From Lacinutrix sp. WUR7 (GTDB lineage Bacteria > Bacteroidota > Bacteroidia > Flavobacteriales > Flavobacteriaceae), in assembly GCF_016864015.1 (NCBI RefSeq), contig NZ_CP045067.1:2242001-2306000 (forward strand): a stretch of DNA of 64,000 bases, in the 5' to 3' direction. Positions 1 to 64,000 of the stretch are shown here, one piece after another. The translations under genes were made by a program, and so were the position numbers. The stretch's first letter is position 1; every line of letters begins with the position of its first letter. The notes below the pieces were generated by a model. It worked only from the letters and a program-made list of their open reading frames with translations. It was not told the DNA's origin and did not search any database.

Positions 1-354
1 TTGGCTGCTGGTTTTTTAGATAATTCAGGAACATTAGATAATATTGGGACTTTTAACAATTTGTCTTACGTTGGGAATATTACGTGTACAGGTGGAAATG
101 GAGCACAAATAAAATCTAAAGATTATCCGTTTTTTAACTGTGTGGATAGACAGATTATAATTGATAGTCCATGGAATGTAGATGAAGAAAGTAAATCAGG
201 TAAATCCATTGGTGTTTTTAGAGACAATTCAAGCCAAGCAAGTGGATGTGAAGATGGGTGTTATGAGGTTAATATTGAAAATATTAATATAACTAACGAT
301 GATTTTGAAAATGGAGCAGATTACATAATTAACAGTATGAAAATAAATTGCTAG
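1..354 (+). CDS. C-terminal part of a secreted-type protein, cut by window edge
   Basis: The frame is open from the first base, so this is probably the tail of a longer gene that begins outside the window. The visible 117 residues start with Asn/Gly-rich repeats (LDNSGTLDNIGTFNN) like those in beta-helical or adhesin-type extracellular proteins, then a segment with five cysteines. The stop lies 31 bases before the first sulfatase of the carrageenan-type locus, on the same strand, so it may be the preceding gene of that operon. I do not recognise a family and no catalytic motif is visible. Confidence 0.5.
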   Translation: MAAGFLDNSGTLDNIGTFNNLSYVGNITCTGGNGAQIKSKDYPFFNCVDRQIIIDSPWNVDEESKSGKSIGVFRDNSSQASGCEDGCYEVNIENINITNDDFENGADYIINSMKINC

Positions 355-385
355 TACAACTGGATAAAAATAAAAAACGTAAATA

Positions 386-1915
386 ATGAAAATTACATCA
401 TATAAATTAATTCTTTTTTTAGTTATTAATTCAATGCTTTTTTCGTGTAATACACAAAAAGAGAAAGTAAAGGAACAAAAGCAACCAAATATTCTTTGGA
501 TTTTTGCGGAAGATTTATCGCCTTTTATGGGATGTTATGGTGATTCAATTAATAAAAATGCAACACCTGCTATAGATAAACTAGCTTCAGAAGGTGTACT
601 GTTTAATCGTGCGTACACAACAGCTCCTGTATGTTCTGCAGCACGTTCGGCATTAATTACTGGGGTTATGCAAACAACAACTGGAACACATAACCACAGG
701 TCTAGTAGAGTGCCAGATGTGGTTGTGCCAGAAGCGTTACGTATAAATCTGCCTGATGGCATGAAAACAATACCTGAATTGATGCGAGAAGCAGGATATT
801 TCACCTTTAATAATGGAAAAGACGATTATAATTTTCATTACAATAGAAGAGATTTATACACTGTAAGTACAAAAGACGATTATAAACCAGGAATGAATGG
901 ATGGCAAGGAAACTTTCCTAAGCATAAAATGTCTGCAACCCAAGATGCTTGGAGTTCAAGACCAGATAAAAACCAACCTTGGTTTGGACAAATTCAAATA
1001 GATGGAGGAAAAGCGCATGCTAAATACGTTAGAGAAGGAGAAGTTTTAGCTGATAATGCCGTTCCTGTTCCTCCATATTTTCCAAACATTCCATCACAGC
1101 AAAGTGCATGGACAGATCATTATAATGCCAATCGTGGTGCAGATGTTAATGTAGAAACCATTTTAAAACAATTAGAAGCAGATGGCGAATTAGAAAACAC
1201 TATTATTTTCTTTTTCTCAGATCACGGAAGTCCAGTGTCATTGCGTCACAAGCAATTTTGTTACGAAGGTGGTATGTTAGTACCATTAATGATTAAAGGA
1301 AATCTTCCAGCTTTAAAATCTGGAACAATTAGAAACGATTTAGTGTCGCTTTTAGATATTTCGGCAACTACTTTAGCTATGGGGAAAGCCAAAATGCCTG
1401 AGTATTTAGATGGTCAAGATTTATTTTCAGAAACGTTTAGCAACCAAGAATATGTAATTGGAGCAAGAGATCGTTGCGATTATACTATTGATAGAATTAG
1501 AACTGTAGTTTCTGAAGATTATCGATATATTAAAAACTTTTATCCTAACAGACCAATGATGCAAGCTGGTTACAGAGATAAAAAAGCAATTGTAAAAGAT
1601 TTAAAAAAGGCTTTCAAAGAAGGAAAACTAACACCATATCAAGCAGAACATTGGTTTGGAGTAAGACCTATTGAAGAATTATACGATTTAAAAGCAGATC
1701 CACATCAAATAAACAATCTTGCTACTAATCTAGAATTTGCTACAATTCTTAAAGAACATAGAGATGTATTAGAAAACTGGATTAAAGAAACGGATGATAA
1801 AGGGCAATATCCTGAAGATGCAGCGCAATTAGAAGCAACTTATAATTTGTGGAAAGACAGACCTCGTTTTAAAAACGCGAAGGTTAACCCAGAGTATGAT
1901 CAGTTTAAAAAATAA
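386..1915 (+). CDS. Lipoprotein sulfatase, S1 family (formylglycine type)
   Basis: A 509-residue sulfatase that would remove sulfate esters from galactan oligosaccharides in the periplasm or at the cell surface. The N-terminus is a lipoprotein signal with lipobox LFSC. The activation motif is CSAAR with Cys83 as the residue converted to formylglycine; a Bacteroidota FGE is encoded at 22617-23720. The first metal-binding pair reads AED instead of the usual DD. The C-terminal metal/substrate segment FFFSDHG is present. It is a paralogue of the 8345-9874 sulfatase: same length, same AED motif, same GKLT-x-x-QA and EELY-L-x-x-DP tail. The exact S1 subfamily and sulfate position cannot be read from sequence alone. 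Confidence 0.9.
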   Translation: MKITSYKLILFLVINSMLFSCNTQKEKVKEQKQPNILWIFAEDLSPFMGCYGDSINKNATPAIDKLASEGVLFNRAYTTAPVCSAARSALITGVMQTTTGTHNHRSSRVPDVVVPEALRINLPDGMKTIPELMREAGYFTFNNGKDDYNFHYNRRDLYTVSTKDDYKPGMNGWQGNFPKHKMSATQDAWSSRPDKNQPWFGQIQIDGGKAHAKYVREGEVLADNAVPVPPYFPNIPSQQSAWTDHYNANRGADVNVETILKQLEADGELENTIIFFFSDHGSPVSLRHKQFCYEGGMLVPLMIKGNLPALKSGTIRNDLVSLLDISATTLAMGKAKMPEYLDGQDLFSETFSNQEYVIGARDRCDYTIDRIRTVVSEDYRYIKNFYPNRPMMQAGYRDKKAIVKDLKKAFKEGKLTPYQAEHWFGVRPIEELYDLKADPHQINNLATNLEFATILKEHRDVLENWIKETDDKGQYPEDAAQLEATYNLWKDRPRFKNAKVNPEYDQFKK

Positions 1916-1916
1916 G

Positions 1917-4649
1917 TTAAGATTTTTTTACAGAGCCATTCAACTTGTAAGTATAGCTTAAAACAATATAGCGACCTAAACTTTGAGACGTAGTTTCTTC
2001 AAAGTAGTTTGTTGTACTGTTTCTGTATATATCCACATCTTTATTTAGTAAATCTATAAGTACTAATTTTACAATACTATTTCTTTGTTCTGAAAAGGAA
2101 TAAGATATTGCTGCATTCCAAAGTGATAATTTTTGATTTGAAGAAAAGGCATCATCAGAAAACAGAATATAATCAAACTGTGAGTTAACATTCAACTGAT
2201 TTGTGAAGTTGTAATCTATAGAAGTAAAATACTGTTGTTTGGAGTATTCTCTATTCAAATCTTGTTCTATAGAAAAAGAGGTGTTGTTAATACTATATTC
2301 GGTACCAACTTTAATATCTATTTTGTTTTTACGGGTATTTTCAATAAGTGTACTAAATCTATAATCTTGCGAGGTAACTTCATTAAGAGTTTGATTAATT
2401 AAAGAATTTGTCGTGCTATAACTCGTGTTGTTTTTAAGGGAGTAGCGCAACCCTAAAGTTTTAATTTTTTTACTAAATCTTATGTTGGCATTTAGCAATC
2501 TTCTATTACCTTCATTTTTGTAACCTCTTGTTCTTATAAAGTTATCATCTATAGATATGCTTTGTATAATAGCGTTTGTAGCATATTGATATTGAAATTT
2601 GGACCAAAAGCTAACACCAGATTTGTAATTATTTAGCACAGCAAGTAGTGCCAAATTATGCAGTTTTTCGGGTTTTAAATCTGGATTTCCAACTCTAATA
2701 AAATTAGGATTTAAATCATTAATTACCGTAGAATTTTGCGAAGAATTAGGTGCTTTAACAGATTTACTATAATTTATCCTGTATTTATACCCTCTTTTTG
2801 GCTTGTATTGCGCAAATACAATAGGATTAAAATAATATTTGTTTTTTCGTATTGAGTTTTCCGTAACCACACCATAAGAGCGATTAAGATCTTGCATACC
2901 TAAAGCAGAATAAAAATTGAATTTTTTATTGTTATAACTATAGCCAAGCCTTGTTTGAGCACTTAACTCTTTAGTAGCATATTTAAAAGCAAGTGTATCT
3001 TCTGTACTAGTTGTGGTTTGAGTATGTCTTGTTTGATTAACGTCTTCTTTCTCAACTTTATTTGTAAAATACGTGTCTAATTTTAAGTAATGATTTTTGG
3101 CTATCGGTTCTGTATATTTAAAATTGAAATCTATAATAGAGGTATTAAAGGCTTCATTTCTTAAAGCAGAAATATTTCGTGTCGATTCATTAGTATTGCC
3201 AATGTTTCTAATGTTAAATGTATTCTGATTATTGTTCTTTGTTAAATCAGTTAATCTTGTATTTAAACCAACCTTAAAGCTTCGTCCTACTTTTGCTAAG
3301 CGTTGGTAATAGTCAATTTTTAAATTACCGTATGTTCTTTTAAAATCGTTATTAAATTTTTGATTATTTGTTGTTGCTAATGCTCCTAAATCGTTAATAT
3401 AGGTTTCGTCTCTATTGGTGTCTGTAAATGTTTTGTCTGAAGTAATTCGACCTTTTATAGTTAGACTTTTTGTTTTAGACGCTTTATTAATGTAATTAAA
3501 ATTAAGATTATGTTTGTTTATAGTTTTTACATTTTGATTAAGTGAGTTATAATCAAAATTATTATTATTATTATTGGAGAAAGAAATACGTTTAGAATTT
3601 GAAACACCATCATTGTCTGAAAAATTGAAGAAATAATCAGCATTAAAAGATTCTTTATCTTTAAATTCATGACCAATATGTATACCTGTAACTGCAGTAG
3701 TTAAGAAGCCATTTAAACTTTTACTTCGTTTAGCATTATTTTCATCCTCTCCAGAGTCGTCATCAATACCATCGGCATTTTCAAGAAAACTTTGAATATT
3801 AGAACCTGTAACGTTAATATTATTGAATTTGCCAATTATAGAAAATTGTGTTTTTGAAGAAAACTGATTGTAATTTAAATTACCAAAGTAGCGACTATCC
3901 AACCCTAGTCCTCCAGATAGCTTCCCGAAGCCACGATTCTTTTTAGATTTTTTTAAAGTGAAATTAATAACCACTTCCTTATTACCATCATCTACCCCAG
4001 TGAGTTCGGCTTCATCACTTTTCTTGTCAATAACTTCTACTTTAGAAATGGCATCTGCTGATAAATTTTTTAATACAATGGAAGGATCACCACCAAAAAA
4101 CTCTTTTCCATCCACAAAAATTCTAGCTATAGGTTCTCCTTGCGCAAGTACTTTTCCGTCTGCATCTAACTCAATTCCGGGTAGTTTTTTTAATAATCCT
4201 TCAATATTATCACCGGGATTGACTTTAAAGGAATTAGCATTATAAGCTATAGTGTCGTTTTTAATTTGAATAGGAGCAGAAACAGTAATAACCACTTCGT
4301 CTAAATCATTATTATCTTCTTCTAGTGTAATAGTATTAAAATCTATAAGCTCATTATTATAAACGAAACTTTTAAAATAAGGCTTATAACTAATATAGTT
4401 TAGTTGAAGTAATAAGGAATCCTTAGGAAGGTCGTAAAGGCTAAAATCGCCATTAACATCTGTTGTTATAGAATTAACATAAGTAGAATCACTTTGTTGT
4501 AAAACAGCTACTGATACGTATTCTAATGGTTCTTGACCATAACCAAGAATTTTACCTTTTATAGCAATATTATCTTGAGCAAATGTAAATGTTATGCTTA
4601 TTATAAAAGTAATAAGAGACAATAATATTTTAGATTTGGTTTGCTGCAT
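1917..4649 (-). CDS. Outer-membrane beta-barrel protein with carboxypeptidase-regulatory-like and plug domains
   Basis: A 910-residue outer-membrane protein related to TonB-dependent receptors (the group often labelled outer membrane beta-barrel family protein). Signal peptide ends near FAQD (residue about 25). A carboxypeptidase-D regulatory-like Ig domain follows (about 28-115, KGKILGYGQEPLEYVSVAV), then a plug-like region with DEVVITV (about 118-235), then a long Asn/Ser/Tyr-rich barrel to the C-terminus. It sits in opposite orientation inside the sulfatase cluster, its stop one base from the end of the first sulfatase. Its substrate is unknown. It is not a classical SusC: no SusD partner is adjacent and the plug lacks the SusC VVGYGT signature. 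Confidence 0.8.
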   Translation of the reverse strand: MQQTKSKILLSLITFIISITFTFAQDNIAIKGKILGYGQEPLEYVSVAVLQQSDSTYVNSITTDVNGDFSLYDLPKDSLLLQLNYISYKPYFKSFVYNNELIDFNTITLEEDNNDLDEVVITVSAPIQIKNDTIAYNANSFKVNPGDNIEGLLKKLPGIELDADGKVLAQGEPIARIFVDGKEFFGGDPSIVLKNLSADAISKVEVIDKKSDEAELTGVDDGNKEVVINFTLKKSKKNRGFGKLSGGLGLDSRYFGNLNYNQFSSKTQFSIIGKFNNINVTGSNIQSFLENADGIDDDSGEDENNAKRSKSLNGFLTTAVTGIHIGHEFKDKESFNADYFFNFSDNDGVSNSKRISFSNNNNNNFDYNSLNQNVKTINKHNLNFNYINKASKTKSLTIKGRITSDKTFTDTNRDETYINDLGALATTNNQKFNNDFKRTYGNLKIDYYQRLAKVGRSFKVGLNTRLTDLTKNNNQNTFNIRNIGNTNESTRNISALRNEAFNTSIIDFNFKYTEPIAKNHYLKLDTYFTNKVEKEDVNQTRHTQTTTSTEDTLAFKYATKELSAQTRLGYSYNNKKFNFYSALGMQDLNRSYGVVTENSIRKNKYYFNPIVFAQYKPKRGYKYRINYSKSVKAPNSSQNSTVINDLNPNFIRVGNPDLKPEKLHNLALLAVLNNYKSGVSFWSKFQYQYATNAIIQSISIDDNFIRTRGYKNEGNRRLLNANIRFSKKIKTLGLRYSLKNNTSYSTTNSLINQTLNEVTSQDYRFSTLIENTRKNKIDIKVGTEYSINNTSFSIEQDLNREYSKQQYFTSIDYNFTNQLNVNSQFDYILFSDDAFSSNQKLSLWNAAISYSFSEQRNSIVKLVLIDLLNKDVDIYRNSTTNYFEETTSQSLGRYIVLSYTYKLNGSVKKS

Positions 4650-4716
4650 TGGTTGGTTGAGTATACATGTAATTTACTTTGGACTAAGTCAAAGTAAAAT
4701 GGTTTAAGCTAAACTG

Positions 4717-4748
4717 AAAAAGTCAAAACACAAACGGTTTTGACTTTT
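4717..4748 (-). terminator. Rho-independent terminator after the EF-hand gene
   Basis: A 12-base-pair stem (AAAAGTCAAAAC pairing with GTTTTGACTTTT) with a seven-base loop, ending in a T-rich flank on the minus strand. It lies directly downstream of the minus-strand EF-hand gene and upstream of the 910-residue barrel gene, so these two are probably separate transcripts. Confidence 0.7.
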
Positions 4749-4768
4749 AGCAGACTAATTGTTTGAGG

Positions 4769-5062
4769 CTATTTTTTCTTCTTTCCTTTTTTCTTTCCTT
4801 TTGTAGCAAATTCAACTAAAGACAAAGCTCCATCTTCGTTAGCATCTTTTCTTTTCAAAATTTTTGCTGCATCAAATGCTTCACCTTTTTTATTTTCCTT
4901 TCCTTGATAAAAAGCAGTTAATTCTTCTAAACTAATAGACTTATCACTATTTGCGTCAGCCTTATTAAATTGCTTTTCTACTTTAGTGTCAATATCCTGT
5001 GCATAAGTTTGAGAAAAAGTAAATAATGCTGCTACTGCCAATGTTATTTTTAAGTATTTCAT
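4769..5062 (-). CDS. Small secreted EF-hand calcium-binding protein
   Basis: A 97-residue protein with a signal peptide (cleavage likely after SQTYAQ) and two EF-hand loops of the DxNxDxxIxxxE type: DANSDKSISLEE near residues 36-47 and DANEDGALSLVE near 73-84. The C-terminus is a run of Lys/Gly (KGKKKGKKKK). Likely a periplasmic or surface calcium-binding protein; the basic tail could contact a sulfated polysaccharide, which is inference from charge and context only. It has its own terminator. Confidence 0.8.
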   Translation of the reverse strand: MKYLKITLAVAALFTFSQTYAQDIDTKVEKQFNKADANSDKSISLEELTAFYQGKENKKGEAFDAAKILKRKDANEDGALSLVEFATKGKKKGKKKK

Positions 5063-5288
5063 TTTTTTTAAGTGTATTAAAATTATAGTATAAATATATC
5101 TAAGATTGTACCAGAATATGTTTTTGTAGGTAAATAAAATGTACGCTTAGATAAATAAGAGCCATTTTTTAAGCCCATCAACAGTGGATTTATAAAATTT
5201 ACTGCTAAAGACATTTTCTAAACCAATAACAACAATTTTTTAGTAGTTTCATTCGATATTTACATTAAACATTAATTGTTATAGCCAC

Positions 5289-6665
5289 ATGACCATCCAA
5301 AATGTATTTATAAAAAGTAGTATTGTGCTATTTACTATGATTTTGTTTTCTTGTAAAAGTCAGGAAGATAAACTAGTTGTAAGTCTTGATAAACCAAATA
5401 TCATTTTGTTATTTATAGACGATTACGGTTGGTCGGATATTGGTTATCGTAATGATGTATTTCAAACACCAAATCTAGATCAGTTTAAAAAGGAGAGTTT
5501 AGATTTTAATCGTGCATATATACCAACACCAACTTGTAGTCCAAGCAGATTGTCTATTTTAACAGGAAAGGAAGCCATTAGGTTAGGTATGCCAAGACAT
5601 ATTGCAATTGATCCAGGAAATCCAGGTGCAGAATATAATTTATGGCCTAAAGATCCTGTGCAACGTCCATCTCGAAATTACTTACCATTAGAAGAGATTA
5701 CGTATGCCGAACGTTTAAAAGAGCTTGGTTACTACAACATGTTTGTTGGTAAGTGGCACTTAGGCCATCAAGGTCGCTATCCGACAGACCAAGGTTTTGA
5801 TGCAGATTTTGGCACAACGGATGCTGGGCATCCAAAAAGTTATTACTATCCGTTTTTTAAAGCTAAAGACGATCCAAAAGGATTTTTAAAATCTGGACTT
5901 AAAGAAGGTGACTACCTTACAGATATTTTGACGGATGGTGCAGTCAACTTTATAAAAGATTATGATAAAGACGAACCATTTATGTTGTCGTTTTGGTATT
6001 ATTCTGTGCATGGACCATCTGTAGGTAGAAAAGATTTACTGAAAAAATATCAAGATGCAGGATTAAAAGGTAAATACGCACATCATGCTGCTATGGTAGA
6101 AGCGATGGATGAATCTGTTGGTCGTGTTAGAGAAGCAATAGAAGCTAAAGGAATAGCCGATAATACAGTAATTATAATAATGTCAGATCAAGGAGGTGCT
6201 TATACAAATGCGCCATTAAGTGGAGGTAAAAAAGGAGGGAACGCTTTAGGAGAAGGAGGCGCAAGAGTACCATTGTTAATAAACTATCCAGGTATAACAA
6301 AAGCAAACACAGAAACAAATATTCCTGTACAATCTATAGACTTATATCCAACGTTAATGGAAATAGCTTCAGGAGAAAAATATGATAATAAAGACATTCA
6401 AGGCGTGAGTCTAATGCCTATTTTAAAAGGTGAAACTATTAAAGACCGAAGTCTATACTTCTTCCGAAGTTATGAAGACCAATATGCAGCAGTTATTAAT
6501 GGGAATTGGAAATTAATAAAATACCATAGCGGAAAGTTTCAACTTTTTAATGTTGCTGAAGATATTAGCGAACAAAACAATTTAATTGGAACAGGATTAA
6601 AAATTGAAGAAGAATTAAAAACGAATATTGCTGCATGGGAAGCTGAAGCAGTGCCGGAATACTAA
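5289..6665 (+). CDS. Lipoprotein sulfatase, S1 family (CSPSR type)
   Basis: A 458-residue sulfatase with a lipoprotein signal (lipobox LFSC). Metal-binding DD near residue 44 (FIDDYGWSD), formylglycine motif CSPSR with Cys83, the lysine/histidine motif GKWHLGH, and SDQGG near residue 300 are all present, so it should be active once Cys83 is modified. Compact length is typical for arylsulfatase-A-like enzymes. It begins the uninterrupted plus-strand series continuing through the GH82, second sulfatase, GH2 and GH110 genes. The tail segment FQLFNVAEDISEQNN resembles the decayed remnant at 31871-32119, so the remnant may derive from a relative. Confidence 0.9.
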   Translation: MTIQNVFIKSSIVLFTMILFSCKSQEDKLVVSLDKPNIILLFIDDYGWSDIGYRNDVFQTPNLDQFKKESLDFNRAYIPTPTCSPSRLSILTGKEAIRLGMPRHIAIDPGNPGAEYNLWPKDPVQRPSRNYLPLEEITYAERLKELGYYNMFVGKWHLGHQGRYPTDQGFDADFGTTDAGHPKSYYYPFFKAKDDPKGFLKSGLKEGDYLTDILTDGAVNFIKDYDKDEPFMLSFWYYSVHGPSVGRKDLLKKYQDAGLKGKYAHHAAMVEAMDESVGRVREAIEAKGIADNTVIIIMSDQGGAYTNAPLSGGKKGGNALGEGGARVPLLINYPGITKANTETNIPVQSIDLYPTLMEIASGEKYDNKDIQGVSLMPILKGETIKDRSLYFFRSYEDQYAAVINGNWKLIKYHSGKFQLFNVAEDISEQNNLIGTGLKIEEELKTNIAAWEAEAVPEY

Positions 6666-6676
6666 ATAATAACGAG

Positions 6677-8299
6677 ATGAGATCATTTTTAAAAATCACT
6701 ATAGGTCTATTGTTGGTTACAAATGTTTATTCGCAAACCTTACCTTTAGATAACACATTTTTTAATCCAACTATAGGAGCTGAAACACAAACTATTTCTG
6801 CATCTGGAGGAACGGGAGACGATTCGCAAACACTTCAAAACGCTATTAATACTGTAAATACTGCAGGTGGTGGAAAAGTAATTGTTAACGCAGGGATTTA
6901 TAGAATTTTGGAAGTTAATTTACGGTCTAATGTGCATCTTGAAGTTAATTCTGGTGTTACGTTTTTACCATTTAATCCTTCAGCTTCGGCAAATAATGCT
7001 TTGTTTAATGCAGATTTAAATACCGGAATAAATAATTTTAGTCTTATTGGTATTGGAGGTAATTTTACTATAGATTTTACAGCATTAGCAGCTACCATCA
7101 GGATAAGAGCTATTTCTTTCAAATATTGTAGCAATTTTAAAGTCTCTAACTTTAATATAATAGATAATTATACTGAGTTTTCTTCATTAGCTTTTGGTAG
7201 TAATTACACGACCACATCTACAGCATCAGGCACAAGAATTAATAATATTAGAGGCATTCCTAATGGTGGGATTATCGAAAACATATCTATGACCAATGGA
7301 CATTATGGCTTTGGATTAGTACAAACACAAGGTGGTAAAAATTTGTTGTTTAGAAATTTGTCAACGGTTGGTGGTGCTACACTCAGACTAGAAACAGGCT
7401 TCAACTTATTACAATACACAGAGCTTTATAATTTTAATGATATAAAATTAGATAATATTTGGGCTAGAAATATCGCATGTACCAATGGACAAAGTGCTTT
7501 GCAATTGTCTCCACACACCTTAAGTCAAGGATATTTTAATGCTGAAAATATTACTGCAACTAGCTGCGAAATGGCTGTGGTTTGGGCTGCTGGATTTGCT
7601 ACAAATACACAAGAGACAGATGGTTTAATACCAGGTTCTTTTGATGAGACTTCTAAAATTAGAAATGTAACCGCAACTTTTGGACAAAATGCTCAAATGA
7701 GAGATTCTAGATTGCGTTATATTCCTTGTCAGTTAAGAGTGGAAAGATCTGGAAGTATTGGTGTAGCATCAGCCTTAAACACAGATGGAGAAAGCAGAAC
7801 GGCGCCTTCTCCAGGTGCAGTACTTAGTGAAGAAGATAGATCAGGATACTACCCTTTAGATTTTCCAGATACAGAGGTCACTGCTATTGGTTATAATATT
7901 GCAGCACATTATTTGCCTCTAAATGCTATTTTTAAGAGTAGTATTGATGATTATGAGGTTTGTAATGAGTCTGTAAATGGAGTAAACTTTTTTATACCTA
8001 ATGGCTATCAAAATACACCTAATCCTAGAAATCCATTAGAAAATGGAACACTATCAGTTACTAATCTTGCATTAGAAAGTATCGTTATTTATCCAAATCC
8101 AACAACTAATATTTTAAACATTATACTACTAAATAATATGGAAGGTGGAACTGTTCAGTTTTATAGTATTCATGGAAAACAGGTAGGTAATTACCAATTG
8201 CAAACACAAAATAAAATAGACGTTTCGCATTTAAGTAATGGAGTCTATATTTTAAAATTTGGTAAAACTGGTATGGTGAAGAAAGTTGTAATTAATTAA
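6677..8299 (+). CDS. Secreted GH82 iota-carrageenase-like beta-helix enzyme with type IX sorting tail
   Basis: A 540-residue protein: signal peptide to about residue 20, right-handed beta-helix (about 25-450), and a C-terminal type IX secretion domain (about 465-540, starting IVIYPNPTTN, ending VKKVVIN). Segment order matches, from memory, the Alteromonas GH82 iota-carrageenase: LRSNVHLEV, NFSL-G, GFGLVQTQGGKNLLFRNL, LRLETG, SPH and PGSF. Glu239 in LRLETG corresponds to the proposed proton donor Glu245; the proposed base Asp247 is Gly241 here. GH28-type polygalacturonase is an alternative beta-helix family but lacks these shared segments. It lies 11 bases after a sulfatase, and secretion would place it as the first, chain-cutting enzyme of the locus. 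Confidence 0.8.
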   Translation: MRSFLKITIGLLLVTNVYSQTLPLDNTFFNPTIGAETQTISASGGTGDDSQTLQNAINTVNTAGGGKVIVNAGIYRILEVNLRSNVHLEVNSGVTFLPFNPSASANNALFNADLNTGINNFSLIGIGGNFTIDFTALAATIRIRAISFKYCSNFKVSNFNIIDNYTEFSSLAFGSNYTTTSTASGTRINNIRGIPNGGIIENISMTNGHYGFGLVQTQGGKNLLFRNLSTVGGATLRLETGFNLLQYTELYNFNDIKLDNIWARNIACTNGQSALQLSPHTLSQGYFNAENITATSCEMAVVWAAGFATNTQETDGLIPGSFDETSKIRNVTATFGQNAQMRDSRLRYIPCQLRVERSGSIGVASALNTDGESRTAPSPGAVLSEEDRSGYYPLDFPDTEVTAIGYNIAAHYLPLNAIFKSSIDDYEVCNESVNGVNFFIPNGYQNTPNPRNPLENGTLSVTNLALESIVIYPNPTTNILNIILLNNMEGGTVQFYSIHGKQVGNYQLQTQNKIDVSHLSNGVYILKFGKTGMVKKVVIN

Positions 8300-8344
8300 T
8301 GCTTCAACCATAAAATTTAATTTTTGAACATAAGTTTTTAGTCT

Positions 8345-9874
8345 ATGAAAATATATATAAAATACATCCTTTTTATTATAGTATTAAGTTTATTACTTAC
8401 AGCGTGTGGAAAATCAAAATCCCAAACAGAAGACCCTATAGTAGAAAAAAAACAACCCAACATTATCTGGCTTATGGCAGAAGATATGAGCACAGATCTG
8501 GCATGCTACGGATTACCAAATGTAAAAACGCCTTACTTAGACAAGATGGCTGCGGAAGGTGTTAGGTTTGATAATGCATTTGTAACTAATCCTATTTGTT
8601 CGCCAAGTCGATCGGCAATGATAATTGGTACACACCAAGTTAAAACAAATACGCACCATCATCGTAGTAATAGAGATGTTCCTTTGGATTCTCAATTTAC
8701 TCCGGTAACCCAAAAACTAAGAGAGGCGGGTTATACTACTATCTTAGGTAACCATGCAGTTATGAGTCAAGGACGAAAAATTGATGTCAATTTTAAACAT
8801 AAAGCTATTGGTCAGTGGGACGGAAAAACGCAATTTGGTCTGTTTGATAAATACGATAATTTTGAGAAAGCTGATGAGCCATTTTTTGCTCAAATTCAGT
8901 TAAAAGTAACACATAGAGGAGATTGGTGGGATGATATTCGTAATAAATCAAAACATCCAGTAAATCCTGACACGGTTGAGATGCCACCATATATGGCAGA
9001 TCATCCTGCTGTAAGATTAGATTGGGCTAAATACTTAGATCAAATCGAATATATGGATAATGAAGTCGGCATGATTTTTAAAGAACTTGAAGATAAAGGA
9101 ATGGCAGAGAATACCATTGTTATTTTTATAGGCGATAATGGACGATGTAATATTCGTGGTAAAGGTTACTTACACGATCCAGGATTACGTATTCCTTTAA
9201 TAGTCTATTATCCAGAACAATTTAAAGGTGGTGAAGTTAGAAAAGATGTTGTGAGTGCAACAGATATAACAGCAAGTATTTTAGATTTTGCTAGTGTAGA
9301 TATTCCAGAATACATGACAGGTCAACCTATGTTCAATGAAAACTTCAATAGAGAATATGTCTATGGAGCACGAGATTTATGGGATGAAATTCCAGAAAAA
9401 TCTCGAGGAATAACTTCTGGTAAGTGGAAATACATAAGAAATGATAAACCAGAAATTCCTTTTGATGCACATCAAGCGTATCTTGAGTTTTATAGACCTG
9501 CTGTTCATGTTATGCGTAAATTAAATAAAGAAGGAAAACTAACAAAAGCACAGGCTTTCTTCTTTCAAGATTCTAAACCAAAAGAAGAATTATATAATTT
9601 AATAACTGATCCTTTTGAATTAGTAAACTTAGCTAATAACCCTGGTAATAAAGATTTGTTAGTCGATTTAAGAATGAAAACCTTAGAATTTGACATCAAA
9701 ATGAAACCTGTTAGTACTATTTATAATCCAAAAAATATGGACCAAACTATTGGTTTGGTTAAATGGATAAAAACAGAGCATCCAGAAATTCAGAAGCAAA
9801 TGGAAGCAGGTAAAGAAGTAGGTTTTAAAAAATGGGGAGCTGCTTATAAAAACTATTTAAAGATTCAAAAATAA
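8345..9874 (+). CDS. Lipoprotein sulfatase, S1 family (CSPSR type), paralogue of the first sulfatase
   Basis: A 509-residue sulfatase with lipoprotein signal (lipobox LLTAC), AED at the first metal site (MAEDMST), formylglycine motif CSPSR with Cys85, a His-rich stretch right after it (THHHRSNRD), and the second metal site GDNG near residue 262. It shares length and C-terminal layout with the 386-1915 enzyme, so the two come from a duplication but differ in the activation motif (CSAAR versus CSPSR) and probably in the sulfate position removed. It lies 45 bases after the GH82 gene and 10 bases before the GH2 gene. Confidence 0.9.
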   Translation: MKIYIKYILFIIVLSLLLTACGKSKSQTEDPIVEKKQPNIIWLMAEDMSTDLACYGLPNVKTPYLDKMAAEGVRFDNAFVTNPICSPSRSAMIIGTHQVKTNTHHHRSNRDVPLDSQFTPVTQKLREAGYTTILGNHAVMSQGRKIDVNFKHKAIGQWDGKTQFGLFDKYDNFEKADEPFFAQIQLKVTHRGDWWDDIRNKSKHPVNPDTVEMPPYMADHPAVRLDWAKYLDQIEYMDNEVGMIFKELEDKGMAENTIVIFIGDNGRCNIRGKGYLHDPGLRIPLIVYYPEQFKGGEVRKDVVSATDITASILDFASVDIPEYMTGQPMFNENFNREYVYGARDLWDEIPEKSRGITSGKWKYIRNDKPEIPFDAHQAYLEFYRPAVHVMRKLNKEGKLTKAQAFFFQDSKPKEELYNLITDPFELVNLANNPGNKDLLVDLRMKTLEFDIKMKPVSTIYNPKNMDQTIGLVKWIKTEHPEIQKQMEAGKEVGFKKWGAAYKNYLKIQK

Positions 9875-9884
9875 AAAAGCGGAG

Positions 9885-12236
9885 ATGAAATATTTAAAAA
9901 TAGTACTATTATTGGTAGTTGTTGTTATAACTTTTCAATTTTGTAAAGAAGTTAATGTTGTAGAAGAAGCAGCCATTAATGAAGATTGGAAATTTAGTAA
10001 AGTAGAGGAATCTAAAGATTTAGATAGTAAAATTCATACTGTAGATTTTAATGATTCAGCTTGGGAAACGGTTAGTTTACCACATACAGCTAATATAGAG
10101 CCTTTAACGGTAAACGACCAGTGGCAGGGTATATGTTGGTATCGTAAAACACTTTCAATTCCTGAAAGTAATATCGATAAAAAAATATTCTTAGAGCTGG
10201 AGGCTGCTATGAATTATTCTAAAATGTACATAAATGGTATTGAAGTAAATGAGCATCAAGGTGGTTATTTACCGGTTATTGTAGATATTTCAAAATACGT
10301 AAAAATTGGAGAAAAAAATGTAATTGCTATCCGTTTAGATAATACGGATAACCTTGTAACAGGACCAAAACCATTAAAACGTTTAGATTTTAATATGTAT
10401 GGAGGTTTGTATAGAAAAGCTAATCTGTTTACAAAGGATAAAATCTATATTTCAAACCCTATTCTAGCAAATAAAGTTGCGGGAGGAGGCATTTTTATTA
10501 CGTACCCAAAAGTATCAAAAAAGGAATCTGTAGTTAATATTAAAACACATTTAATTAATGAATATAAAGATTCAAAATCAATAGAATTGGTTCAAACCAT
10601 TTTAAGAAATGGTAAAGTAGTTGAAGAGACTACATCTTCAGACTTAAATATTGAAGCAGAAAAAGATTTAGAATTATCAAAACAAATTACCATTGTTAAT
10701 GCAGAGTTATGGTCGCCAAAACATCCTAATTTGTATAGTTTGGAAACTAAAGTAATGCATAACGGTAAAGTTATCGATCAACAAACTACACGATTTGGTA
10801 TAAGAGAATTTACGTTTGATAACGAGCATAAACTTCACATTAATGGAGGGAAAACATTTTTAAGAGGTGTAAATCGTCACCAAGAATATCCATTTATAGG
10901 TTATGCTTTATCAGATAATGCACAGTATAGAGATGCAAAAAAAATAAAAGATGGTGGTTTTGATTATGTACGTTTATCACATTACCCACAATCGCCAGCA
11001 TTTATGGATGCTTGTGATGAGTTAGGTTTGGTGGTTATGGATGCTATAATGGGATGGCAATTTTATAACGATACCGACGATTTTAGAAATTATTGTTATA
11101 AATCTGCAAGAAATTTAGTGCGTAGAGATAGAAATCATCCTTCTGTAATTGGTTGGGAAGTCTCATTAAACGAAACTAAAGAAATGCCTGTGTATTTTAT
11201 GGAAGGTTTACATAACATTGCACATGAAGAATATCCTGGTAAAAACGTATATTCTTGTGGTTGGAAAGACGATGTTTATGATATTTATTTAGAAGCACGT
11301 CAACACAGAATCCTGAGACCACATCCTTATAAAGACATGCCAGTTACAGTGTCAGAGTATGGAGATTGGGAATACCACTCTAAAAATGCAGGTTTAAATC
11401 AAGATGAATTAGCAAACGATATGCGTGTGGAAATGAGTAGTCGTCAAGCTCGTGGTTTTGGTGAAGAACGAATGAATCGTCAAGCTTATAATGTACAAGA
11501 AGCTCACAATGATAATTTAAGTATAAACAGGCATTATTCAGATAGTTATTGGGTAATGTACGATTACAACCGTGGTTATCATGATGATATTGAACGTTCT
11601 GGGCTAATGGATTTATTTAGGTTACCAAAATTTGCATACTATTTTTATCAAAGTCAGCGTGATATTTCAGAAAATGGGGCCATGTTAGAATTGGCTACAT
11701 ATTGGAACGAGAAATCTTCAAATCAAATAAAAGTATATTCAAATGCAGAAGAAGTAGAATTGTATGTTAATGATAATTTGATTGCGACGCAAAAACCAGA
11801 TACAGATATAAATTCAACAAACTTACAGCATCCACCATTTACATTTAATTTAAAACAATTTGTACCTGGCACTTTAAAAGCGATTGGTTTAGTTGATGGC
11901 AAAAAAGTAGTTGAGGATATTGTAAAAACTCCGAAAAAAGCTACAAAACTAAAAGTATGGTTAGACCAAAGTGGAAAAGCGCCAACTGCGGGTCAAAGCG
12001 ATACTATGTTTCTATATGTTGCTGCTATTGATAATAACGATACGGTTAATCCAGAGTTTTCTGAAACGATTACTTTAAATATTGAAGGGAAAGCTAAAGT
12101 GATGAATTTAGGAAGTCTTAAAGCTGAAGCAGGTATTGCAACAGCAGTTTTAAAATTAGGAAATAAAAAGCAAAATATTAGTGTATCTGCAAGTTCAGGA
12201 GACTTAAAAGGACATTTAGAGTTTAGTATAGAATAG
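9885..12236 (+). CDS. Lipoprotein GH2 beta-galactosidase-type glycoside hydrolase
   Basis: A 783-residue GH2 enzyme: lipoprotein signal (TFQFC), sugar-binding jelly roll (about 28-180), Ig-like domain (about 190-310), TIM barrel (about 312-590) and C-terminal Ig-like domains. The barrel shows FLRGVNRHQEYP, the acid/base in VSLNE (Glu430) and the nucleophile in VSEYG (Glu491). In this setting it would release beta-linked galactose from desulfated galactan oligosaccharides; beta-galactosidase is inferred from context, since GH2 also contains glucuronidases and mannosidases. It ends 132 bases before the GH110-like gene. Confidence 0.9.
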   Translation: MKYLKIVLLLVVVVITFQFCKEVNVVEEAAINEDWKFSKVEESKDLDSKIHTVDFNDSAWETVSLPHTANIEPLTVNDQWQGICWYRKTLSIPESNIDKKIFLELEAAMNYSKMYINGIEVNEHQGGYLPVIVDISKYVKIGEKNVIAIRLDNTDNLVTGPKPLKRLDFNMYGGLYRKANLFTKDKIYISNPILANKVAGGGIFITYPKVSKKESVVNIKTHLINEYKDSKSIELVQTILRNGKVVEETTSSDLNIEAEKDLELSKQITIVNAELWSPKHPNLYSLETKVMHNGKVIDQQTTRFGIREFTFDNEHKLHINGGKTFLRGVNRHQEYPFIGYALSDNAQYRDAKKIKDGGFDYVRLSHYPQSPAFMDACDELGLVVMDAIMGWQFYNDTDDFRNYCYKSARNLVRRDRNHPSVIGWEVSLNETKEMPVYFMEGLHNIAHEEYPGKNVYSCGWKDDVYDIYLEARQHRILRPHPYKDMPVTVSEYGDWEYHSKNAGLNQDELANDMRVEMSSRQARGFGEERMNRQAYNVQEAHNDNLSINRHYSDSYWVMYDYNRGYHDDIERSGLMDLFRLPKFAYYFYQSQRDISENGAMLELATYWNEKSSNQIKVYSNAEEVELYVNDNLIATQKPDTDINSTNLQHPPFTFNLKQFVPGTLKAIGLVDGKKVVEDIVKTPKKATKLKVWLDQSGKAPTAGQSDTMFLYVAAIDNNDTVNPEFSETITLNIEGKAKVMNLGSLKAEAGIATAVLKLGNKKQNISVSASSGDLKGHLEFSIE

Positions 12237-12368
12237 CCCGATAAAACCCTGGTATAGGATTTTTGAATGTTAATTTACTGTTAAGGACATATGATTTACC
12301 CATATAGACAAGGACTTTATATAATTAACTGAAATTTAACTATTGTTACAAACCAACTTTAAATATCC

Positions 12369-14255
12369 ATGTCAAAAAATAGTATCATATTACTTTTTAT
12401 AGCGGTTTCATTCCTAAATTTAGGATGTTTTAGTAAAGCAGTTCCGGTAGCTGAAGTTGTTGCATTTGGTTTAGGTATTAAAGAAGATGCAACACCAGCT
12501 TTGGTATCTAGAATTCTTCAGTATAAAAACAATCCTATTTCAGAAATTACATTCGAAAAAGGAACATATCACTTTTATCCAGATAAAGGTTTCGAGAAGT
12601 TTAGTTATATCTCTAACCATGGTGATTTGATGGTAAATACGCCTTTTCCATTATTAAATATAGAAAACTTGACAATAGATGGTCAAGGTTCAACTTTTAT
12701 TTTTCATGGCGTTATGATTCCATTTTTAATTGAAGGAAGTAAAAATATAAGTATAAAAAATGTATCTATAGATTGGTTTCAGTCTTTTCATAGTGAAGGT
12801 TTAATTGTTGCAAATGATGCAGTAAATAAAACGTTTGATATGCAAATAGATGCTAAGTACCCTTATTATATAAAAAATGGTGAATTAGTATTTGTCAAAG
12901 AATACTACCAACATACTATTGGGCAATCTATTTTATACGATCCAGAAAGAAAGGCAATTGCTTTTAATACCGAAGCTTATACAAGTATTACCACAAAAAA
13001 GAAATCGGATGTAAAGCGAAATCTGGATAAGGTTAACTATAAGTATGAATACGATAGACGCGATGTTGGTTATAAAGATATAGGTATCGAAAATCGGGTA
13101 ACTGCCGAAGAATTAAAACCGGGTTTAATAAGAATCCACGGTCATACTAAAAAAATGCCACCAATTGGTTTTATCTTATCTATGAAAGGAGAACAAGGTT
13201 TAAATAGAGTCTCTCCAGCATTTAGAGTAACGCAAACAGATGGTTTTAATGCTTTAAATGTAAACGTACACCATGCTGGAGGTATGGGGATTATAGCAGA
13301 AAACTCTTCAGATTTAATTCTTGATAATTTTAATGTTACACCTTCTCAAGGTCGTATGGTTTCAACAACTGCAGATGCTACTCACTTTGTTGGTTGCAGA
13401 GGTCAGGTAATCTTAAAAAATTGCACATTCGAAAATCAATTAGACGATGCTTCAAATATTCATGGCACGTATCAAAAAATTGTAGATGTTTTAGACGATT
13501 ATAGAATAGGAGTAAGAATGGGGCATCATCAACAAAAGGCCTTTGTTATTGGTGAGCCAAACGATAATTTAGGATTTGTAAGGCTGAGTAAGTCCTTTTT
13601 CGCTTATAAAAAATCTACAATAAAAAGTATAGAATATATTAATAATAGATATCAAATTATTACGCTAAACGAAAAATTACCTGAAGATGTACAACCAGGA
13701 GATTTAGTAGAAAACTTAGATGGTTATCCAGATTTGCTAGTTCAGAATTGTAAAATTCAGAATAATAGAGCTAGAGGTTTATTAATTTCTAATCCTGTAA
13801 ATACGGTTATTGAAAATAATTTTTTTAGTACTGAAATGGAAGCCCTTTTAATACCTGTAGAAAGTGGTCATTGGTACGAATCTGGTAACGGAGCCAATGT
13901 TGTAATAAGAGGAAATATATTTCAAGATTGCCAACATGGCGGAAAAGATAGAGGTGTTATTCGTTTTGATACAGATGATGATAATAAGAATATTGCTTTT
14001 AAGAATATTGAAATTGCAAACAATACTTTTAATCAATTTGATAATTTGATTTTGGAAGTTACAAATGCAGATGGATTGGTGTTTAAAGATAATACAATAA
14101 ACAATTCTGGTACATTTTCTCAACTTCACCCTAAAAACCCAGCGATACGCATAGTAGCTTCAAAAAATATTAAACTAGAAAATAACACCTATAAAGGAAA
14201 AGCTACTGTTGTATTAAAAACAGATGAATCATTGCCAAATTTAATATTTAAATAA
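12369..14255 (+). CDS. Lipoprotein GH110-like alpha-1,3-galactosidase
   Basis: A 628-residue lipoprotein (lipobox LNLGC) with beta-helix repeats throughout. The segments TADATHF (Asp336, His339), GCRG, LDDASNIHG (Asp359, Asp360, His365) and PVESGHWYESG match the conserved core of GH110 alpha-1,3-galactosidases as I recall it (Bacteroides enzymes acting on blood-group B; marine members acting on carrageenan-type galactans). It would cleave alpha-1,3-linked galactose lacking the anhydro bridge, complementing the beta-specific GH2 next door. It is followed 39 bases later by the SusC gene. Confidence 0.82.
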   Translation: MSKNSIILLFIAVSFLNLGCFSKAVPVAEVVAFGLGIKEDATPALVSRILQYKNNPISEITFEKGTYHFYPDKGFEKFSYISNHGDLMVNTPFPLLNIENLTIDGQGSTFIFHGVMIPFLIEGSKNISIKNVSIDWFQSFHSEGLIVANDAVNKTFDMQIDAKYPYYIKNGELVFVKEYYQHTIGQSILYDPERKAIAFNTEAYTSITTKKKSDVKRNLDKVNYKYEYDRRDVGYKDIGIENRVTAEELKPGLIRIHGHTKKMPPIGFILSMKGEQGLNRVSPAFRVTQTDGFNALNVNVHHAGGMGIIAENSSDLILDNFNVTPSQGRMVSTTADATHFVGCRGQVILKNCTFENQLDDASNIHGTYQKIVDVLDDYRIGVRMGHHQQKAFVIGEPNDNLGFVRLSKSFFAYKKSTIKSIEYINNRYQIITLNEKLPEDVQPGDLVENLDGYPDLLVQNCKIQNNRARGLLISNPVNTVIENNFFSTEMEALLIPVESGHWYESGNGANVVIRGNIFQDCQHGGKDRGVIRFDTDDDNKNIAFKNIEIANNTFNQFDNLILEVTNADGLVFKDNTINNSGTFSQLHPKNPAIRIVASKNIKLENNTYKGKATVVLKTDESLPNLIFK

Positions 14256-14294
14256 AAACTAATAAACTAAATAAAAACAACTAATAATAATCGT

Positions 14295-17200
14295 ATGAAA
14301 CACAAACTAACAATTAAAAAAGAGAGTTCCGCAATGCGCTTGGTTCTTTTAGTTTTACTAATTTTTTGTGTATCCAATAGTGGATTCGCTCAAAATGTTA
14401 CAGAAGTAAAAGGAACAGTAACTAGTGCTGAAGACGGATTCCCAATACCTGGAGTATCTGTTATAATCAAAGGTACCTCTACTGGTGCTGCTACTGATTT
14501 TGATGGAAATTACTCCATTAAAGCTAAAACGGGCGATATCCTAGAATTTAGTTATATTGGATTAAAGTCTAAAACTATAAAAGTAACTAGTAGTACTTTA
14601 GATGTGTCTATGGAGGAAAGCGCAGAAAGCTTAGAAGAAGTTGTAGTAGTAGGATATGGAACGGTAAAAAAGAAAGAAGTAACAGGTGCTGTAAATAGAG
14701 TGAAAGCCGATGATATAGAAAAGTTTGTAGCTTCAGATATTGCATCTAGATTACAAGGGCAAATAGCCGGTGTGAGTGTTTCTGCAAGTTCTGGAGAACC
14801 CGGAGAAGCATCAAATATTCAAATACGTGGGATTACTTCTTTAAGTGGAAGTAATACACCATTGTTTGTTGTTAATGGAATTCCACAAATTGGAGATCCA
14901 GGATTGGCAGCTAACGAAATAGAGACAATAGATGTACTTAAAGATGCTGCATCTACTGCAGTATATGGTTCTAGAGGTGCAGCTGGTGTAATATTAATAA
15001 CAACAAAGTCTGGTAGAGATGGCGTAATGAGTGTAGATTTCGACTATAATTATGGTCAACAATTTCTTGGCGCTGGTACACCATTAATGAATACAACAGA
15101 TCAACTGTTTTATGAAATTAATACTGCCAACTATTTTGGAGGTATAGATCCAGCTACAGTTAATAACCCAGAGTGGTTAGGTAACGATAATAATTTTGAA
15201 GATTATGTTTTAGTCGATGCTGCCGAAGTAAAAACGTATAATTTAAATTTATCTGGAGGAACAGAGAAATTCTCTTATAATGCTTCGGGAAGTTTGTATG
15301 ATCAAGATGGTTCATTAGTCAATTCAAATTTTAAACGCTATAATGGACGTATTTCAGCACAGTACAATACCGATAAATGGAAAATTAATGGAAGTATAGC
15401 TACTACCAACGAAAATAGAAGAAGAGCAAGTGAAGGATTGATAGTAACTGCTAGTAGATACAGGCCCTATTTTCCTGAAATTGATCCAGATTCTGATGTT
15501 GCAGTTGTAAATAGCTCTGGAGGAACTAGAACACCAGCAATAGCGTTAGGACAAGCGCTTAAAAGAAAAGATGATAGCAATAGAGATAGAACGAATGTTA
15601 GTTTAGGAATTAGACGTAAACTAGTGGAGAATTTAGATTTTATAACCAATGTTGGTTCCTCAATTACAAATGATAGTAGAAGTGTTTTTCGTCCAAAATT
15701 CGATTTATTTAATATTGACGATGGTACAACCGAATCTGATCCTACTTTAAATGGAGTAACAGAAACGGCAACAAGAACCACAAAGTTTAGTTGGGATGCT
15801 GGTCTAGATTTTAAGAAAGAATTTGGGAAGCACAGTGTTTCGGCTCAAGCCGTAGTTACATTAGAAGAAGATAATAATAAGACGTTTTTCGCCTCTATAA
15901 ATGGTGTGTCAAATAACGCAATTACCGTTTTAAATGGCGGTACTTTGAATGAGAATGTAGGAAGTGGGTTTGATTATACAACTAAAAGAGTTGGTACTTT
16001 AGGAAGGATACAATACAATTACGATGGTAAATATATTATATCTGCATTAGCGAGACGTGATGGTTCATCAAGATTTGGTAGAGACTTTAGATGGGGAACA
16101 TTCCCATCTGTAGCTGCTGCATGGAATGTGTCTAGCGAACCATTTTGGGAACCTTTAAAGAAAGTGGTTAATAAATTTAAACTACGATTAAGTCACGGTC
16201 AAGTAGGTAACGATAGTTTTAGTGATTATGAATTTGCAAGTACTATTGCACCATTTGCAGATTATATTTTTAGTGAAAATGATAGTTCTGTAGATTTTGG
16301 ATCAGCAATACGTTCTTATGCTAATAGAGATGTTAAATGGGAAACTTCAATATCAAATAATATAGGAGTTGATATTTCATTCTTTAGAAATAAGGTGACC
16401 TTAACTGCAGATTACTATATAACTAAAAAAGAAGACATGTTATTTCCAGTAACACTACCAGGTTCTTCAGGAGCCATTTATGATCCAAGTCTAACATTAA
16501 ATGTTGGTAATATGACTAACAAAGGTTTAGAGTTAGCAGCTAATTATAGAGCATCTATAGGAAAAAGTAAGTTTAGAATAGGTGCAACTTTTACTACTAA
16601 CGATAATGAAATAACTAAAGTAGCTGGTGATGGTATAATTTATAATAGTAATTCATCATTAATTAGTGGTGATAGCGATTTATATGCAACAACTGTTATT
16701 GCGGAAGGTTATGAAGCAGGTGCATTTTTCTTACATGAAACATCTGGGACAATTAAAAATATAGCAGAAAGAGATCTCTATAGACAATTTCCTTCAAGAG
16801 CCAATGCAGAAGTTGGAGATTTAAGATATGTAGATTCTAATGGTGATGGAAATATTACTAGTGAAGATAGAACATACCATGGTAGTGGATTAGCCGATTT
16901 TGAATATGGAATTAATTTTAATTGGGATATCGGTCGTTTCGATTTTTCAATGAATTGGTTTGGTACATCAGGAGCCGAGATTTTAAATGGTAATAAAGCA
17001 GCTATGTACGGTTGGCAACGTCATCAAGACCTAGTAAATCAATGGACACCAGATAATCCTACGTCTAATATTCCTTCGTTTCAAGGTCGAGGTAGAGAAC
17101 ATCCAAACTATGCAGGAACTACAGATTACTGGTTAGAAGATGGAGACTATTTAAGATTGAAACAAGTAACTTTAGGTTACTCTCTTCCTGAAGAAGCATG

Positions 17201-17381
17201 CGATAAAATAGGATTGACTAAATTAAAAGTCTATTTAAGCGGGCAAAACCCAATTACTATTACTGGTTACGATGGTTATGATCCAGAAGTAGGTGGTAAC
17301 AACGTAGCAAGAAGAGGTATCGATCAATCAAGATATCCAATTTCGTCAACTTATAGTTTAGGAGTTAAACTTTCTTTTTAA
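14295..17381 (+). CDS. SusC/RagA-type TonB-dependent outer-membrane glycan importer
   Basis: A 1028-residue SusC-family receptor. Signal peptide ends near GFAQN (about residue 34); a carboxypeptidase-D-like domain follows (KGTVTSAEDGFPIPGVSVII, about 38-115), then the SusC plug signature EEVVVVGYGTVKKKEVTGAV (about 117-240), then the barrel. An internal Met14 in front of the hydrophobic stretch is an alternative start. It pairs with the SusD gene 18 bases downstream and would import sulfated galactan oligosaccharides using TonB energy. The absence of an N-terminal STN domain argues against anti-sigma coupling. Confidence 0.95.
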   Translation: MKHKLTIKKESSAMRLVLLVLLIFCVSNSGFAQNVTEVKGTVTSAEDGFPIPGVSVIIKGTSTGAATDFDGNYSIKAKTGDILEFSYIGLKSKTIKVTSSTLDVSMEESAESLEEVVVVGYGTVKKKEVTGAVNRVKADDIEKFVASDIASRLQGQIAGVSVSASSGEPGEASNIQIRGITSLSGSNTPLFVVNGIPQIGDPGLAANEIETIDVLKDAASTAVYGSRGAAGVILITTKSGRDGVMSVDFDYNYGQQFLGAGTPLMNTTDQLFYEINTANYFGGIDPATVNNPEWLGNDNNFEDYVLVDAAEVKTYNLNLSGGTEKFSYNASGSLYDQDGSLVNSNFKRYNGRISAQYNTDKWKINGSIATTNENRRRASEGLIVTASRYRPYFPEIDPDSDVAVVNSSGGTRTPAIALGQALKRKDDSNRDRTNVSLGIRRKLVENLDFITNVGSSITNDSRSVFRPKFDLFNIDDGTTESDPTLNGVTETATRTTKFSWDAGLDFKKEFGKHSVSAQAVVTLEEDNNKTFFASINGVSNNAITVLNGGTLNENVGSGFDYTTKRVGTLGRIQYNYDGKYIISALARRDGSSRFGRDFRWGTFPSVAAAWNVSSEPFWEPLKKVVNKFKLRLSHGQVGNDSFSDYEFASTIAPFADYIFSENDSSVDFGSAIRSYANRDVKWETSISNNIGVDISFFRNKVTLTADYYITKKEDMLFPVTLPGSSGAIYDPSLTLNVGNMTNKGLELAANYRASIGKSKFRIGATFTTNDNEITKVAGDGIIYNSNSSLISGDSDLYATTVIAEGYEAGAFFLHETSGTIKNIAERDLYRQFPSRANAEVGDLRYVDSNGDGNITSEDRTYHGSGLADFEYGINFNWDIGRFDFSMNWFGTSGAEILNGNKAAMYGWQRHQDLVNQWTPDNPTSNIPSFQGRGREHPNYAGTTDYWLEDGDYLRLKQVTLGYSLPEEACDKIGLTKLKVYLSGQNPITITGYDGYDPEVGGNNVARRGIDQSRYPISSTYSLGVKLSF

Positions 17382-17399
17382 TCAAAAAAACTTAGAAAA

Positions 17400-19169
17400 A
17401 TGAAAACATATTTAATAAAAATAGTAGCATTTGTTTTTTGCCTAGCAATAGTACAATCATGCGAAGATTATCTTGAAGAGACGAACCCAAATGAAATTTC
17501 GGCAGACACCTTTTTTCAAAATTTAGACGAGTCAGAAACAGTATTAACTTCAGTTTATGGAGCCATGTTAAATACTTGGATTGTATCTGCTAGAGAAGAA
17601 TCTTGGCGATCAGATATGGCCTTTCCAGGGATTAGATCTGGAAATATTAGAGCTGATGCATTAAATATTTATGAGCACGTTATTAATGAAGATAATGATT
17701 TTATAAATCAACGTTGGGATGCGTTGTATCAAGTAATATGGAGAGCCAATCAAGTTATGGATGGTTTAAATAGTATGGGTGAAGATTTACAAGCAGCAGA
17801 CCGTTGGACAGAACAAATGGCTCAAGCTCGATTTTTTAGAGGCTTAGCTCACTTTTATTTACATGCATTATATAATGAAGGAAGTATAGTAATAAGAGAC
17901 GTTATACCAGCAACACAAGCAGATTTTTCTAAACCATTAAGTACTTCAGAAGAAGTAATGACATTTTTTAGAGACGATTTAGTATTTGCTTACCAAAATT
18001 TACCAAACACATTTCCTCAGAAAACAAGAGTAACAGCAGGTACAGCAGCTACTATTTTGGGAACAAGTTATTTATATTCAGCATCTCAAAACCCAGCAGA
18101 TTATCAAATAGCAAAAACGTATTTCGATGATGTAATTAATGGGCCTTATGGTTATGCTTTAGTTCAAGACGCTAGTCTTATGTTTACAGAAGCTGGAGAT
18201 TTTAATTCTGAATCTATTTTAGAAATTAATTATACTGTAGATCAGCAATTGGAAGAATCGCAGTTTGATGAAGAAAGTTTTAATATGAGAAATGGTAGAT
18301 TCTCTGCGCCACAAGATGCAGGAGGTTCTAGTTTTAATCAACAATTTACAGCAGCGGCATGGTTGATTCATGCTTATGCTAACGAGCCATTAAACATGTC
18401 TGATCCAAGAAATACAGTAATTGATAGAGAAACATCTTTACCAAGAGCTAGAGGTGTATCACTTAGATCTTCTGCAATGATAGCAGTCGTTAACGATCAA
18501 GACACAGAGTACTACCTACAACCATCTGCAGCTATAGCGCAAAATTTTGGTAGCTCGCAAAGAAAATATGGTTATTTTAAAAAATATACTAATCATGATA
18601 TTGCAGCTAACGAAAATGATACAGGAGAAACAAGTTGGAAGTCTGGTAAAAATGTAATCATGAATCGTTTAGCAGATGTCTATTTAATGTACGCAGAAGC
18701 TGTACTAAAAGGAGACAATAATATAAGTGGAGCAATCGATCTAATAAACCCTATTCGCCAACGTTGGGGATTACAATTACTAGATGCTAATGTAAGTTTA
18801 GCAGATGGTACACCATACACAGAAGATTCTCTTATGGATCATTTAATGTATGTAGAGCGTCCATTAGAATTATCTGTAGAAGGTGTTTCAACTAGAATTG
18901 TAGATTTAAGACGTTGGAACGTTGCTAGTGATAGATTTAACAATTTATCTACACAATCGTTTTACGTAATAGGTTATGATTATTATGACGACGAAACATC
19001 TAGTACATTATCAAGAAGTAGTTCTTTAGTACAAGCAGGTGTGAGTCCAGATTCAACAGAAGATCCACAATTGGTACAAGAATATACAGGAGCTGCACAG
19101 TTTTATACTAATGGATATTTTCCAATACCAACAAGTGAAACATTAAGTAACAATTCAGTTTCAAACTAA
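17400..19169 (+). CDS. SusD/RagB-type surface glycan-binding lipoprotein
   Basis: A 589-residue lipoprotein (lipobox VQSC) of the SusD/RagB family, starting with the typical CEDYLEETNPNEISADTFF segment and built of TPR-like helices; the conserved NRLADVYLMYAEA segment sits near residue 425. It forms the lid of the SusC channel encoded just upstream and captures oligosaccharides at the cell surface. Gene order SusC-SusD with 18-base spacing is the diagnostic core of a polysaccharide utilisation locus. Confidence 0.95.
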   Translation: MKTYLIKIVAFVFCLAIVQSCEDYLEETNPNEISADTFFQNLDESETVLTSVYGAMLNTWIVSAREESWRSDMAFPGIRSGNIRADALNIYEHVINEDNDFINQRWDALYQVIWRANQVMDGLNSMGEDLQAADRWTEQMAQARFFRGLAHFYLHALYNEGSIVIRDVIPATQADFSKPLSTSEEVMTFFRDDLVFAYQNLPNTFPQKTRVTAGTAATILGTSYLYSASQNPADYQIAKTYFDDVINGPYGYALVQDASLMFTEAGDFNSESILEINYTVDQQLEESQFDEESFNMRNGRFSAPQDAGGSSFNQQFTAAAWLIHAYANEPLNMSDPRNTVIDRETSLPRARGVSLRSSAMIAVVNDQDTEYYLQPSAAIAQNFGSSQRKYGYFKKYTNHDIAANENDTGETSWKSGKNVIMNRLADVYLMYAEAVLKGDNNISGAIDLINPIRQRWGLQLLDANVSLADGTPYTEDSLMDHLMYVERPLELSVEGVSTRIVDLRRWNVASDRFNNLSTQSFYVIGYDYYDDETSSTLSRSSSLVQAGVSPDSTEDPQLVQEYTGAAQFYTNGYFPIPTSETLSNNSVSN

Positions 19170-19186
19170 TTTTAAAAAGAAGAAAG

Positions 19187-20866
19187 ATGAAAAAAATATT
19201 TATTATTTCGGCATTGATACTGGCGTTTATAGTTAGTTGTGAAAAGGATGATTATGAAGCACCTTATGGCGATTTTTCAAGTCTATTATGGACTACAACT
19301 CAAGGTTTTGAAGAATCTGATTACGTTTCAGCTTTAAACGATTATGTGGGATTTAGGGATGTGTCTAAAAATGCATTAACGCATAGTTGGCATATACCAT
19401 CAGGTACAAATTTATTAAATGGAGATTTTGATGCAGAGCAAGATACAATTTATACAGATTTTATATCTTCTGCAGGACCATTAGCATCTAGTCAAAATCA
19501 TATTAATGTTATTTTTAGACAACCAGGAGTTAAAGAAATAGAGCTAAGAAACACCTTTAGAGATTCTGTTGCAGAATCTGTTTTTAGTGATGGTGTATGG
19601 AAAGTAAATAAAGTGTTTACAGTAACGGTTTTCGACGACATTAAACCTATGTTTAAAGTTATGAAAGGTACAGATGAAATACTTTCAATAAGTGAAGCAG
19701 ATATGCCTAGTGAAGCTAATGCTGCGTCATGGCCAAGCATAACGTTAGAAGCTGGAGAACAATTGACTTATATAGATTTAACAATAACAGGAGATCCTGA
19801 TGCTAGAACTTGGAACTTTAATGGAGGATCCATGGATACTAGTGGTGGAGAGTCTGTAAACTTATCATACAATGGATTAGGTAACTATACTGCAGGTAGC
19901 ATGACTTCAAAAAGAACAGATAACGCTAAACCAGATGGTGAAGCTACTAAATTAATTCCTCTTAAAATAGAAGTTATACCATCTACACAACCTTTTGTAT
20001 TAAATACAGATATAACAGAATCATCAATAGAAGTTCTTTCTTTCAAAGTCACAGGAGAAATTGCAACATTGTCAAGTGAAGAAGGTAATTTTGTAGTAAA
20101 TGTTATAAATACTGAAACAGGTTTTAATCAAAACATTCCTGTTCAATCTGCAACAGTTAATAATGATGATGCTACGCAAATCGATTTAGTGTTATCAGAA
20201 CCAATATTCAATTCTGATGAAATCACTGTTACTTACACAGCTGGAAATATAGTGTCTGTAGATTCAAGGGTTTTAGAAAGTTTTGGACCAGAAATGGTAG
20301 AGATGCTGGTTGAAGGTGTTTTGAACCCTGAAACTTTAGGCTATGAAGTTCCATGGAATACTGAAGGTAATCAATTTACTAAGGCAAATACAGAAGGATA
20401 TCTTGCTGTTCATAATGCAGATAATGCTGCAGGACCAGTATATTATTTTAGAGATGAATCTATGGCTTTTGATGGTAATAGCTCTATGAAGTTTGAAACA
20501 CCAGATACAGGTATTCCTAATAATGCTAGATTAAGAGCTTTCAGTTTTGTGGATTTAAACGGAGTTGCATTGGGTGATGGTATTACTGAAGTAACCTACA
20601 TGCCAACAGTATGGGTGTTTATGGAAGTTGGTAATACTATGACAAATATCCAGTATAATTTACAAGGTGGTCCTGTTCTTAATTTTGACCTTAGTACAAC
20701 TCCTAGAGGAGAATGGGTTAGAGTAGAGCTTCCATTAGAAACGACTACAGGTATAGATTCTGGTAGGATAGATCTTAACATAAGAAATGCTAGTCAAAAT
20801 GATGCTCAAGTTCAAAAAATGTGGATAGATAAGTTCGATTTCTTAATTATAGAGCCAAGATTATAA
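19187..20866 (+). CDS. PUL surface lipoprotein, probable glycan-binding protein
   Basis: A 559-residue lipoprotein (lipobox VSC) 17 bases after the SusD gene, the position usually taken by SusE/F-type or other surface glycan-binding proteins. No catalytic motif is seen. The middle looks like beta-sandwich or PKD/Ig-like domains, and the last 190 residues, with several aromatic residues and the closing segment MWIDKFDFLIIEP, look like a jelly-roll carbohydrate-binding module. Function as a galactan-binding protein is inferred from position and architecture. Confidence 0.7.
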   Translation: MKKIFIISALILAFIVSCEKDDYEAPYGDFSSLLWTTTQGFEESDYVSALNDYVGFRDVSKNALTHSWHIPSGTNLLNGDFDAEQDTIYTDFISSAGPLASSQNHINVIFRQPGVKEIELRNTFRDSVAESVFSDGVWKVNKVFTVTVFDDIKPMFKVMKGTDEILSISEADMPSEANAASWPSITLEAGEQLTYIDLTITGDPDARTWNFNGGSMDTSGGESVNLSYNGLGNYTAGSMTSKRTDNAKPDGEATKLIPLKIEVIPSTQPFVLNTDITESSIEVLSFKVTGEIATLSSEEGNFVVNVINTETGFNQNIPVQSATVNNDDATQIDLVLSEPIFNSDEITVTYTAGNIVSVDSRVLESFGPEMVEMLVEGVLNPETLGYEVPWNTEGNQFTKANTEGYLAVHNADNAAGPVYYFRDESMAFDGNSSMKFETPDTGIPNNARLRAFSFVDLNGVALGDGITEVTYMPTVWVFMEVGNTMTNIQYNLQGGPVLNFDLSTTPRGEWVRVELPLETTTGIDSGRIDLNIRNASQNDAQVQKMWIDKFDFLIIEPRL

Positions 20867-20946
20867 TTTTGTGTATTAAAAAAACAGATGTAAAAGGACG
20901 GAATACCATGTCTTTTTTATATTAACGTCAATAAAGGTGTTGGAAT

Positions 20947-22527
20947 ATGACAATAAGAAATAATATTTTTAAGATAGTATTAGTAGTTTCAGTAGTGTTA
21001 TTTAATAACTGTAAATCTGATAAAAACAAAGAAGAAGTAAAGCAGGTTGAAAAAGTAAGCGCTATTAATAAACCAAACATTATAGTCATCTATTTAGACG
21101 ATTTAGGTTATGGAGATTTAAGCGCTTATGGCGCTACAGAATTACAAACTCCAAACATAGATGCTATAGCTTCTGGAGGTGTAAAATTTACTAATGGTTA
21201 TGCATCCTCAGCAACATGTACGCCAAGTAGATATGCAATACTTACTGGTATGTATCCTTGGAGAAATAAGAAAGCAAAAATCCTTCCAGGAACCGCTCCT
21301 TTGTTAATTAGTACAGAGCAACAAACAGTACCAAAAATGTTAAAAAGTCAAGGTTATGATACTGCAATTGTTGGTAAATGGCATTTAGGTTTAGGAACCG
21401 GAGTTGTAAATTGGAACGCGCGTGTTTCTCCAGGACCTAATGAGGTTGGTTTTGATGAATCTTACATTTTAGCAGCAACACAAGATCGTGTACCAACAGT
21501 TTATATAGATAATGGAAATGTAGTTGGTTTAGATAAAAACGACCCTATTTCTGTGAGTTACAAAGAGAACTTTGAAGGAGAGCCAACTGCGGTTTCTAAT
21601 CCTGAAATGGTAGATATGAAATGGCATCATGGCCATAATAACAGTATTGTAAACGGTATTGGTCGTATTGGTTATATGAAAGGTGGAGAAGCTGCTAAAT
21701 GGACAGATACAGATATGGCAGACCATTTTTTAGTAAAGGCTCAAGATTACGTAAAAACACATAAGGATAAACCATTTTTTCTATACTATGCAATGCAACA
21801 ACCACACGTACCAAGAACACCACATCCTAGATTTGCTGGTAAATCTGGATTAGGACCAAGAGGTGATGTGATTTTAGAAGCAGATTGGTGTATTGGTGAA
21901 TTTATGAAAACCTTAAAAGATGAAGGCCTTTTAGAAAATACATTAATTGTCTTTTCTAGCGATAATGGACCAGTACTTAACGACGGTTATTATGATGATG
22001 CAGTAGAAAAAACAGGAAAGCACGATCCTAGTGGTGGATTAAGAGGAGGTAAGTATAGTATTTTTGAAGCAGGTACGCGTGTACCATTTATAACGTATTG
22101 GAAAGGGAAAATTAATCCAGGTGTTTCTGACGCTGTTGTTTGTCAGATGGATTTATTAGCTTCTTTAGCTAAGTTAGTTGGTACAGAAGATACAACAACA
22201 GATAGTAAAGATTTTCTAAGTGTTTTAATGGGAGAATCTAAAATAGGAAGAGAAAACCTAATTATTGAAGCCACAGGAAAAACAGCATTACGTCATGGAG
22301 ATTGGTTAATGATTCCGCCTTATAAAGGCAAGAATTTTAGAGAAAAAGTTGGGATAGAAGTGGGTAATTTACCAGAATTTCAATTATATAATTTAAAAGA
22401 AGATGCAGGCCAACAAAATAATTTAGCAAAATCAAATCCTGAAAAATTAGAAGAATTACTTCAAATATTTGAATCCTTAAGAGGTGAAGGATATGATAGA
22501 AATGTAAAGGAAGTTATCTTTAGATAA
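20947..22527 (+). CDS. Sulfatase, S1 family (CTPSR type)
   Basis: A 526-residue arylsulfatase-A-like enzyme. N-terminal lipoprotein-type signal ending near FNNCK, metal-binding DD (YLDDLGYGD), formylglycine motif CTPSR with Cys91, GKWHLG near residue 147, SSDNGP near 338, and the late GGLRGGK segment are all present. Cysteine is the modified residue, so the FGE encoded convergently at 22617 could mature it. It closes the plus-strand locus, 80 bases after the surface lipoprotein, and ends at a strong terminator. I would place it with arylsulfatases described from carrageenan loci, but the subfamily is not decided here. Confidence 0.9.
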   Translation: MTIRNNIFKIVLVVSVVLFNNCKSDKNKEEVKQVEKVSAINKPNIIVIYLDDLGYGDLSAYGATELQTPNIDAIASGGVKFTNGYASSATCTPSRYAILTGMYPWRNKKAKILPGTAPLLISTEQQTVPKMLKSQGYDTAIVGKWHLGLGTGVVNWNARVSPGPNEVGFDESYILAATQDRVPTVYIDNGNVVGLDKNDPISVSYKENFEGEPTAVSNPEMVDMKWHHGHNNSIVNGIGRIGYMKGGEAAKWTDTDMADHFLVKAQDYVKTHKDKPFFLYYAMQQPHVPRTPHPRFAGKSGLGPRGDVILEADWCIGEFMKTLKDEGLLENTLIVFSSDNGPVLNDGYYDDAVEKTGKHDPSGGLRGGKYSIFEAGTRVPFITYWKGKINPGVSDAVVCQMDLLASLAKLVGTEDTTTDSKDFLSVLMGESKIGRENLIIEATGKTALRHGDWLMIPPYKGKNFREKVGIEVGNLPEFQLYNLKEDAGQQNNLAKSNPEKLEELLQIFESLRGEGYDRNVKEVIFR

Positions 22528-22536
22528 AAACAAAAA

Positions 22537-22574
22537 AAACACTCAATTCTACTTATAGAATTGAGTGTTTTTAA
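22537..22574. terminator. Bidirectional terminator between the PUL and the gal operon
   Basis: A perfect inverted repeat (AAAACACTCAATTCTA, loop CTTA, then its complement) with A-run on one side and T-run on the other, centred between the convergent sulfatase (plus) and FGE (minus) genes. It can stop transcription from both sides. Confidence 0.85.
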
Positions 22575-22616
22575 TTAAAAGAATTTTAAGCTATTGCTAT
22601 AAAAGTAAAAGAGCTA

Positions 22617-23720
22617 TTATTTTTGAGATAGCATGTCTACTGTAGCCACAGTTCTAAAACCAATATGGTCCGATCCAGAATCTGGACTCATTCCCATTTT
22701 TGACGAAATTCTAAAACTTGCACAATAAGAAGCATTACATAAAAAAGAACCGCCTTTAATAACATACTCAGTAACAAAAGGATTAGTTGCTGTATATGTT
22801 TTTGAAGCTCCTTTAGGATTATCTAAAATTTCATTATCTGTTAAGGTTTTATAATAATTAGTATTGAAAAAATCACTAGTTATTTCCCAAACATTTCCAG
22901 ACATATCATATAAACCAATCGAATTAGGATCATAAGATTTTACTGGAGATATATATTTAAATCCGTCAATAGGATTATTTATAGTTGGAAATGTACCTTG
23001 CCAAGTGTTTGCATTTTTATTTAATAACTGTGGATCGTCTCCCCAAGTAAAAATAGCATCTGTATTTTTTCCTTGTGCCGCAGACTCCCATTCAGCTTCT
23101 GTTGGTAGACGTCTATTTGCCCATTTGCAATACGTTAGTGCATCTTCGTAGGCTACATGGACTACTGGGTAATTATCTTGTCCTTTTATAGAAGAATCAG
23201 GACCTTGCGGGTGTTTCCAATTGGCTCCAATTTTCCATGTCCACCATTGCCCATAGTTTTGCATGTTTACTACAGCATTTACATCTTTATTAAAAATAAG
23301 ACTACCAGGTTGTAGTATAGAATCATGTGGTTTTGGAGTGTTTTCTGGTAATTGTGTTTTCATTTCCTCCCAATCAATTTCACGCTCTGCAACAGTTAGA
23401 TAGTTTGTAGCATCAACAAAAGCTTTAAATTGTTTGTTGGTTACTTCCGTAACATCAATAAAAAAACCATCAACTTTTACATTATGAGATGGTTTTTCTC
23501 TTGGCATTGCATATTGATCGGAATCTTTACCTCCTTGCAAAAATATTTTTTCTTGCACCCATAACATTCCCTCAGGAGTTTTAACTGTAGCTTCCGTAGG
23601 AGCAGCATCTTTAGTTGTTGTAACTATTACTTTCTCTTTTTTAATGGTTTTAGTGTCTTCTTTGCAGCCTATTAATAATAGAATGAAAATAAATAAGAAA
23701 GGGTTTAATGCTTTTTTCAA
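22617..23720 (-). CDS. Lipoprotein formylglycine-generating enzyme (SUMF1/FGE family)
   Basis: A 367-residue protein with lipoprotein signal (lipobox LLIGC) and an FGE-sulfatase domain over about residues 50-362. Diagnostic segments are present: VTNKQFKAFV, RLPTEAEWESAA, LYDMSGNVWE and VIKGGSFLCNASYCASFR. The copper-binding cysteine pair is Cys328 and Cys333, with the same five-residue spacing as Cys336/Cys341 of human FGE, so it is likely catalytic rather than a lectin-like relative. It would convert the Cys of the four neighbouring sulfatases to formylglycine in the periplasm. It is the last gene of the gal operon, 16 bases after galT. Confidence 0.88.
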   Translation of the reverse strand: MKKALNPFLFIFILLLIGCKEDTKTIKKEKVIVTTTKDAAPTEATVKTPEGMLWVQEKIFLQGGKDSDQYAMPREKPSHNVKVDGFFIDVTEVTNKQFKAFVDATNYLTVAEREIDWEEMKTQLPENTPKPHDSILQPGSLIFNKDVNAVVNMQNYGQWWTWKIGANWKHPQGPDSSIKGQDNYPVVHVAYEDALTYCKWANRRLPTEAEWESAAQGKNTDAIFTWGDDPQLLNKNANTWQGTFPTINNPIDGFKYISPVKSYDPNSIGLYDMSGNVWEITSDFFNTNYYKTLTDNEILDNPKGASKTYTATNPFVTEYVIKGGSFLCNASYCASFRISSKMGMSPDSGSDHIGFRTVATVDMLSQK

Positions 23721-23736
23721 TGTTTATGTTTTTGTA

Positions 23737-24756
23737 TTATAATAAATCTTTTAATCTATTAGCAGCTTGTTCTGCCGTTATATCTCTTTGAGGTGAACCA
23801 AACATTTCGTAACCTACCATAAATTTCTTTACAGTTGCGCTTCTTAATAAAGGTGGATAAAAACTCATATGCCAATGCCAATGGTTGTTTGCTTCTCCAT
23901 TTGTTGGAGATTGGTGTATACCACTAGAATATGGAAAAGAACATTCAAATAATTTATCGTAAGCTACTGTAATTTTAGAAATGGCATCAGCAAAAGCCAA
24001 ACTTTCTTCATTAGATAGTTCTGCAATATTCCTTTTTTGTGTTTTTGGAACAATCATAGTTTCAAAAGGCCATACAGCCCAAAAAGGTGTTAATACTACA
24101 AAATGGTCGTTTTGATAAATTATACGCTCGTTAGCTTCTAATTCTTGTTTTAAATAATCGCCTAATAAACTGCTGTTATTTTTACTAAAATATGCTTTTT
24201 GGTGTTGGTCTTTTTTATCAACTTCATTTGGTAATGTAGACTGACTCCATATTTGACCATGTGGATGTGGATTACTACAACCCATTACAGATCCTTTATT
24301 TTCAAAAATCTGAACATAGTTAATCATGTCGTTAGACCCTAACTCGGTATATTCTTTTTGCCAAGTTTTTACAACTTTATCAATGTCTTTAACTTCCATA
24401 TCTGCTAAACTCTTAGAGTGATCTGGACTAAAACAGATAACTTTACAGATACCTTGCTCACTTTCAGCTCTAAATAAACCTTCGTTTACAGCAAATTTTG
24501 GAGAGGTTGTTTGTAAGGCAGCAAAATCGTTAGTAAAGACAAAGACGTCTTCATATTTTGGGTTTTCTTCTCCATTAATTCTAGTATTTCCTGCGCATAA
24601 GTAGCAACTTGGATCGTGTGCTGGACGTTTTTCGTTGGACACATCTTCATTTTGTCCTTGCCACGGTCTTTTAGCTCTATGTGGTGAAACTAAAACCCAT
24701 TCTCCCGTAAGTATATTAAATCGCTTATGCGAATAGTCTTGCAAATTTGTATCCAT
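23737..24756 (-). CDS. galT: Galactose-1-phosphate uridylyltransferase
   Basis: Catalyses UDP-glucose plus galactose-1-phosphate to glucose-1-phosphate plus UDP-galactose in the Leloir pathway. The 339-residue protein shows FNILTGEWVLVSPHRAKRPW, zinc-type CYLCAGN, and the catalytic histidine motif NPHPHGQIW near residue 160. The start at MDTNLQDYSHKRF is chosen over an upstream ATG because it follows the galK stop directly with an AAGAAA-like purine stretch; the longer reading adds eight residues. It sits between galK and the FGE gene in one operon. Confidence 0.95.
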   Translation of the reverse strand: MDTNLQDYSHKRFNILTGEWVLVSPHRAKRPWQGQNEDVSNEKRPAHDPSCYLCAGNTRINGEENPKYEDVFVFTNDFAALQTTSPKFAVNEGLFRAESEQGICKVICFSPDHSKSLADMEVKDIDKVVKTWQKEYTELGSNDMINYVQIFENKGSVMGCSNPHPHGQIWSQSTLPNEVDKKDQHQKAYFSKNNSSLLGDYLKQELEANERIIYQNDHFVVLTPFWAVWPFETMIVPKTQKRNIAELSNEESLAFADAISKITVAYDKLFECSFPYSSGIHQSPTNGEANNHWHWHMSFYPPLLRSATVKKFMVGYEMFGSPQRDITAEQAANRLKDLL

Positions 24757-24757
24757 C

Positions 24758-25918
24758 TTAGTTGTTTTCTTTTTTAACAATTTGTGTTCCTCTTGATAGT
24801 TTTACACTGTAAACGGAACAATCATATTCGAATGTTGCTCTAAATCTTTTAGAGACCTCTTTTTTAAATTTTTTGAACTCGTCTTTTTTCACCAAGTTAA
24901 TAGTACAGCCACCAAAACCGCCACCCATCATTCTAGCACCAAGAACATTAGTGTTTTCTTTGGCTCTGTCCACAAGGAAATCTAATTCTTTACAGCTTAC
25001 TTTGTAGTTTGTACTTAAACCTTCATGAGATTGATATAATAAATTTCCTAAAGCTTCTATATCATCTTTTTTTATTGCTTCAGAAAACTGTTTTACACGA
25101 TTATTTTCATTAATCACGTACAATGCTTTTTGATAGTCTTCCTCTGAAATATCTGTTTTAATTCTATCTAAATCTTCTTTCGAAGCATCTCTTAAGGCAT
25201 CAAGATGTAATAATTCAGAAACTCTTTCACAGACTTCGCGTCTATCATTATAGGCACTTTCAGATAAATCGTGCTTAACATTTGTATTAATAAGCATTAA
25301 TTTATAATCTTTAAAATCTATTTTAAAAGGTTCAGATTCTACTGTTCTGCAATCTAATAGCAATGCACTTTTTTTAATACCAAACATACTTGCGTATTGG
25401 TCCATGATGCCACATTTTACGCCAGCAAAATTGTGTTCGGCTTTTTGGGATACTAATATCATTTGGTGTTTAGTTAAGCCTAAATCAAACAAATCATTCA
25501 ATCCATAAACAAAACTATTTTCTAAGGCAGCAGAAGACGACATACCGGCTCCTCCAGGAATATTACCAGCAAAAACGCTATCAAAGTTTCCAATTTGTTT
25601 GCCTAGCATTTGTAATTCAGCAACAACACCAATAACATAATTTCTCCAACCTCCATCTACTAAAGGTTTAATTTTTGAAGTATCAAATGCGTAAATTTCT
25701 TCTTTATTTAATGCATAAACGCTACTAACATTAGATGTGCTTTTGCTTATTGCAAGTGCTATACCTTTATTAATTGCAGCAGGAAATGCGAAGCCATCAT
25801 TATAATCTGTATGTTCTCCAATAAGATTAATTCTACCTGGTGAAAATACAATAAGAGGTTTTGTTCTAAAGTGCTCTTTAAAACTCTGCTTTACTTCTTT
25901 AACTAATTTCTTATTCAT
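24758..25918 (-). CDS. galK: Galactokinase
   Basis: Phosphorylates galactose to galactose-1-phosphate. The 386-residue GHMP kinase carries the galactokinase signature PGRINLIGEHTDYNDGFAFP, the ATP-binding loop GGAGMSSSAALE near residue 110, and the late GARMMGGGFGGCTINL segment. The chosen start MNKKLVKEV overlaps the stop of the symporter gene (TAATG), typical of translational coupling; a longer reading 25 codons upstream would run into the symporter gene and adds unrelated residues. Confidence 0.95.
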   Translation of the reverse strand: MNKKLVKEVKQSFKEHFRTKPLIVFSPGRINLIGEHTDYNDGFAFPAAINKGIALAISKSTSNVSSVYALNKEEIYAFDTSKIKPLVDGGWRNYVIGVVAELQMLGKQIGNFDSVFAGNIPGGAGMSSSAALENSFVYGLNDLFDLGLTKHQMILVSQKAEHNFAGVKCGIMDQYASMFGIKKSALLLDCRTVESEPFKIDFKDYKLMLINTNVKHDLSESAYNDRREVCERVSELLHLDALRDASKEDLDRIKTDISEEDYQKALYVINENNRVKQFSEAIKKDDIEALGNLLYQSHEGLSTNYKVSCKELDFLVDRAKENTNVLGARMMGGGFGGCTINLVKKDEFKKFKKEVSKRFRATFEYDCSVYSVKLSRGTQIVKKENN

Positions 25919-27537
25919 TATTTCGCAAAATATATATAGATTCCTAAAACAATTGTACAAATTACTATAGCCATTGGTTTTAAAAATTTCCAAGGTGTAA
26001 TATCAACTTCTTCCGAATATTGTAATACATATTCTTCTTTTCTAGGTGAAAGTTTACCAATTATTAGCATTATTATTATATTTAATACAAATAGAATTGC
26101 CATAATATGAAGAAAGTGTGGGTATGTATTTCCTGTTACTGTTTCAACGCCATCAACCATTTCTACAACATTAAAAGTAGGTTTTATTAAAAACTGACTT
26201 ATAGAGTAAAGAATAACACCAGAAAACAAACCAACTTTGGCAGCTATAGCAGGCACAAATTTTGTAGTATAGCCAACAACAACTATTGTTAAAATTGGAA
26301 TAGAGTAAGTACCATTAATTTCTTGTAAGTATTCAAAAACACTTCCGGCATTTGCTATAAATGGTGCTACCATCATAGCTAATATGGCTAGAAAAATACC
26401 AAAAGATTTACCTGCCTTTACTATTTGTTTTTCTGTTGCTTCTTTATTTATATATTCATTATAAATATCTATACCAAATAAAGTAACACAACTGTTTAAT
26501 GCAGAGTTAAAAGAACTTAAAATGGCTCCAAATAATACAGCTGCAAAAAAGCCAACTAATGGTTTAGGTAAAACCTTTGCTACTAAAGCAGCATAAGCTA
26601 AATCTGGTTTTTCTAAACTACCATTAAAAATGTAAAAGGCAATAACTCCAGGTAGTACTAGTATTAAAGGCCCAAGAATTTTCAGAAAAGCACCATATAC
26701 TAGTCCCTTTTGTCCTTCGGCTAAATTTTTAGCACCAAGTGCACGTTGAATAATTGCTTGATTAGTTCCCCAATAAAATAAGTTAACTAATAACATACCT
26801 GTAAATAAAGTACTTAATGGGACGTAAGAATCTTCTGATCCGGTAGAATCAAATTTTTCTGGATGTGCATTAACCAAAGTATCTAATCCAAGAAACATAT
26901 CTCCATCTCCAATATAGCACAATCCAAAATATGGAATCATTAAACCACCAATAATTAAACCTACTGCGTTAATGGAGTCTGAGATTGCAACTGCCTTTAA
27001 TCCTCCAAAAACAGCATAAATAGATCCTATTACACCAATAGCAATAACTGTTAACCATAGGGATGCACCTTTGGATATACCAAATACCTCAGGAATATCA
27101 AACATTGTATTTATTGCCAATGCTCCTGTATATAAAACCACAGGTAAAAAAATTGTAACATAACCAGATAAGAAAAGTCCAGATACAATTGCTTTTGTAG
27201 TTTTATCATATCTGCTTGCAAGAAACTGTGGTATTGTTGTAATTCCTCCTTTGAGATAACGTGGTAACAAGAACATAGCTATAATTACCATTGTAATTGC
27301 GGCTATGGTTTCCCATGCCATTACTAATATTCCTTGTTCATAGGCTTGACCGTTTAAACCAATAATTTGCTCTGTAGATAAATTAGTTAATAGTAACGAG
27401 CCTGCTATTACTATACCTGTTAGGCTTCGTCCTCCTAAAAAATAACCATCAGACGAGCTTTCGTCTGTATTTCTAGTTTTTAGATAAGATATTACGGCTA
27501 CAAGAACAGTAAATCCAAAAAATGTTAAGAATTGCAT
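25918..27537 (-). CDS. Sodium/solute symporter (SSS/SGLT family), probable galactose transporter
   Basis: A 539-residue inner-membrane protein with about 13-14 hydrophobic segments and the SSS signature (GGRSLTGIVIAGSLLLTNLS near residue 35; FGGLKAVAISDSINAVG near 180). It would import galactose with sodium from the periplasm, where the GH2 and GH110 enzymes release it. Flanked by aldose epimerase and galactokinase with a one-base overlap, so the substrate assignment from context is strong. Confidence 0.9.
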   Translation of the reverse strand: MQFLTFFGFTVLVAVISYLKTRNTDESSSDGYFLGGRSLTGIVIAGSLLLTNLSTEQIIGLNGQAYEQGILVMAWETIAAITMVIIAMFLLPRYLKGGITTIPQFLASRYDKTTKAIVSGLFLSGYVTIFLPVVLYTGALAINTMFDIPEVFGISKGASLWLTVIAIGVIGSIYAVFGGLKAVAISDSINAVGLIIGGLMIPYFGLCYIGDGDMFLGLDTLVNAHPEKFDSTGSEDSYVPLSTLFTGMLLVNLFYWGTNQAIIQRALGAKNLAEGQKGLVYGAFLKILGPLILVLPGVIAFYIFNGSLEKPDLAYAALVAKVLPKPLVGFFAAVLFGAILSSFNSALNSCVTLFGIDIYNEYINKEATEKQIVKAGKSFGIFLAILAMMVAPFIANAGSVFEYLQEINGTYSIPILTIVVVGYTTKFVPAIAAKVGLFSGVILYSISQFLIKPTFNVVEMVDGVETVTGNTYPHFLHIMAILFVLNIIIMLIIGKLSPRKEEYVLQYSEEVDITPWKFLKPMAIVICTIVLGIYIYFAK

Positions 27538-27565
27538 AATTTGTTAGTTTAGTTAGTATTAGGTT

Positions 27566-28468
27566 TTATTTTTTTGTGGGATCAATAATTAAGTTCCATT
27601 CAACTTTATATTTGTTTTTTGGTTCGAGTATCTGTAATCCTATTTTATTATTAAAATTATCAGCAGCACCAGTCATAGGTTCTATAGCAATAACATTAGT
27701 ATCTTCCGGTGTGTAAACTTGTAAAAAGGTGTATTTTGAAGACGTTTTTATTTTAAAACTGTATTCCGGTGTAATAAACTCAACCTTATTAGATTCAAGA
27801 GGATAGCCATCATCTAATTTAGCATTTTTAAGGTTGTAAGGCAGACTAAAATCTAAAGGTTTTTTACCGTTAATAATTTGTTGTTCATCAAAAGTATATT
27901 TCAGTTTACTTTTAAAATTAATTGTACTTTTAGCTAAGTCTGAACTCAAAAAATAAGGATGCCACCCTAAAGTAAAAGGGAAGGATTTTTGATCTTCATT
28001 TATAATTTTTGCTACTAAATCAAGCCCGTTTTTATTTAAAGTATAAGTTAATTGTAAGTTGAATTTATAGGGAAATCCTTCATTTAATCCTTTGTTTTTA
28101 TATTGTATGGTAATTGAGGCATGGTTAGGAGTTATTTCTTTTTTTATAGAACTAAAAGTTTTATTGAAAACCAAACCGTGTAATGCATTATTTTTATCTA
28201 CTTCGTTACACTCTAATTGATAGTTTTTATTATTAAAACTATACTTGCCATCCTTAATGCGATTTGCAAATGGAAATAGGATAGAAGAGGCGTAATTATT
28301 TTTATAAGATGAAGGTTTATAGTCTGCAAGCAATTTAATATTATTAAATAAAAATGTACTTAAACGTCCACCTTGGGTAAGGCAAATACTAACTTTTGAA
28401 ACATTATCTGGGCTTGTAAGTTCTATAAAACTTAAATTATTGTTTTCTATATGCGTTATTGTGTACAA
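27566..28468 (-). CDS. Aldose 1-epimerase family protein (galactose mutarotase-like)
   Basis: A 300-residue GalM-type beta-sandwich protein. It shows FPFANRIKDGKYSFNNKNYQ, NALHGLVFNK (catalytic-site His) and LGWHPYF (second His), and AIEPMTG with the conserved glutamate. It would interconvert alpha and beta galactose before galactokinase. It has no signal peptide, so it is cytoplasmic. It lies four bases after the GntR regulator and 28 bases before the symporter in the same operon. Confidence 0.88.
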   Translation of the reverse strand: MYTITHIENNNLSFIELTSPDNVSKVSICLTQGGRLSTFLFNNIKLLADYKPSSYKNNYASSILFPFANRIKDGKYSFNNKNYQLECNEVDKNNALHGLVFNKTFSSIKKEITPNHASITIQYKNKGLNEGFPYKFNLQLTYTLNKNGLDLVAKIINEDQKSFPFTLGWHPYFLSSDLAKSTINFKSKLKYTFDEQQIINGKKPLDFSLPYNLKNAKLDDGYPLESNKVEFITPEYSFKIKTSSKYTFLQVYTPEDTNVIAIEPMTGAADNFNNKIGLQILEPKNKYKVEWNLIIDPTKK

Positions 28469-28472
28469 ACTA

Positions 28473-29471
28473 TTATAAAGATTTTCTTAAGATTAAACTA
28501 TTTGGATTTTCGACTTGCGCAAATTCATTTTTTAAAATCATTTCTGCCAAACGTTGACCCATAAGGTTAAAGTTGGTCGAAATTGTTGTAATACCACCTT
28601 CGACTATTTCTTTTAGAAGTGTATCATTATAAGATATTATGCCAATATCTTTTGCTAAAATCAAGTGCTTTTCTTTAATAGCTTTTATTATTCTAATTAA
28701 ATTTTTATCATCTAAAATGATGTATAATTCTTTATCAGATAATACTCTATCATTTAAAGTATCTATAACCTCATTTTTAATATTATGGTGAGTACAAAAT
28801 AGATTAAAACCATCTAAAAGCCCTTTTGGTTGACGAGACTTGCTGTACAATAGAATTACTTTTTCGTATTTTTTTATTTTATCTAAACCAGATTCAAGAC
28901 CTTGGTAGATATCTTTCTTGAAATTTTGATGTATTGAAGGGTATTTTAATAATTCCTTGTGTGTTTGGTCTAAAATATAAACTTTATTTTTTGGAAGGCG
29001 ATCTATAATGTTTTCTGTTTCTTTAAGGTTTGCAGGCATAATTATATAATGACTATAATCTCCAACATTATCATTAATAAGTTTATTAAATACATCATAA
29101 TTAAAATGGTGAAAGAAAATATCAACTTGAACATTTTTTCCCATACCAGTTAAGAAAGCATTGTATAGATCTTCTTTAAAAGAATTAAACTCATCAAACA
29201 ATAAAAACACTTTCTGGTTTATGTCTATATCTACACTATTTACATAATAGCCTTTACCTACTATAGACTGTATTATACCTCGTGTTTTTAACTCGTTAAA
29301 AGCAGTAAGTACAGTATCTCTTGATAGAGAGTGTTGGTTTTTAATACTATTCAAAGAAGGTAGTTTATCACCTTTTTTTATGGTACCATTTATTATAGCA
29401 TCTTCTATAGAAGCTACAATTTGTTTGTACTTAGGTATACCCGACTTTTCTTTAATAGTTACAATTCCCAT
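28473..29471 (-). CDS. GntR-family transcriptional regulator with sugar-binding domain
   Basis: A 332-residue regulator: N-terminal winged helix of the GntR type (about 10-75, IPKYKQIVASIEDAIINGTI, then KLPSLNSIKNQHSLSRDTV) joined to a periplasmic-binding-protein-like effector domain (about 85-330), the AraR-like layout. As first gene of the operon with galM, symporter, galK, galT and FGE, it most likely senses galactose or a galactose metabolite and controls the operon and itself. A promoter and a palindromic candidate operator lie directly upstream. The start codon lies only about five bases from the promoter -7 box, suggesting a leaderless or nearly leaderless message. Confidence 0.9.
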   Translation of the reverse strand: MGIVTIKEKSGIPKYKQIVASIEDAIINGTIKKGDKLPSLNSIKNQHSLSRDTVLTAFNELKTRGIIQSIVGKGYYVNSVDIDINQKVFLLFDEFNSFKEDLYNAFLTGMGKNVQVDIFFHHFNYDVFNKLINDNVGDYSHYIIMPANLKETENIIDRLPKNKVYILDQTHKELLKYPSIHQNFKKDIYQGLESGLDKIKKYEKVILLYSKSRQPKGLLDGFNLFCTHHNIKNEVIDTLNDRVLSDKELYIILDDKNLIRIIKAIKEKHLILAKDIGIISYNDTLLKEIVEGGITTISTNFNLMGQRLAEMILKNEFAQVENPNSLILRKSL

Positions 29472-29475
29472 TGGT

Positions 29476-29506
29476 CAAATATATAATTATTTTTTTAATA
29501 AACAAA
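29476..29506 (-). promoter_or_regulatory. Canonical Bacteroidota promoter of the gal operon
   Basis: On the minus strand TTTG (29506-29503) is followed by exactly 19 bases and TATATTTG (29483-29476), a full match to the Bacteroidota consensus TTTG-N19-TANNTTTG. It drives the GntR-galM-symporter-galK-galT-FGE operon. Confidence 0.8.
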
Positions 29507-29513
29507 CTGGTAG

Positions 29514-29523
29514 GTACTAGTAC
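29514..29523. promoter_or_regulatory. Palindromic candidate operator in the GntR/galE divergent region
   Basis: GTACTAGTAC, a perfect 10-base palindrome, lies eight bases upstream of the -33 box of the gal operon and between the divergent GntR and galE genes. Position and symmetry fit a binding site for the adjacent GntR-type regulator; this is inference. Confidence 0.45.
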
Positions 29524-29673
29524 GTGTATTTTAATAAATATTATTAATTTAGCAATCTATTGAGATTATATAATTGATTTATTATAAAACGAGCATGTTT
29601 ATAAGTCCACCATTAAGAGAAATGATAAATAGCGAACAGCATGTGACCATTAAAAAACAATAAACGAATACAT

Positions 29674-30705
29674 ATGAAAAATAAAATTATTGTAACAGGA
29701 GGTTGTGGGTATATTGGTTCTCACACAGCTATTGAATTAATAGAAAATGATTTTGAAGTTGTGATTTTTGATGATTTATCAAATTCTACTGAAAAGACAA
29801 TTTCTAGAATCCATAAAATTACAGGTGTAAAGCCAACCTTTATTAAGGTAGATTTAAAAAATCAAGAAGCTACAAGTAAAGCCTTTGAGGCTCATAAAGA
29901 TACTTTGGGAGTTATCCATTTTGCAGCACATAAAGCGGTTGGAGAATCTGTAGAAAAACCATTGATGTACTATAAGAATAATTTATATTCTTTATTAAAT
30001 GTATTAGAAGCTCAGAATAAAAATAATATAAATAATTTTATTTTCTCTTCATCTGCAACAGTATATGGGACACCGAATACATTGCCTATTACAGAAAACA
30101 ACGAAACACAACGTCCATTTTCATCTTATGGAAATACTAAAAAAATAGCTGAAGAGATTTTAGATGATTTCACTAAATCGAGTCAAGATTTTTCGGCTAT
30201 ATCACTTCGATATTTTAATCCTATTGGAGCACATGAATCTGGCGAAATAGGAGAGTTGCCTAATGGGATTCCTAATAACTTGATGCCTTATATTACACAA
30301 ACCGCAGCCGGAGTTAGAGATAAATTAATGGTTTATGGAAACGATTATCCTACAAAAGATGGTACACCAATTAGAGATTATATTCATGTAGTAGATTTAG
30401 CTAAAGCACACGTTTTAGCTGTAAAACGTTTACTTGAAAAAGAGCAAGAAACTGCTCTCGAGTATTTTAATTTAGGGACAGGATTAGGATATTCAGTTTT
30501 AGATGTAATAAACACATTTGAAAAAGTTACAGATTCTAAACTTAATTACGAAATAACGGGAAGACGTGATGGAGATGTGCCACAACTATACGCTTCAACG
30601 GATTTGGCTAAAGAAAAGTTAGGTTGGTCTGCAAATAGAACGCTTGAAGACATGATTAGCTCTTCATGGACATGGGAACAGAATCTTAGAAATGAAACTA
30701 AATAA
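29674..30705 (+). CDS. galE: UDP-glucose 4-epimerase
   Basis: Interconverts UDP-galactose and UDP-glucose, completing the Leloir cycle with GalK and GalT. The 343-residue extended SDR has GGCGYIGSH at the NAD-binding N-terminus, the catalytic SSSATVYG serine region, and YGNTK as the YxxxK motif near residue 153, then RYFNPIGAH and RDYIHVVDLA. It is divergent from the GntR-led gal operon and six bases ahead of a LacI-type regulator gene on the same strand. Confidence 0.95.
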   Translation: MKNKIIVTGGCGYIGSHTAIELIENDFEVVIFDDLSNSTEKTISRIHKITGVKPTFIKVDLKNQEATSKAFEAHKDTLGVIHFAAHKAVGESVEKPLMYYKNNLYSLLNVLEAQNKNNINNFIFSSSATVYGTPNTLPITENNETQRPFSSYGNTKKIAEEILDDFTKSSQDFSAISLRYFNPIGAHESGEIGELPNGIPNNLMPYITQTAAGVRDKLMVYGNDYPTKDGTPIRDYIHVVDLAKAHVLAVKRLLEKEQETALEYFNLGTGLGYSVLDVINTFEKVTDSKLNYEITGRRDGDVPQLYASTDLAKEKLGWSANRTLEDMISSSWTWEQNLRNETK

Positions 30706-30711
30706 AATATT

Positions 30712-31707
30712 ATGATGCAATCAAGAACCACTTTATCGGAAATGTCTAAAGTATTAAACTTATCCATTTCGACAGTATCGAAATCCTTGTCTGATAGTTC
30801 AGAAATAAGTAAACCTACTAAAGATAGAGTTAGAGATTTTGCTAAACAATGTAATTATATTCCTAATAGTTTTGCAGCTAGTTTTAGAAAAGGCTATACT
30901 AATACTATTGGACTTGTAATACCTAATATAATAAATCCATTTTATGCTAATGTTTTATCTGGCATCGAAAAGCAATTGGATAAAAACGGTTATAAACTAA
31001 TTACTTCTATTTCTTACGAATCTTTAGAAAAAGAGTCTAAAAGCCTTAAAAACATGTCTGCTGGTTACATAGATGGGCTTATTATTTGTCCATCTAAAGA
31101 AGCCGAGATTAAGAATGATTACAATCATATAAATTCATTATTAGATCAAGGTATTCCTGTTGTAACATTCGATAGAATTTGTGAAGGAATAAATTGTGAT
31201 AGAGTTATTATAGATGACTATAAAACGTCATTTGTAACTACAAAACATTTAATAGAGGAAAAAGGGTGCAAGAATATTATTATGACTTCGCTTATAGATG
31301 GTTTGCAACATGGAAAGTTAAGAGCTAAAGGTTTTGATGATGCTATTAAAGATAATAAAGTAAAAAGTATAAGTTTAATAGCAGATAATGTTGAAGATTT
31401 AAAGAAAAAATTAAAAGTTATTTTAAAAAATGATTTAAGTATCGATGGTGTGTTTGGTATTACAGAACAAGCTGTCGTTCAAGCAATACATGTTATTAGG
31501 GACCTAAAACCAAAAAGGCTAAATAAAAACATTGCCATAGCAGGTTTTTGTAACCAAGAGCAAGCAAATTACAACCCAACTTTAATAGTTGTTAATCAAA
31601 ATGCTGAAGAAATTGGAGTTGAGGCTGCGAAATTAGCACTTGAGAGAATTAAAAAAGAAGGTAAAAAAACATTTTTCACTAAAACTATTGCAGCTTGTTT
31701 TTTGTAA
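30712..31707 (+). CDS. LacI-family transcriptional regulator
   Basis: A 331-residue regulator with N-terminal LacI helix-turn-helix (TTLSEMSKVLNLSISTVSKS, about 5-60, with hinge FAASFRKGYTNTIG) and a sugar-binding domain (about 62-330). It is co-transcribed with galE (six-base gap), suggesting a second, separate sugar input on the locus in addition to the GntR protein. Its effector cannot be read from sequence. It is the last intact gene before the variable island. Confidence 0.9.
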   Translation: MMQSRTTLSEMSKVLNLSISTVSKSLSDSSEISKPTKDRVRDFAKQCNYIPNSFAASFRKGYTNTIGLVIPNIINPFYANVLSGIEKQLDKNGYKLITSISYESLEKESKSLKNMSAGYIDGLIICPSKEAEIKNDYNHINSLLDQGIPVVTFDRICEGINCDRVIIDDYKTSFVTTKHLIEEKGCKNIIMTSLIDGLQHGKLRAKGFDDAIKDNKVKSISLIADNVEDLKKKLKVILKNDLSIDGVFGITEQAVVQAIHVIRDLKPKRLNKNIAIAGFCNQEQANYNPTLIVVNQNAEEIGVEAAKLALERIKKEGKKTFFTKTIAACFL

Positions 31708-31870
31708 ACAAGAATTAATAACATCTAAATATTTCTTCGATTAAATATTAAACAACAAGTTGAAAACATTTTCCAACAAGATAAGTGTAATAAGAAGTTT
31801 TCAATAAAACCTGCGAAATAGTTTAATATTCCATAAATAAAGGTTCACTCTAGTACTTTAAACTAGATTT

Positions 31871-32119
31871 AGAAACGGAAAGTAAAAAGCTTTAAAAACC
31901 TAAAGATCAAACTATCAACTCTTTAATATTGATACCGATATTAGCGAGAAGAACAATTTTAGTGCGTCTCATCCTAAAGTTTTAAAAAAGTTAATTATAG
32001 ACAGAGAGGCTTGAAGTGAAACACATATTGAACCCAAATGGTGGCACAATAAGAAAACTGGAGATGGGCGTAAAGTTGATGGAATGCCTCATTTTGAGAA
32101 AGCGGTTAGTTTAAATTAA
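31871..32119 (+). pseudogene. Decayed C-terminal remnant of a sulfatase
   Basis: Reading one frame from 31871 gives 82 codons ending at TAA 32117-32119: RNGK, stop, KALKT, stop, RSNYQLFNIDTDISEKNNF, SASHPKVLKKLIIDREA, stop, SETHIEPKWWHNKKT, GDGRKVDGMPHFEKAVSLN. This is the usual sulfatase C-terminus (NGKWK, QLFN, DISEKNN), with stops where Trp, Tyr and Trp would be expected. The same QLFN-DISE-NN segment occurs in the intact sulfatase at 5289-6665. No N-terminal part survives; 31708-31870 shows nothing recognisable. It marks an old, lost member of the galactan locus at the edge of the variable island. Confidence 0.75.
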
Positions 32120-32187
32120 ATTTTGGAATAATGAACTAGTGTTGAATTAACTTCATCTGCCATTTTTCAGTCAAAAAACATTAACGT

Positions 32188-32712
32188 TTAAACAAAAGGA
32201 TTAACTTCTGCTGGTACGCCACTTGGATATCCCCAAGCCACATATTGCGACTTCAAATCATCCGTATCAAGATGCACAAAAGTTCTACCTACACCTATGC
32301 GTTTAAAACCAACATCACGAGCAGCTTGCACTAGGTTATTACGAATAGAGGTAGAGTAAGCTTTTATGTCAACCGCTTTGCAAGTAGGCATTTTGTGGGA
32401 AGAGTTAGATACTCCACCAACTTTACGATTGTGTGAAGGACTACGAGCGCCAGAGTTAATCCAACTAAAAATGGGATAACCTGTTAGAGCTTCAAGTTGC
32501 TGAAGCATAAAGATTAAGTGCCTATCCATACAGTTTCCAGAACCAGGTAGATCTGGACTGTCAAAAGCAGATAAGTCAATAGATTCTTGACTAACAATTG
32601 CAACAGGCTTCTTTTTGGATTTTTGCTTCTTGTAAACAAGAAAAGCACCAATTAGTAAAACTGACAAGGTGCCTAATCCAACATAGATATGTTGATTGTT
32701 ACTTTTTACCAC
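32188..32712 (-). CDS. Membrane-anchored M15-type peptidoglycan peptidase
   Basis: A 174-residue protein with one membrane segment (about 9-27), a basic linker, and a VanY/M15-type D-Ala-D-Ala peptidase domain (about 58-170). Zinc ligands are readable: His106 in SSHK, Asp115 in AVDIKA and His147 in FVHLD, so it should be active. It would cut peptidoglycan crosslinks during entry or release of the virion. It is the last gene of the long minus-strand operon and overlaps the preceding small gene by 14 bases. Confidence 0.85.
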   Translation of the reverse strand: MVKSNNQHIYVGLGTLSVLLIGAFLVYKKQKSKKKPVAIVSQESIDLSAFDSPDLPGSGNCMDRHLIFMLQQLEALTGYPIFSWINSGARSPSHNRKVGGVSNSSHKMPTCKAVDIKAYSTSIRNNLVQAARDVGFKRIGVGRTFVHLDTDDLKSQYVAWGYPSGVPAEVNPFV

Positions 32713-32845
32713 AACCGCAACCTTTTATTGGTTCTTTACTTTTCTTATATCTCAAGTATAAATCTGAACCAATTTTGACTGCACTTAATAATATGAAAGT
32801 TCCAAAAATATAGTTCAGTGTATTATTTCCTTTGTCCACGTTCAT
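32699..32845 (-). CDS. Small membrane protein with Cys-Gly tail
   Basis: A 48-residue protein from the ATG at 32845 (MNVDKGNNT); an in-frame ATG 13 codons upstream is possible but lies deeper inside the previous gene. One membrane segment (about 9-27) and a C-terminal GCGCGKK. It overlaps both neighbours, the usual compact phage arrangement. Family unknown; a minor membrane component of the particle is possible. Confidence 0.55.
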   Translation of the reverse strand: MNVDKGNNTLNYIFGTFILLSAVKIGSDLYLRYKKSKEPIKGCGCGKK

Positions 32846-33164
32846 CTCTATTGCTTTTTTTATAAGATTGTATTTCTGCTTCAAGTTGATCTACATACTT
32901 TTCCAATTCTGTAATACGATCTCGTTGTTTGGTTATCGTTTTATTCATCAATGCGTTCTTACTCTCCAATTGCTTTAAGCGCTTTTCCATATTTTCAGAC
33001 CACAATTTGTAGTTTTCAACTACAAGACTATTTGCCTGAACGTTTAGATTACGTATTTCAGCACTTTTAAGACGTTTTTGCATACCATATTGCAATAGCA
33101 TTTCTATAAGTTTCCAGAAGCCCGTAGCTCCTAACACAATAGCTAATATTTTTAGTATATCCAT
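32823..33164 (-). CDS. Membrane protein with coiled coil
   Basis: A 113-residue protein: N-terminal membrane segment (about 4-24), then a long heptad-rich helix (about 55-105, SENMEKRLKQLESKNALMNK). Looks like a membrane-anchored coiled-coil protein. No recognised family. It is part of the same operon, and its end overlaps the next small gene by about 20 bases. Confidence 0.65.
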   Translation of the reverse strand: MDILKILAIVLGATGFWKLIEMLLQYGMQKRLKSAEIRNLNVQANSLVVENYKLWSENMEKRLKQLESKNALMNKTITKQRDRITELEKYVDQLEAEIQSYKKSNRDERGQRK

Positions 33165-33216
33165 AGGTTTTATTTACGCTGTAGTTTATGCTTAGCGCAG
33201 TCGCAGTGCGAGAGCG

Positions 33217-33723
33217 TTATTTAACTTCATTTCGATTTGCATTAGCCCTTCTTAATGCTCTTCTCTCTGCTGGTGTTGGTGCTTCACGATCAAGAAATGG
33301 TCTGAATTTTAATGGTAATTCTGCTACATAAGGATTTATATTGAAAATAATTTCATCCTCTGGGTCGTCAAAGAATCCTGAAACAAAGACACGACCATCA
33401 TCATCTATCGCATAATAAAATGGTTTGCCTTGACGACTAAGCAAAGTTCCAGTATGCTCACCTTGTTGGTTCTTGTTTATAGGTGCAGGCAAGCTAATTT
33501 GCCAGCCTGCAATTTCTTTTCTTGCATTTCTGGAACGGATGCGTATGTCTTTTCCTATAACAATATTCTCGTTGAGAACCGCTATGATGTTTCGTCCTGG
33601 AGAGTGTAACATCAGCGGATTTATGTAAGCGGGAGATAATGCGATTTCCCTTTGACTATTTGCTGTATTACCACCGTCTATTGGATTCTGTCTCAGCGTA
33701 CTTTGATATCCTACTATACTCAT
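33217..33723 (-). CDS. Soluble phage-element protein, unknown; possible structural protein
   Basis: A 168-residue protein without signal peptide or membrane segment, the largest fully soluble and non-enzymatic product of the element. It is rich in beta-prone stretches (IIAVLNENIVIGKDIRIRS; FYYAIDDDGRVFVSGFF) and ends with a basic, Arg/Asn-rich tail (RRALRRANANRNEVK). These properties suit a virion protein such as a small single-barrel coat protein, but this is inference without any recognised homologue. Its start codon touches the stop of the gene before it (TAATG-type junction). Confidence 0.65.
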   Translation of the reverse strand: MSIVGYQSTLRQNPIDGGNTANSQREIALSPAYINPLMLHSPGRNIIAVLNENIVIGKDIRIRSRNARKEIAGWQISLPAPINKNQQGEHTGTLLSRQGKPFYYAIDDDGRVFVSGFFDDPEDEIIFNINPYVAELPLKFRPFLDREAPTPAERRALRRANANRNEVK

Positions 33724-34142
33724 TATTGTGCTATTATTATTCCTGTTAATACAAGTAAGCCACCGCCAAAAAACCAGCGCTCCAGCTTACCTCTTTTTAT
33801 TTTTTTGTTCTGTTTCTTAATCGTGAGATTTAGTTCTCCAATTTGTAGTTGGTCATTTTCTTGAACAAGTGATAGATTTTCAACCTTTGTTTCAAGTTTA
33901 AAAATAATAGTGTCTTTTTTCTGAACTAATTGACGCCACTTTAAACTTCTTAATTTGAGCGTAACTATTATACTATCTTGATACAAGCTATATTCTAATC
34001 GCTTAGCTAGAAAACGAGACTGCTTCAGGTCAAAACAGAAGTATTGGGTACTATTGATTTCTTGAACTATCGGCTTTAAATCTTGCGAAATAACCTTGCA
34101 AGTCCATAGTAGACATAACATTAATCCTATTGATTTTTTCAT
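33723..34142 (-). CDS. Envelope protein with signal/anchor, coiled coil and C-terminal membrane segment
   Basis: A 139-residue protein starting with a signal-like segment that contains cysteines (MKKSIGLMLCLLWTCKVISQ), a central helical region and coiled coil (about 80-118), and a C-terminal membrane segment (FFGGGLLVLTGIIIA). It begins 92 bases inside the end of the preceding coiled-coil membrane gene in another frame, reminiscent of Rz/Rz1 spanin pairs, though the lipobox is poor and the C-terminal segment is unusual for an o-spanin. Confidence 0.6.
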   Translation of the reverse strand: MKKSIGLMLCLLWTCKVISQDLKPIVQEINSTQYFCFDLKQSRFLAKRLEYSLYQDSIIVTLKLRSLKWRQLVQKKDTIIFKLETKVENLSLVQENDQLQIGELNLTIKKQNKKIKRGKLERWFFGGGLLVLTGIIIAQ

Positions 34143-34398
34143 CGAGTTCGTTTTCTAACTTTCGTATAGTTTGAGTGCTTTCTGATATTCGTCCAGACAA
34201 ACTATCGGCTTGTGTTTTTAAATTAGTTATTTCTATATCAAGTGTTTCATTTTTTAACTCAAGTGCTTTGTTTGCTTTCTCTAGTTTTTCAATGGTATCA
34301 CTTTTCAAAGCTTCTTCTTGTGGGATGATGTAGAACACCAATAACAATATGAGTATCACAACCCATAATCCTAATAAAAAAGGTTTCCAAAACTTCAT
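34051..34398 (-). CDS. Membrane-anchored coiled-coil protein, i-spanin-like
   Basis: A 115-residue protein with one N-terminal membrane segment (about 7-26, FLLGLWVVILILLLVFYII) and a long coiled coil (about 32-98), the architecture of phage i-spanins (Rz). Overlap of its 3' end with the next gene strengthens the comparison. Sequence similarity to any known Rz is not claimed. A role in outer-membrane disruption at lysis, or a structural role, are both possible. Confidence 0.6.
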   Translation of the reverse strand: MKFWKPFLLGLWVVILILLLVFYIIPQEEALKSDTIEKLEKANKALELKNETLDIEITNLKTQADSLSGRISESTQTIRKLENELDEKINRINVMSTMDLQGYFARFKADSSRNQ

Positions 34399-34721
34399 TA
34401 TTCTTTAGGTTTGGTTTGGAACAATCTGTTTAAAAATTTCTCCAAAAGCAACTTATGGAATACCAAAGCAAAAGCAAAGGATTGCAATAAACATTCTATC
34501 ATTTTTAATTGATAACCTCTTATGAAATAGAGTGCAATCCCATAGATTAAGCCAATGAAAAACACACGATAACGTGTTGCTATTTTTATCTTGAATACTT
34601 CATAGAAAAAATCAGTAGCGCGATAGTGATTCAAACCGTAAGCAATAACAATAAAGGTTAGTATATATGCCCAATCAAGGCTATTAAGATAATTTGAAAT
34701 ATGTTGTAAAATCTCTATCAT
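34398..34721 (-). CDS. Three-segment membrane protein, holin-like candidate
   Basis: A 107-residue protein with about three hydrophobic segments (about 16-30, 48-68, 74-92) and charged short loops. Size and topology fit holins, and the gene is next to a spanin-like pair, so a lysis cassette is plausible. No family is recognised; it could equally be a membrane structural protein. Its stop shares one base with the start of the next gene. Confidence 0.55.
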   Translation of the reverse strand: MIEILQHISNYLNSLDWAYILTFIVIAYGLNHYRATDFFYEVFKIKIATRYRVFFIGLIYGIALYFIRGYQLKMIECLLQSFAFALVFHKLLLEKFLNRLFQTKPKE

Positions 34722-34966
34722 TTTAGTTGTTTTTTAAGGGTTGATTTTATGGCAGAAATATCTGCCTGCAATGCTGTTAATTGATGATTTGGAAATAGAT
34801 TTTTAGTAATATGAGCGACAATAACTATGGTAGCACCTGAAGCTAATAGTGCCAAGACAATCTTAGTTAGCGTGTTATTAGTTAAAGTGACAGTCACTTC
34901 GGTTTTTAACCCATCTTTATCTACAAGCCCATCTATAAGGTCTTTAATACTTCTTTTTTCTGGCAT
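34718..34966 (-). CDS. Small single-pass membrane protein
   Basis: An 82-residue protein with one membrane segment (about 31-56, TKIVLALLASGATIVIVAHI) between an acidic/basic N-terminus and a polar helix. It overlaps the next gene by four bases (ATGA) and the previous gene by 23 bases. Function unknown. Confidence 0.6.
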   Translation of the reverse strand: MPEKRSIKDLIDGLVDKDGLKTEVTVTLTNNTLTKIVLALLASGATIVIVAHITKNLFPNHQLTALQADISAIKSTLKKQLK

Positions 34967-35438
34967 CTTTATTTTTAAGATTAGCTATATCACGTTCTTC
35001 AAATAGCTGTTCTGTTATTTTATCTACTTTCAGGAATTTCAATACACGCTCGTTTGTAATTGCGTTAAACTCGTCAGTAACAATTCCTGCAGCACCATAA
35101 TTCTTCAAAAGATAAACTTGTAGTTGCTCTACACGTTTTCCTTTACTACCTAATTTTAAAGGAAAATCATCATTTGGTTCTGTTAGCACCTTGGTATCAA
35201 TAGCGACTACTTTTGTTTCTTTTTGAGCAGAAACAATTGGTTTTAACTTTACTATAGGAATGGCTTTCTTAACAGCTACAGTTCTTTCTGTTTTATTAGG
35301 CTTAGTATCTTCTACAATAGTAAATTCAGCATCTACAGTTGTTTCTTCTTTTTCTCTGAAAAACAAATAACTCAGCAATCCTAGACCAAGTAAACCGCCT
35401 GCAATAAGAAATCCTTTATTTATAGTTTGCTCGTTCAT
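34944..35438 (-). CDS. Membrane-anchored protein with peptidoglycan-binding-like C-terminus
   Basis: A 164-residue protein: membrane segment (about 8-26, GFLIAGGLLGLGLLSYLFF), long low-complexity linker, and a C-terminal domain (about 98-160) with LKLGSKGKRVEQLQVYLLKNYG, the start of a PG_binding_1-type repeat. It pairs with the following better-conserved paralogue at 35438-35941. Likely anchors or guides the particle at the cell wall. Confidence 0.7.
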   Translation of the reverse strand: MNEQTINKGFLIAGGLLGLGLLSYLFFREKEETTVDAEFTIVEDTKPNKTERTVAVKKAIPIVKLKPIVSAQKETKVVAIDTKVLTEPNDDFPLKLGSKGKRVEQLQVYLLKNYGAAGIVTDEFNAITNERVLKFLKVDKITEQLFEERDIANLKNKDARKKKY

Positions 35439-35941
35439 TATTTCCCAAGGCTTACAAGTGCTTTACGCATTCCTGCGATATCAGCTTGTGTGAATACTGT
35501 TTTCTTTAATCGTTTCTGTGCAGCTCTGGATGTTTTAGGTCCAAAAATGCCATCTACACCATCACGTTTTGGTCCGCTACGTCCTAAATCTTCTTTGTAA
35601 ATTTTTAAATAGCGTTGCAACACTTTTACATCTGCGTGGCGACTTCCTATTTTTATAGGGTAGCCTCGTTTTGTAATGATTGGCTTTGTACCTGAAGAAG
35701 AACTACCAGTATTTACAGGAACAAATGGTGGCGATTGATAGGTTGTCGAAGCTCCCGAACTAGTTGATGCTGCCGTCGCTGTTCCACCAGCGTTTGCAAG
35801 TTGCTTTTTCTCTTTCTTTTTAGTAAAAAAATAATAAGCAGTTGCAGCACCAGCAAGTACTATAATTGCACCACCCACGACTAAAAGGTCTTTATTCTTA
35901 GCCATAAATGATGGCGCGACTTTAGATTTAGTTTGTTTCAT
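35438..35941 (-). CDS. Membrane-anchored peptidoglycan-binding (PG_binding_1) protein
   Basis: A 167-residue protein: membrane segment (about 19-38, LLVVGGAIIVLAGAATAYYFF), Ser/Thr/Gly-rich linker, and a PG_binding_1 domain (about 92-165) showing IKIGSRHADVKVLQRYLKIY and DGVDGIFGPKTSRAAQKRL. It has no catalytic domain. Same layout as the downstream 34944-35438 protein, so the two probably arose by duplication. Confidence 0.8.
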   Translation of the reverse strand: MKQTKSKVAPSFMAKNKDLLVVGGAIIVLAGAATAYYFFTKKKEKKQLANAGGTATAASTSSGASTTYQSPPFVPVNTGSSSSGTKPIITKRGYPIKIGSRHADVKVLQRYLKIYKEDLGRSGPKRDGVDGIFGPKTSRAAQKRLKKTVFTQADIAGMRKALVSLGK

Positions 35942-35950
35942 TGATTCGTT

Positions 35951-36472
35951 TTATGATTGATAATTTGGTAATCGATTGACGTATTTTGTGACATATTCTT
36001 TCATTTCACTTTGGCTTAAAAAACTGTTTAAATATTGCCACATATCCTTTTTATAGAGTTGATAAAATGCCTTAGATAAACTTGCTACTTGAGTTTTATC
36101 TCTTATTTTTTTTCCGAAGACACTTTTTACAGCATCTTCATCATCATTAAATGAGCCTTTAGATTCCTTGATTATTTTTGCATACTTTTTTGCAGAAATA
36201 TCATCTAAAACTTGAATACCTTTTGGCGCAACCCATTTTTGAACGTCGGTCAGATAATTCATATCAAAAGGACTATTCCAGTTAGGTTCTTGTTTGGTTG
36301 TGCCTACATTTCCAGTAGTCACTTGCACGCCATTTCCAATAGAAGTTGAAGTGTTATTTTGATTTGTATTATTCTGAGTACGCTTTCGCGAAAGCGTAAC
36401 AAAAACACCTATCCCGATAACCGCTGCACCAGCGCCACCCATCATCCACCATCCTGTTTTTGATATTTCCAT
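35951..36472 (-). CDS. Membrane-anchored helical protein, paralogue A (annexin-like repeat)
   Basis: A 173-residue protein with an N-terminal Gly/Ala-rich membrane segment (about 7-27), an Asn/Thr-rich linker, and a helical domain (about 68-173) containing FDMNYL, DEDAVKSVFGKKIRDKTQV and LPNYQS. The upstream neighbour at 36474-36962 has the same pattern, so they are tandem paralogues. The domain loosely recalls an annexin repeat; that is weak. Codons just after the membrane segment carry a 20-base perfect palindrome (36379-36398). Confidence 0.7.
   Translation of the reverse strand: MEISKTGWWMMGGAGAAVIGIGVFVTLSRKRTQNNTNQNNTSTSIGNGVQVTTGNVGTTKQEPNWNSPFDMNYLTDVQKWVAPKGIQVLDDISAKKYAKIIKESKGSFNDDEDAVKSVFGKKIRDKTQVASLSKAFYQLYKKDMWQYLNSFLSQSEMKEYVTKYVNRLPNYQS
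36379..36398. repeat. Perfect 20-base palindrome inside a phage-element gene
   Basis: TACGCTTTCGCGAAAGCGTA is its own reverse complement. It sits in frame in the 35951-36472 gene right after the membrane segment, encoding TLSRKR. From memory this core (GCTTTCGCGAAAGC) is frequent in several Flavobacteriaceae genomes, so it may be a genome-wide repeat or protein-binding site that has landed in a coding region. Confidence 0.75.
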
Positions 36473-36473
36473 A

Positions 36474-36962
36474 TTATGCTGTTCTGTAGTTAGGTAGTGC
36501 CTTGATAATGTTGAGCACTATGGTTATTTCATCTTTATCAAAGCGATCTTTAAGTGTATCAATCAGGTTTTTTGAATAAGTCTCTTGATACGCTTTTGCT
36601 ACTTGAGATACCTGAACTTTATCCTTCATTTCCCTAAATATCCCATACACTTTCTCTTCATCATCGCCACCTTGATACCAGCTTCCCCAGGCCTTGTGAA
36701 TTTGGTCTGCATAGCGAGAAGCAGTACTTGTTTTTAAAACCAAAACTTCTCGATTTACAGCTTGTAATACTTTATTGAGGAAATGAATATCAAAAGCACT
36801 TTGAGACATTAATCCATTTGATATAGGTTGAATTTGAGCCTTGATAGCAGATAGTAATTTGCTTGTGCGCCCATCACGACTGCGCTTTCTTACAGAGAAG
36901 AGTGTCGTTCCTATCAAAAGTGTTCCAACACTTACACCTATTATTTTATGAGTTAGATTCAT
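36474..36962 (-). CDS. Membrane-anchored helical protein, paralogue B
   Basis: A 162-residue protein with one membrane segment (about 6-24), a basic patch (RKRSRDGR), and a helical domain (about 55-162) with FDIHFLNKVLQAV, DDEEKVYGIFREMKDKVQV and ALPNYRTA, aligning along its length with the adjacent 35951-36472 protein. No enzymatic motif. Its start overlaps the stop of the 36959-37405 gene by four bases. Confidence 0.7.
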   Translation of the reverse strand: MNLTHKIIGVSVGTLLIGTTLFSVRKRSRDGRTSKLLSAIKAQIQPISNGLMSQSAFDIHFLNKVLQAVNREVLVLKTSTASRYADQIHKAWGSWYQGGDDEEKVYGIFREMKDKVQVSQVAKAYQETYSKNLIDTLKDRFDKDEITIVLNIIKALPNYRTA

Positions 36963-37405
36963 TTGCCTAAAAGTTTTAAGCCTCGACCTGCAGGTGTCAA
37001 CATTGCTACATCAGATAAGTCTGCGTTTTTTGAAGTATTGCGCAGTAATACGATAATTCCAACGAGAACTACCGCTAGTATCACAGGTACTCCAATAGAT
37101 AAAACCTTTGTCAAATTCTTCCCAAGTCCAAACAAATTACCACCTATTTCAGATAAATCAGATATCGTTCTGGTTGCCATATTAGAAACATCAAGGTTAT
37201 TTTGATTAAGCCATTTGTTAAAATTAGGACTTGTAGTACACGAAGTAGAACCGTTAGTTTTCCAAGTAATGAGCCAAATCATTTTTGCATTCTCCTTACC
37301 AAGTTCGCTTTTAAGCTTCGCGTAATAGCTTGTCCAGAAGTCACACGGGTCGTCTGCTTCTGGAACTAAAAATATGCGATTATCTACGTTTACTTGAATG
37401 GCCAT
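36959..37405 (-). CDS. Phage-element protein with C-terminal membrane segment
   Basis: A 148-residue protein with an N-terminal soluble domain holding two cysteines close to invariant-looking aromatic residues (DPCDFWTSYYAKLKSEL; SCTTSPNFNKWL) and a C-terminal membrane segment (about 101-121). Unlike most products of the element, its anchor is at the C-terminus. Family unknown. It lies six bases after the 37411-37593 gene in the operon. Confidence 0.65.
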   Translation of the reverse strand: MAIQVNVDNRIFLVPEADDPCDFWTSYYAKLKSELGKENAKMIWLITWKTNGSTSCTTSPNFNKWLNQNNLDVSNMATRTISDLSEIGGNLFGLGKNLTKVLSIGVPVILAVVLVGIIVLLRNTSKNADLSDVAMLTPAGRGLKLLGK

Positions 37406-37410
37406 TAAAT

Positions 37411-37593
37411 CTATCTTACAATGCGATTACTTTGTTTTTGACTTTCGGTTTTACTAAAATTATTGTCTTCCAGAAATTGCTGAAGACGTGCTTTAAGAGC
37501 TGCTTCTTTTTTAAGTGCAGTACGTTTGTCATAGTTGACATAAATCTGTCTACCAAGCCAAAAACCTACGCCTAAAGTGAGTATCGTTTTCAT
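37411..37593 (-). CDS. Small membrane protein of the phage element
   Basis: A 60-residue protein with a short hydrophobic N-terminus (about 3-19, TILTLGVGFWLGRQIYV) followed by a basic amphipathic helix. It lies three bases after the amidase-like gene. Function unknown; size and topology would fit a minor membrane or coat protein. Confidence 0.55.
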   Translation of the reverse strand: MKTILTLGVGFWLGRQIYVNYDKRTALKKEAALKARLQQFLEDNNFSKTESQKQSNRIVR

Positions 37594-37596
37594 CTG

Positions 37597-38088
37597 CTAT
37601 CCTTTGAAAATATTATGCTCAGGAATTTCTAATTCTCTCAGCCATTCTGCGACTTCAAACCCAGGATTGTCTTCATCTGCCTTTGCTGGAATTTCATTAA
37701 AACCAGCGATAACGATATCTGGAAAGCGCAGTATATAGAACTTTACAATGGCTTCAAGCGCCTGTTTTTGTTCATCGGTACGTGTGTCTTTATCCCAAGC
37801 TTCCTTGAGTGTTCTGCCACCCACATAAGCAATGTGTTTTGCTTGACCTGTAACTGCATTTTTACCGTGTGATATTCCCCATAAATCTATAGTCGTCGGG
37901 TTTTCTTCATCGATAATAGTCTGCAAAGTCCCATCTTGTAAAATGAGATAATCGATGCCTGGACGGTTCCAATTAAAACCACCATCACGTATGGATGATG
38001 TATGTTGTTTAATAATTACTTCCTTGTCAAAATCTTTAGCTTCAGAAGTATTGGTGCTTTGTATTATGAGATAATCTACTTTTTGCAT
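37597..38088 (-). CDS. Amidase-fold (T7 lysozyme-like) protein lacking zinc ligands
   Basis: A 163-residue protein that follows the N-acetylmuramoyl-L-alanine amidase (Amidase_2) pattern: opening beta strand, GFNWNRPGIDYLILQDGTLQ, SHGKN, then AYVGG and DTRTDEQKQAL, and a WL-containing end. Aligned by eye with T7 lysozyme, the zinc ligands His17, His122 and Cys130 are Gln10, Phe130 and Asn141. It should therefore not be an active zinc amidase; it may bind peptidoglycan or serve a structural role. It is the first gene of the minus-strand operon, with no signal peptide. Confidence 0.8.
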   Translation of the reverse strand: MQKVDYLIIQSTNTSEAKDFDKEVIIKQHTSSIRDGGFNWNRPGIDYLILQDGTLQTIIDEENPTTIDLWGISHGKNAVTGQAKHIAYVGGRTLKEAWDKDTRTDEQKQALEAIVKFYILRFPDIVIAGFNEIPAKADEDNPGFEVAEWLRELEIPEHNIFKG

Positions 38089-38106
38089 CTGTTTAGATTA
38101 AGAGTT

Positions 38107-38158
38107 AATAGGGGATAAGCGTCTAAAACCTAACAGGCGATAAACGGGATATTTTTTA
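38107..38158. promoter_or_regulatory. Divergent control region of the phage element with iteron-like repeats
   Basis: Between the amidase-like gene and the plus-strand genes lie two similar blocks, GGGGATAAGCG and GGCGATAAACG, in direct orientation about 26 bases apart. Such repeats could bind the HTH or Rep proteins. No full TTTG-N19-TANNTTTG promoter is visible here. Confidence 0.3.
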
Positions 38159-38385
38159 ATAATCAGGATTTTATTAATGTTAGTCAGTTGTCAAAATATA
38201 TTAAAAAGGATGTGCTGAATACTAAACATTCTGTAAGTCAATATGTTGGTGATACTTTAAATAATAATGATACATCGCATAACTTTTATAATAATAAAAC
38301 AAAGTTGGCTAGTATTTTAGAATACTGTAAAGAAAAGGATGTTAAGATTATTAATGAAAAGTTCATGTTAGATAGGTCTTTTTAA
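38155..38385 (+). pseudogene. Possible gene fragment without a clear start
   Basis: An open frame from about 38130 to 38385 gives a lysine- and asparagine-rich sequence (QDFINVSQLSKYIKKD, later KLASILEYCKEKDVKII) ending at 38385. It has no ATG before its middle and only a TTG candidate at 38188. It reads like the C-terminal part of a helical protein, maybe a lost regulator or recombinase of the element, but I recognise no family and it could be chance. Confidence 0.3.
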
Positions 38386-38470
38386 ATATCACACACTGTT
38401 TCTACACTGGTGTTAATATTTAGTGTCAAGGAAATAGAATGTAATTGCGTCAAATTTAAAAGCCGTAATT

Positions 38471-38749
38471 ATGAAATCAGTCCAACTTATAGGATTAACA
38501 CCTGAGCAACTTCAAAGCGCTATTATTGATGGTGTAAAAACACAATTAGAAGATTTAAAATCTCATTTTCAACCTAAAGAGCCCACCGAGTATCTTACTC
38601 GTCAAGAGGTAGCAACAATTTTAAAAGTCGATTTGTCAACTATTCATAATTGGTGTAAATCAGGTAAATTGTTGCCTTATGGAATTGGCAAGCGAGTTTA
38701 TTTTAAAAGAGCTGACCTAGAAAGTTGTATAATTCCATTAGAACGATAG
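38471..38749 (+). CDS. Excisionase-like helix-turn-helix protein
   Basis: A 92-residue protein with an N-terminal helical segment and a C-terminal MerR/excisionase-type helix-turn-helix (about 42-88: YLTRQEVATILKVDLSTIHN, WCKSGKLLPYGIGKRVYFKR). Proteins of this kind act as excisionases or small regulators of integrated elements. It is the only plus-strand regulator candidate of the phage-like element, directly ahead of the Rep-like gene but separated from it by a terminator. Upstream (38396-38440) are ACACTG direct repeats that could be its binding sites. Confidence 0.8.
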   Translation: MKSVQLIGLTPEQLQSAIIDGVKTQLEDLKSHFQPKEPTEYLTRQEVATILKVDLSTIHNWCKSGKLLPYGIGKRVYFKRADLESCIIPLER

Positions 38750-38760
38750 TATAAAATCAA

Positions 38761-38790
38761 AAAAGAGGGTGTTCAAAGCCCTCTTTTATT
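38761..38790 (+). terminator. Rho-independent terminator between the HTH and Rep-like genes
   Basis: A perfect nine-base stem AAAAGAGGG / CCCTCTTTT with loop TGTTCAAAG followed by ATTTTG. It ends just before the first possible codon of the Rep-like frame, so the HTH gene is terminated before Rep. Confidence 0.8.
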
Positions 38791-39819
38791 TTGTTCAAAT
38801 GTTCAGTATTACGACAATGTAATACCTATTCACAAATATACACTCTTCTGTTGTTAGATTTTCTAAAAATCAAGATTACAAATGCGCAAACCAGAAGCTA
38901 TTTTTGGGAGCATTCATTACTTTACTTTCATTCAGAAAGCGAAGTGCTCTTGTTTGATAACGAAACAATCAAAACAAAAAAGGTGAAGCAATACAGAGGT
39001 TTGTTATTTGAGTTTACAAAAAACGCCTTATTCATCCGTTTTAAACCACATTATTACTTTAACAGCAATGAACACAATGCAAACGATTTTAGTGTTGCAA
39101 ATTGCATAGAAACGCTAAAAAACGTGTTTAATTCTTTCTGTGTTGACTTAGAACACCTTGAAATTATTAATATCGAATTTGGAATAAATATAGTAATACC
39201 TATACAATTAATTGATATCAGGGATTTACTATGTCAAATTATTTATCACGGACAAAATCAATTTGCTACACATTCTAAATATAGACATTGTAGGTATAGT
39301 AATTCTGTTAATAAATCAGGAATGACAAATGTTTATAAAATTATTAAAGCCTATGCAAAATGCATTCAGTTTCCTAATTATACGTCAACCAATACATTTA
39401 GGTTTGAAGCGAAAAGTAATCGAAAAAAATACATTAATAGCTTGGGGATATTTACAATTCAAGATTTGTTTAATACTCCCGTTTATGATAAATTAAGTGA
39501 AGTTATTTTAAAAGAATTTGATGAGGTTTTAATAATCGATGAACATGCAAAACCTAAACTATCTGAGACTAAGTTCAGGAACTTTGAAAAGAAGTTAAAT
39601 CCATTGACTTGGAATAGATTACTGATGAAAAGTAAAAATACTTTTAGGAGGAATATAAATTCATATTATAATGCCTTAAATACTTGTGATACACATCTGA
39701 AAAAAGAAATAAAAAAACTAATGATTGACAAACTTAATCATTTAAAAAAGTGTGCCGTTTTAAGTATATATATAGATGAAATAAGCACACAAATTAATTC
39801 AAGTAATTTAAAGGCGTAA
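38791..39819 (+). CDS. Phage/plasmid replication-initiator-like protein, start uncertain (possibly decayed)
   Basis: A 342-codon frame with the look of small rolling-circle Rep proteins of phages and plasmids in Bacteroidota: LLFEFTKNALFIRFKPHYYF, LEIINIEFGINI, and NTFRFEAKSNRKKYINSLGI followed by the helical TIQDLFNTPVYDKL. An HUH motif is not clear. The frame has only TTG at 38791 as an early start and no in-frame ATG before about codon 178; that TTG abuts a terminator and lacks a ribosome-binding site. Another frame nearby reads YYDNVIPIHKYTLF, which would suit a Rep N-terminus, so a frameshift may have damaged the gene. It defines the right end of the element. Confidence 0.6.
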   Translation: MFKCSVLRQCNTYSQIYTLLLLDFLKIKITNAQTRSYFWEHSLLYFHSESEVLLFDNETIKTKKVKQYRGLLFEFTKNALFIRFKPHYYFNSNEHNANDFSVANCIETLKNVFNSFCVDLEHLEIINIEFGINIVIPIQLIDIRDLLCQIIYHGQNQFATHSKYRHCRYSNSVNKSGMTNVYKIIKAYAKCIQFPNYTSTNTFRFEAKSNRKKYINSLGIFTIQDLFNTPVYDKLSEVILKEFDEVLIIDEHAKPKLSETKFRNFEKKLNPLTWNRLLMKSKNTFRRNINSYYNALNTCDTHLKKEIKKLMIDKLNHLKKCAVLSIYIDEISTQINSSNLKA

Positions 39820-40346
39820 TAAAAGGCTTAGTTTTAAATCAAATAGTATATTAAAGTATAAATCATTAAAAAAAAACCTATGAAAGTATTAGAGAAATCT
39901 GTGAATTCAATTGTAATATTGGTTTTGTTAGATTTTTAATAAACATAAAAGCCCTTAAATTGTTTGCTCATAACAAATAAAGAGTATCAATTCATATTGT
40001 ATTACTTGAAAGTTAAATAAGTGCTGAGTAATAGGTGTCTGAGAGTTAGTGATTTATGTTTTTTGTGGTTTCTTTATACCTATTACATTATAAAAAATGC
40101 AAAAAGTGGCTACACTATTGATTTTAATATGTTCTAACGTTGAGTGACTTATATTTGATAGGCCTAACGGTAGACAGACACAAAAACTCAAAATATTTTA
40201 TGAGGGTCTCATAAAACGGAGAGGGTGTGGGTAACTTAAATCCAATTTCCCTTTTAAATATCATGATTAAAAAACTACTACTAAGTTCTGATTAATAAAT
40301 GAACATTATTTAGTTATTTCATAGCTTCCATGTTATTACAATTATA
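39820..40346. other. Gene-less right flank of the phage-like element
   Basis: About 530 bases between the Rep-like gene and the XRE remnant. I see no gene, tRNA or clear hairpin; one 19-codon frame at 39880-39939 (MKVLEKSVNSIVILVLLDF) is too short to support. If the element replicates by rolling circle, an origin could lie here, but I cannot identify it. Confidence 0.5.
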
Positions 40347-40472
40347 CAGGAATTAACTTTGGCAGGATAGAAAGAGCAGTCCGAGATGTTAGTTTTACTA
40401 CTCTCTTAAAAATATGCTCTTATTTTGAAATTGAACCAAAAGATTTTTTTGATGGTCATTTCAGTGATTAGT
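40347..40472 (+). pseudogene. C-terminal remnant of an XRE-type HTH regulator
   Basis: One frame reads TGINFGRIERAVRDVSFTTL, LKICSYFEIEPKDFFDGHFSD, then TAG at 40470-40472. This is the second half of a Cro/CI-type helix-turn-helix (the I-x-R-I-E-R turn and LLKIC-YFEI-P-DFF end are typical of Bacteroidota XRE regulators). The first half is not found upstream in any frame. It lies 12 bases from the end of the Avs-like gene and probably remains from an earlier insertion or deletion. Confidence 0.75.
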
Positions 40473-40484
40473 TTGACAAATTTG

Positions 40485-43400
40485 TTATAATATATCCTCT
40501 CTTAATAAATATGCATTTACCGAGCCTTTACTGATTAAGAAATTTAAAATTATTAGAATTTCTGTTTTAGTTTTTATTTCATGTTTTACTTTAGTTCTAT
40601 TGAGATAAATATATTTTCTAACTAATTGCGCAGTATAGTAAACCGTATTTACTCCTAATTTTTTATGCTCATTTCCTCTAACTAAATCGCTTATCCAAAA
40701 TACACCTTCTTCTATAAAGTCACTTCCAATTTGATTTAAGAATTGAGCAATAGAATCTAATACAGCTGGATTCTCAGCCAAATCTCTAACAGTTTTTTTG
40801 TAAAATAGTTTTTCTCTTTCTTTTAAGCTAACCCAATTTTTTGCATCCTTTCTCCAATGATTCCAAGCTAATAAGTAAGTTTTAATAATACTTTTATAGT
40901 AATGTCCTCCTTCATCTTTGCCGAATTCTATTATTTTTGGATAAAAAAGTTCCCAAATTAGCCAAAACTGTTCGTACTGATTTATCTTATCTTCTGCCCA
41001 AATAAATTGCTCAAAAAAGTATTTCATTTCATCACTTGATTGAAAATTATCAACAAATGGTTTTATAAACCTATCAATATCACTTACAGGCCTGTATAAT
41101 ACAAAGTATGAGTATTTTTTAAGGAATCTATATCGTAATGAAGAATCAATATCTTGGCTTCTGTCTCTGCTTTTATCTCGGTCTCTATGTCTATTACCCT
41201 TTATTAGTTTTTCACTTAGTGACAATACAATTTCTGACACATAATTAAGTAAAGTTTTATCTTCGGTTTTAATAGGGATTATTTGAAAAATGATATCTAA
41301 ATCTTGTACTGAATAATTATCAACTTTAAAGTCGATATCTTCAAAATCCTTATTAAATGCTTCATCTAATTCTTTTTCATATTGCTTGAAAAACTCTTTT
41401 ATAATTTCTTGATATGAAACCCTTACTCTGCTATAAGGCATATCTGCTCTTGTTGATTTTTCTTCTTTAATAATATTAAATAGAGGTTTGAATTTTAAAA
41501 AACATTGTAATATTTTTAAGGCATTTAATGGAGAGATATCCCATAGATGATTAGCAAAAGCCTTTATTGCAAAATTACAAAACTTAACTTGATGACTTAT
41601 TGTTCGATTATCCATTAAGACTAAAAACAATAACGAATTGAGTTTGCTACTTTCACCAGGAAATAGATTAATTAAAAACGGGATAGATGAAATTGATACT
41701 TCAACACCATCAGATACTTGATAGTTGTATCCATCTTGAAAAGGGGCGGTTGCATATTCAAGTATTGTTTCTTTGCAAAATTCTTTTTCATCTTTTGTTA
41801 ATTCACTACTATAAAATCTTATGAGTGTTGAGCAAGTAAGTGATGGAATAGCACTGTTAAAAAGATGAAATTGGGAATCACCATTTTTTAACCCATTTAT
41901 AATTTCTTTAGTTTTATTTAATATTTTTTTAGTGTCATTTTGATATTCTTCATATTTTTCGTGTTTTTTATCTCCTTCAAGTTTGTACGTTGACCATAAT
42001 TTTAGTCCTGAATGCTTCATAAAAGATAAACTCTCTTTGACTGCCTCTTCACTGTGTTTTTTTAAATCTGCATCAATTTCAGGATTTAAACTCACTAATA
42101 TTTTGTCCCCTTGTACTTCGGTAGAGATATTCATTTTTCTTTTGTCAAGTCTTGCTAATAAAAGTCTTGTGGTTTTGTCTTTATCAGTTTCCTCATCTCT
42201 TTTTGGTAGTTTTTTGTGAAAGCTATCTATGATATCCCAAATTATTCTTGCTCTGTTTTTAGATTCTTCATCACTAATTTCTTCATTTTTGAATAACTGA
42301 TAGTTTAAGGCTAAGCTTTCTAATGAATTCCATCTATGTGGGTCATCACATGTTTTAATTCTTTCATCAGCATATATTTCATTTTCAGACATTATTCCAT
42401 AACCTATCGAGTATAAACTTTTAACGTGATATTCAGAAACGGCTCTGGATGTGTCGTAATGAAATAGTTTTTGACAACCGAATAGAACTTTGGCAACATT
42501 AAATAATTTATCAGGATACGCTAATACAACACTTGCAACAACAGAAGTTATTGAAGCGGATTTTGACTCTTTTATTAAATAAAGCAACCAGCTTTCAATA
42601 ATTTCTGATTTATGTTTTTTGGCTATATCCAAAAGATGTTTTTCTAAAGCCATATGTATAGATTGTAATAGATATGGGGTGACAGGAGAGCCATTTCCTC
42701 TATACAAATGCCATAAGGATTGACTTATATATTGCTTAACTTTTATTTCATTTGTTAATTGAATTTCGATTTCTTCTATTGTATCTTTATAATCAGAATT
42801 GGCATAAAACTCAACTGTTTTATTTGTGAAGTTTATTATGAAATCTAAAGTGTTTTTAAAAGAAAATTTTAATAGGTAATTGATTGGTGTTTGTAATGCA
42901 CTTGCAGTAGAATAATCGTGTTTAGAGTTTCTTGATATTGAATAATGTTGCTCCATACCTATGCTACTATACAATCCTGATTTTATTGGCGGTTCAAACC
43001 AAAATAAGTCTGCTAACTTTAATATATAGTCAGGTAAAGCTATTAAAGTAGGTAATGCTTCTAACTCTGGTTTTAAAATAGATAGGCATAAATCATAATA
43101 AGGGTCACTACGGTTAGACCAATTGTTTTCTAATACTTCATCAAATATTATCGATAATTCATCTTTTAATTCAGGAGCACCTTGATTTATAATTTTCACT
43201 AATTTTTTTCCTGAATCTTCTGTGTATAAATACTCGTCACTTAGTTGTAGCTTTTTGTAAAAATGTAAAGCAAATAAACTTGCTTTCTTGGTCGATTCTC
43301 CTTTGTTGTTGTTACTATTCCATTCCTCTAATAAAGGGGTTAAATATGATAAGTCTGAAATGTCAAAATTTTCAATGTTTTTGTTAATTAAATCAATAAC

Positions 43401-45239
43401 AGAATGCCAACCATTACCTTTTGGTTTTGTAAATAAATACTTTAGGTCTAATTCTTTGCCAAATAACTTATAAAGACTATTATCAACTTCTTTACAGGCA
43501 ATTCTTAAAAAGAATATCGACTTTTTTAAAATCGAATATTCATCATTTATAATTAACTCGTGAAATTGTGTAAAAAACTCATCTGAATAATCTGAAAGTA
43601 GAATAGATACAAGTGTCTCATCTTTCCAAGTTTGGTCAATAGATTTGTCTATAAAAACATTTTCTATAAATGACTTGATTTCATCAAGGTTCTCTATTAA
43701 CTTATCTGATAACCATATTCTAAATGCACGCCTAATAGTTAAGGATAAACCAATTTTAGAAACGAAATCTTTATTAGATAAAGATTGTAAGTAAGTTCTT
43801 TCTATAAGTTTATTTAATCCCCATTCTTCATAAATATCGTGAGTAATAAAATAACCACCATTTGCTGAATTATAATCAATTATTTCATCGCTTTGCAGAA
43901 GTGAAAGAGTTGCAGGTTGGCATCCACTTGGGTTTACGAAAAAATTACCACTGTCGCTTCTTTCTTTTATGATAGCTAAAAAGCATTCTTCTCTATTTAT
44001 ATGAGTATTCTGTTTTCTGTAAGAAGAATTTTGAATTTTTTTTAGCCACAAAATATTTTTAAATTCTGAATAATTTATAGTGTTATCAATACTATTGTAA
44101 TTTTTAAGATATTCATTAAGATAAAAAGGATTTAGTGTGATTTTTTTTAACCTTTCATTTATCGGTAATTGAAATTTGAATTCTTCTGATAATTTGATTA
44201 GTTCCGACTCTGTTAAATTATTTATACCTATTTGTTTAAACGGAAGTCTGAAAACTTCTATAAATTGAAATCTTAGGTCATCTAAATAACTTAATCTTGT
44301 TGTGAATAAAATAGACCAAGAGTTTTTAATTAAAGCGGAAATGAATTCTTTGATGGGTTCTTGGTTTTCTAAATCTGATATCTTTTCAGCTGAATCAATA
44401 ACAATTATTTTCCTTTCTTCTTTGTTATGTGCTTCCGTAAAGTCATTTAAGGATAGATTATGGTGTTTTTTAAAAAGTAATTGAATATCACTAAGTTCAA
44501 ATTCTGATGCCTTAAAAATATAGAAAGGGAATGAGTCTTTATTATCGTTATAAAATTCTTTTATTATTGCTGTTTTTCCACAACCACCTTCTCCACTAAT
44601 AATAACAATTCCAGATTTGTCAACCTCTTCTCGGATATCATTAATAATTGATATTCTATCAATTATTATTCTATTTTTCTCATATTCAATGTTTTCCTGA
44701 ATAGGTCTAAGTAGATTTTCAGAGTGATTTTTTATTTCATTTAAACTATCAATTACGCTCTTATCTAAGCTAAAAAAGAAGTCATTTAAGTAATTGTTTT
44801 TTGGAAGAGCAAGTTGTCTTTCAAAATGACTTGGAACTCTCCATTCAATTTCTACTTTAAGTTTTTTAGCGATTTTTTCTATTTCTTTTTTGTAAGCTGG
44901 GTTTTTTACTTTCTTTGTTGAACTTTCCGAAAATTCTTGATTCAAATAAAATAGAATCTTATTTAGTTTAGGGTTTTCTCTTTTACCTTTTTCTATTGAT
45001 TCAATTATTTCATCTTTATTATCAGATATTTTTGTTTCATAAAATTTCGCTTGAAATCCAATATATATACCTTCGAAATTTATAGGCTCTGTTTCTATTC
45101 CTGTTTGATTCTTGAATCGAAAAACACCCGTATCATTTCCATACTCATTACAGAAAAGTTGATAAGCAAGACTTTCAAATGAAGAGGTTTCTTTGCCATT
45201 AAATTTAGCTTTAAAATTATTCCAATTTATCTGAATCAT
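40485..45239 (-). CDS. Avs-like (type 4) STAND NTPase with N-terminal nuclease-like domain
   Basis: A 1584-residue protein. Residues 1-140 resemble a PD-(D/E)xK/Mrr-like nuclease: FESLAYQLFCNEYG, then TGIETEPI and IGFQAKFYE (acidic residue followed by QxK). A STAND/NACHT-type NTPase follows: Walker A GEGGCGKTA with Lys222, Walker B IIVIDSAE near 280, sensor FTTRLSYL near 315. The remaining 1100 residues are helical, repeat-like, without other motifs. Nuclease-STAND-repeats at this length matches antiviral Avs4 (AVAST type IV), which senses phage proteins and degrades DNA. The neighbouring Septu-like pair and ssrA location support defence. Some STAND proteins outside Avs share parts of this layout. 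Confidence 0.75.
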   Translation of the reverse strand: MIQINWNNFKAKFNGKETSSFESLAYQLFCNEYGNDTGVFRFKNQTGIETEPINFEGIYIGFQAKFYETKISDNKDEIIESIEKGKRENPKLNKILFYLNQEFSESSTKKVKNPAYKKEIEKIAKKLKVEIEWRVPSHFERQLALPKNNYLNDFFFSLDKSVIDSLNEIKNHSENLLRPIQENIEYEKNRIIIDRISIINDIREEVDKSGIVIISGEGGCGKTAIIKEFYNDNKDSFPFYIFKASEFELSDIQLLFKKHHNLSLNDFTEAHNKEERKIIVIDSAEKISDLENQEPIKEFISALIKNSWSILFTTRLSYLDDLRFQFIEVFRLPFKQIGINNLTESELIKLSEEFKFQLPINERLKKITLNPFYLNEYLKNYNSIDNTINYSEFKNILWLKKIQNSSYRKQNTHINREECFLAIIKERSDSGNFFVNPSGCQPATLSLLQSDEIIDYNSANGGYFITHDIYEEWGLNKLIERTYLQSLSNKDFVSKIGLSLTIRRAFRIWLSDKLIENLDEIKSFIENVFIDKSIDQTWKDETLVSILLSDYSDEFFTQFHELIINDEYSILKKSIFFLRIACKEVDNSLYKLFGKELDLKYLFTKPKGNGWHSVIDLINKNIENFDISDLSYLTPLLEEWNSNNNKGESTKKASLFALHFYKKLQLSDEYLYTEDSGKKLVKIINQGAPELKDELSIIFDEVLENNWSNRSDPYYDLCLSILKPELEALPTLIALPDYILKLADLFWFEPPIKSGLYSSIGMEQHYSISRNSKHDYSTASALQTPINYLLKFSFKNTLDFIINFTNKTVEFYANSDYKDTIEEIEIQLTNEIKVKQYISQSLWHLYRGNGSPVTPYLLQSIHMALEKHLLDIAKKHKSEIIESWLLYLIKESKSASITSVVASVVLAYPDKLFNVAKVLFGCQKLFHYDTSRAVSEYHVKSLYSIGYGIMSENEIYADERIKTCDDPHRWNSLESLALNYQLFKNEEISDEESKNRARIIWDIIDSFHKKLPKRDEETDKDKTTRLLLARLDKRKMNISTEVQGDKILVSLNPEIDADLKKHSEEAVKESLSFMKHSGLKLWSTYKLEGDKKHEKYEEYQNDTKKILNKTKEIINGLKNGDSQFHLFNSAIPSLTCSTLIRFYSSELTKDEKEFCKETILEYATAPFQDGYNYQVSDGVEVSISSIPFLINLFPGESSKLNSLLFLVLMDNRTISHQVKFCNFAIKAFANHLWDISPLNALKILQCFLKFKPLFNIIKEEKSTRADMPYSRVRVSYQEIIKEFFKQYEKELDEAFNKDFEDIDFKVDNYSVQDLDIIFQIIPIKTEDKTLLNYVSEIVLSLSEKLIKGNRHRDRDKSRDRSQDIDSSLRYRFLKKYSYFVLYRPVSDIDRFIKPFVDNFQSSDEMKYFFEQFIWAEDKINQYEQFWLIWELFYPKIIEFGKDEGGHYYKSIIKTYLLAWNHWRKDAKNWVSLKEREKLFYKKTVRDLAENPAVLDSIAQFLNQIGSDFIEEGVFWISDLVRGNEHKKLGVNTVYYTAQLVRKYIYLNRTKVKHEIKTKTEILIILNFLISKGSVNAYLLREDIL

Positions 45240-45264
45240 ATTGCTCTAAAAAAATGTTATTTTG

Positions 45265-45292
45265 AATATAGGGAGAGATAATAAATATAGGG
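45265..45292. promoter_or_regulatory. Direct repeats in the divergent defence promoter region
   Basis: AATATAGGG occurs at 45265-45273 and again at 45284-45292, a 19-base period, between the divergent Avs-like and Septu-like genes. On the minus strand the repeats read CCCTATATT, so they may overlap the -7 region of the Avs-like gene and act as operator half-sites. Confidence 0.35.
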
Positions 45293-45337
45293 AAAATCAA
45301 TTAGTTGATGTTATACTTTGATACAAATTCTGTTTTT

Positions 45338-45372
45338 TTTTTGAATAAATTATAGTTAGTTTTATAATTTTA
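45338..45372 (+). promoter_or_regulatory. Candidate promoter of the Septu-like operon
   Basis: TTTG after a run of T is followed about 20 bases later by TATAATTTTA, near the Bacteroidota TTTG-N19-TANNTTTG form, about 35 bases before the ATG at 45406. The match is partial. Confidence 0.35.
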
Positions 45373-45405
45373 TCTAACTGAATTTAAATATTTTTTTTAA
45401 GAACC

Positions 45406-47715
45406 ATGGTATTAGCTTCAATTTTTATATTAGAACATTTCTTATTTGATGAGCCACAAACTATTAATTTCGGAGGAAAATATACTTGCGAATTTTTACT
45501 TAACAAAGAGAAAACCGAAATCGAATTGACGTTAACCGAGAATGAAAAACATATTCCTGATTTCTTTGGTGATAATATTTCACTCATATCTGCTTTAGTC
45601 GGAGCGAATGGTACAGGGAAAACTACGGTTATGTCTATTGTCAATAAATTTAGAGATTTTAGCCGAGCTGTATTTGTATATGATGACGGAGGAGAAGAAC
45701 CTATCATTGATAATAGGACAGGTGTAAGAGGCGAAAATGGGAACCCTACGATCAAAAATCAAATCAATATTTATTATAAATCCATAGAACAACACTCTAT
45801 TGCTACAGATGATATACCCAAGCTGTATTATACATCTATACCTGATGTTGAACTTGAAAGTTTTTCATCTGCCTTAAATATTAACCCAAAACGCAACCAA
45901 ACTATTGATGATTACCATTTTGATAAAATTGAAAAAAATGTATTGTTTTTGAGTAGTGATTTAAGTGTGGCTTTAAAAAAGAGGTACAGTGAAATACCGC
46001 TTTATAATAAATTATTTATTTCGGCAAAGCCATTGTCTAAAAGGGATTTGCGTAACACCTATGGTGGTTTTAAGGAAGATGGAGATATTGAAATTATCCA
46101 AAAACAGAATCTGGATGACCTTTGGGATACGTATGAAATAAAAGAAGAAAATCTAAACCATTTGACTAATAATGGTTTAGATTTTTTTAAAAATATAGAG
46201 GTTAATATTTTATCATACATTGTTATTGATGCAACCTCCATGAAAACTATATATAATGGTAGGCCAGATGTTCTTTTTGAAGAATTTTTAGTTAAGAAAG
46301 ATTTTATTGAAAAGCTTATTGACTTTTTGAGTCACAAGATAGCTTTTATAGACAAGTATCTTTATCAGAGAGTAAAGAACGAATTGAAGGTTCTAAACTT
46401 TAATACGTCATTAGATTTATTAGATGGTTTAGATTTCAATGATGAGCTGGATAAAAAAGAAATGCGTGTTTTAGAAAGGTTCGAAAAAATTAGATTGACA
46501 AGTCTATCTAATTCTTCAAGTTCAGATAATGTCTCTATTCTATATAGTTCTTTAGAAAATTTGATTAATGAAGAATTAGGTGAAAAGGATTTTGAAAATT
46601 ATAGGAATGGTGTTCAGAAAGTGCTCAAAAGAATTAATACACCTATTTCTGGGACAACGGAAATGCTAAATAAACAGATTCAAAGCTCTATTGATGAATT
46701 ACAACGAGGTCTTAGATTAAACTTTCAAAGCCATAGAGATAATAGAGCTGAAATTAAAGCTCAAGTTGTAGGTGAATTTAAGCAATCAATTAAACTTTTT
46801 TCTTCTATTGTTCATTTTTACGATGTTTTAAAAGAAGTGGAAAAAAGAAAAGGTTTTGACATTAAAGACGGTGTATTAACTATGAATTTAATATCTATTA
46901 ATTTTAATTCTTTCAAAGAATTATTGCAGGCTTACAGAAAAATGATAGGCTGTTTTAATGAAAACTCTGTGATTAATGCGCAAATTCTTCAATTCACACC
47001 TTCTGCGAGATTATCATTTGGTGAGAAGTCACTATTAAATTTATTCAGTGCATTTTATAGCTTTACCCTCAATAAATATGATTTTCAAAGACGTAAAAAA
47101 AATTATATTTTACTGTTAGACGAAGCAGATTTAGGATTTCACCCATTATGGAAAAGAAGATATGTGAGTTATCTTTTAAATGTTCTACCTGACATTTTTA
47201 AACAGCTTTTTGTAAAACTTGATAGTCATTCCACTATTGAGGAAGCTGAGGTTGAGAATATATCTCCAAAAATTCAAATCATTTTGGCAACTCATGACCC
47301 ATTGGCGTTATCAGATATCCCAAATCACAATGTAATTTATATTAAGAAAGATGAAAATTTAAAATCAAAAATTTTAGGAAATATAGCAGAGGATGAACGA
47401 CCTAGAAAATCATTTGGGGCAAACATTTCTGACCTTATAGCTCATTCTTTTTTTATCGAAGGTGGATTAGTTGGTGATTTTGCAAGTAAGAAAATTAATC
47501 AAACGATTGCTTGGTTAAATTTGCAGATGGGAAAAGATTTCAATTCTGAATATAAGATAATTGACGATCCAATATATCATAAAAAAGTTATCGAGTTAAT
47601 CGATGAGCCAATAGTACGTCATAAACTCCGACAAATGTACATTGAAGCAACTAATGATAAAGAAGCAATAGAGAAAGAAATAGAACGTCTAAAACGTAAA
47701 ATTAAAAAAAGATGA
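45406..47715 (+). CDS. Septu-like (PtuA-type) AAA/ABC-class ATPase
   Basis: A 769-residue ATPase of the SMC/ABC class used in defence. Walker A is GANGTGKTT (Lys72), the ABC signature LSFGEKSLLN lies near residue 540, Walker B ILLLDEAD near 568-575, and the switch histidine ATHDPLAL near 628. A long coiled-coil or helical insert separates the halves, and the last 30 residues are a basic helix. The downstream gene is an HNH nuclease with ATGA overlap, the PtuA-PtuB arrangement of Septu (the same pair also accompanies some retrons, but no reverse transcriptase is present). Longer than typical PtuA, so a variant subtype is likely. Confidence 0.8.
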   Translation: MVLASIFILEHFLFDEPQTINFGGKYTCEFLLNKEKTEIELTLTENEKHIPDFFGDNISLISALVGANGTGKTTVMSIVNKFRDFSRAVFVYDDGGEEPIIDNRTGVRGENGNPTIKNQINIYYKSIEQHSIATDDIPKLYYTSIPDVELESFSSALNINPKRNQTIDDYHFDKIEKNVLFLSSDLSVALKKRYSEIPLYNKLFISAKPLSKRDLRNTYGGFKEDGDIEIIQKQNLDDLWDTYEIKEENLNHLTNNGLDFFKNIEVNILSYIVIDATSMKTIYNGRPDVLFEEFLVKKDFIEKLIDFLSHKIAFIDKYLYQRVKNELKVLNFNTSLDLLDGLDFNDELDKKEMRVLERFEKIRLTSLSNSSSSDNVSILYSSLENLINEELGEKDFENYRNGVQKVLKRINTPISGTTEMLNKQIQSSIDELQRGLRLNFQSHRDNRAEIKAQVVGEFKQSIKLFSSIVHFYDVLKEVEKRKGFDIKDGVLTMNLISINFNSFKELLQAYRKMIGCFNENSVINAQILQFTPSARLSFGEKSLLNLFSAFYSFTLNKYDFQRRKKNYILLLDEADLGFHPLWKRRYVSYLLNVLPDIFKQLFVKLDSHSTIEEAEVENISPKIQIILATHDPLALSDIPNHNVIYIKKDENLKSKILGNIAEDERPRKSFGANISDLIAHSFFIEGGLVGDFASKKINQTIAWLNLQMGKDFNSEYKIIDDPIYHKKVIELIDEPIVRHKLRQMYIEATNDKEAIEKEIERLKRKIKKR

Positions 47716-48674
47716 TTAACATTCGAACTAATCAAACAGGTCATGCGTTAAAATTGCATCAAGATGGATTGAAAGGAGAAATTGTTGCAAGAGCAAAAAG
47801 GATTTATAAAAATCATAAAAATTCCATGGGAAGGATTCCTTTTCGTAGATTAATTGTTTTTTTGGAAGAAAATGAGTCAAGAATTTTGGTTAGCGAATTA
47901 CCTGCTGTTATTGGAATACAGCAACAGCTATTTCATGAATTCGGTGATTCGTCTGACCTTCGAAGCGATTTGGAAAACATAATTAATTATAAATGGTTTC
48001 GAAAATATAAAAAAGGGAAGCACGATGGCTTTAAATTAGCTAAAGCACTTTCAATTGATGTTTGTCCATACTGTAATAGGAATTATACTACTTCTCACAA
48101 TATAGAAGGTACTACTAAAAATGTATTTCCTGAATTTGACCATTATTACCCTCAGCGAAGATACCCTTTGTTAGCACTTTCATTTTATAATCTAATTCCA
48201 AGTTGTAATGTTTGCAATACACATTTTAAAGGTGATGACGACCCGAATGATGCTGAGCATAATATATTTTATCCATATTCAACTTTAAACCCAGTTAAGC
48301 ACTTTAATTTTGATTTTTCACCTTTGGATTATTCAAGTCTAATTGGAAAGTCAACTAATTTTGATACATCAATTAATACTCTTAAATACACTTCATCTAA
48401 AGACATTAAGGATTTAGTTGAAGGTTCTTTGGATTACTTTAATATAGTGGGAACATATAATGCTAATCATAAAGGGTTAATTAAAGCCTTAATTAATAAG
48501 CGTGTCAATCACTCCAATTCTTATATGAAGAGTTTATTTGATAATTATGGAATCACAAGAGAAGAAGCATACCACATTCTTTTTGAATCATATTATGAAG
48601 ATGAAAAGCTATTGAAACGCCCTTTAAGTAAGTTGAAGAAAGATATTTTTAACGAAATAGAATCTTTAAGTTAA
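47712..48674 (+). CDS. Septu-like (PtuB-type) HNH endonuclease
   Basis: A 320-residue protein with a zinc-bound HNH nuclease core: Cys118-x-x-Cys121 (VCPYCNRNY), PEFDHYYPQ with His144, NLIPSCNVCN with Cys165-x-x-Cys168. The DH pair is the usual metal site of HNH enzymes. It overlaps the ATPase gene by four bases (ATGA), so the two are translated together and likely act as a complex that cuts nucleic acid on phage infection. It is the last gene before the tmRNA terminator. Confidence 0.82.
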   Translation: MINIRTNQTGHALKLHQDGLKGEIVARAKRIYKNHKNSMGRIPFRRLIVFLEENESRILVSELPAVIGIQQQLFHEFGDSSDLRSDLENIINYKWFRKYKKGKHDGFKLAKALSIDVCPYCNRNYTTSHNIEGTTKNVFPEFDHYYPQRRYPLLALSFYNLIPSCNVCNTHFKGDDDPNDAEHNIFYPYSTLNPVKHFNFDFSPLDYSSLIGKSTNFDTSINTLKYTSSKDIKDLVEGSLDYFNIVGTYNANHKGLIKALINKRVNHSNSYMKSLFDNYGITREEAYHILFESYYEDEKLLKRPLSKLKKDIFNEIESLS

Positions 48675-48775
48675 AATTGAATTATAATTTTAAGGGAGTT
48701 CGATATATTCTAATCAACAAATATTAATCAATTTGTTAACTATTTTTGAGAAGTTTAGTAAATGTTTGGTAGCGT

Positions 48776-48826
48776 GGTAAAAAAGAAACCTCAACAAATT
48801 GATTATCAATAGGCTGAGGTTTTTTA
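48776..48826. terminator. Terminator downstream of ssrA and the Septu-like operon
   Basis: AACCTCA and TGAGGTT flank a 20-base AT-rich loop with a T-rich tract on both strands (TTTTTT at 48820 on plus, TTTCTTTTTT on minus). It lies just past the 3' end of the tmRNA gene and can serve both convergent transcripts. Confidence 0.7.
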
Positions 48827-48829
48827 ATG

Positions 48830-49220
48830 TGGAGTCGGAGAGAATCGAACTCTCGTCCAAACAAGTAACCAAAGGGCTTTCTACACGTTTATTCTTTTCT
48901 TAGGTTTTCGATTGCAAGCTGGTTAAAGACAACCCACTTACAACTTATCTTTTTTATCTCGAAAGTGCATCAAAGCGCTACACAGTCATAGTCAATTTTT
49001 ACGATATCTCAAATGGAACGCCATTAACTAAGGCTTTCCGGAGACATAAAGCTCGCTCACCTAGTGAGCCGAGGCTTAATCCTACTATAATTCGGATTAG
49101 GCAGCTAAAGCGTAGTTATTCTCGCCGTTTAAAAAGTTGAAATAAGTATTTACGAGTATAATCTCATTACTCGACGTGCTTACCGTTTCATTAATCTCGC
49201 TGTCAAAACCAGTCGACCCC
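48830..49220 (-). ncRNA. ssrA: tmRNA, tag peptide NGENNYALAA
   Basis: Rescues stalled ribosomes by trans-translation. Reading the minus strand, the 5' end GGGGTCGACTGGTTTTGACAG at 49220 pairs with the 3' acceptor strand CGACTCC ending at 48831, plus discriminator A at 48830; the CCA is not encoded. The T-arm sequence TTCGATTCTCTCC is present. The tag reading frame is 49129-49097: Asn-Gly-Glu-Asn-Asn-Tyr-Ala-Leu-Ala-Ala then TAA, the Flavobacteria type. Its 3' end faces the phage/defence island; ssrA ends are well-known insertion sites for mobile elements. Confidence 0.97.
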
Positions 49221-49242
49221 AAAATTTGTAATGGTAATTAGT

Positions 49243-49342
49243 GCGTTACGCATTTTTGCTTTTAAGGGCAAAAATGCGTCAGGCTTTCCGCTATATCTTT
49301 TGCTAGAAAAAAGCAAAAGGATGTCGCTGCAATCCTTAACGC
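49243..49342. repeat. Palindromic flavobacterial repeat element, copy 1
   Basis: A 100-base unit bounded by GCGTTA and TAACGC. Inside, CGCATTTTTGC and GCAAAAATGCG form an 11-base stem; a second stem pairs ATCTTTTGCT with AGCAAAAGGAT (one bulge). The segments GCTTTCCGCTATATCTTTT and GGATGTCGCTGCAATCC recur, as I recall, in many Flavobacteriaceae genomes between genes. It is non-coding and lies between ssrA and the oxidoreductase gene; translated frames over it are spurious. Confidence 0.8.
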
Positions 49343-49507
49343 GCGCAAACCTAAACAAAAGCATCGGTTTACAAATGCAAAGTTATTAAAAAGTTTGTAT
49401 AACCTCGCAATTCCTATTACTTTAGTGCAAAAATTATTCCAACAAGATGTTCCTGACAAATATTCGTGAACTCGTAATTAGAATAAATCCAATAGTATAA
49501 CCATAAG

Positions 49508-49527
49508 ATTCCCACTTTCGTGAGAAT
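49508..49527. repeat. Small palindrome upstream of the oxidoreductase gene
   Basis: ATTCCCACTTTCGTGAGAAT, a 20-base imperfect hairpin with TTTC loop. Similar short hairpins with a TTCG-like centre are scattered in flavobacterial intergenic regions; a related one is at 54823-54840. Confidence 0.5.
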
Positions 49528-49544
49528 GAAAAAATAAATTTTCA

Positions 49545-50747
49545 ATGAAATTCGCCATCATTAAAGAACGCAAAAATCCACCAGACAGACGTGTGGTTTT
49601 CTCACCAGAAAAACTAGCCGAAGCTCGTGCGCAATTCCCACAAGCAACCTTTGTTGTAGAGTCTAGCGATATTCGCGTGTTTCCAGATGCCGCATATAAA
49701 GCATTAGGATTTGAGGTGACAGAAGATGTGTCTGATGCAGATGTCATGATTGGTGTAAAAGAAGTGCCAATCGATAATTTAATTCCCAATAAAAAATATT
49801 TTTACTTTTCGCATACCATAAAAAAACAACCATATAATAGAAAGTTACTTTTAGCAATGCTAGAAAAAAACATCGAGATGTATGATCATGAAACCATTGT
49901 AAAACAAAGTGGTGCTCGATTAATAGGTTTCGGACGCTATGCAGGATTGGTTGGAGCATATAACGGATTTAGAGCATTGGGTTTACGTGACGGATTATTT
50001 AACTTGCCAAAAGTAGAAAATCTTGCAGATCTAGATGCTGTAAAAGCCGAACTAGATAAAATAACACTTCCAAATATTAAAATCCTTTTAACAGGAACAG
50101 GAAAAGTAGCTTTAGGAGCAAAAGAAATATTGGATCATTTACAAATAAAAGAAGTTACTGATGCATTGTATTTAACGTCTAAATTCACAGAGCCTGTTTA
50201 TGTCATGGCAGATGTGATGGAATATGCAAAACGTAAAGATGGTAAAGTAGGAGATAAATGGGCTTTTTATAAAGACCCTACCGGTTATGAAAGTAACTTT
50301 ATGCCGTATGCAAAAGAAACCGATTTCTTTATTGCGGGACACTTTTATGGCAATAATGCACCTTATTTATTTACCAGAGAAGATGCTAAATCACCAGACT
50401 TTAAAATTAATTTAATAGCAGATATTTCTTGTGATGTAGACGGACCAGTAGCTTCCACTTTAAAGGCATCCACTATTGCCGATCCATTTTACGGATATGA
50501 TGCTAAAACCGAAAGCGAAGTTGCGTTTAATGCAAAAGACGCTATAACGGTTATGGCTGTAGATAATTTACCTTGTGAATTACCAAAAGATGCAAGTGAA
50601 GGTTTTGGCGAAATGTTTTTAGAACACGTAATTCCTGCATTTTTTAATGAAGATAAGCGAGGCATATTAAAACGAGCTAAGATTACAGAAAACAAGCAAC
50701 TTACCGAAAGGTTCTCGTATTTACAAGATTACGTAGACGGAAAATAG
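49545..50747 (+). CDS. NAD(P)-dependent oxidoreductase of the alanine dehydrogenase/PNT and saccharopine dehydrogenase (LYS1-like) group
   Basis: A 400-residue cytoplasmic enzyme with an AlaDh/PNT-type N-terminal domain (IIKERKNPPDRRVVFSPEKL) and a Rossmann NAD-binding segment (ILLTGTGKVALGAKEIL near residue 185). It resembles lysine-forming saccharopine dehydrogenase of fungi (LYS1); Bacteroidota members usually carry this label without a known lysine pathway role. It lies 22 bases before an SDR gene on the same strand, so they are likely one operon. The exact substrate is uncertain. Confidence 0.75.
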   Translation: MKFAIIKERKNPPDRRVVFSPEKLAEARAQFPQATFVVESSDIRVFPDAAYKALGFEVTEDVSDADVMIGVKEVPIDNLIPNKKYFYFSHTIKKQPYNRKLLLAMLEKNIEMYDHETIVKQSGARLIGFGRYAGLVGAYNGFRALGLRDGLFNLPKVENLADLDAVKAELDKITLPNIKILLTGTGKVALGAKEILDHLQIKEVTDALYLTSKFTEPVYVMADVMEYAKRKDGKVGDKWAFYKDPTGYESNFMPYAKETDFFIAGHFYGNNAPYLFTREDAKSPDFKINLIADISCDVDGPVASTLKASTIADPFYGYDAKTESEVAFNAKDAITVMAVDNLPCELPKDASEGFGEMFLEHVIPAFFNEDKRGILKRAKITENKQLTERFSYLQDYVDGK

Positions 50748-50769
50748 TATCAGAATTTAAAAGCACAAC

Positions 50770-51552
50770 ATGAATAAAACAGCATTAATAACAGGAGCAG
50801 CATCTGGATTAGGTTATGAACTAACCCTTTTATTAGCTAAAGATGCATACCGTTTAGTCTTAGTAGATATCGATGCAGCCAATCTTGCTAGAGTTAAAAC
50901 CGAATTAGAACGTGATTTTAAAGTAGAAGTTATAACACTAACAAAAGATTTAAGCCTTCCAAATATAGCGCAAGAAATCATGGATGATTTAGATAATGCG
51001 CCAATTGATGTGCTAATTAATAATGCAGGATTTGGATTGTTTGGTTCTTTTGCGGAAACGAATTGGGAACGAGAATCTGCGATGTTGCATGTGCATGTCA
51101 TGACCACAACCCATTTAACCAAACTAGTGTTAGAAGGAATGGTAAAACGTAAATCTGGAAAAATATTAAACATGTCATCATTGGCAGCATTTCAGCCAGG
51201 ACCTTTAATGTCTATTTATTATGCTTCTAAAGGATATATGCTTTCTTTTTCTGAAGCTATTGCAAACGAATTAAAAGGTTCTGGAGTTACGGTAACCGCT
51301 TTATGTCCTGGACCAACGAAAACACATTTTCAAGAAACGGTTTCAGAAGATAGCAAAGACAATAAAATAACTTTTAATATGGCTTGCGCAAAAGAAGTCG
51401 CAGCTTATGGTTATAAAGCGATGCTTAAAGGGAAAGCTTGTGCAATTCCGGGTGCTTTTAATAAGTTTTTGGCAGTATTGCCACGATTTATGCCAAGAAA
51501 AGCAGCAGCTTCTATTGTTAGAAAACTTCAAGAGAAGAATAGAGAGGATTAA
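50770..51552 (+). CDS. Short-chain dehydrogenase/reductase
   Basis: A 260-residue classical SDR: cofactor motif TGAASGLGYE at residues 8-17, NNAG near 87, catalytic serine in MSSLAAF, and YYASKGY as the YxxxK motif near residue 155, then PGPTKTHF. Cofactor preference and substrate cannot be read from sequence. It follows the LYS1-like gene closely and ends overlapping by four bases with the convergent DUF1361 gene. Confidence 0.85.
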   Translation: MNKTALITGAASGLGYELTLLLAKDAYRLVLVDIDAANLARVKTELERDFKVEVITLTKDLSLPNIAQEIMDDLDNAPIDVLINNAGFGLFGSFAETNWERESAMLHVHVMTTTHLTKLVLEGMVKRKSGKILNMSSLAAFQPGPLMSIYYASKGYMLSFSEAIANELKGSGVTVTALCPGPTKTHFQETVSEDSKDNKITFNMACAKEVAAYGYKAMLKGKACAIPGAFNKFLAVLPRFMPRKAAASIVRKLQEKNRED

Positions 51553-52214
51553 TTTTTTTCTGTTTTTTGAAATACTTGAAACATTCGAAAGCTAATTGCT
51601 AAAAAACTACCAAACCCAAATGTGAATAGCCATACTTCTAAATGTTGGTTTGGTTGTATAATCATGTTTAAAATATCTTTAAACAGTGCAGTTGGATGTT
51701 GTAAAATATCCCAAGAATTATATCTTAAAAATCGACCTAAGTAAATCCCAAAAGCGGTTAGTGGAAAGAGCGCATAAATAACATAGCTTACTTTGTTTTC
51801 ACTAATATGCTTTTGTAATACTTCTTTTATATCTGCTAGACTTAAAAAGAAAAGTATTAATCCGTTATATGCAAAAGAGGTTATTACTAAAACATCTAAC
51901 CAAAAATATGGGTTTTTACTTATTTTTAAATGAATCAAGTCGGTAATAATATAAGGTGCATTTGGCAAAAAGAGTAACCAAATGCCAAACCAAATTGCAA
52001 GCTGCCATTTATTAGTGCTCTCTTTACTTTTGAGATAGGTGGTTATGGCATAAGGGATCACTGCTAGAAATAGATTCCATATTAAGAATATGAAGAAAAA
52101 GGTATGTGTGATTTTCATGCGTATCATGAGTAAGAATATGCTTAAAAACATTGATGCGCTTAATATCGCAAGGACTTTGTATTGGCTAAATAAAACGGAT
52201 TTTAAATTATGCAT
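51549..52214 (-). CDS. DUF1361 membrane protein
   Basis: A 221-residue inner-membrane protein with about seven hydrophobic segments. The family-typical FLPNAPYIITDLIHL (about 85-99) and RFLRYNSWDIL (about 160-170) are present. Function of the family is unknown. Its start overlaps the end of the DUF2809 gene by eight bases, so the two are co-transcribed. Confidence 0.85.
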   Translation of the reverse strand: MHNLKSVLFSQYKVLAILSASMFLSIFLLMIRMKITHTFFFIFLIWNLFLAVIPYAITTYLKSKESTNKWQLAIWFGIWLLFLPNAPYIITDLIHLKISKNPYFWLDVLVITSFAYNGLILFFLSLADIKEVLQKHISENKVSYVIYALFPLTAFGIYLGRFLRYNSWDILQHPTALFKDILNMIIQPNQHLEVWLFTFGFGSFLAISFRMFQVFQKTEKN

Positions 52215-52584
52215 AGGCTTGTGTTTTGAATTCGAATATGAGGATGCTAATAAAACCTAGTGTGTATGCTATTAGATCGGAGATGCTAAAAGTACTTCCT
52301 AAAATAATTTTTGCTAGTTTGTTGTTGTCTAGGTTTGTGATTTCTAGAAAATTGGTGAGTTGTAAAAACTCGATGCCGTAAGAAATAATTAAAACTACTA
52401 TTGCTAAATAAAAAGGCTTGGTTTTAATGCAGCTTTTAAACATACAATAGAGTAGTATTACTGCTAGATAATCTCCAAAAGTATGACGTATAAATCCATC
52501 TTTTAAAAAGATTGCTATTAAAGCTTCTACTATAAAAAGTAGGATAAAAGTAATGAAGTAGTTTTTGTTGTATTGTAGTTTCAT
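52207..52584 (-). CDS. DUF2809 membrane protein
   Basis: A 125-residue protein with four membrane segments; FGDYLAVILLYCMF and SYGIEFLQLTNF followed by STFSISDLIAYTLG match the DUF2809 pattern. Unknown function. Part of a minus-strand run with DUF1361 and a small membrane gene. Confidence 0.8.
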   Translation of the reverse strand: MKLQYNKNYFITFILLFIVEALIAIFLKDGFIRHTFGDYLAVILLYCMFKSCIKTKPFYLAIVVLIISYGIEFLQLTNFLEITNLDNNKLAKIILGSTFSISDLIAYTLGFISILIFEFKTQAYA

Positions 52585-52586
52585 GA

Positions 52587-52895
52587 TTAAAAAGTATTAC
52601 CCGAATCTAAAGACCATATTACCAAAAGAAGATATCCATATGCTATTGGAATGTTTAGTAGCATGATGCCACAAGTTTTTAGTATTTCTATTTTAAAACG
52701 TGGAGATACAAATGCTGAAATAATAAGGATTACCAATAATATAAGGTTTATCCAAAATGTAATAATTATATAACCTAAACCGATTTGTGTTATATTATAC
52801 GGATTATCAAAATATAGATATACAGCCAATAATAATGTGCCAATTACAAAACTAGATGCTGCTGTTATTTTTCCTGTTAATATTAAATTTTTCAT
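52587..52895 (-). CDS. Small multi-pass membrane protein
   Basis: A 102-residue protein from the ATG at 52895 (MKNLILTGKITAAS), with three hydrophobic segments. A longer frame reaching 53060 runs through a palindromic repeat element and is not used: its extra 55 residues are translation of that repeat. No family recognised. It ends two bases before the DUF2809 start. Confidence 0.7.
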   Translation of the reverse strand: MKNLILTGKITAASSFVIGTLLLAVYLYFDNPYNITQIGLGYIIITFWINLILLVILIISAFVSPRFKIEILKTCGIMLLNIPIAYGYLLLVIWSLDSGNTF

Positions 52896-52909
52896 TGTAG
52901 TTACTATTT

Positions 52910-53042
52910 GCGTTAGGGATGGAACGGTTTGTTTGAGCTCTTTTTGTGATAAAACACTTTTAGACAGTGTTTGATGTGACATACAAAAAAGCGAGTAGTG
53001 AAAGCGCGACCCTCTGAAGCCTTTTGCGAAAGAGGGTAACGC
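52910..53042. repeat. Palindromic flavobacterial repeat element, copy 2 (variant)
   Basis: A 133-base unit on the minus strand bounded by GCGTTACCC and CCCTAACGC, with internal AGAGG and CCTCT arms, GTCGCGCTTTCACTACTCGC, and CAAAAAGAGCTCAAACAAACC. It shares ends with copy 1 (49243-49342) but has a different core. It begins 21 bases after the creD stop and separates creD from the small membrane gene. Confidence 0.75.
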
Positions 53043-53063
53043 CATAATTATTATAATCAAAGC

Positions 53064-54434
53064 TTAACCGTTAGTCCAATCTATTTTTCTAGATACAAAC
53101 ATGACGGTTGCAAGTATGAGGAATAAACCTATGCTACCAACTAATAGTGCGTAGTTTTCTAACTGAATGATTACGTAAATAAACGTGTATAATGCGGTTA
53201 GGGATATCCCAATAAATAGCGGGAATTTAAATGTTTTTAAGATGGATTTAGAGTAGAGCGTAATGAGTGCAATTACCGAAATTCCTGCAATGAGATAGGC
53301 TTTTAAAAAGTTACTGTGTTCGGAAATGGAAACGAGCAAGGTGTAAAACATGGTGAGCGCAATACCAATCATTAAATATTGAAAAGGGTGAATGTTTATT
53401 TTGCTCATGGTTTGTATGAGGAAGAAAATGAGGAAGGTTAAACCAATTACTAGGAACCCGTATTTTGCTGAACGTTCGGATTTTTGATATTCATCTACCA
53501 TGACCATAAATTTGGTTCCAAAAGCAAAGCTGTTGAGGTTTGGTATTTTGTTAAGGTGTTGTTGCGAGAATGCTCTGTTGATATGCAATACTTTCCAATC
53601 GGCTTGAAAACCGTCTTTAGTGATGGTTTTGGTTTCGTCGTTAGGTAAATAATTTCCAATAAAACTTGGGTCTGCCCAATTAGAAGTCATGCTCATGGTT
53701 GTGGTTTTACCAATTGGGATGAGTTCTATTTGCTGACTACCATTAAAGGACATGGTGATACTAAAATTAGTATTTTCGGTTTTGGTAATATCCTCTTTTT
53801 TTAGAAAACCAGATTCTAAAATATCTAAATGGTTATTACTATTTGTATCGTTAAAATTGGTTTGAAACGTATAGGTGTTGCTGTTGAGTTTTAAAAGCAT
53901 TTCACTTTTAATTCCTTTTAGGTTGGAGGTTTTAATAATTATGGTTGCTTGATCCCAGATGATATCTTCTTTTTTGATTCCTTTTGCGGAAAGATCTGTT
54001 GGGATGTAGTTTCCTGAAAAGTTCATATTGGTTGAAAATACTGCAGATTCAAAATTGCCTCTGTTTAGCGTTTTAGATTCTACAGTTGTTTTGGTGTCTA
54101 GTTTTTCCGGAAAAATATACGCGTAGTTTGTATGTGTTTGCGTTTCCTTGAAATAGGTTTTTGTTTTTTCGTTATACGTTTTTGTCTCGCTATAGGTTTT
54201 GTAAGGCACTTTTAAGATTGGACCATATACTAAAACATGTTTTCCCCATTTCTGATTTATTTCACTTACTACATCTTGTTGCCTATAGGAGCGTTCCTTA
54301 ATTAAACTTTCTATAAAAGATAAAGGCACTAATAGTACTAAGGTTAAAAAGCCAATCATTAGCATTCTCGCGGTAATGGATGTTTTTATCCAGTTGCCAA
54401 ATTTGTTTGTGTGTTGTTTTTGTATTTCTTCCAT
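53064..54434 (-). CDS. creD: CreD-family inner-membrane protein
   Basis: A 456-residue protein: cytoplasmic N-terminus, one membrane segment (about 25-45, MLMIGFLTLVLLVPLSFI), a large periplasmic beta domain (about 50-300), then five to six membrane segments. The GPILKVPY, RGNFESAVFSTNMNFSG and FQADWKVLHINRAF segments are typical of CreD. In enterobacteria CreD belongs to the CreBC regulon and affects envelope and beta-lactam tolerance; Bacteroidota use a winged-helix regulator instead, here encoded next to it. Confidence 0.9.
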   Translation of the reverse strand: MEEIQKQHTNKFGNWIKTSITARMLMIGFLTLVLLVPLSFIESLIKERSYRQQDVVSEINQKWGKHVLVYGPILKVPYKTYSETKTYNEKTKTYFKETQTHTNYAYIFPEKLDTKTTVESKTLNRGNFESAVFSTNMNFSGNYIPTDLSAKGIKKEDIIWDQATIIIKTSNLKGIKSEMLLKLNSNTYTFQTNFNDTNSNNHLDILESGFLKKEDITKTENTNFSITMSFNGSQQIELIPIGKTTTMSMTSNWADPSFIGNYLPNDETKTITKDGFQADWKVLHINRAFSQQHLNKIPNLNSFAFGTKFMVMVDEYQKSERSAKYGFLVIGLTFLIFFLIQTMSKINIHPFQYLMIGIALTMFYTLLVSISEHSNFLKAYLIAGISVIALITLYSKSILKTFKFPLFIGISLTALYTFIYVIIQLENYALLVGSIGLFLILATVMFVSRKIDWTNG

Positions 54435-54524
54435 GGTAATTGAGTTTGTAAAGTACTTTGAAATTCAAAGTGGTTAAGTAAAAAAAAAGCCTATGCTTTT
54501 TATTATTCCCTAAAAAGGAGGGAG

Positions 54525-54818
54525 TTATTGTTTATTAATTATTTTTTCTAGTGCTTCAATATGTTTTTTAAATGCTGCTCTACCAAGTTTTGTGGTGGCA
54601 TATCGTGTGTTTGGTTTTCGGCCAATAAACTGTTTTTCTACAGTGATGTATTCTGCTGTTTCCAGCGCTTTGGTATGACTTGCTAAGTTGCCATCTGTAA
54701 CTTCTAGCAATTCTTTTAAAGTTTTAAAATCGGCATACTCATTTACCATTAAAATAGACATGATGCCTAATCTAATGCGATGATCGAATGCTTTATTTAT
54801 GTTGGTTATTATGCTCAT
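54525..54818 (-). CDS. Winged-helix transcriptional regulator associated with creD
   Basis: A 97-residue single-domain winged helix (FDHRIRLGIMSILMVNEYAD, FKTLKELLEVTDGNLASHTK, wing FIGRKPNTRYATT), of the MarR/ArsR-like group labelled winged-helix DNA-binding or HTH_34. It lies 90 bases upstream of creD on the same strand, and this pairing is common in Bacteroidota, so it probably controls creD. No effector domain. Confidence 0.85.
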   Translation of the reverse strand: MSIITNINKAFDHRIRLGIMSILMVNEYADFKTLKELLEVTDGNLASHTKALETAEYITVEKQFIGRKPNTRYATTKLGRAAFKKHIEALEKIINKQ

Positions 54819-54822
54819 AAAC

Positions 54823-54840
54823 TTCCTGCGAAGGCAGGAA
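54823..54840. repeat. Short perfect hairpin between two minus-strand genes
   Basis: TTCCTGCGAAGGCAGGAA, a seven-base stem with four-base loop, between the membrane gene at 54850 and the winged-helix gene. It may stop or stabilise the upstream transcript and belongs to the class of small flavobacterial palindromes also seen at 49508. Confidence 0.6.
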
Positions 54841-54849
54841 TTTTTTTAT

Positions 54850-55305
54850 TTAATTTTGGTGTTGCGCTACTTTCGTTACTTTTCCATTTTCAAAATAGAT
54901 GTCTAAAACGTCTGGATCCATACTAAAAAGTCCCGGGACAAATCCAATGCCATAGGCAATGTGATTTTGGTTGTACGTGTAAAAATCTTTTCCTAATAAT
55001 GCTGTTATTTCTTCTTTTGTTTTTCCGATTAATATTTTGCTTTCCATTATATCTTCAGACATTTTATATCTTTCCTCGATATTTGTTTCCCATTCTTGTT
55101 TGTCAAAATCATTGGAAGGATAATACGAAACCGAAAATATCCATAAATAAATTAATCCGAAATAAATTATCAGACTCAAAAATATAGCTGGAATTAGGGC
55201 TATTAATTTTCTGTTTTTGTCGTTTCCTAGATGTAGCTTTTTTAAAATCCACTTCGATAAAAAGTAGGATGGAATTGCTAGAATGAGAATTATTAGAATA
55301 CTCAT
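54850..55305 (-). CDS. Two-segment membrane protein of unknown function
   Basis: A 151-residue protein with N-terminal hydrophobic segments (about 2-18 and 36-60) and a soluble tail that resembles a small lipoprotein/BamE-like fold (ESKILIGKTKEEITALLGKD, then DVLDIYFENGKVTKV), a pattern often seen in proteins of unknown function with a metal- or membrane-linked role. It directly follows the EF-hand membrane gene, with touching ends. Confidence 0.65.
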   Translation of the reverse strand: MSILIILILAIPSYFLSKWILKKLHLGNDKNRKLIALIPAIFLSLIIYFGLIYLWIFSVSYYPSNDFDKQEWETNIEERYKMSEDIMESKILIGKTKEEITALLGKDFYTYNQNHIAYGIGFVPGLFSMDPDVLDIYFENGKVTKVAQHQN

Positions 55306-55626
55306 CTATTGGTAATTTATTTCATTATCATCAATGTTTTTCATCTTATTAAAAAGGATGGCCATTGCGAAACAAATAAAGCCAATTAGTATAGAAACAG
55401 GTATTAATATAATAACTCCTTGGTTTGTTGTTTTTCGTTTCGCCATTTGGCTGAGGTATAGTTCTGCTTGTATTGACTTTTCATAATCATCAATAGAACC
55501 GTTTTTATCTATATCAAAACGTTCAAACTGTTGTGTGAACTTTTGGTTGGAATAGCAGGTGTATGTTACTCCCAGTGCATAAACTAGTAGCGTTGCTATC
55601 AACCCAATTTTTATTGCTTTACTCAT
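55306..55626 (-). CDS. Membrane protein with one EF-hand loop
   Basis: A 106-residue protein with membrane segments at about 5-25 and 70-95 and one EF-hand loop DIDKNGSIDDYE (about 39-50) in the periplasmic part between them. Probably binds calcium; role unknown. It overlaps the start of the 54850 gene region with no gap and the end of the 55623 gene by four bases. Confidence 0.7.
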   Translation of the reverse strand: MSKAIKIGLIATLLVYALGVTYTCYSNQKFTQQFERFDIDKNGSIDDYEKSIQAELYLSQMAKRKTTNQGVIILIPVSILIGFICFAMAILFNKMKNIDDNEINYQ

Positions 55627-56231
55627 TTCTTATCGTATTTAATATACATGATGGTTCCGTAAATAATGTGTAATACACCAAAACCAAGAACCCAAAGGAT
55701 AAAACCATATCCTGGTAATAGTGCGCAAATTAAGCCTAAAATAATTTCTATGAAACCTAAATATCTAATATCTCCAATACTGTATTTAGATGCGTTGACT
55801 AAAGCAAGACCATAAAATATTAGCATTAAAGCTCCTGCTTGTCCGTATTTTTGTTGTGCTAAAATTATTAGTATATAAACTCCTCCAGTAATAAGCGGAA
55901 TTAAAAAGTTAAGAATTAGTCGTCTAGAAGTACCATCCCAAACTTTTTCGTTGTTCTTTTTTGCTTTTCTAGTGGTTAAGAATATCGCAGTTGCAATACT
56001 AAAAAAAGCAACTAGAGCTAAAACCAATACGCACGTTTTAAAAACCCAACCATCTAAAAGTAGTGTACCATAACTATGATTGATTACCAGCCAATACGCA
56101 ACAGCGGCACCAATAAGTGCGTAGATTCCTGCTAGTATTCCGGATAAGCCACTTAATGAAATAAAACGGGAGGATTTATTCATTAAATTTTTTATCTCAC
56201 TGATGTCTTTTAAATAATCTTTGGCTTCCAT
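55623..56231 (-). CDS. Six-segment membrane protein of unknown function
   Basis: A 202-residue protein: short cytoplasmic N-terminus (MEAKDYLKDISEIKNLMNKS), then about six membrane segments over 30-195. Such proteins often lie upstream of the winged-helix/creD pair in Flavobacteria, and here all five minus-strand genes from 56231 to 53064 have short spacing, so one operon is plausible. No catalytic motif. Confidence 0.7.
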   Translation of the reverse strand: MEAKDYLKDISEIKNLMNKSSRFISLSGLSGILAGIYALIGAAVAYWLVINHSYGTLLLDGWVFKTCVLVLALVAFFSIATAIFLTTRKAKKNNEKVWDGTSRRLILNFLIPLITGGVYILIILAQQKYGQAGALMLIFYGLALVNASKYSIGDIRYLGFIEIILGLICALLPGYGFILWVLGFGVLHIIYGTIMYIKYDKK

Positions 56232-56301
56232 ATAAAAGTACTTTGAATTACAAAGTAAATGAAATTTATTGAATGTTTGCTTATAAATTTTTGTTAATTT
56301 T

Positions 56302-56688
56302 ATGATATCTAATAAAACTATGAATCCAGAAGCCCAATATATAATTAATCAACCAGAACCATATCGTTCTATGTTAATGCATTTACAAGTAGTTATAGGA
56401 CATACCTTACCTGAAGCAGAATTGAAATATAAGTGGCGCATTCCTTGTTACTATATAAATAACAAACCTATTTGCTATTTAAATGCAAGTCATAAAAAGG
56501 AATTTGTAGATGTTGGTTTTTGGCATGCAGCACATTTGCCTAAAAAGTACGAATCGTATTTAGTAAGTGAAAACCGCAAATTAGTAAAGTCCTTGCGTTA
56601 TAAAACCTTGGAAGAAATTGAGGATGTTATTTTTATAGGAATTCTTGAAGAGGTGTATAAAAATAAAGACAAAAGTTTTTATAAATAG
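56302..56688 (+). CDS. DUF1801 (YdhG-like) protein
   Basis: A 128-residue cytoplasmic protein matching DUF1801: PEPYRSMLMHLQVVIGHTLP, ELKYKWRIPCYYINNKPICY, then HKKEFVDVGFW. Biochemical function of the family is not known. The ATG at codon 7 (MNPEAQYI) is an equally good start. It is convergent with the outer-membrane barrel gene, with a hairpin between. Confidence 0.85.
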   Translation: MISNKTMNPEAQYIINQPEPYRSMLMHLQVVIGHTLPEAELKYKWRIPCYYINNKPICYLNASHKKEFVDVGFWHAAHLPKKYESYLVSENRKLVKSLRYKTLEEIEDVIFIGILEEVYKNKDKSFYK

Positions 56689-56787
56689 TATGGAAGTCTC
56701 TTTTTACTTAAAAGTCCTTTTGGAATAAAAACATAAGTTTATCGAAGATGCTTTCTAAGCTCTTCTTCCTCCTAATTTTAGAAATAA

Positions 56788-56825
56788 AATTCATTCTCCT
56801 CTTGACAAAAAGAGGAGAATGAATT
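56788..56825. terminator. Strong hairpin between convergent genes
   Basis: A perfect 16-base stem (AATTCATTCTCCTCTT and its complement) with loop GACAAA, between the DUF1801 gene and the barrel gene. On the minus strand it is followed by TTTTATTTC, fitting a terminator for the kdsA-barrel operon. Confidence 0.7.
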
Positions 56826-56849
56826 CTAATAAATAATTTTGAAGGGTAG

Positions 56850-57716
56850 TTAAATTCTAAACCTTCCTCCAACAGAAATGACACGTTGTAAGTACCAAAA
56901 ATGTTGGGATGCTTTTTCATTCGTATTGCTAGTTGTTCTAATATCTGGCATATTAATGAAACCACCTCTTAAATCGGTTTCAATAAAAAAGTATTTAAAG
57001 AAAGTAAGGTTTAGTCCAACGTTTAAAGAAATACCATAACCAGCAAGATGAAACTCATCATATCTGTCTTTTTGTAATAGCGTAGTATTTGTTTTTGGGT
57101 ATAAAACTCCTGCTCCAAAACCTTCGGTTATATTTATTTGAAAGGTATCGGTGTTATTGATTTTTAAAAGGGATGAGATATCATCAAATCTATTTAATTC
57201 TAAATACACATAGTTTAATCCGTTAGTGTGTTCGAATTTTAAAAAATCTTTGGAAACAAAATATTCCTCACCGGTAAATTCTTGATTGTAAATACTGCCT
57301 TCTTCCTCTTCAGGAAGGTCTATATAGCCACTCACGTTTTTGAATTTATTTCTTTTCATTACATATTTCATGTGGTCTACACCAAATGCAATATTGTATT
57401 TGTCGGATATAAAATAACCAACCTTTACATTGGTTTGTGGTATGGTCATTCTTGTGGGGTTTATATAATCGACATGCCAACCTTTTGGTTTGTCTTTTGC
57501 AGAAGCATCATGAATAGTGAAATCATAACCATCACCTTGAAATCTAATATCCGATTTAGAAAAGGTTTCTCTGTTTCCTCCCCAACTTATAAAGAACTTT
57601 CCTTTGTTGTTAGCGGTGTATTTTTCTGGAGCAATCACATCTTCTTGTGCAATTGTAGTAGTTGAAAATAATATAAGACTGAATAGTGCTAAATATTTTA
57701 GCGTTGCATTTTTCAT
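56850..57716 (-). CDS. Outer-membrane beta-barrel protein
   Basis: A 288-residue protein with signal peptide (TTTIAQ near residue 23) and alternating beta strands ending in VISVGGRFRI, the aromatic/hydrophobic C-terminal strand typical of outer-membrane barrels. It is 20 bases after kdsA, so both may be co-transcribed, which would link it to outer-membrane assembly, but its function is unknown. Confidence 0.8.
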   Translation of the reverse strand: MKNATLKYLALFSLILFSTTTIAQEDVIAPEKYTANNKGKFFISWGGNRETFSKSDIRFQGDGYDFTIHDASAKDKPKGWHVDYINPTRMTIPQTNVKVGYFISDKYNIAFGVDHMKYVMKRNKFKNVSGYIDLPEEEEGSIYNQEFTGEEYFVSKDFLKFEHTNGLNYVYLELNRFDDISSLLKINNTDTFQINITEGFGAGVLYPKTNTTLLQKDRYDEFHLAGYGISLNVGLNLTFFKYFFIETDLRGGFINMPDIRTTSNTNEKASQHFWYLQRVISVGGRFRI

Positions 57717-57736
57717 TAAAAAGAAATTTGGGGTAA

Positions 57737-58555
57737 TTATAATGCGTTTATGGTTTTTCTAATAGCTACCAAGTTGGTAAGTAATTTCTCTAAATTATCG
57801 AGATGTAACATATTTGCGCCATCGCTTTTTGCGTTTGCAGGATCAAAATGTGTTTCAATAAATAAACCATCTACATTGTTTACTATTCCAGCACGTGCAA
57901 TAGTTTCTATCATGTCTGGTCTTCCTCCAGTAACACCAACGCTTTGGTTAGGTTGTTGTAAAGAGTGTGTAACGTCTAAAACTGTAGGAGCGTATTGACG
58001 CATGGTTGGTATGCCTCTAAAATCGACAATCATATCTTGGTAACCAAACATAGTCCCTCTGTCTGTTATCCAAGCTTTATCGCTTCCAGAATCTTTTACT
58101 TTTTGTACCGCATGTTTCATGGCTTCGGGACTCATAAATTGTCCTTTCTTTAAGTTTACCACTTTACCTGTTTTTGCGGCAGCAACTACTAAATCTGTTT
58201 GTCGGACTAAAAATGCAGGTATTTGTAAAACATCTACATATTTTGCAGCAAGAGCAGCGTCACTAACTTCATGAATGTCTGTAACAGTAGGCACGTCGAA
58301 TTTTTCAGAAACTTTCTTTAAAATTTCTAATGCTTTTTCGTCTCCAATTCCTGTAAAACTATCAATTCTACTTCTATTTGCTTTTTTGAAACTTCCTTTA
58401 AATATGTAAGGGATTTCTAATTTATTGGTTATTTCTAGTACTTTTTCGGCAATACGAAATGCCATTTCTTCACTCTCAATAGCACATGGTCCTGCTAAAA
58501 GGAAAAAATTGTTAGAATTGGTATGTTTTATCTTTGGAATATCTTGAAGATTCAT
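57737..58555 (-). CDS. kdsA: 3-deoxy-8-phosphooctulonate (KDO-8-phosphate) synthase
   Basis: Condenses phosphoenolpyruvate with arabinose-5-phosphate in KDO synthesis for lipopolysaccharide. The 272-residue TIM-barrel enzyme begins with FFLLAGPCAIES, then FKGSFKKANRSRIDSFTG, VTDIHE, LVVAAAKTGKVVNLKKGQFM and the closing FIETHFDPANAKSDGANML. Length and motifs match the family. A -7 box TATCTTTG lies 20 bases before the start. Confidence 0.95.
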   Translation of the reverse strand: MNLQDIPKIKHTNSNNFFLLAGPCAIESEEMAFRIAEKVLEITNKLEIPYIFKGSFKKANRSRIDSFTGIGDEKALEILKKVSEKFDVPTVTDIHEVSDAALAAKYVDVLQIPAFLVRQTDLVVAAAKTGKVVNLKKGQFMSPEAMKHAVQKVKDSGSDKAWITDRGTMFGYQDMIVDFRGIPTMRQYAPTVLDVTHSLQQPNQSVGVTGGRPDMIETIARAGIVNNVDGLFIETHFDPANAKSDGANMLHLDNLEKLLTNLVAIRKTINAL

Positions 58556-58574
58556 CTACTTAAAATTTAAGCGA

Positions 58575-58582
58575 CAAAGATA
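58575..58582 (-). promoter_or_regulatory. Promoter -7 box of kdsA
   Basis: Minus-strand TATCTTTG matches TANNTTTG, 20 bases before the kdsA ATG. No clear TTTG at the -33 position. Confidence 0.5.
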
Positions 58583-58588
58583 ATCAAA

Positions 58589-58948
58589 TTAAAAACTCTT
58601 TTTCATACTATTTCTCATAATCCATAATGCCATGATAAAGTTTGCTGCTACAAACAATCCGCTATAAACGGCAACTTGTTTTGTAACGTTTGAAAAATTA
58701 ACAATCTGAAGACTTTCAGAAATGTAGGCGATTATCATATAAGAAGATAAGCATACAAAGGTGATACCTAAACCAAAATTTAATCTGTTGTTAGGTTTTA
58801 TTAATTGCCATATAAATGGAATACCAAATAATAATATAGGATAGGCAGAAACACCTTCTATTTTATTAATGTCTGTAAACCAATACGCTATTATAGTTAG
58901 GAAATATAAATAAGGGATAAATTTGGAGTACTTAGTAATTAGGTTCAT
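58589..58948 (-). CDS. Four-segment membrane protein of unknown function
   Basis: A 119-residue protein with four hydrophobic segments (about 9-22, 32-47, 55-76, 90-112). No known domain. It lies 33 bases upstream of kdsA on the same strand. About 310 bases separate its start from typA; they hold a hairpin (AAAAAGTGTT/AACACTTTTT near 59107-59153) and the typA promoter, nothing else seen. Confidence 0.65.
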   Translation of the reverse strand: MNLITKYSKFIPYLYFLTIIAYWFTDINKIEGVSAYPILLFGIPFIWQLIKPNNRLNFGLGITFVCLSSYMIIAYISESLQIVNFSNVTKQVAVYSGLFVAANFIMALWIMRNSMKKSF

Positions 58949-59231
58949 AATGCTATTTTTTTCAGTTAGGGAAAAATTAAAAATTTGTTTTAATTACTTT
59001 AGGGGGTAATTAAATATTTTAACGAAAAATAGGAAGAAAAATTACAATATTTTACTATTATAACAAATAATTAACTAAAAAGCGAGATTATGCTAATTTG
59101 AAGTATTAAAAAGTGTTAAAGTGATAAAAACGGATTTTTTTACAACACTTTTTATAAGCTATTGAATGTCAGTATATTTTATAGAAATTATAAATACTTA
59201 ATAAGATGCATATTATCACAAGAATTTAATG

Positions 59232-59239
59232 TACCTTTG
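59232..59239 (+). promoter_or_regulatory. Promoter -7 box of typA
   Basis: TACCTTTG followed by C, an exact TANNTTTG match, 23 bases before the typA start. The -33 TTTG is not recognisable. Confidence 0.65.
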
Positions 59240-59262
59240 CACGCTTAAAATAAGGCACTATT

Positions 59263-61062
59263 ATGGCTAATATTAAAAATATCGCAATTATTGCACACGT
59301 AGATCATGGTAAAACTACATTAGTAGATAAGATCATGTACCATTGTCAACTATTTAGAGAAAACCAGAATACTGGGGACTTAATTCTAGATAATAACGAT
59401 TTAGAACGTGAAAGAGGAATTACAATTACTTCTAAAAACGTATCTGTTGTATACAAAGACACAAAAATTAATATCATTGATACTCCTGGTCACGCCGATT
59501 TTGGTGGAGAAGTAGAGCGTGTATTAAATATGGCTGATGGTGTTGTACTATTAGTAGATGCTTTTGAAGGGCCTATGCCACAAACGCGTTTTGTATTACA
59601 AAAAGCGATTGATTTAGGATTAAAACCTTGTGTAGTTATTAATAAAGTAGATAAGGAAAACTGTACTCCGGATGAAGTACATGAAAAAGTTTTCGATCTT
59701 ATGTTCGAATTAGGAGCTGAAGAATGGCAGTTGGATTTCCCAACCGTTTATGGTTCTGCTAAGAACAACTGGATGAGTGACGATTGGAAAAATGAAACAG
59801 ACAATGTGGAACCATTATTAGATATGGTTATAGAGCATGTTCCTACTCCTAAATTTGAAGAAGGTACAACTCAAATGTTAATTACATCTTTAGATTTCTC
59901 TTCTTTTACAGGTCGTATTGCGATTGGTAGATTACAAAGAGGAACTCTTGTTGAAGGACAACAAGTTTCTTTAGTAAAAGCAGACGGAACAATTACAAAA
60001 ACTAGAATTAAAGAATTATTTATTTTTGAAGGTTTAGGACGTAAGAAAGTACAAAGCGTTCAAACTGGAGATATATGTGCACTTGTAGGTGTTGAAGGAT
60101 TTGAAATTGGAGATACCATTGCAGATATAGAAAACCCAGAAGGTTTAAAATCTATTGCAATAGATGAACCTACAATGAGTATGTTATTTACTATTAACGA
60201 TTCTCCTTTCTTTGGTAAAGATGGTAAGTATGTGACTTCTCGTCATATTAAAGATCGTTTAGAAAAAGAATTAGAAAAAAACTTAGCACTTAAACTAGGG
60301 GAAACTGGTAGTGCAGATAAATTTATGGTTTTCGGACGTGGTGTATTACACTTATCGGTTTTAATAGAAACGATGCGTCGTGAAGGTTATGAATTACAAA
60401 TTGGACAACCACAAGTAATCATTAAAGAAATTGATGGTGTTAAATGTGAACCAATTGAAGAATTAACGATTGATCTTCCAGAAACCGTATCTGGTAAGGC
60501 CGTAGAGTTTGTAACGAAACGTAAAGGAGAGTTACTAAGTATGGTTGCTAAGGGTGAGCGTATGATTTGTGAGTTTATGATTCCTTCTCGTGGTATTATT
60601 GGTTTACGTAACCAATTACTAACAGCAACTGCTGGAGAGGCTATTATGGCACACCGTTTTAAAGAATACCAACCATTAAAAGGAGATATTCCGGGACGTG
60701 TTTCTGGATCTTTAATTTCTATGGAAAACGGAACAGCGATTCCTTATTCTATTGATAAATTACAAGATAGAGGTAAGTTCTTTATTGAGCCAGGAGAAAG
60801 TGTTTACGAAGGTCAAGTAATTGGTGAGAACTCTCGTCAAGATGATATGGCTGTAAATATTACAAAAGCAAAGAAGCAAAGTAATGTACGTAGTTCTGGA
60901 GCAGATGATAAAGCTAAAATTGTACCTGCAATTAAATTCTCTTTAGAAGAAGCTTTAGAGTATATCCAAAAAGATGAGTATGTTGAAGTAACGCCAAACC
61001 ACTTACGTTTACGTAAAATTTGGTTAACAGAAAACGATCGTAAAAGAAACAAGATTGCTTAA
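59263..61062 (+). CDS. typA: GTP-binding translational GTPase TypA/BipA
   Basis: A 599-residue ribosome-associated GTPase involved in stress and low-temperature ribosome assembly. GTPase motifs: G1 AHVDHGKTTL (residues about 10-19), G2 ERERGITI, G3 DTPGHADFGGEV, G4 NKVDKE, and then EF-G-like domain II, beta-alpha domains and the BipA C-terminal domain with LLTATAGEAIMAHRF and PSRGIIGLRNQLL. Length matches the family (about 600). A good terminator follows at 61087-61141. Confidence 0.97.
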   Translation: MANIKNIAIIAHVDHGKTTLVDKIMYHCQLFRENQNTGDLILDNNDLERERGITITSKNVSVVYKDTKINIIDTPGHADFGGEVERVLNMADGVVLLVDAFEGPMPQTRFVLQKAIDLGLKPCVVINKVDKENCTPDEVHEKVFDLMFELGAEEWQLDFPTVYGSAKNNWMSDDWKNETDNVEPLLDMVIEHVPTPKFEEGTTQMLITSLDFSSFTGRIAIGRLQRGTLVEGQQVSLVKADGTITKTRIKELFIFEGLGRKKVQSVQTGDICALVGVEGFEIGDTIADIENPEGLKSIAIDEPTMSMLFTINDSPFFGKDGKYVTSRHIKDRLEKELEKNLALKLGETGSADKFMVFGRGVLHLSVLIETMRREGYELQIGQPQVIIKEIDGVKCEPIEELTIDLPETVSGKAVEFVTKRKGELLSMVAKGERMICEFMIPSRGIIGLRNQLLTATAGEAIMAHRFKEYQPLKGDIPGRVSGSLISMENGTAIPYSIDKLQDRGKFFIEPGESVYEGQVIGENSRQDDMAVNITKAKKQSNVRSSGADDKAKIVPAIKFSLEEALEYIQKDEYVEVTPNHLRLRKIWLTENDRKRNKIA

Positions 61063-61086
61063 GTAAAAACTTAAGTATTACGTTAT

Positions 61087-61141
61087 AAAAATTACGTCAA
61101 ATAGTTCACGCTAATACTGTGAATCTATTTGGCGTAATTTT
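61087..61141 (+). terminator. Terminator after typA
   Basis: AAAATTACGTCAAATAGTTCAC pairs imperfectly with GTGAATCTATTTGGCGTAATTTT over a nine-base loop, ending in TTTTGGTTTT. The remaining 150 bases before 61299 show nothing but a weak TATATTTA promoter-like box. Confidence 0.7.
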
Positions 61142-61298
61142 GGTTTTACCCAAACCCGTCTTATAAAATTATCTTGCTTTAAATGAGGCTATTGCCAGTA
61201 ATTGTCCTACTCTCATTAGAAATTATATAGAGATCCCTAAACTAAAAATTTAGATAATTGTAAAGTTTAAGTTTAGTATATTTACAAAAAATTTCAAT

Positions 61299-61496
61299 AT
61301 GCATTTATTATATTTCGATCCAGGTTTAGGCGCAATGATTATTCAAGCAGTTGTAGCAGCAGTCGCTGGTGTTATATTGTTTTCTAAAGGTTTAATGTAT
61401 AAAATTAAAACTTTATTAGGCTTTTCTAAAAATCGGGAAGAAGATATTTTTGACGATATTGAAATTAAAGATCAAGATACAGAAACCAAACTATAG
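61299..61496 (+). CDS. Small membrane protein, first gene of the methyltransferase/sulfatase operon
   Basis: A 65-residue protein with one membrane segment (about 12-32, MIIQAVVAAVAGVILFSKGL) and an acidic tail (REEDIFDDIEIKDQD). It begins LLYFDPGLGAMIIQ, a pattern I recall from small flavobacterial proteins next to this methyltransferase. It ends three bases before the GTG start of the methyltransferase. Confidence 0.7.
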   Translation: MHLLYFDPGLGAMIIQAVVAAVAGVILFSKGLMYKIKTLLGFSKNREEDIFDDIEIKDQDTETKL

Positions 61497-61499
61497 TTC

Positions 61500-62888
61500 G
61501 TGATAGATAACAGCAAGCACGCTTCTTCGTTTAGAGATCCTTCTGGTTATATTTTTACGGAAGAAGGAGTTATTAAGCGAGCAATATTTCCTATATATTT
61601 TAAGCAATACAACGCATTAACAACTTCTGGTTTTTTTGATAGTTTATTTAAAAACAAACTATTAATTCCACATCGGGAAATAACAAAAACCGAAGATAAG
61701 ATTGTTATACAACCAGAAAACATTCCTTTTATAACCTATCCTTATGAGTGGAGTTTTAATATGTATAAAGAAGCTGCGTTATTAACGTTAAAGCTTCAGA
61801 AATACAGTTTAGAAAAAGGTTTTTCACTTAAAGATGCAACAGCATTTAATGTTACTTTTCATGATGGAAAAGCTGTTTTTATCGATACACTTTCTTTCGA
61901 TTTTTACCAAGAAAATACACCTTGGCGAGCATACAAACAATTTATCACTCATTTTTTAGGTCCCTTGGTATTAGCACATTACCATGGCGCACAATCTTTA
62001 AAGTTGATGAGCAATTTTATAGATGGTATTCCTATTAAAATGTTAGCTTCTATGCTTCCGTTTAAAACAAAAATGAATCCGTTTTTATACGCTAATATTC
62101 ATTTGTTAGCAAAGTTTGAAGACAAGCATAACGAAGATTATAAAGGGGAATCTAAAGCTTCCGCTTTATCTAAAAAAGGACAATTAAATATTATACAAAG
62201 CTTGTATGATTATATTAAAAAACTGACTTTAAAAGAACATAGTGAATGGGGTAATTACTACGATAAAACCAATTATAGTACAGATGCTTTTGTAGAAAAA
62301 TCTACAATAATTGATACGTGGATAGAAAATGTGCAAGCAAAAACGCTAATTGATGTTGGTGGTAATGATGGTACTTTTGTTAGAAAAATTAATTCCGAAT
62401 TAAAGCAAGCATTGGTTTGCGATATAGACAATAATGCGGTAGATTTTAATTATAAAGCAATTAAAGAGAACAAAGAATCTTTTATTACTCCTTTTGTTTT
62501 AAATGTTTTAAATCCTTCTGCAGCCATTGGTTTTCAAAATAAGGAGCGCGATTCCTTTATAAATAGAATGAAAGACTTTGCTCCAGATGTTACATTGGCT
62601 TTGGCAGTAATTCATCACATGTCCTTATCTGGTAATGTAACTTTTGAGATGTCTGCACAGTTTTTTGCTTCCTTTTCTAAATACTTGGTTATCGAGTTTC
62701 CAAAAAGAAACGATTCTTGGGTACAACGCTTGTTAAGTAGTAAGGTAGATTTTAAAGATCATTTTGATTGGTATACTTTAGAAAATTTTGAATCCGCTTA
62801 TGCTATATATTTTGAAGTACTAGAAAAAAAACCTATTACAAATAGTGAACGTGTAATGTATTTACTAAAACCAAAGCATGTTAAGTAA
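61500..62888 (+). CDS. Class I SAM-dependent methyltransferase
   Basis: A 462-residue cytoplasmic protein with a GTG start. The C-terminal half holds the SAM-binding core: LIDVGGNDGTFVRKI (motif I, near residue 280), ALVCDIDNNAVDFN and ALAVIHHM. The N-terminal 230 residues are an uncharacterised domain. Flanked by a small membrane protein and overlapped 11 bases by a membrane sulfatase-like gene, it may modify a lipid or envelope glycan; the substrate is unknown. Confidence 0.8.
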   Translation: MIDNSKHASSFRDPSGYIFTEEGVIKRAIFPIYFKQYNALTTSGFFDSLFKNKLLIPHREITKTEDKIVIQPENIPFITYPYEWSFNMYKEAALLTLKLQKYSLEKGFSLKDATAFNVTFHDGKAVFIDTLSFDFYQENTPWRAYKQFITHFLGPLVLAHYHGAQSLKLMSNFIDGIPIKMLASMLPFKTKMNPFLYANIHLLAKFEDKHNEDYKGESKASALSKKGQLNIIQSLYDYIKKLTLKEHSEWGNYYDKTNYSTDAFVEKSTIIDTWIENVQAKTLIDVGGNDGTFVRKINSELKQALVCDIDNNAVDFNYKAIKENKESFITPFVLNVLNPSAAIGFQNKERDSFINRMKDFAPDVTLALAVIHHMSLSGNVTFEMSAQFFASFSKYLVIEFPKRNDSWVQRLLSSKVDFKDHFDWYTLENFESAYAIYFEVLEKKPITNSERVMYLLKPKHVK

Positions 62889-64000
62889 ATTAAGAAATAA
62901 GGTAATTACTTTTCTAGATAGCAAAAAAGAAATTCCTGTTATAGCAGCTGTTGCAGCAGGATTGTATCCTTTTCTTTTTAATTTTGAAAAGAATTTTACG
63001 CTTATAAACTCCTGGCAACAATTTTATTTTTATTGTTTTATATATTTATTATTACCAACAGTAATTTTTGTTTCTGTAAGTTTTATTACTAAAAAATATA
63101 ACCTACTAAAAGGTAAGAGAAAATTTTTATTTCCAGTTTTAAACTTTGCTTTTTTTACTTTTTTCTTATATATAAACATGCATGGAATAGCAAAAAAAAA
63201 GATAGGATTACTATTTATTTTTATTGCATGTTTACTAGCAATCCTAATTTATAAGCATTTTAAAAAAATTATTGTTTTGCAATTTATATTGGCAATCTTT
63301 GTTATTCCTTTTTTAATTTTAAAGATTGTTGGTTTTGTTTCTTATTCCAATAAATGGATGGAACAACCAGACAATATTGAAGCTATTGTTTTTAAAAAGA
63401 CACCTAATATTTATATAATACAGGTTGATGGTTATGCTAATTTTTCTGAACTAGTTAAAGGGCATTATAATTTTGATAATAGGGATTTTGAAAATTATTT
63501 ACAGGATAATGAGTTTAAAAAATATTACAACTTTAGAAGTAATTATTTTTCGACTTTAAGTTCCAATAGTTCATTTTTTGCAATGAAACATCATTATTAT
63601 AATTCACCAAAAGAAGCCCAAACCGAATTATATAATTCTAGAGATATTATTGTTGGTGAAAATCCTGTAGTATCCATTTTAAAAAATAATAATTACAAAA
63701 CAAATTTGCTATTAGAGTTTTCTTATCTATTACTTAATAGACCTAAAATAGCATATGATTTTTGTAATATTGATTATTCCAACATTTCATATTTTTCTAG
63801 AGGATTTGAAAAACAAAATGATTTAGTTGCAGATTTAGATAAAGCAATAGAAAACAATAGCGAATCTGCAAACTTTTATTTTATTGAAAAAATTTCTCCA
63901 GGTCATGTTACAACATCCGAGTTTGCTGGTGATTCTAAAGATGCAGAACGAGAATTATATTTAAAAAGATTATTAGAAACAAATATTTGGCTAAAAAAAA
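62878..64000 (+). CDS. Membrane sulfatase/phosphoethanolamine-transferase-like protein, cut by window end
   Basis: An open frame from ATG 62878, overlapping the methyltransferase stop by 11 bases, continues without a stop to the window end (374 codons). The first 165 residues hold about five membrane segments; a periplasmic domain follows, beginning NIYIIQVDGYAN with the first metal-binding Asp of alkaline-phosphatase-superfamily enzymes and later a NYFSTLSSNSSFFAMKH segment where the catalytic Ser/Thr would sit. This is the layout of membrane-bound phospho- or sulfo-transferases (LTA synthase or EptA type). No CxPxR formylglycine motif is seen, so it is not a standard sulfatase. Confidence 0.7.
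   Translation, partial: MLSKLRNKVITFLDSKKEIPVIAAVAAGLYPFLFNFEKNFTLINSWQQFYFYCFIYLLLPTVIFVSVSFITKKYNLLKGKRKFLFPVLNFAFFTFFLYINMHGIAKKKIGLLFIFIACLLAILIYKHFKKIIVLQFILAIFVIPFLILKIVGFVSYSNKWMEQPDNIEAIVFKKTPNIYIIQVDGYANFSELVKGHYNFDNRDFENYLQDNEFKKYYNFRSNYFSTLSSNSSFFAMKHHYYNSPKEAQTELYNSRDIIVGENPVVSILKNNNYKTNLLLEFSYLLLNRPKIAYDFCNIDYSNISYFSRGFEKQNDLVADLDKAIENNSESANFYFIEKISPGHVTTSEFAGDSKDAERELYLKRLLETNIWLKK

Follow-up and report, generated by a model that had tools for sequence, protein, structure and literature searches.

The window analysed here, a stretch of 64,000 nucleotides from Lacinutrix sp. WUR7 (contig NZ_CP045067.1), contains a large minus-strand gene assigned to avs4, which lies between a virus-like element and a divergent gene pair with the tmRNA gene behind it. 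Features of the locus and of the encoded protein are as follows, in window coordinates:

32188-38088, minus strand: truncated virus-like element beside avs4, representing part of a longer one
38471-39819: HTH_17 gene, then a hairpin, then the gene for a 342-residue protein (from Pfam and a hairpin scan)
40485-45239, minus strand: avs4 gene, stop codon included; ATG start, 1584 residues, intact, no internal stop
40488-43799, minus strand: long sensor region at the C-terminus (about residues 481-1584), whose alignment runs through to the end of 8dgf chain A
43800-44759, minus strand: STAND NTPase region, about residues 161-480, the boundaries being a working cut; nSTAND3 at residues 199-331
44385-44408, minus strand: Walker B region, ending I281-D-S-A-E285 (from the alignment)
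44571-44594, minus strand: Walker A, G216-EGGCGK-T223 (GEGGCGKT; from the alignment)
44760-45239, minus strand: N-terminal nuclease domain, PD-(D/E)XK-like, about residues 1-160 (the model covers residues 1-190)
45045-45095, minus strand: putative active-site motif, E49 ... Q63-A-K65
45406-48674, plus strand: PDC-M62 A/B pair, divergent from avs4; PADLOC candidate system, Septu (PtuAB)-like
45406-47715, plus strand: PDC-M62A ATPase, 196.9 bits, the best-matching part being residues 404-768 of its 769
47712-48674, plus strand: PDC-M62B HNH protein, 193.2 bits
48829-49220, minus strand: tmRNA gene, with congener synteny breaking off at its 3' end or close by
49273-49356, next to the tmRNA gene: Flavo-1 RNA (Rfam RF01705, 54.2 bits)

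An Avs4-like gene of 1,584 residues at 40485-45239 had been proposed in an earlier sequence-only reading of this DNA, and both the single uninterrupted frame and the family searches bore this out. PADLOC reported Avs4 as the only family at E ≤ 1, over the full length and with 1936 bits, and the NCBIfam Avs4 equivalog NF041815 gave 2047.4 bits against a cut-off of 1500, which places the protein in the family. Because of these two matches the frame lies far beyond chance. The sole solved structure matched by sequence was PDB 8dgf, E. coli Avs4 (EcAvs4), with 1217.6 bits and residues 1-1584 aligned to 1-1587; its title in the fold library is 'Avs4 bound to phage PhiV-1 portal'. Matches to the protein were found in 39 plasmid records, 35 of them with 80% or more of the query covered. 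All 15 of the listed plasmid rows came from E. coli or Salmonella, each at 39.7% identity over 100% of the query, and were annotated as Avs4 (14) or 'ATP-binding protein' (1). In phage records the only match was weak and covered 23% of the query, and a search of the one-contig source genome with the Avs4 protein returned a single match, the gene itself. Sequence comparison confirms the product as an intact Avs4, which would make it a single-protein pattern-recognition immune receptor. STAND ATPases are widespread, and a STAND regulator unrelated to defence would share only the general fold with Avs4; the best profile matches were to Avs4 and not to non-defence STAND regulators, and the full-length equivalog match together with the nuclease domain leaves that reading next to no probability.

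The N-terminus had been described as nuclease-like with a QxK motif, and the motif is present as Q63-A-K65. E49, Q63 and K65 were kept in all six Avs4 rows compared (the window, two genomes of its family, two viral contigs and one E. coli plasmid), and four rows with other N-termini do not align there; these three are putative catalytic residues. The model of residues 1-190 was built on an alignment of three rows, the window protein and its relatives from the two viral contigs, L063 and L064. The best of five models had a mean pLDDT of 72.7, the others ranging from 64.8 to 48.9, and residues 45-48, adjoining E49, fell under 50. Across residues 17-134 of the model a helix is followed by three strands, a second helix, a fourth strand, a third helix and a fifth strand, the order seen in PD-(D/E)XK nucleases. 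The top structural match was 8dgf (Z 16.7, rmsd 2.4, 143 residues), followed by the restriction endonucleases EcoT38I (Z 7.8) and R.BspD6I small subunit (Z 7.4); CD38 entries occupied many rows at a Z of about 5, and a Z under 8 is weak by itself. A nuclease fold is proposed because of the 8dgf match, the other Z values all being under 8, and from a model of middling confidence. The Avs4 nuclease domain is presumably Mrr-like.

The STAND NTPase of the sequence-only reading was recognised by Pfam nSTAND3 (29.7 bits, cut-off 27.2). All six Avs4 rows keep Walker A (G216-T223) as well as the aspartate of Walker B, and five keep the DSAE string, L064 having DAVE; the STAND ATPase site of the window protein is intact. 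The long C-terminal region was likewise found as described, aligned to the end of 8dgf. Identity to EcAvs4 was 45% over residues 1-160, 48% over 161-480, 43% over 481-1000, 36% over 1001-1400 and 37% over 1401-1584, so that the sensor is the less conserved part (36-43% versus 45-48% in the nuclease and STAND regions), and for this reason the trigger could differ from that of EcAvs4.

Avs4 was rare in two genome samples that both included the source genome. Matches above the NF041815 cut-off were found in three of 299 genomes of the window's family, Flavobacteriaceae (its own, G066 and G138), and in one of 395 of its phylum (its own); some match at E ≤ 0.001 was seen in 62 of the 299, mostly short stretches over the NTPase. 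The Avs4 proteins of G138 (L005) and G066 (L004) scored 2059.5 and 2083.1 bits, both above the NCBIfam cut-off, and were 49% and 41% identical to the window protein. Inspection of open reading frames in their neighbourhoods (19.5 kb and 13.4 kb, respectively) revealed neither a PDC-M62 pair nor the virus-like element, and their DNA similarity to positions 28-56 kb of the window covered avs4 plus about 10 bases beyond and nothing else. Weaker, shorter or split relatives were seen in G007, G313 and G070. Full-length relatives were also present on the IMG/VR viral contigs L063 and L064 (36% and 27% identity), and by eye an open reading frame upstream of the L064 gene resembles a serine recombinase; these contigs and the recombinase-like frame suggest that Avs4 may travel on phage-like elements.

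Four further loci encode Avs4-like STAND/sensor proteins with other N-termini:

L007, 748-5796: STAND/sensor protein with another N-terminus
L008, 718-5757: the same arrangement
L009, 1480-6528: the same arrangement
L061, 853-5715: the same arrangement

These proteins match the Avs4 model from about position 150 on (433-673 bits, all below the Avs4 cut-off), are 23-26% identical to the window protein and have an N-terminus unlike the Avs4 nuclease. That of L061 matched LmuA with 102.8 bits and Trypsin_2 below its cut-off, giving a trypsin-like and an LmuA-like stretch. In a ten-row tree the six Avs4 rows were split from these four with support 100/100; the order inside the six was poorly resolved, L064 forming a long branch. 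The four relatives point to an exchange of effectors on an Avs4-type sensor. Such joining of Avs4-like STAND and sensor regions to other N-terminal domains, in relatives from the same family or phylum, and the greater divergence of the sensor region would both suit a nuclease receptor of the Avs4 family in which the sensor had drifted and now recognised a phage protein other than the portal. The last 795 residues of the window protein, however, align with EcAvs4 to its end (560 bits to residues 796-1587 of 8dgf when searched alone), and a drifted sensor is considered unlikely beside a sensor that still recognises the portal.

The two genes divergent from avs4 encode an adjoining M62A ATPase and M62B HNH protein, reported by PADLOC as PDC-M62. 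The pair is Septu-like, yet far under the NCBIfam Septu cut-offs, with 41.2 of 500 bits for PtuA and 15.6 of 150 bits for PtuB. Beyond it the tmRNA gene marks, to within 46 bases, the edge of the region shared with the congeners compared. From a sample of seven genomes, own included, five of the six others have the flanking gene and were compared; similarity stopped at 48828 or 48829 in three, at 48817 in one and at 48783 in one. An island targeted to the tmRNA gene was considered. Searches of the window and the genome for a further copy of the tmRNA 3' end found none, no integrase stood out at 31.7-48.7 kb when open reading frames and profile matches were read, and the left side varies between congeners, so integration at the tmRNA gene was not accepted.

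On the other side of avs4, the HTH_17 protein gave excisionase-type matches and its gene is followed by a terminator-like hairpin (38761-38787), such hairpins being no commoner in the region than in shuffles. The 342-residue protein (38791-39819) had no useful family match and was matched by none in phages or viral contigs; as a guess, it might be a replication initiator. By eye, a probable remnant of an xre-like HTH gene lies at 40340-40471 on the plus strand and stops just short of the avs4 3' end.

That avs4 adjoins this probable remnant and a truncated element would be in keeping with a decaying or silent copy, in which the frame is intact and the gene unexpressed or inactive. Sigma-70-type promoter-like sites numbered 57 in 38000-49000, versus 64.7 expected from shuffles, a count that says little because the consensus used was presumably not made for flavobacteria. 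Set against these points are 1584 uninterrupted codons with all inspected motifs kept, and a silent copy is judged very improbable; an active Avs4 receptor remains the preferred reading.

A phage-like element beside avs4 had also been reported. The element at 32188-38088 is real, although what stands there is a partial copy of a longer one. Among its products are an M15 peptidase, an amidase and a protein whose peptidoglycan-binding matches are weak; there are also numerous small proteins in which, judged by eye, a membrane segment lies close to one terminus. A 148-residue protein of the element was found in 14 named flavobacterial loci (L047-L060, the hosts including Aquimarina agarilytica and, for L052, Patiriisocius marinus) at 71-93% identity; several of these loci are contigs of genomes also present in a 397-genome sample of the family. 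Most of the loci are fuller copies with about ten further genes, including one for a highly conserved 303-residue protein, F15, whose identity to the first row is 85-100% across ten loci. A beta-propeller protein and cell-wall enzymes are also encoded, and six loci have upstream an ATPase with Zot and A32-type matches just above the Pfam cut-offs. In the 397 genomes the 148-residue protein was found in ten, one match being weak (G265). F15 had no match in the window's genome, and the same model found it in nine of the 397, among them G092, which has no 148-residue match. Because the window's genome is the only one without F15 among the nine with a strong 148-residue match, the window copy is regarded as truncated.

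F15 was considered a candidate capsid protein, and its structural model reached a mean pLDDT of 54.6. The model had no Foldseek match at E ≤ 0.001, and a second structural comparison, made with this low-pLDDT model, returned nucleoplasmin-like domains (Z 7.2) as well as viral jelly rolls (Z 6.3 or lower). A paper on double-jelly-roll viruses (PMC5894146) did not identify the element. No published work on the element was found by title; as a lead it is more novel than Avs4 and may matter more.

The element had been thought to lack a portal. No portal family was among the PHROGs matches shown for the 15 window element open reading frames of at least 60 residues; for two coiled-coil-like frames these were the best 25 of 45 and the best 25 of 29 weak matches. 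Nor was one among the PHROGs matches of ten proteins from the fuller copies, in a scan that left out F20, F21, F24 and F27. The portal models phrog_12 and PF04860 matched nothing in the whole genome, and each matches four of 14 control genomes. With the earlier suggestion thus upheld across these searches, the element would presumably not trigger Avs4. One element enzyme matched the lysozyme part of the tail/baseplate family phrog_1259 (E 3.5e-33), a second matched, after many endolysins, a tail protein with an endopeptidase domain (E 2.2e-6), and the ATPase weakly matched a portion of a terminase large-subunit family (E 1.7e-6); the two tail-associated matches and the partial terminase match count against a tailless reading of the element. 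Phage records held no match for the 148-residue protein, the ATPase or F15; the beta-propeller protein had a single match there, weak and partial. Viral contigs held none for a 168-residue protein, the 148-residue protein or F15 in a pattern search, which finds close relatives best.

Of the 14 loci, L057 stops short of the border on the M15 peptidase side of the element; in each of the other 13 this border could be read and is followed by genes that are not part of the shared module. Stretches with defence genes at or near the M15-side border, in several genomes, include:

L056, 15274-19079: Hachiman (HamA/HamB)
L029, 123-12515: Wadjet
L054, 14767-20265: MksE/JetD-like set
L048, 16049-19303: SNF2-type helicase

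A three-gene set at the M15 side, F22, F23 and F25, recurs in 7-8 loci and comprises an MksE protein and weak JetD matches (Mks/Wadjet-like); it could equally belong to the element. At the G016 border RtcR-like, DrmC-like and MkoA-like genes were seen, with a Wadjet JetB/JetC/JetD set about 7 kb away. The proteins scanned, ten from seven loci and seven from G016, are part of the genes on that side and come from element loci alone. PADLOC left five of the ten unmatched and two with weak matches only, and one of the seven from G016 unmatched. In some relatives the element border carries or adjoins defence genes.

If Avs4 had been brought in by, or travelled with, a virus-like element without a detected portal, the element would profit from a host receptor that senses portals, tailed competitors being stopped while the element goes unseen. 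Defence cargo would then be a habit of the element, given the Hachiman, Wadjet and Mks/Wadjet-like genes at its borders elsewhere. Such an origin for avs4 is unlikely. In the window the M15 side meets a LacI-type gene, and avs4 stands on the truncated side, by adjacency only; Avs4 was not accepted as cargo of the element.

PMC12724215 names the large terminase as the target of Avs1-3 and the portal as that of Avs4; for Avs2 it sets out the binding by the sensor and an assembly that depends on ATP. PMC12931631 presents Avs1-4 as nucleases which, upon recognising terminase, portal or Ksap1, cleave the genomes of phage and host. By analogy with these proteins, portal binding, ATP-driven assembly and DNA cleavage are most likely the activities of the window Avs4. 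During infection by a tailed phage its C-terminal sensor would bind the portal protein, upon which the STAND domains would bind ATP and oligomerise. The clustered nuclease domains would then cut phage and host DNA, which would halt the infection at the cost of the cell. Taken as a whole, an intact Avs4 receptor with a portal-directed sensor, an ATP-assembled STAND region and a DNA-cutting nuclease is a highly probable account of the gene.

As a further member of a known family the window Avs4 is a good but ordinary find. Its interest lies in its being a well-formed Avs4 that keeps every motif inspected and is encoded on the chromosome of a marine flavobacterium. Sharing about 40% identity with the solved protein from E. 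coli, it is a usefully diverged member on which to test whether recognition of the portal extends across phyla. EcAvs4 (8dgf; avs4 is found on plasmids such as NZ_CP027137.1) resembles it in domain order and length (1587 versus 1584 residues), and the E/QxK and Walker motifs are common to both. The two differ in sequence, being 39.7% identical, and in setting, EcAvs4 being encoded on an enterobacterial plasmid whereas the window Avs4 is chromosomal in a flavobacterium.
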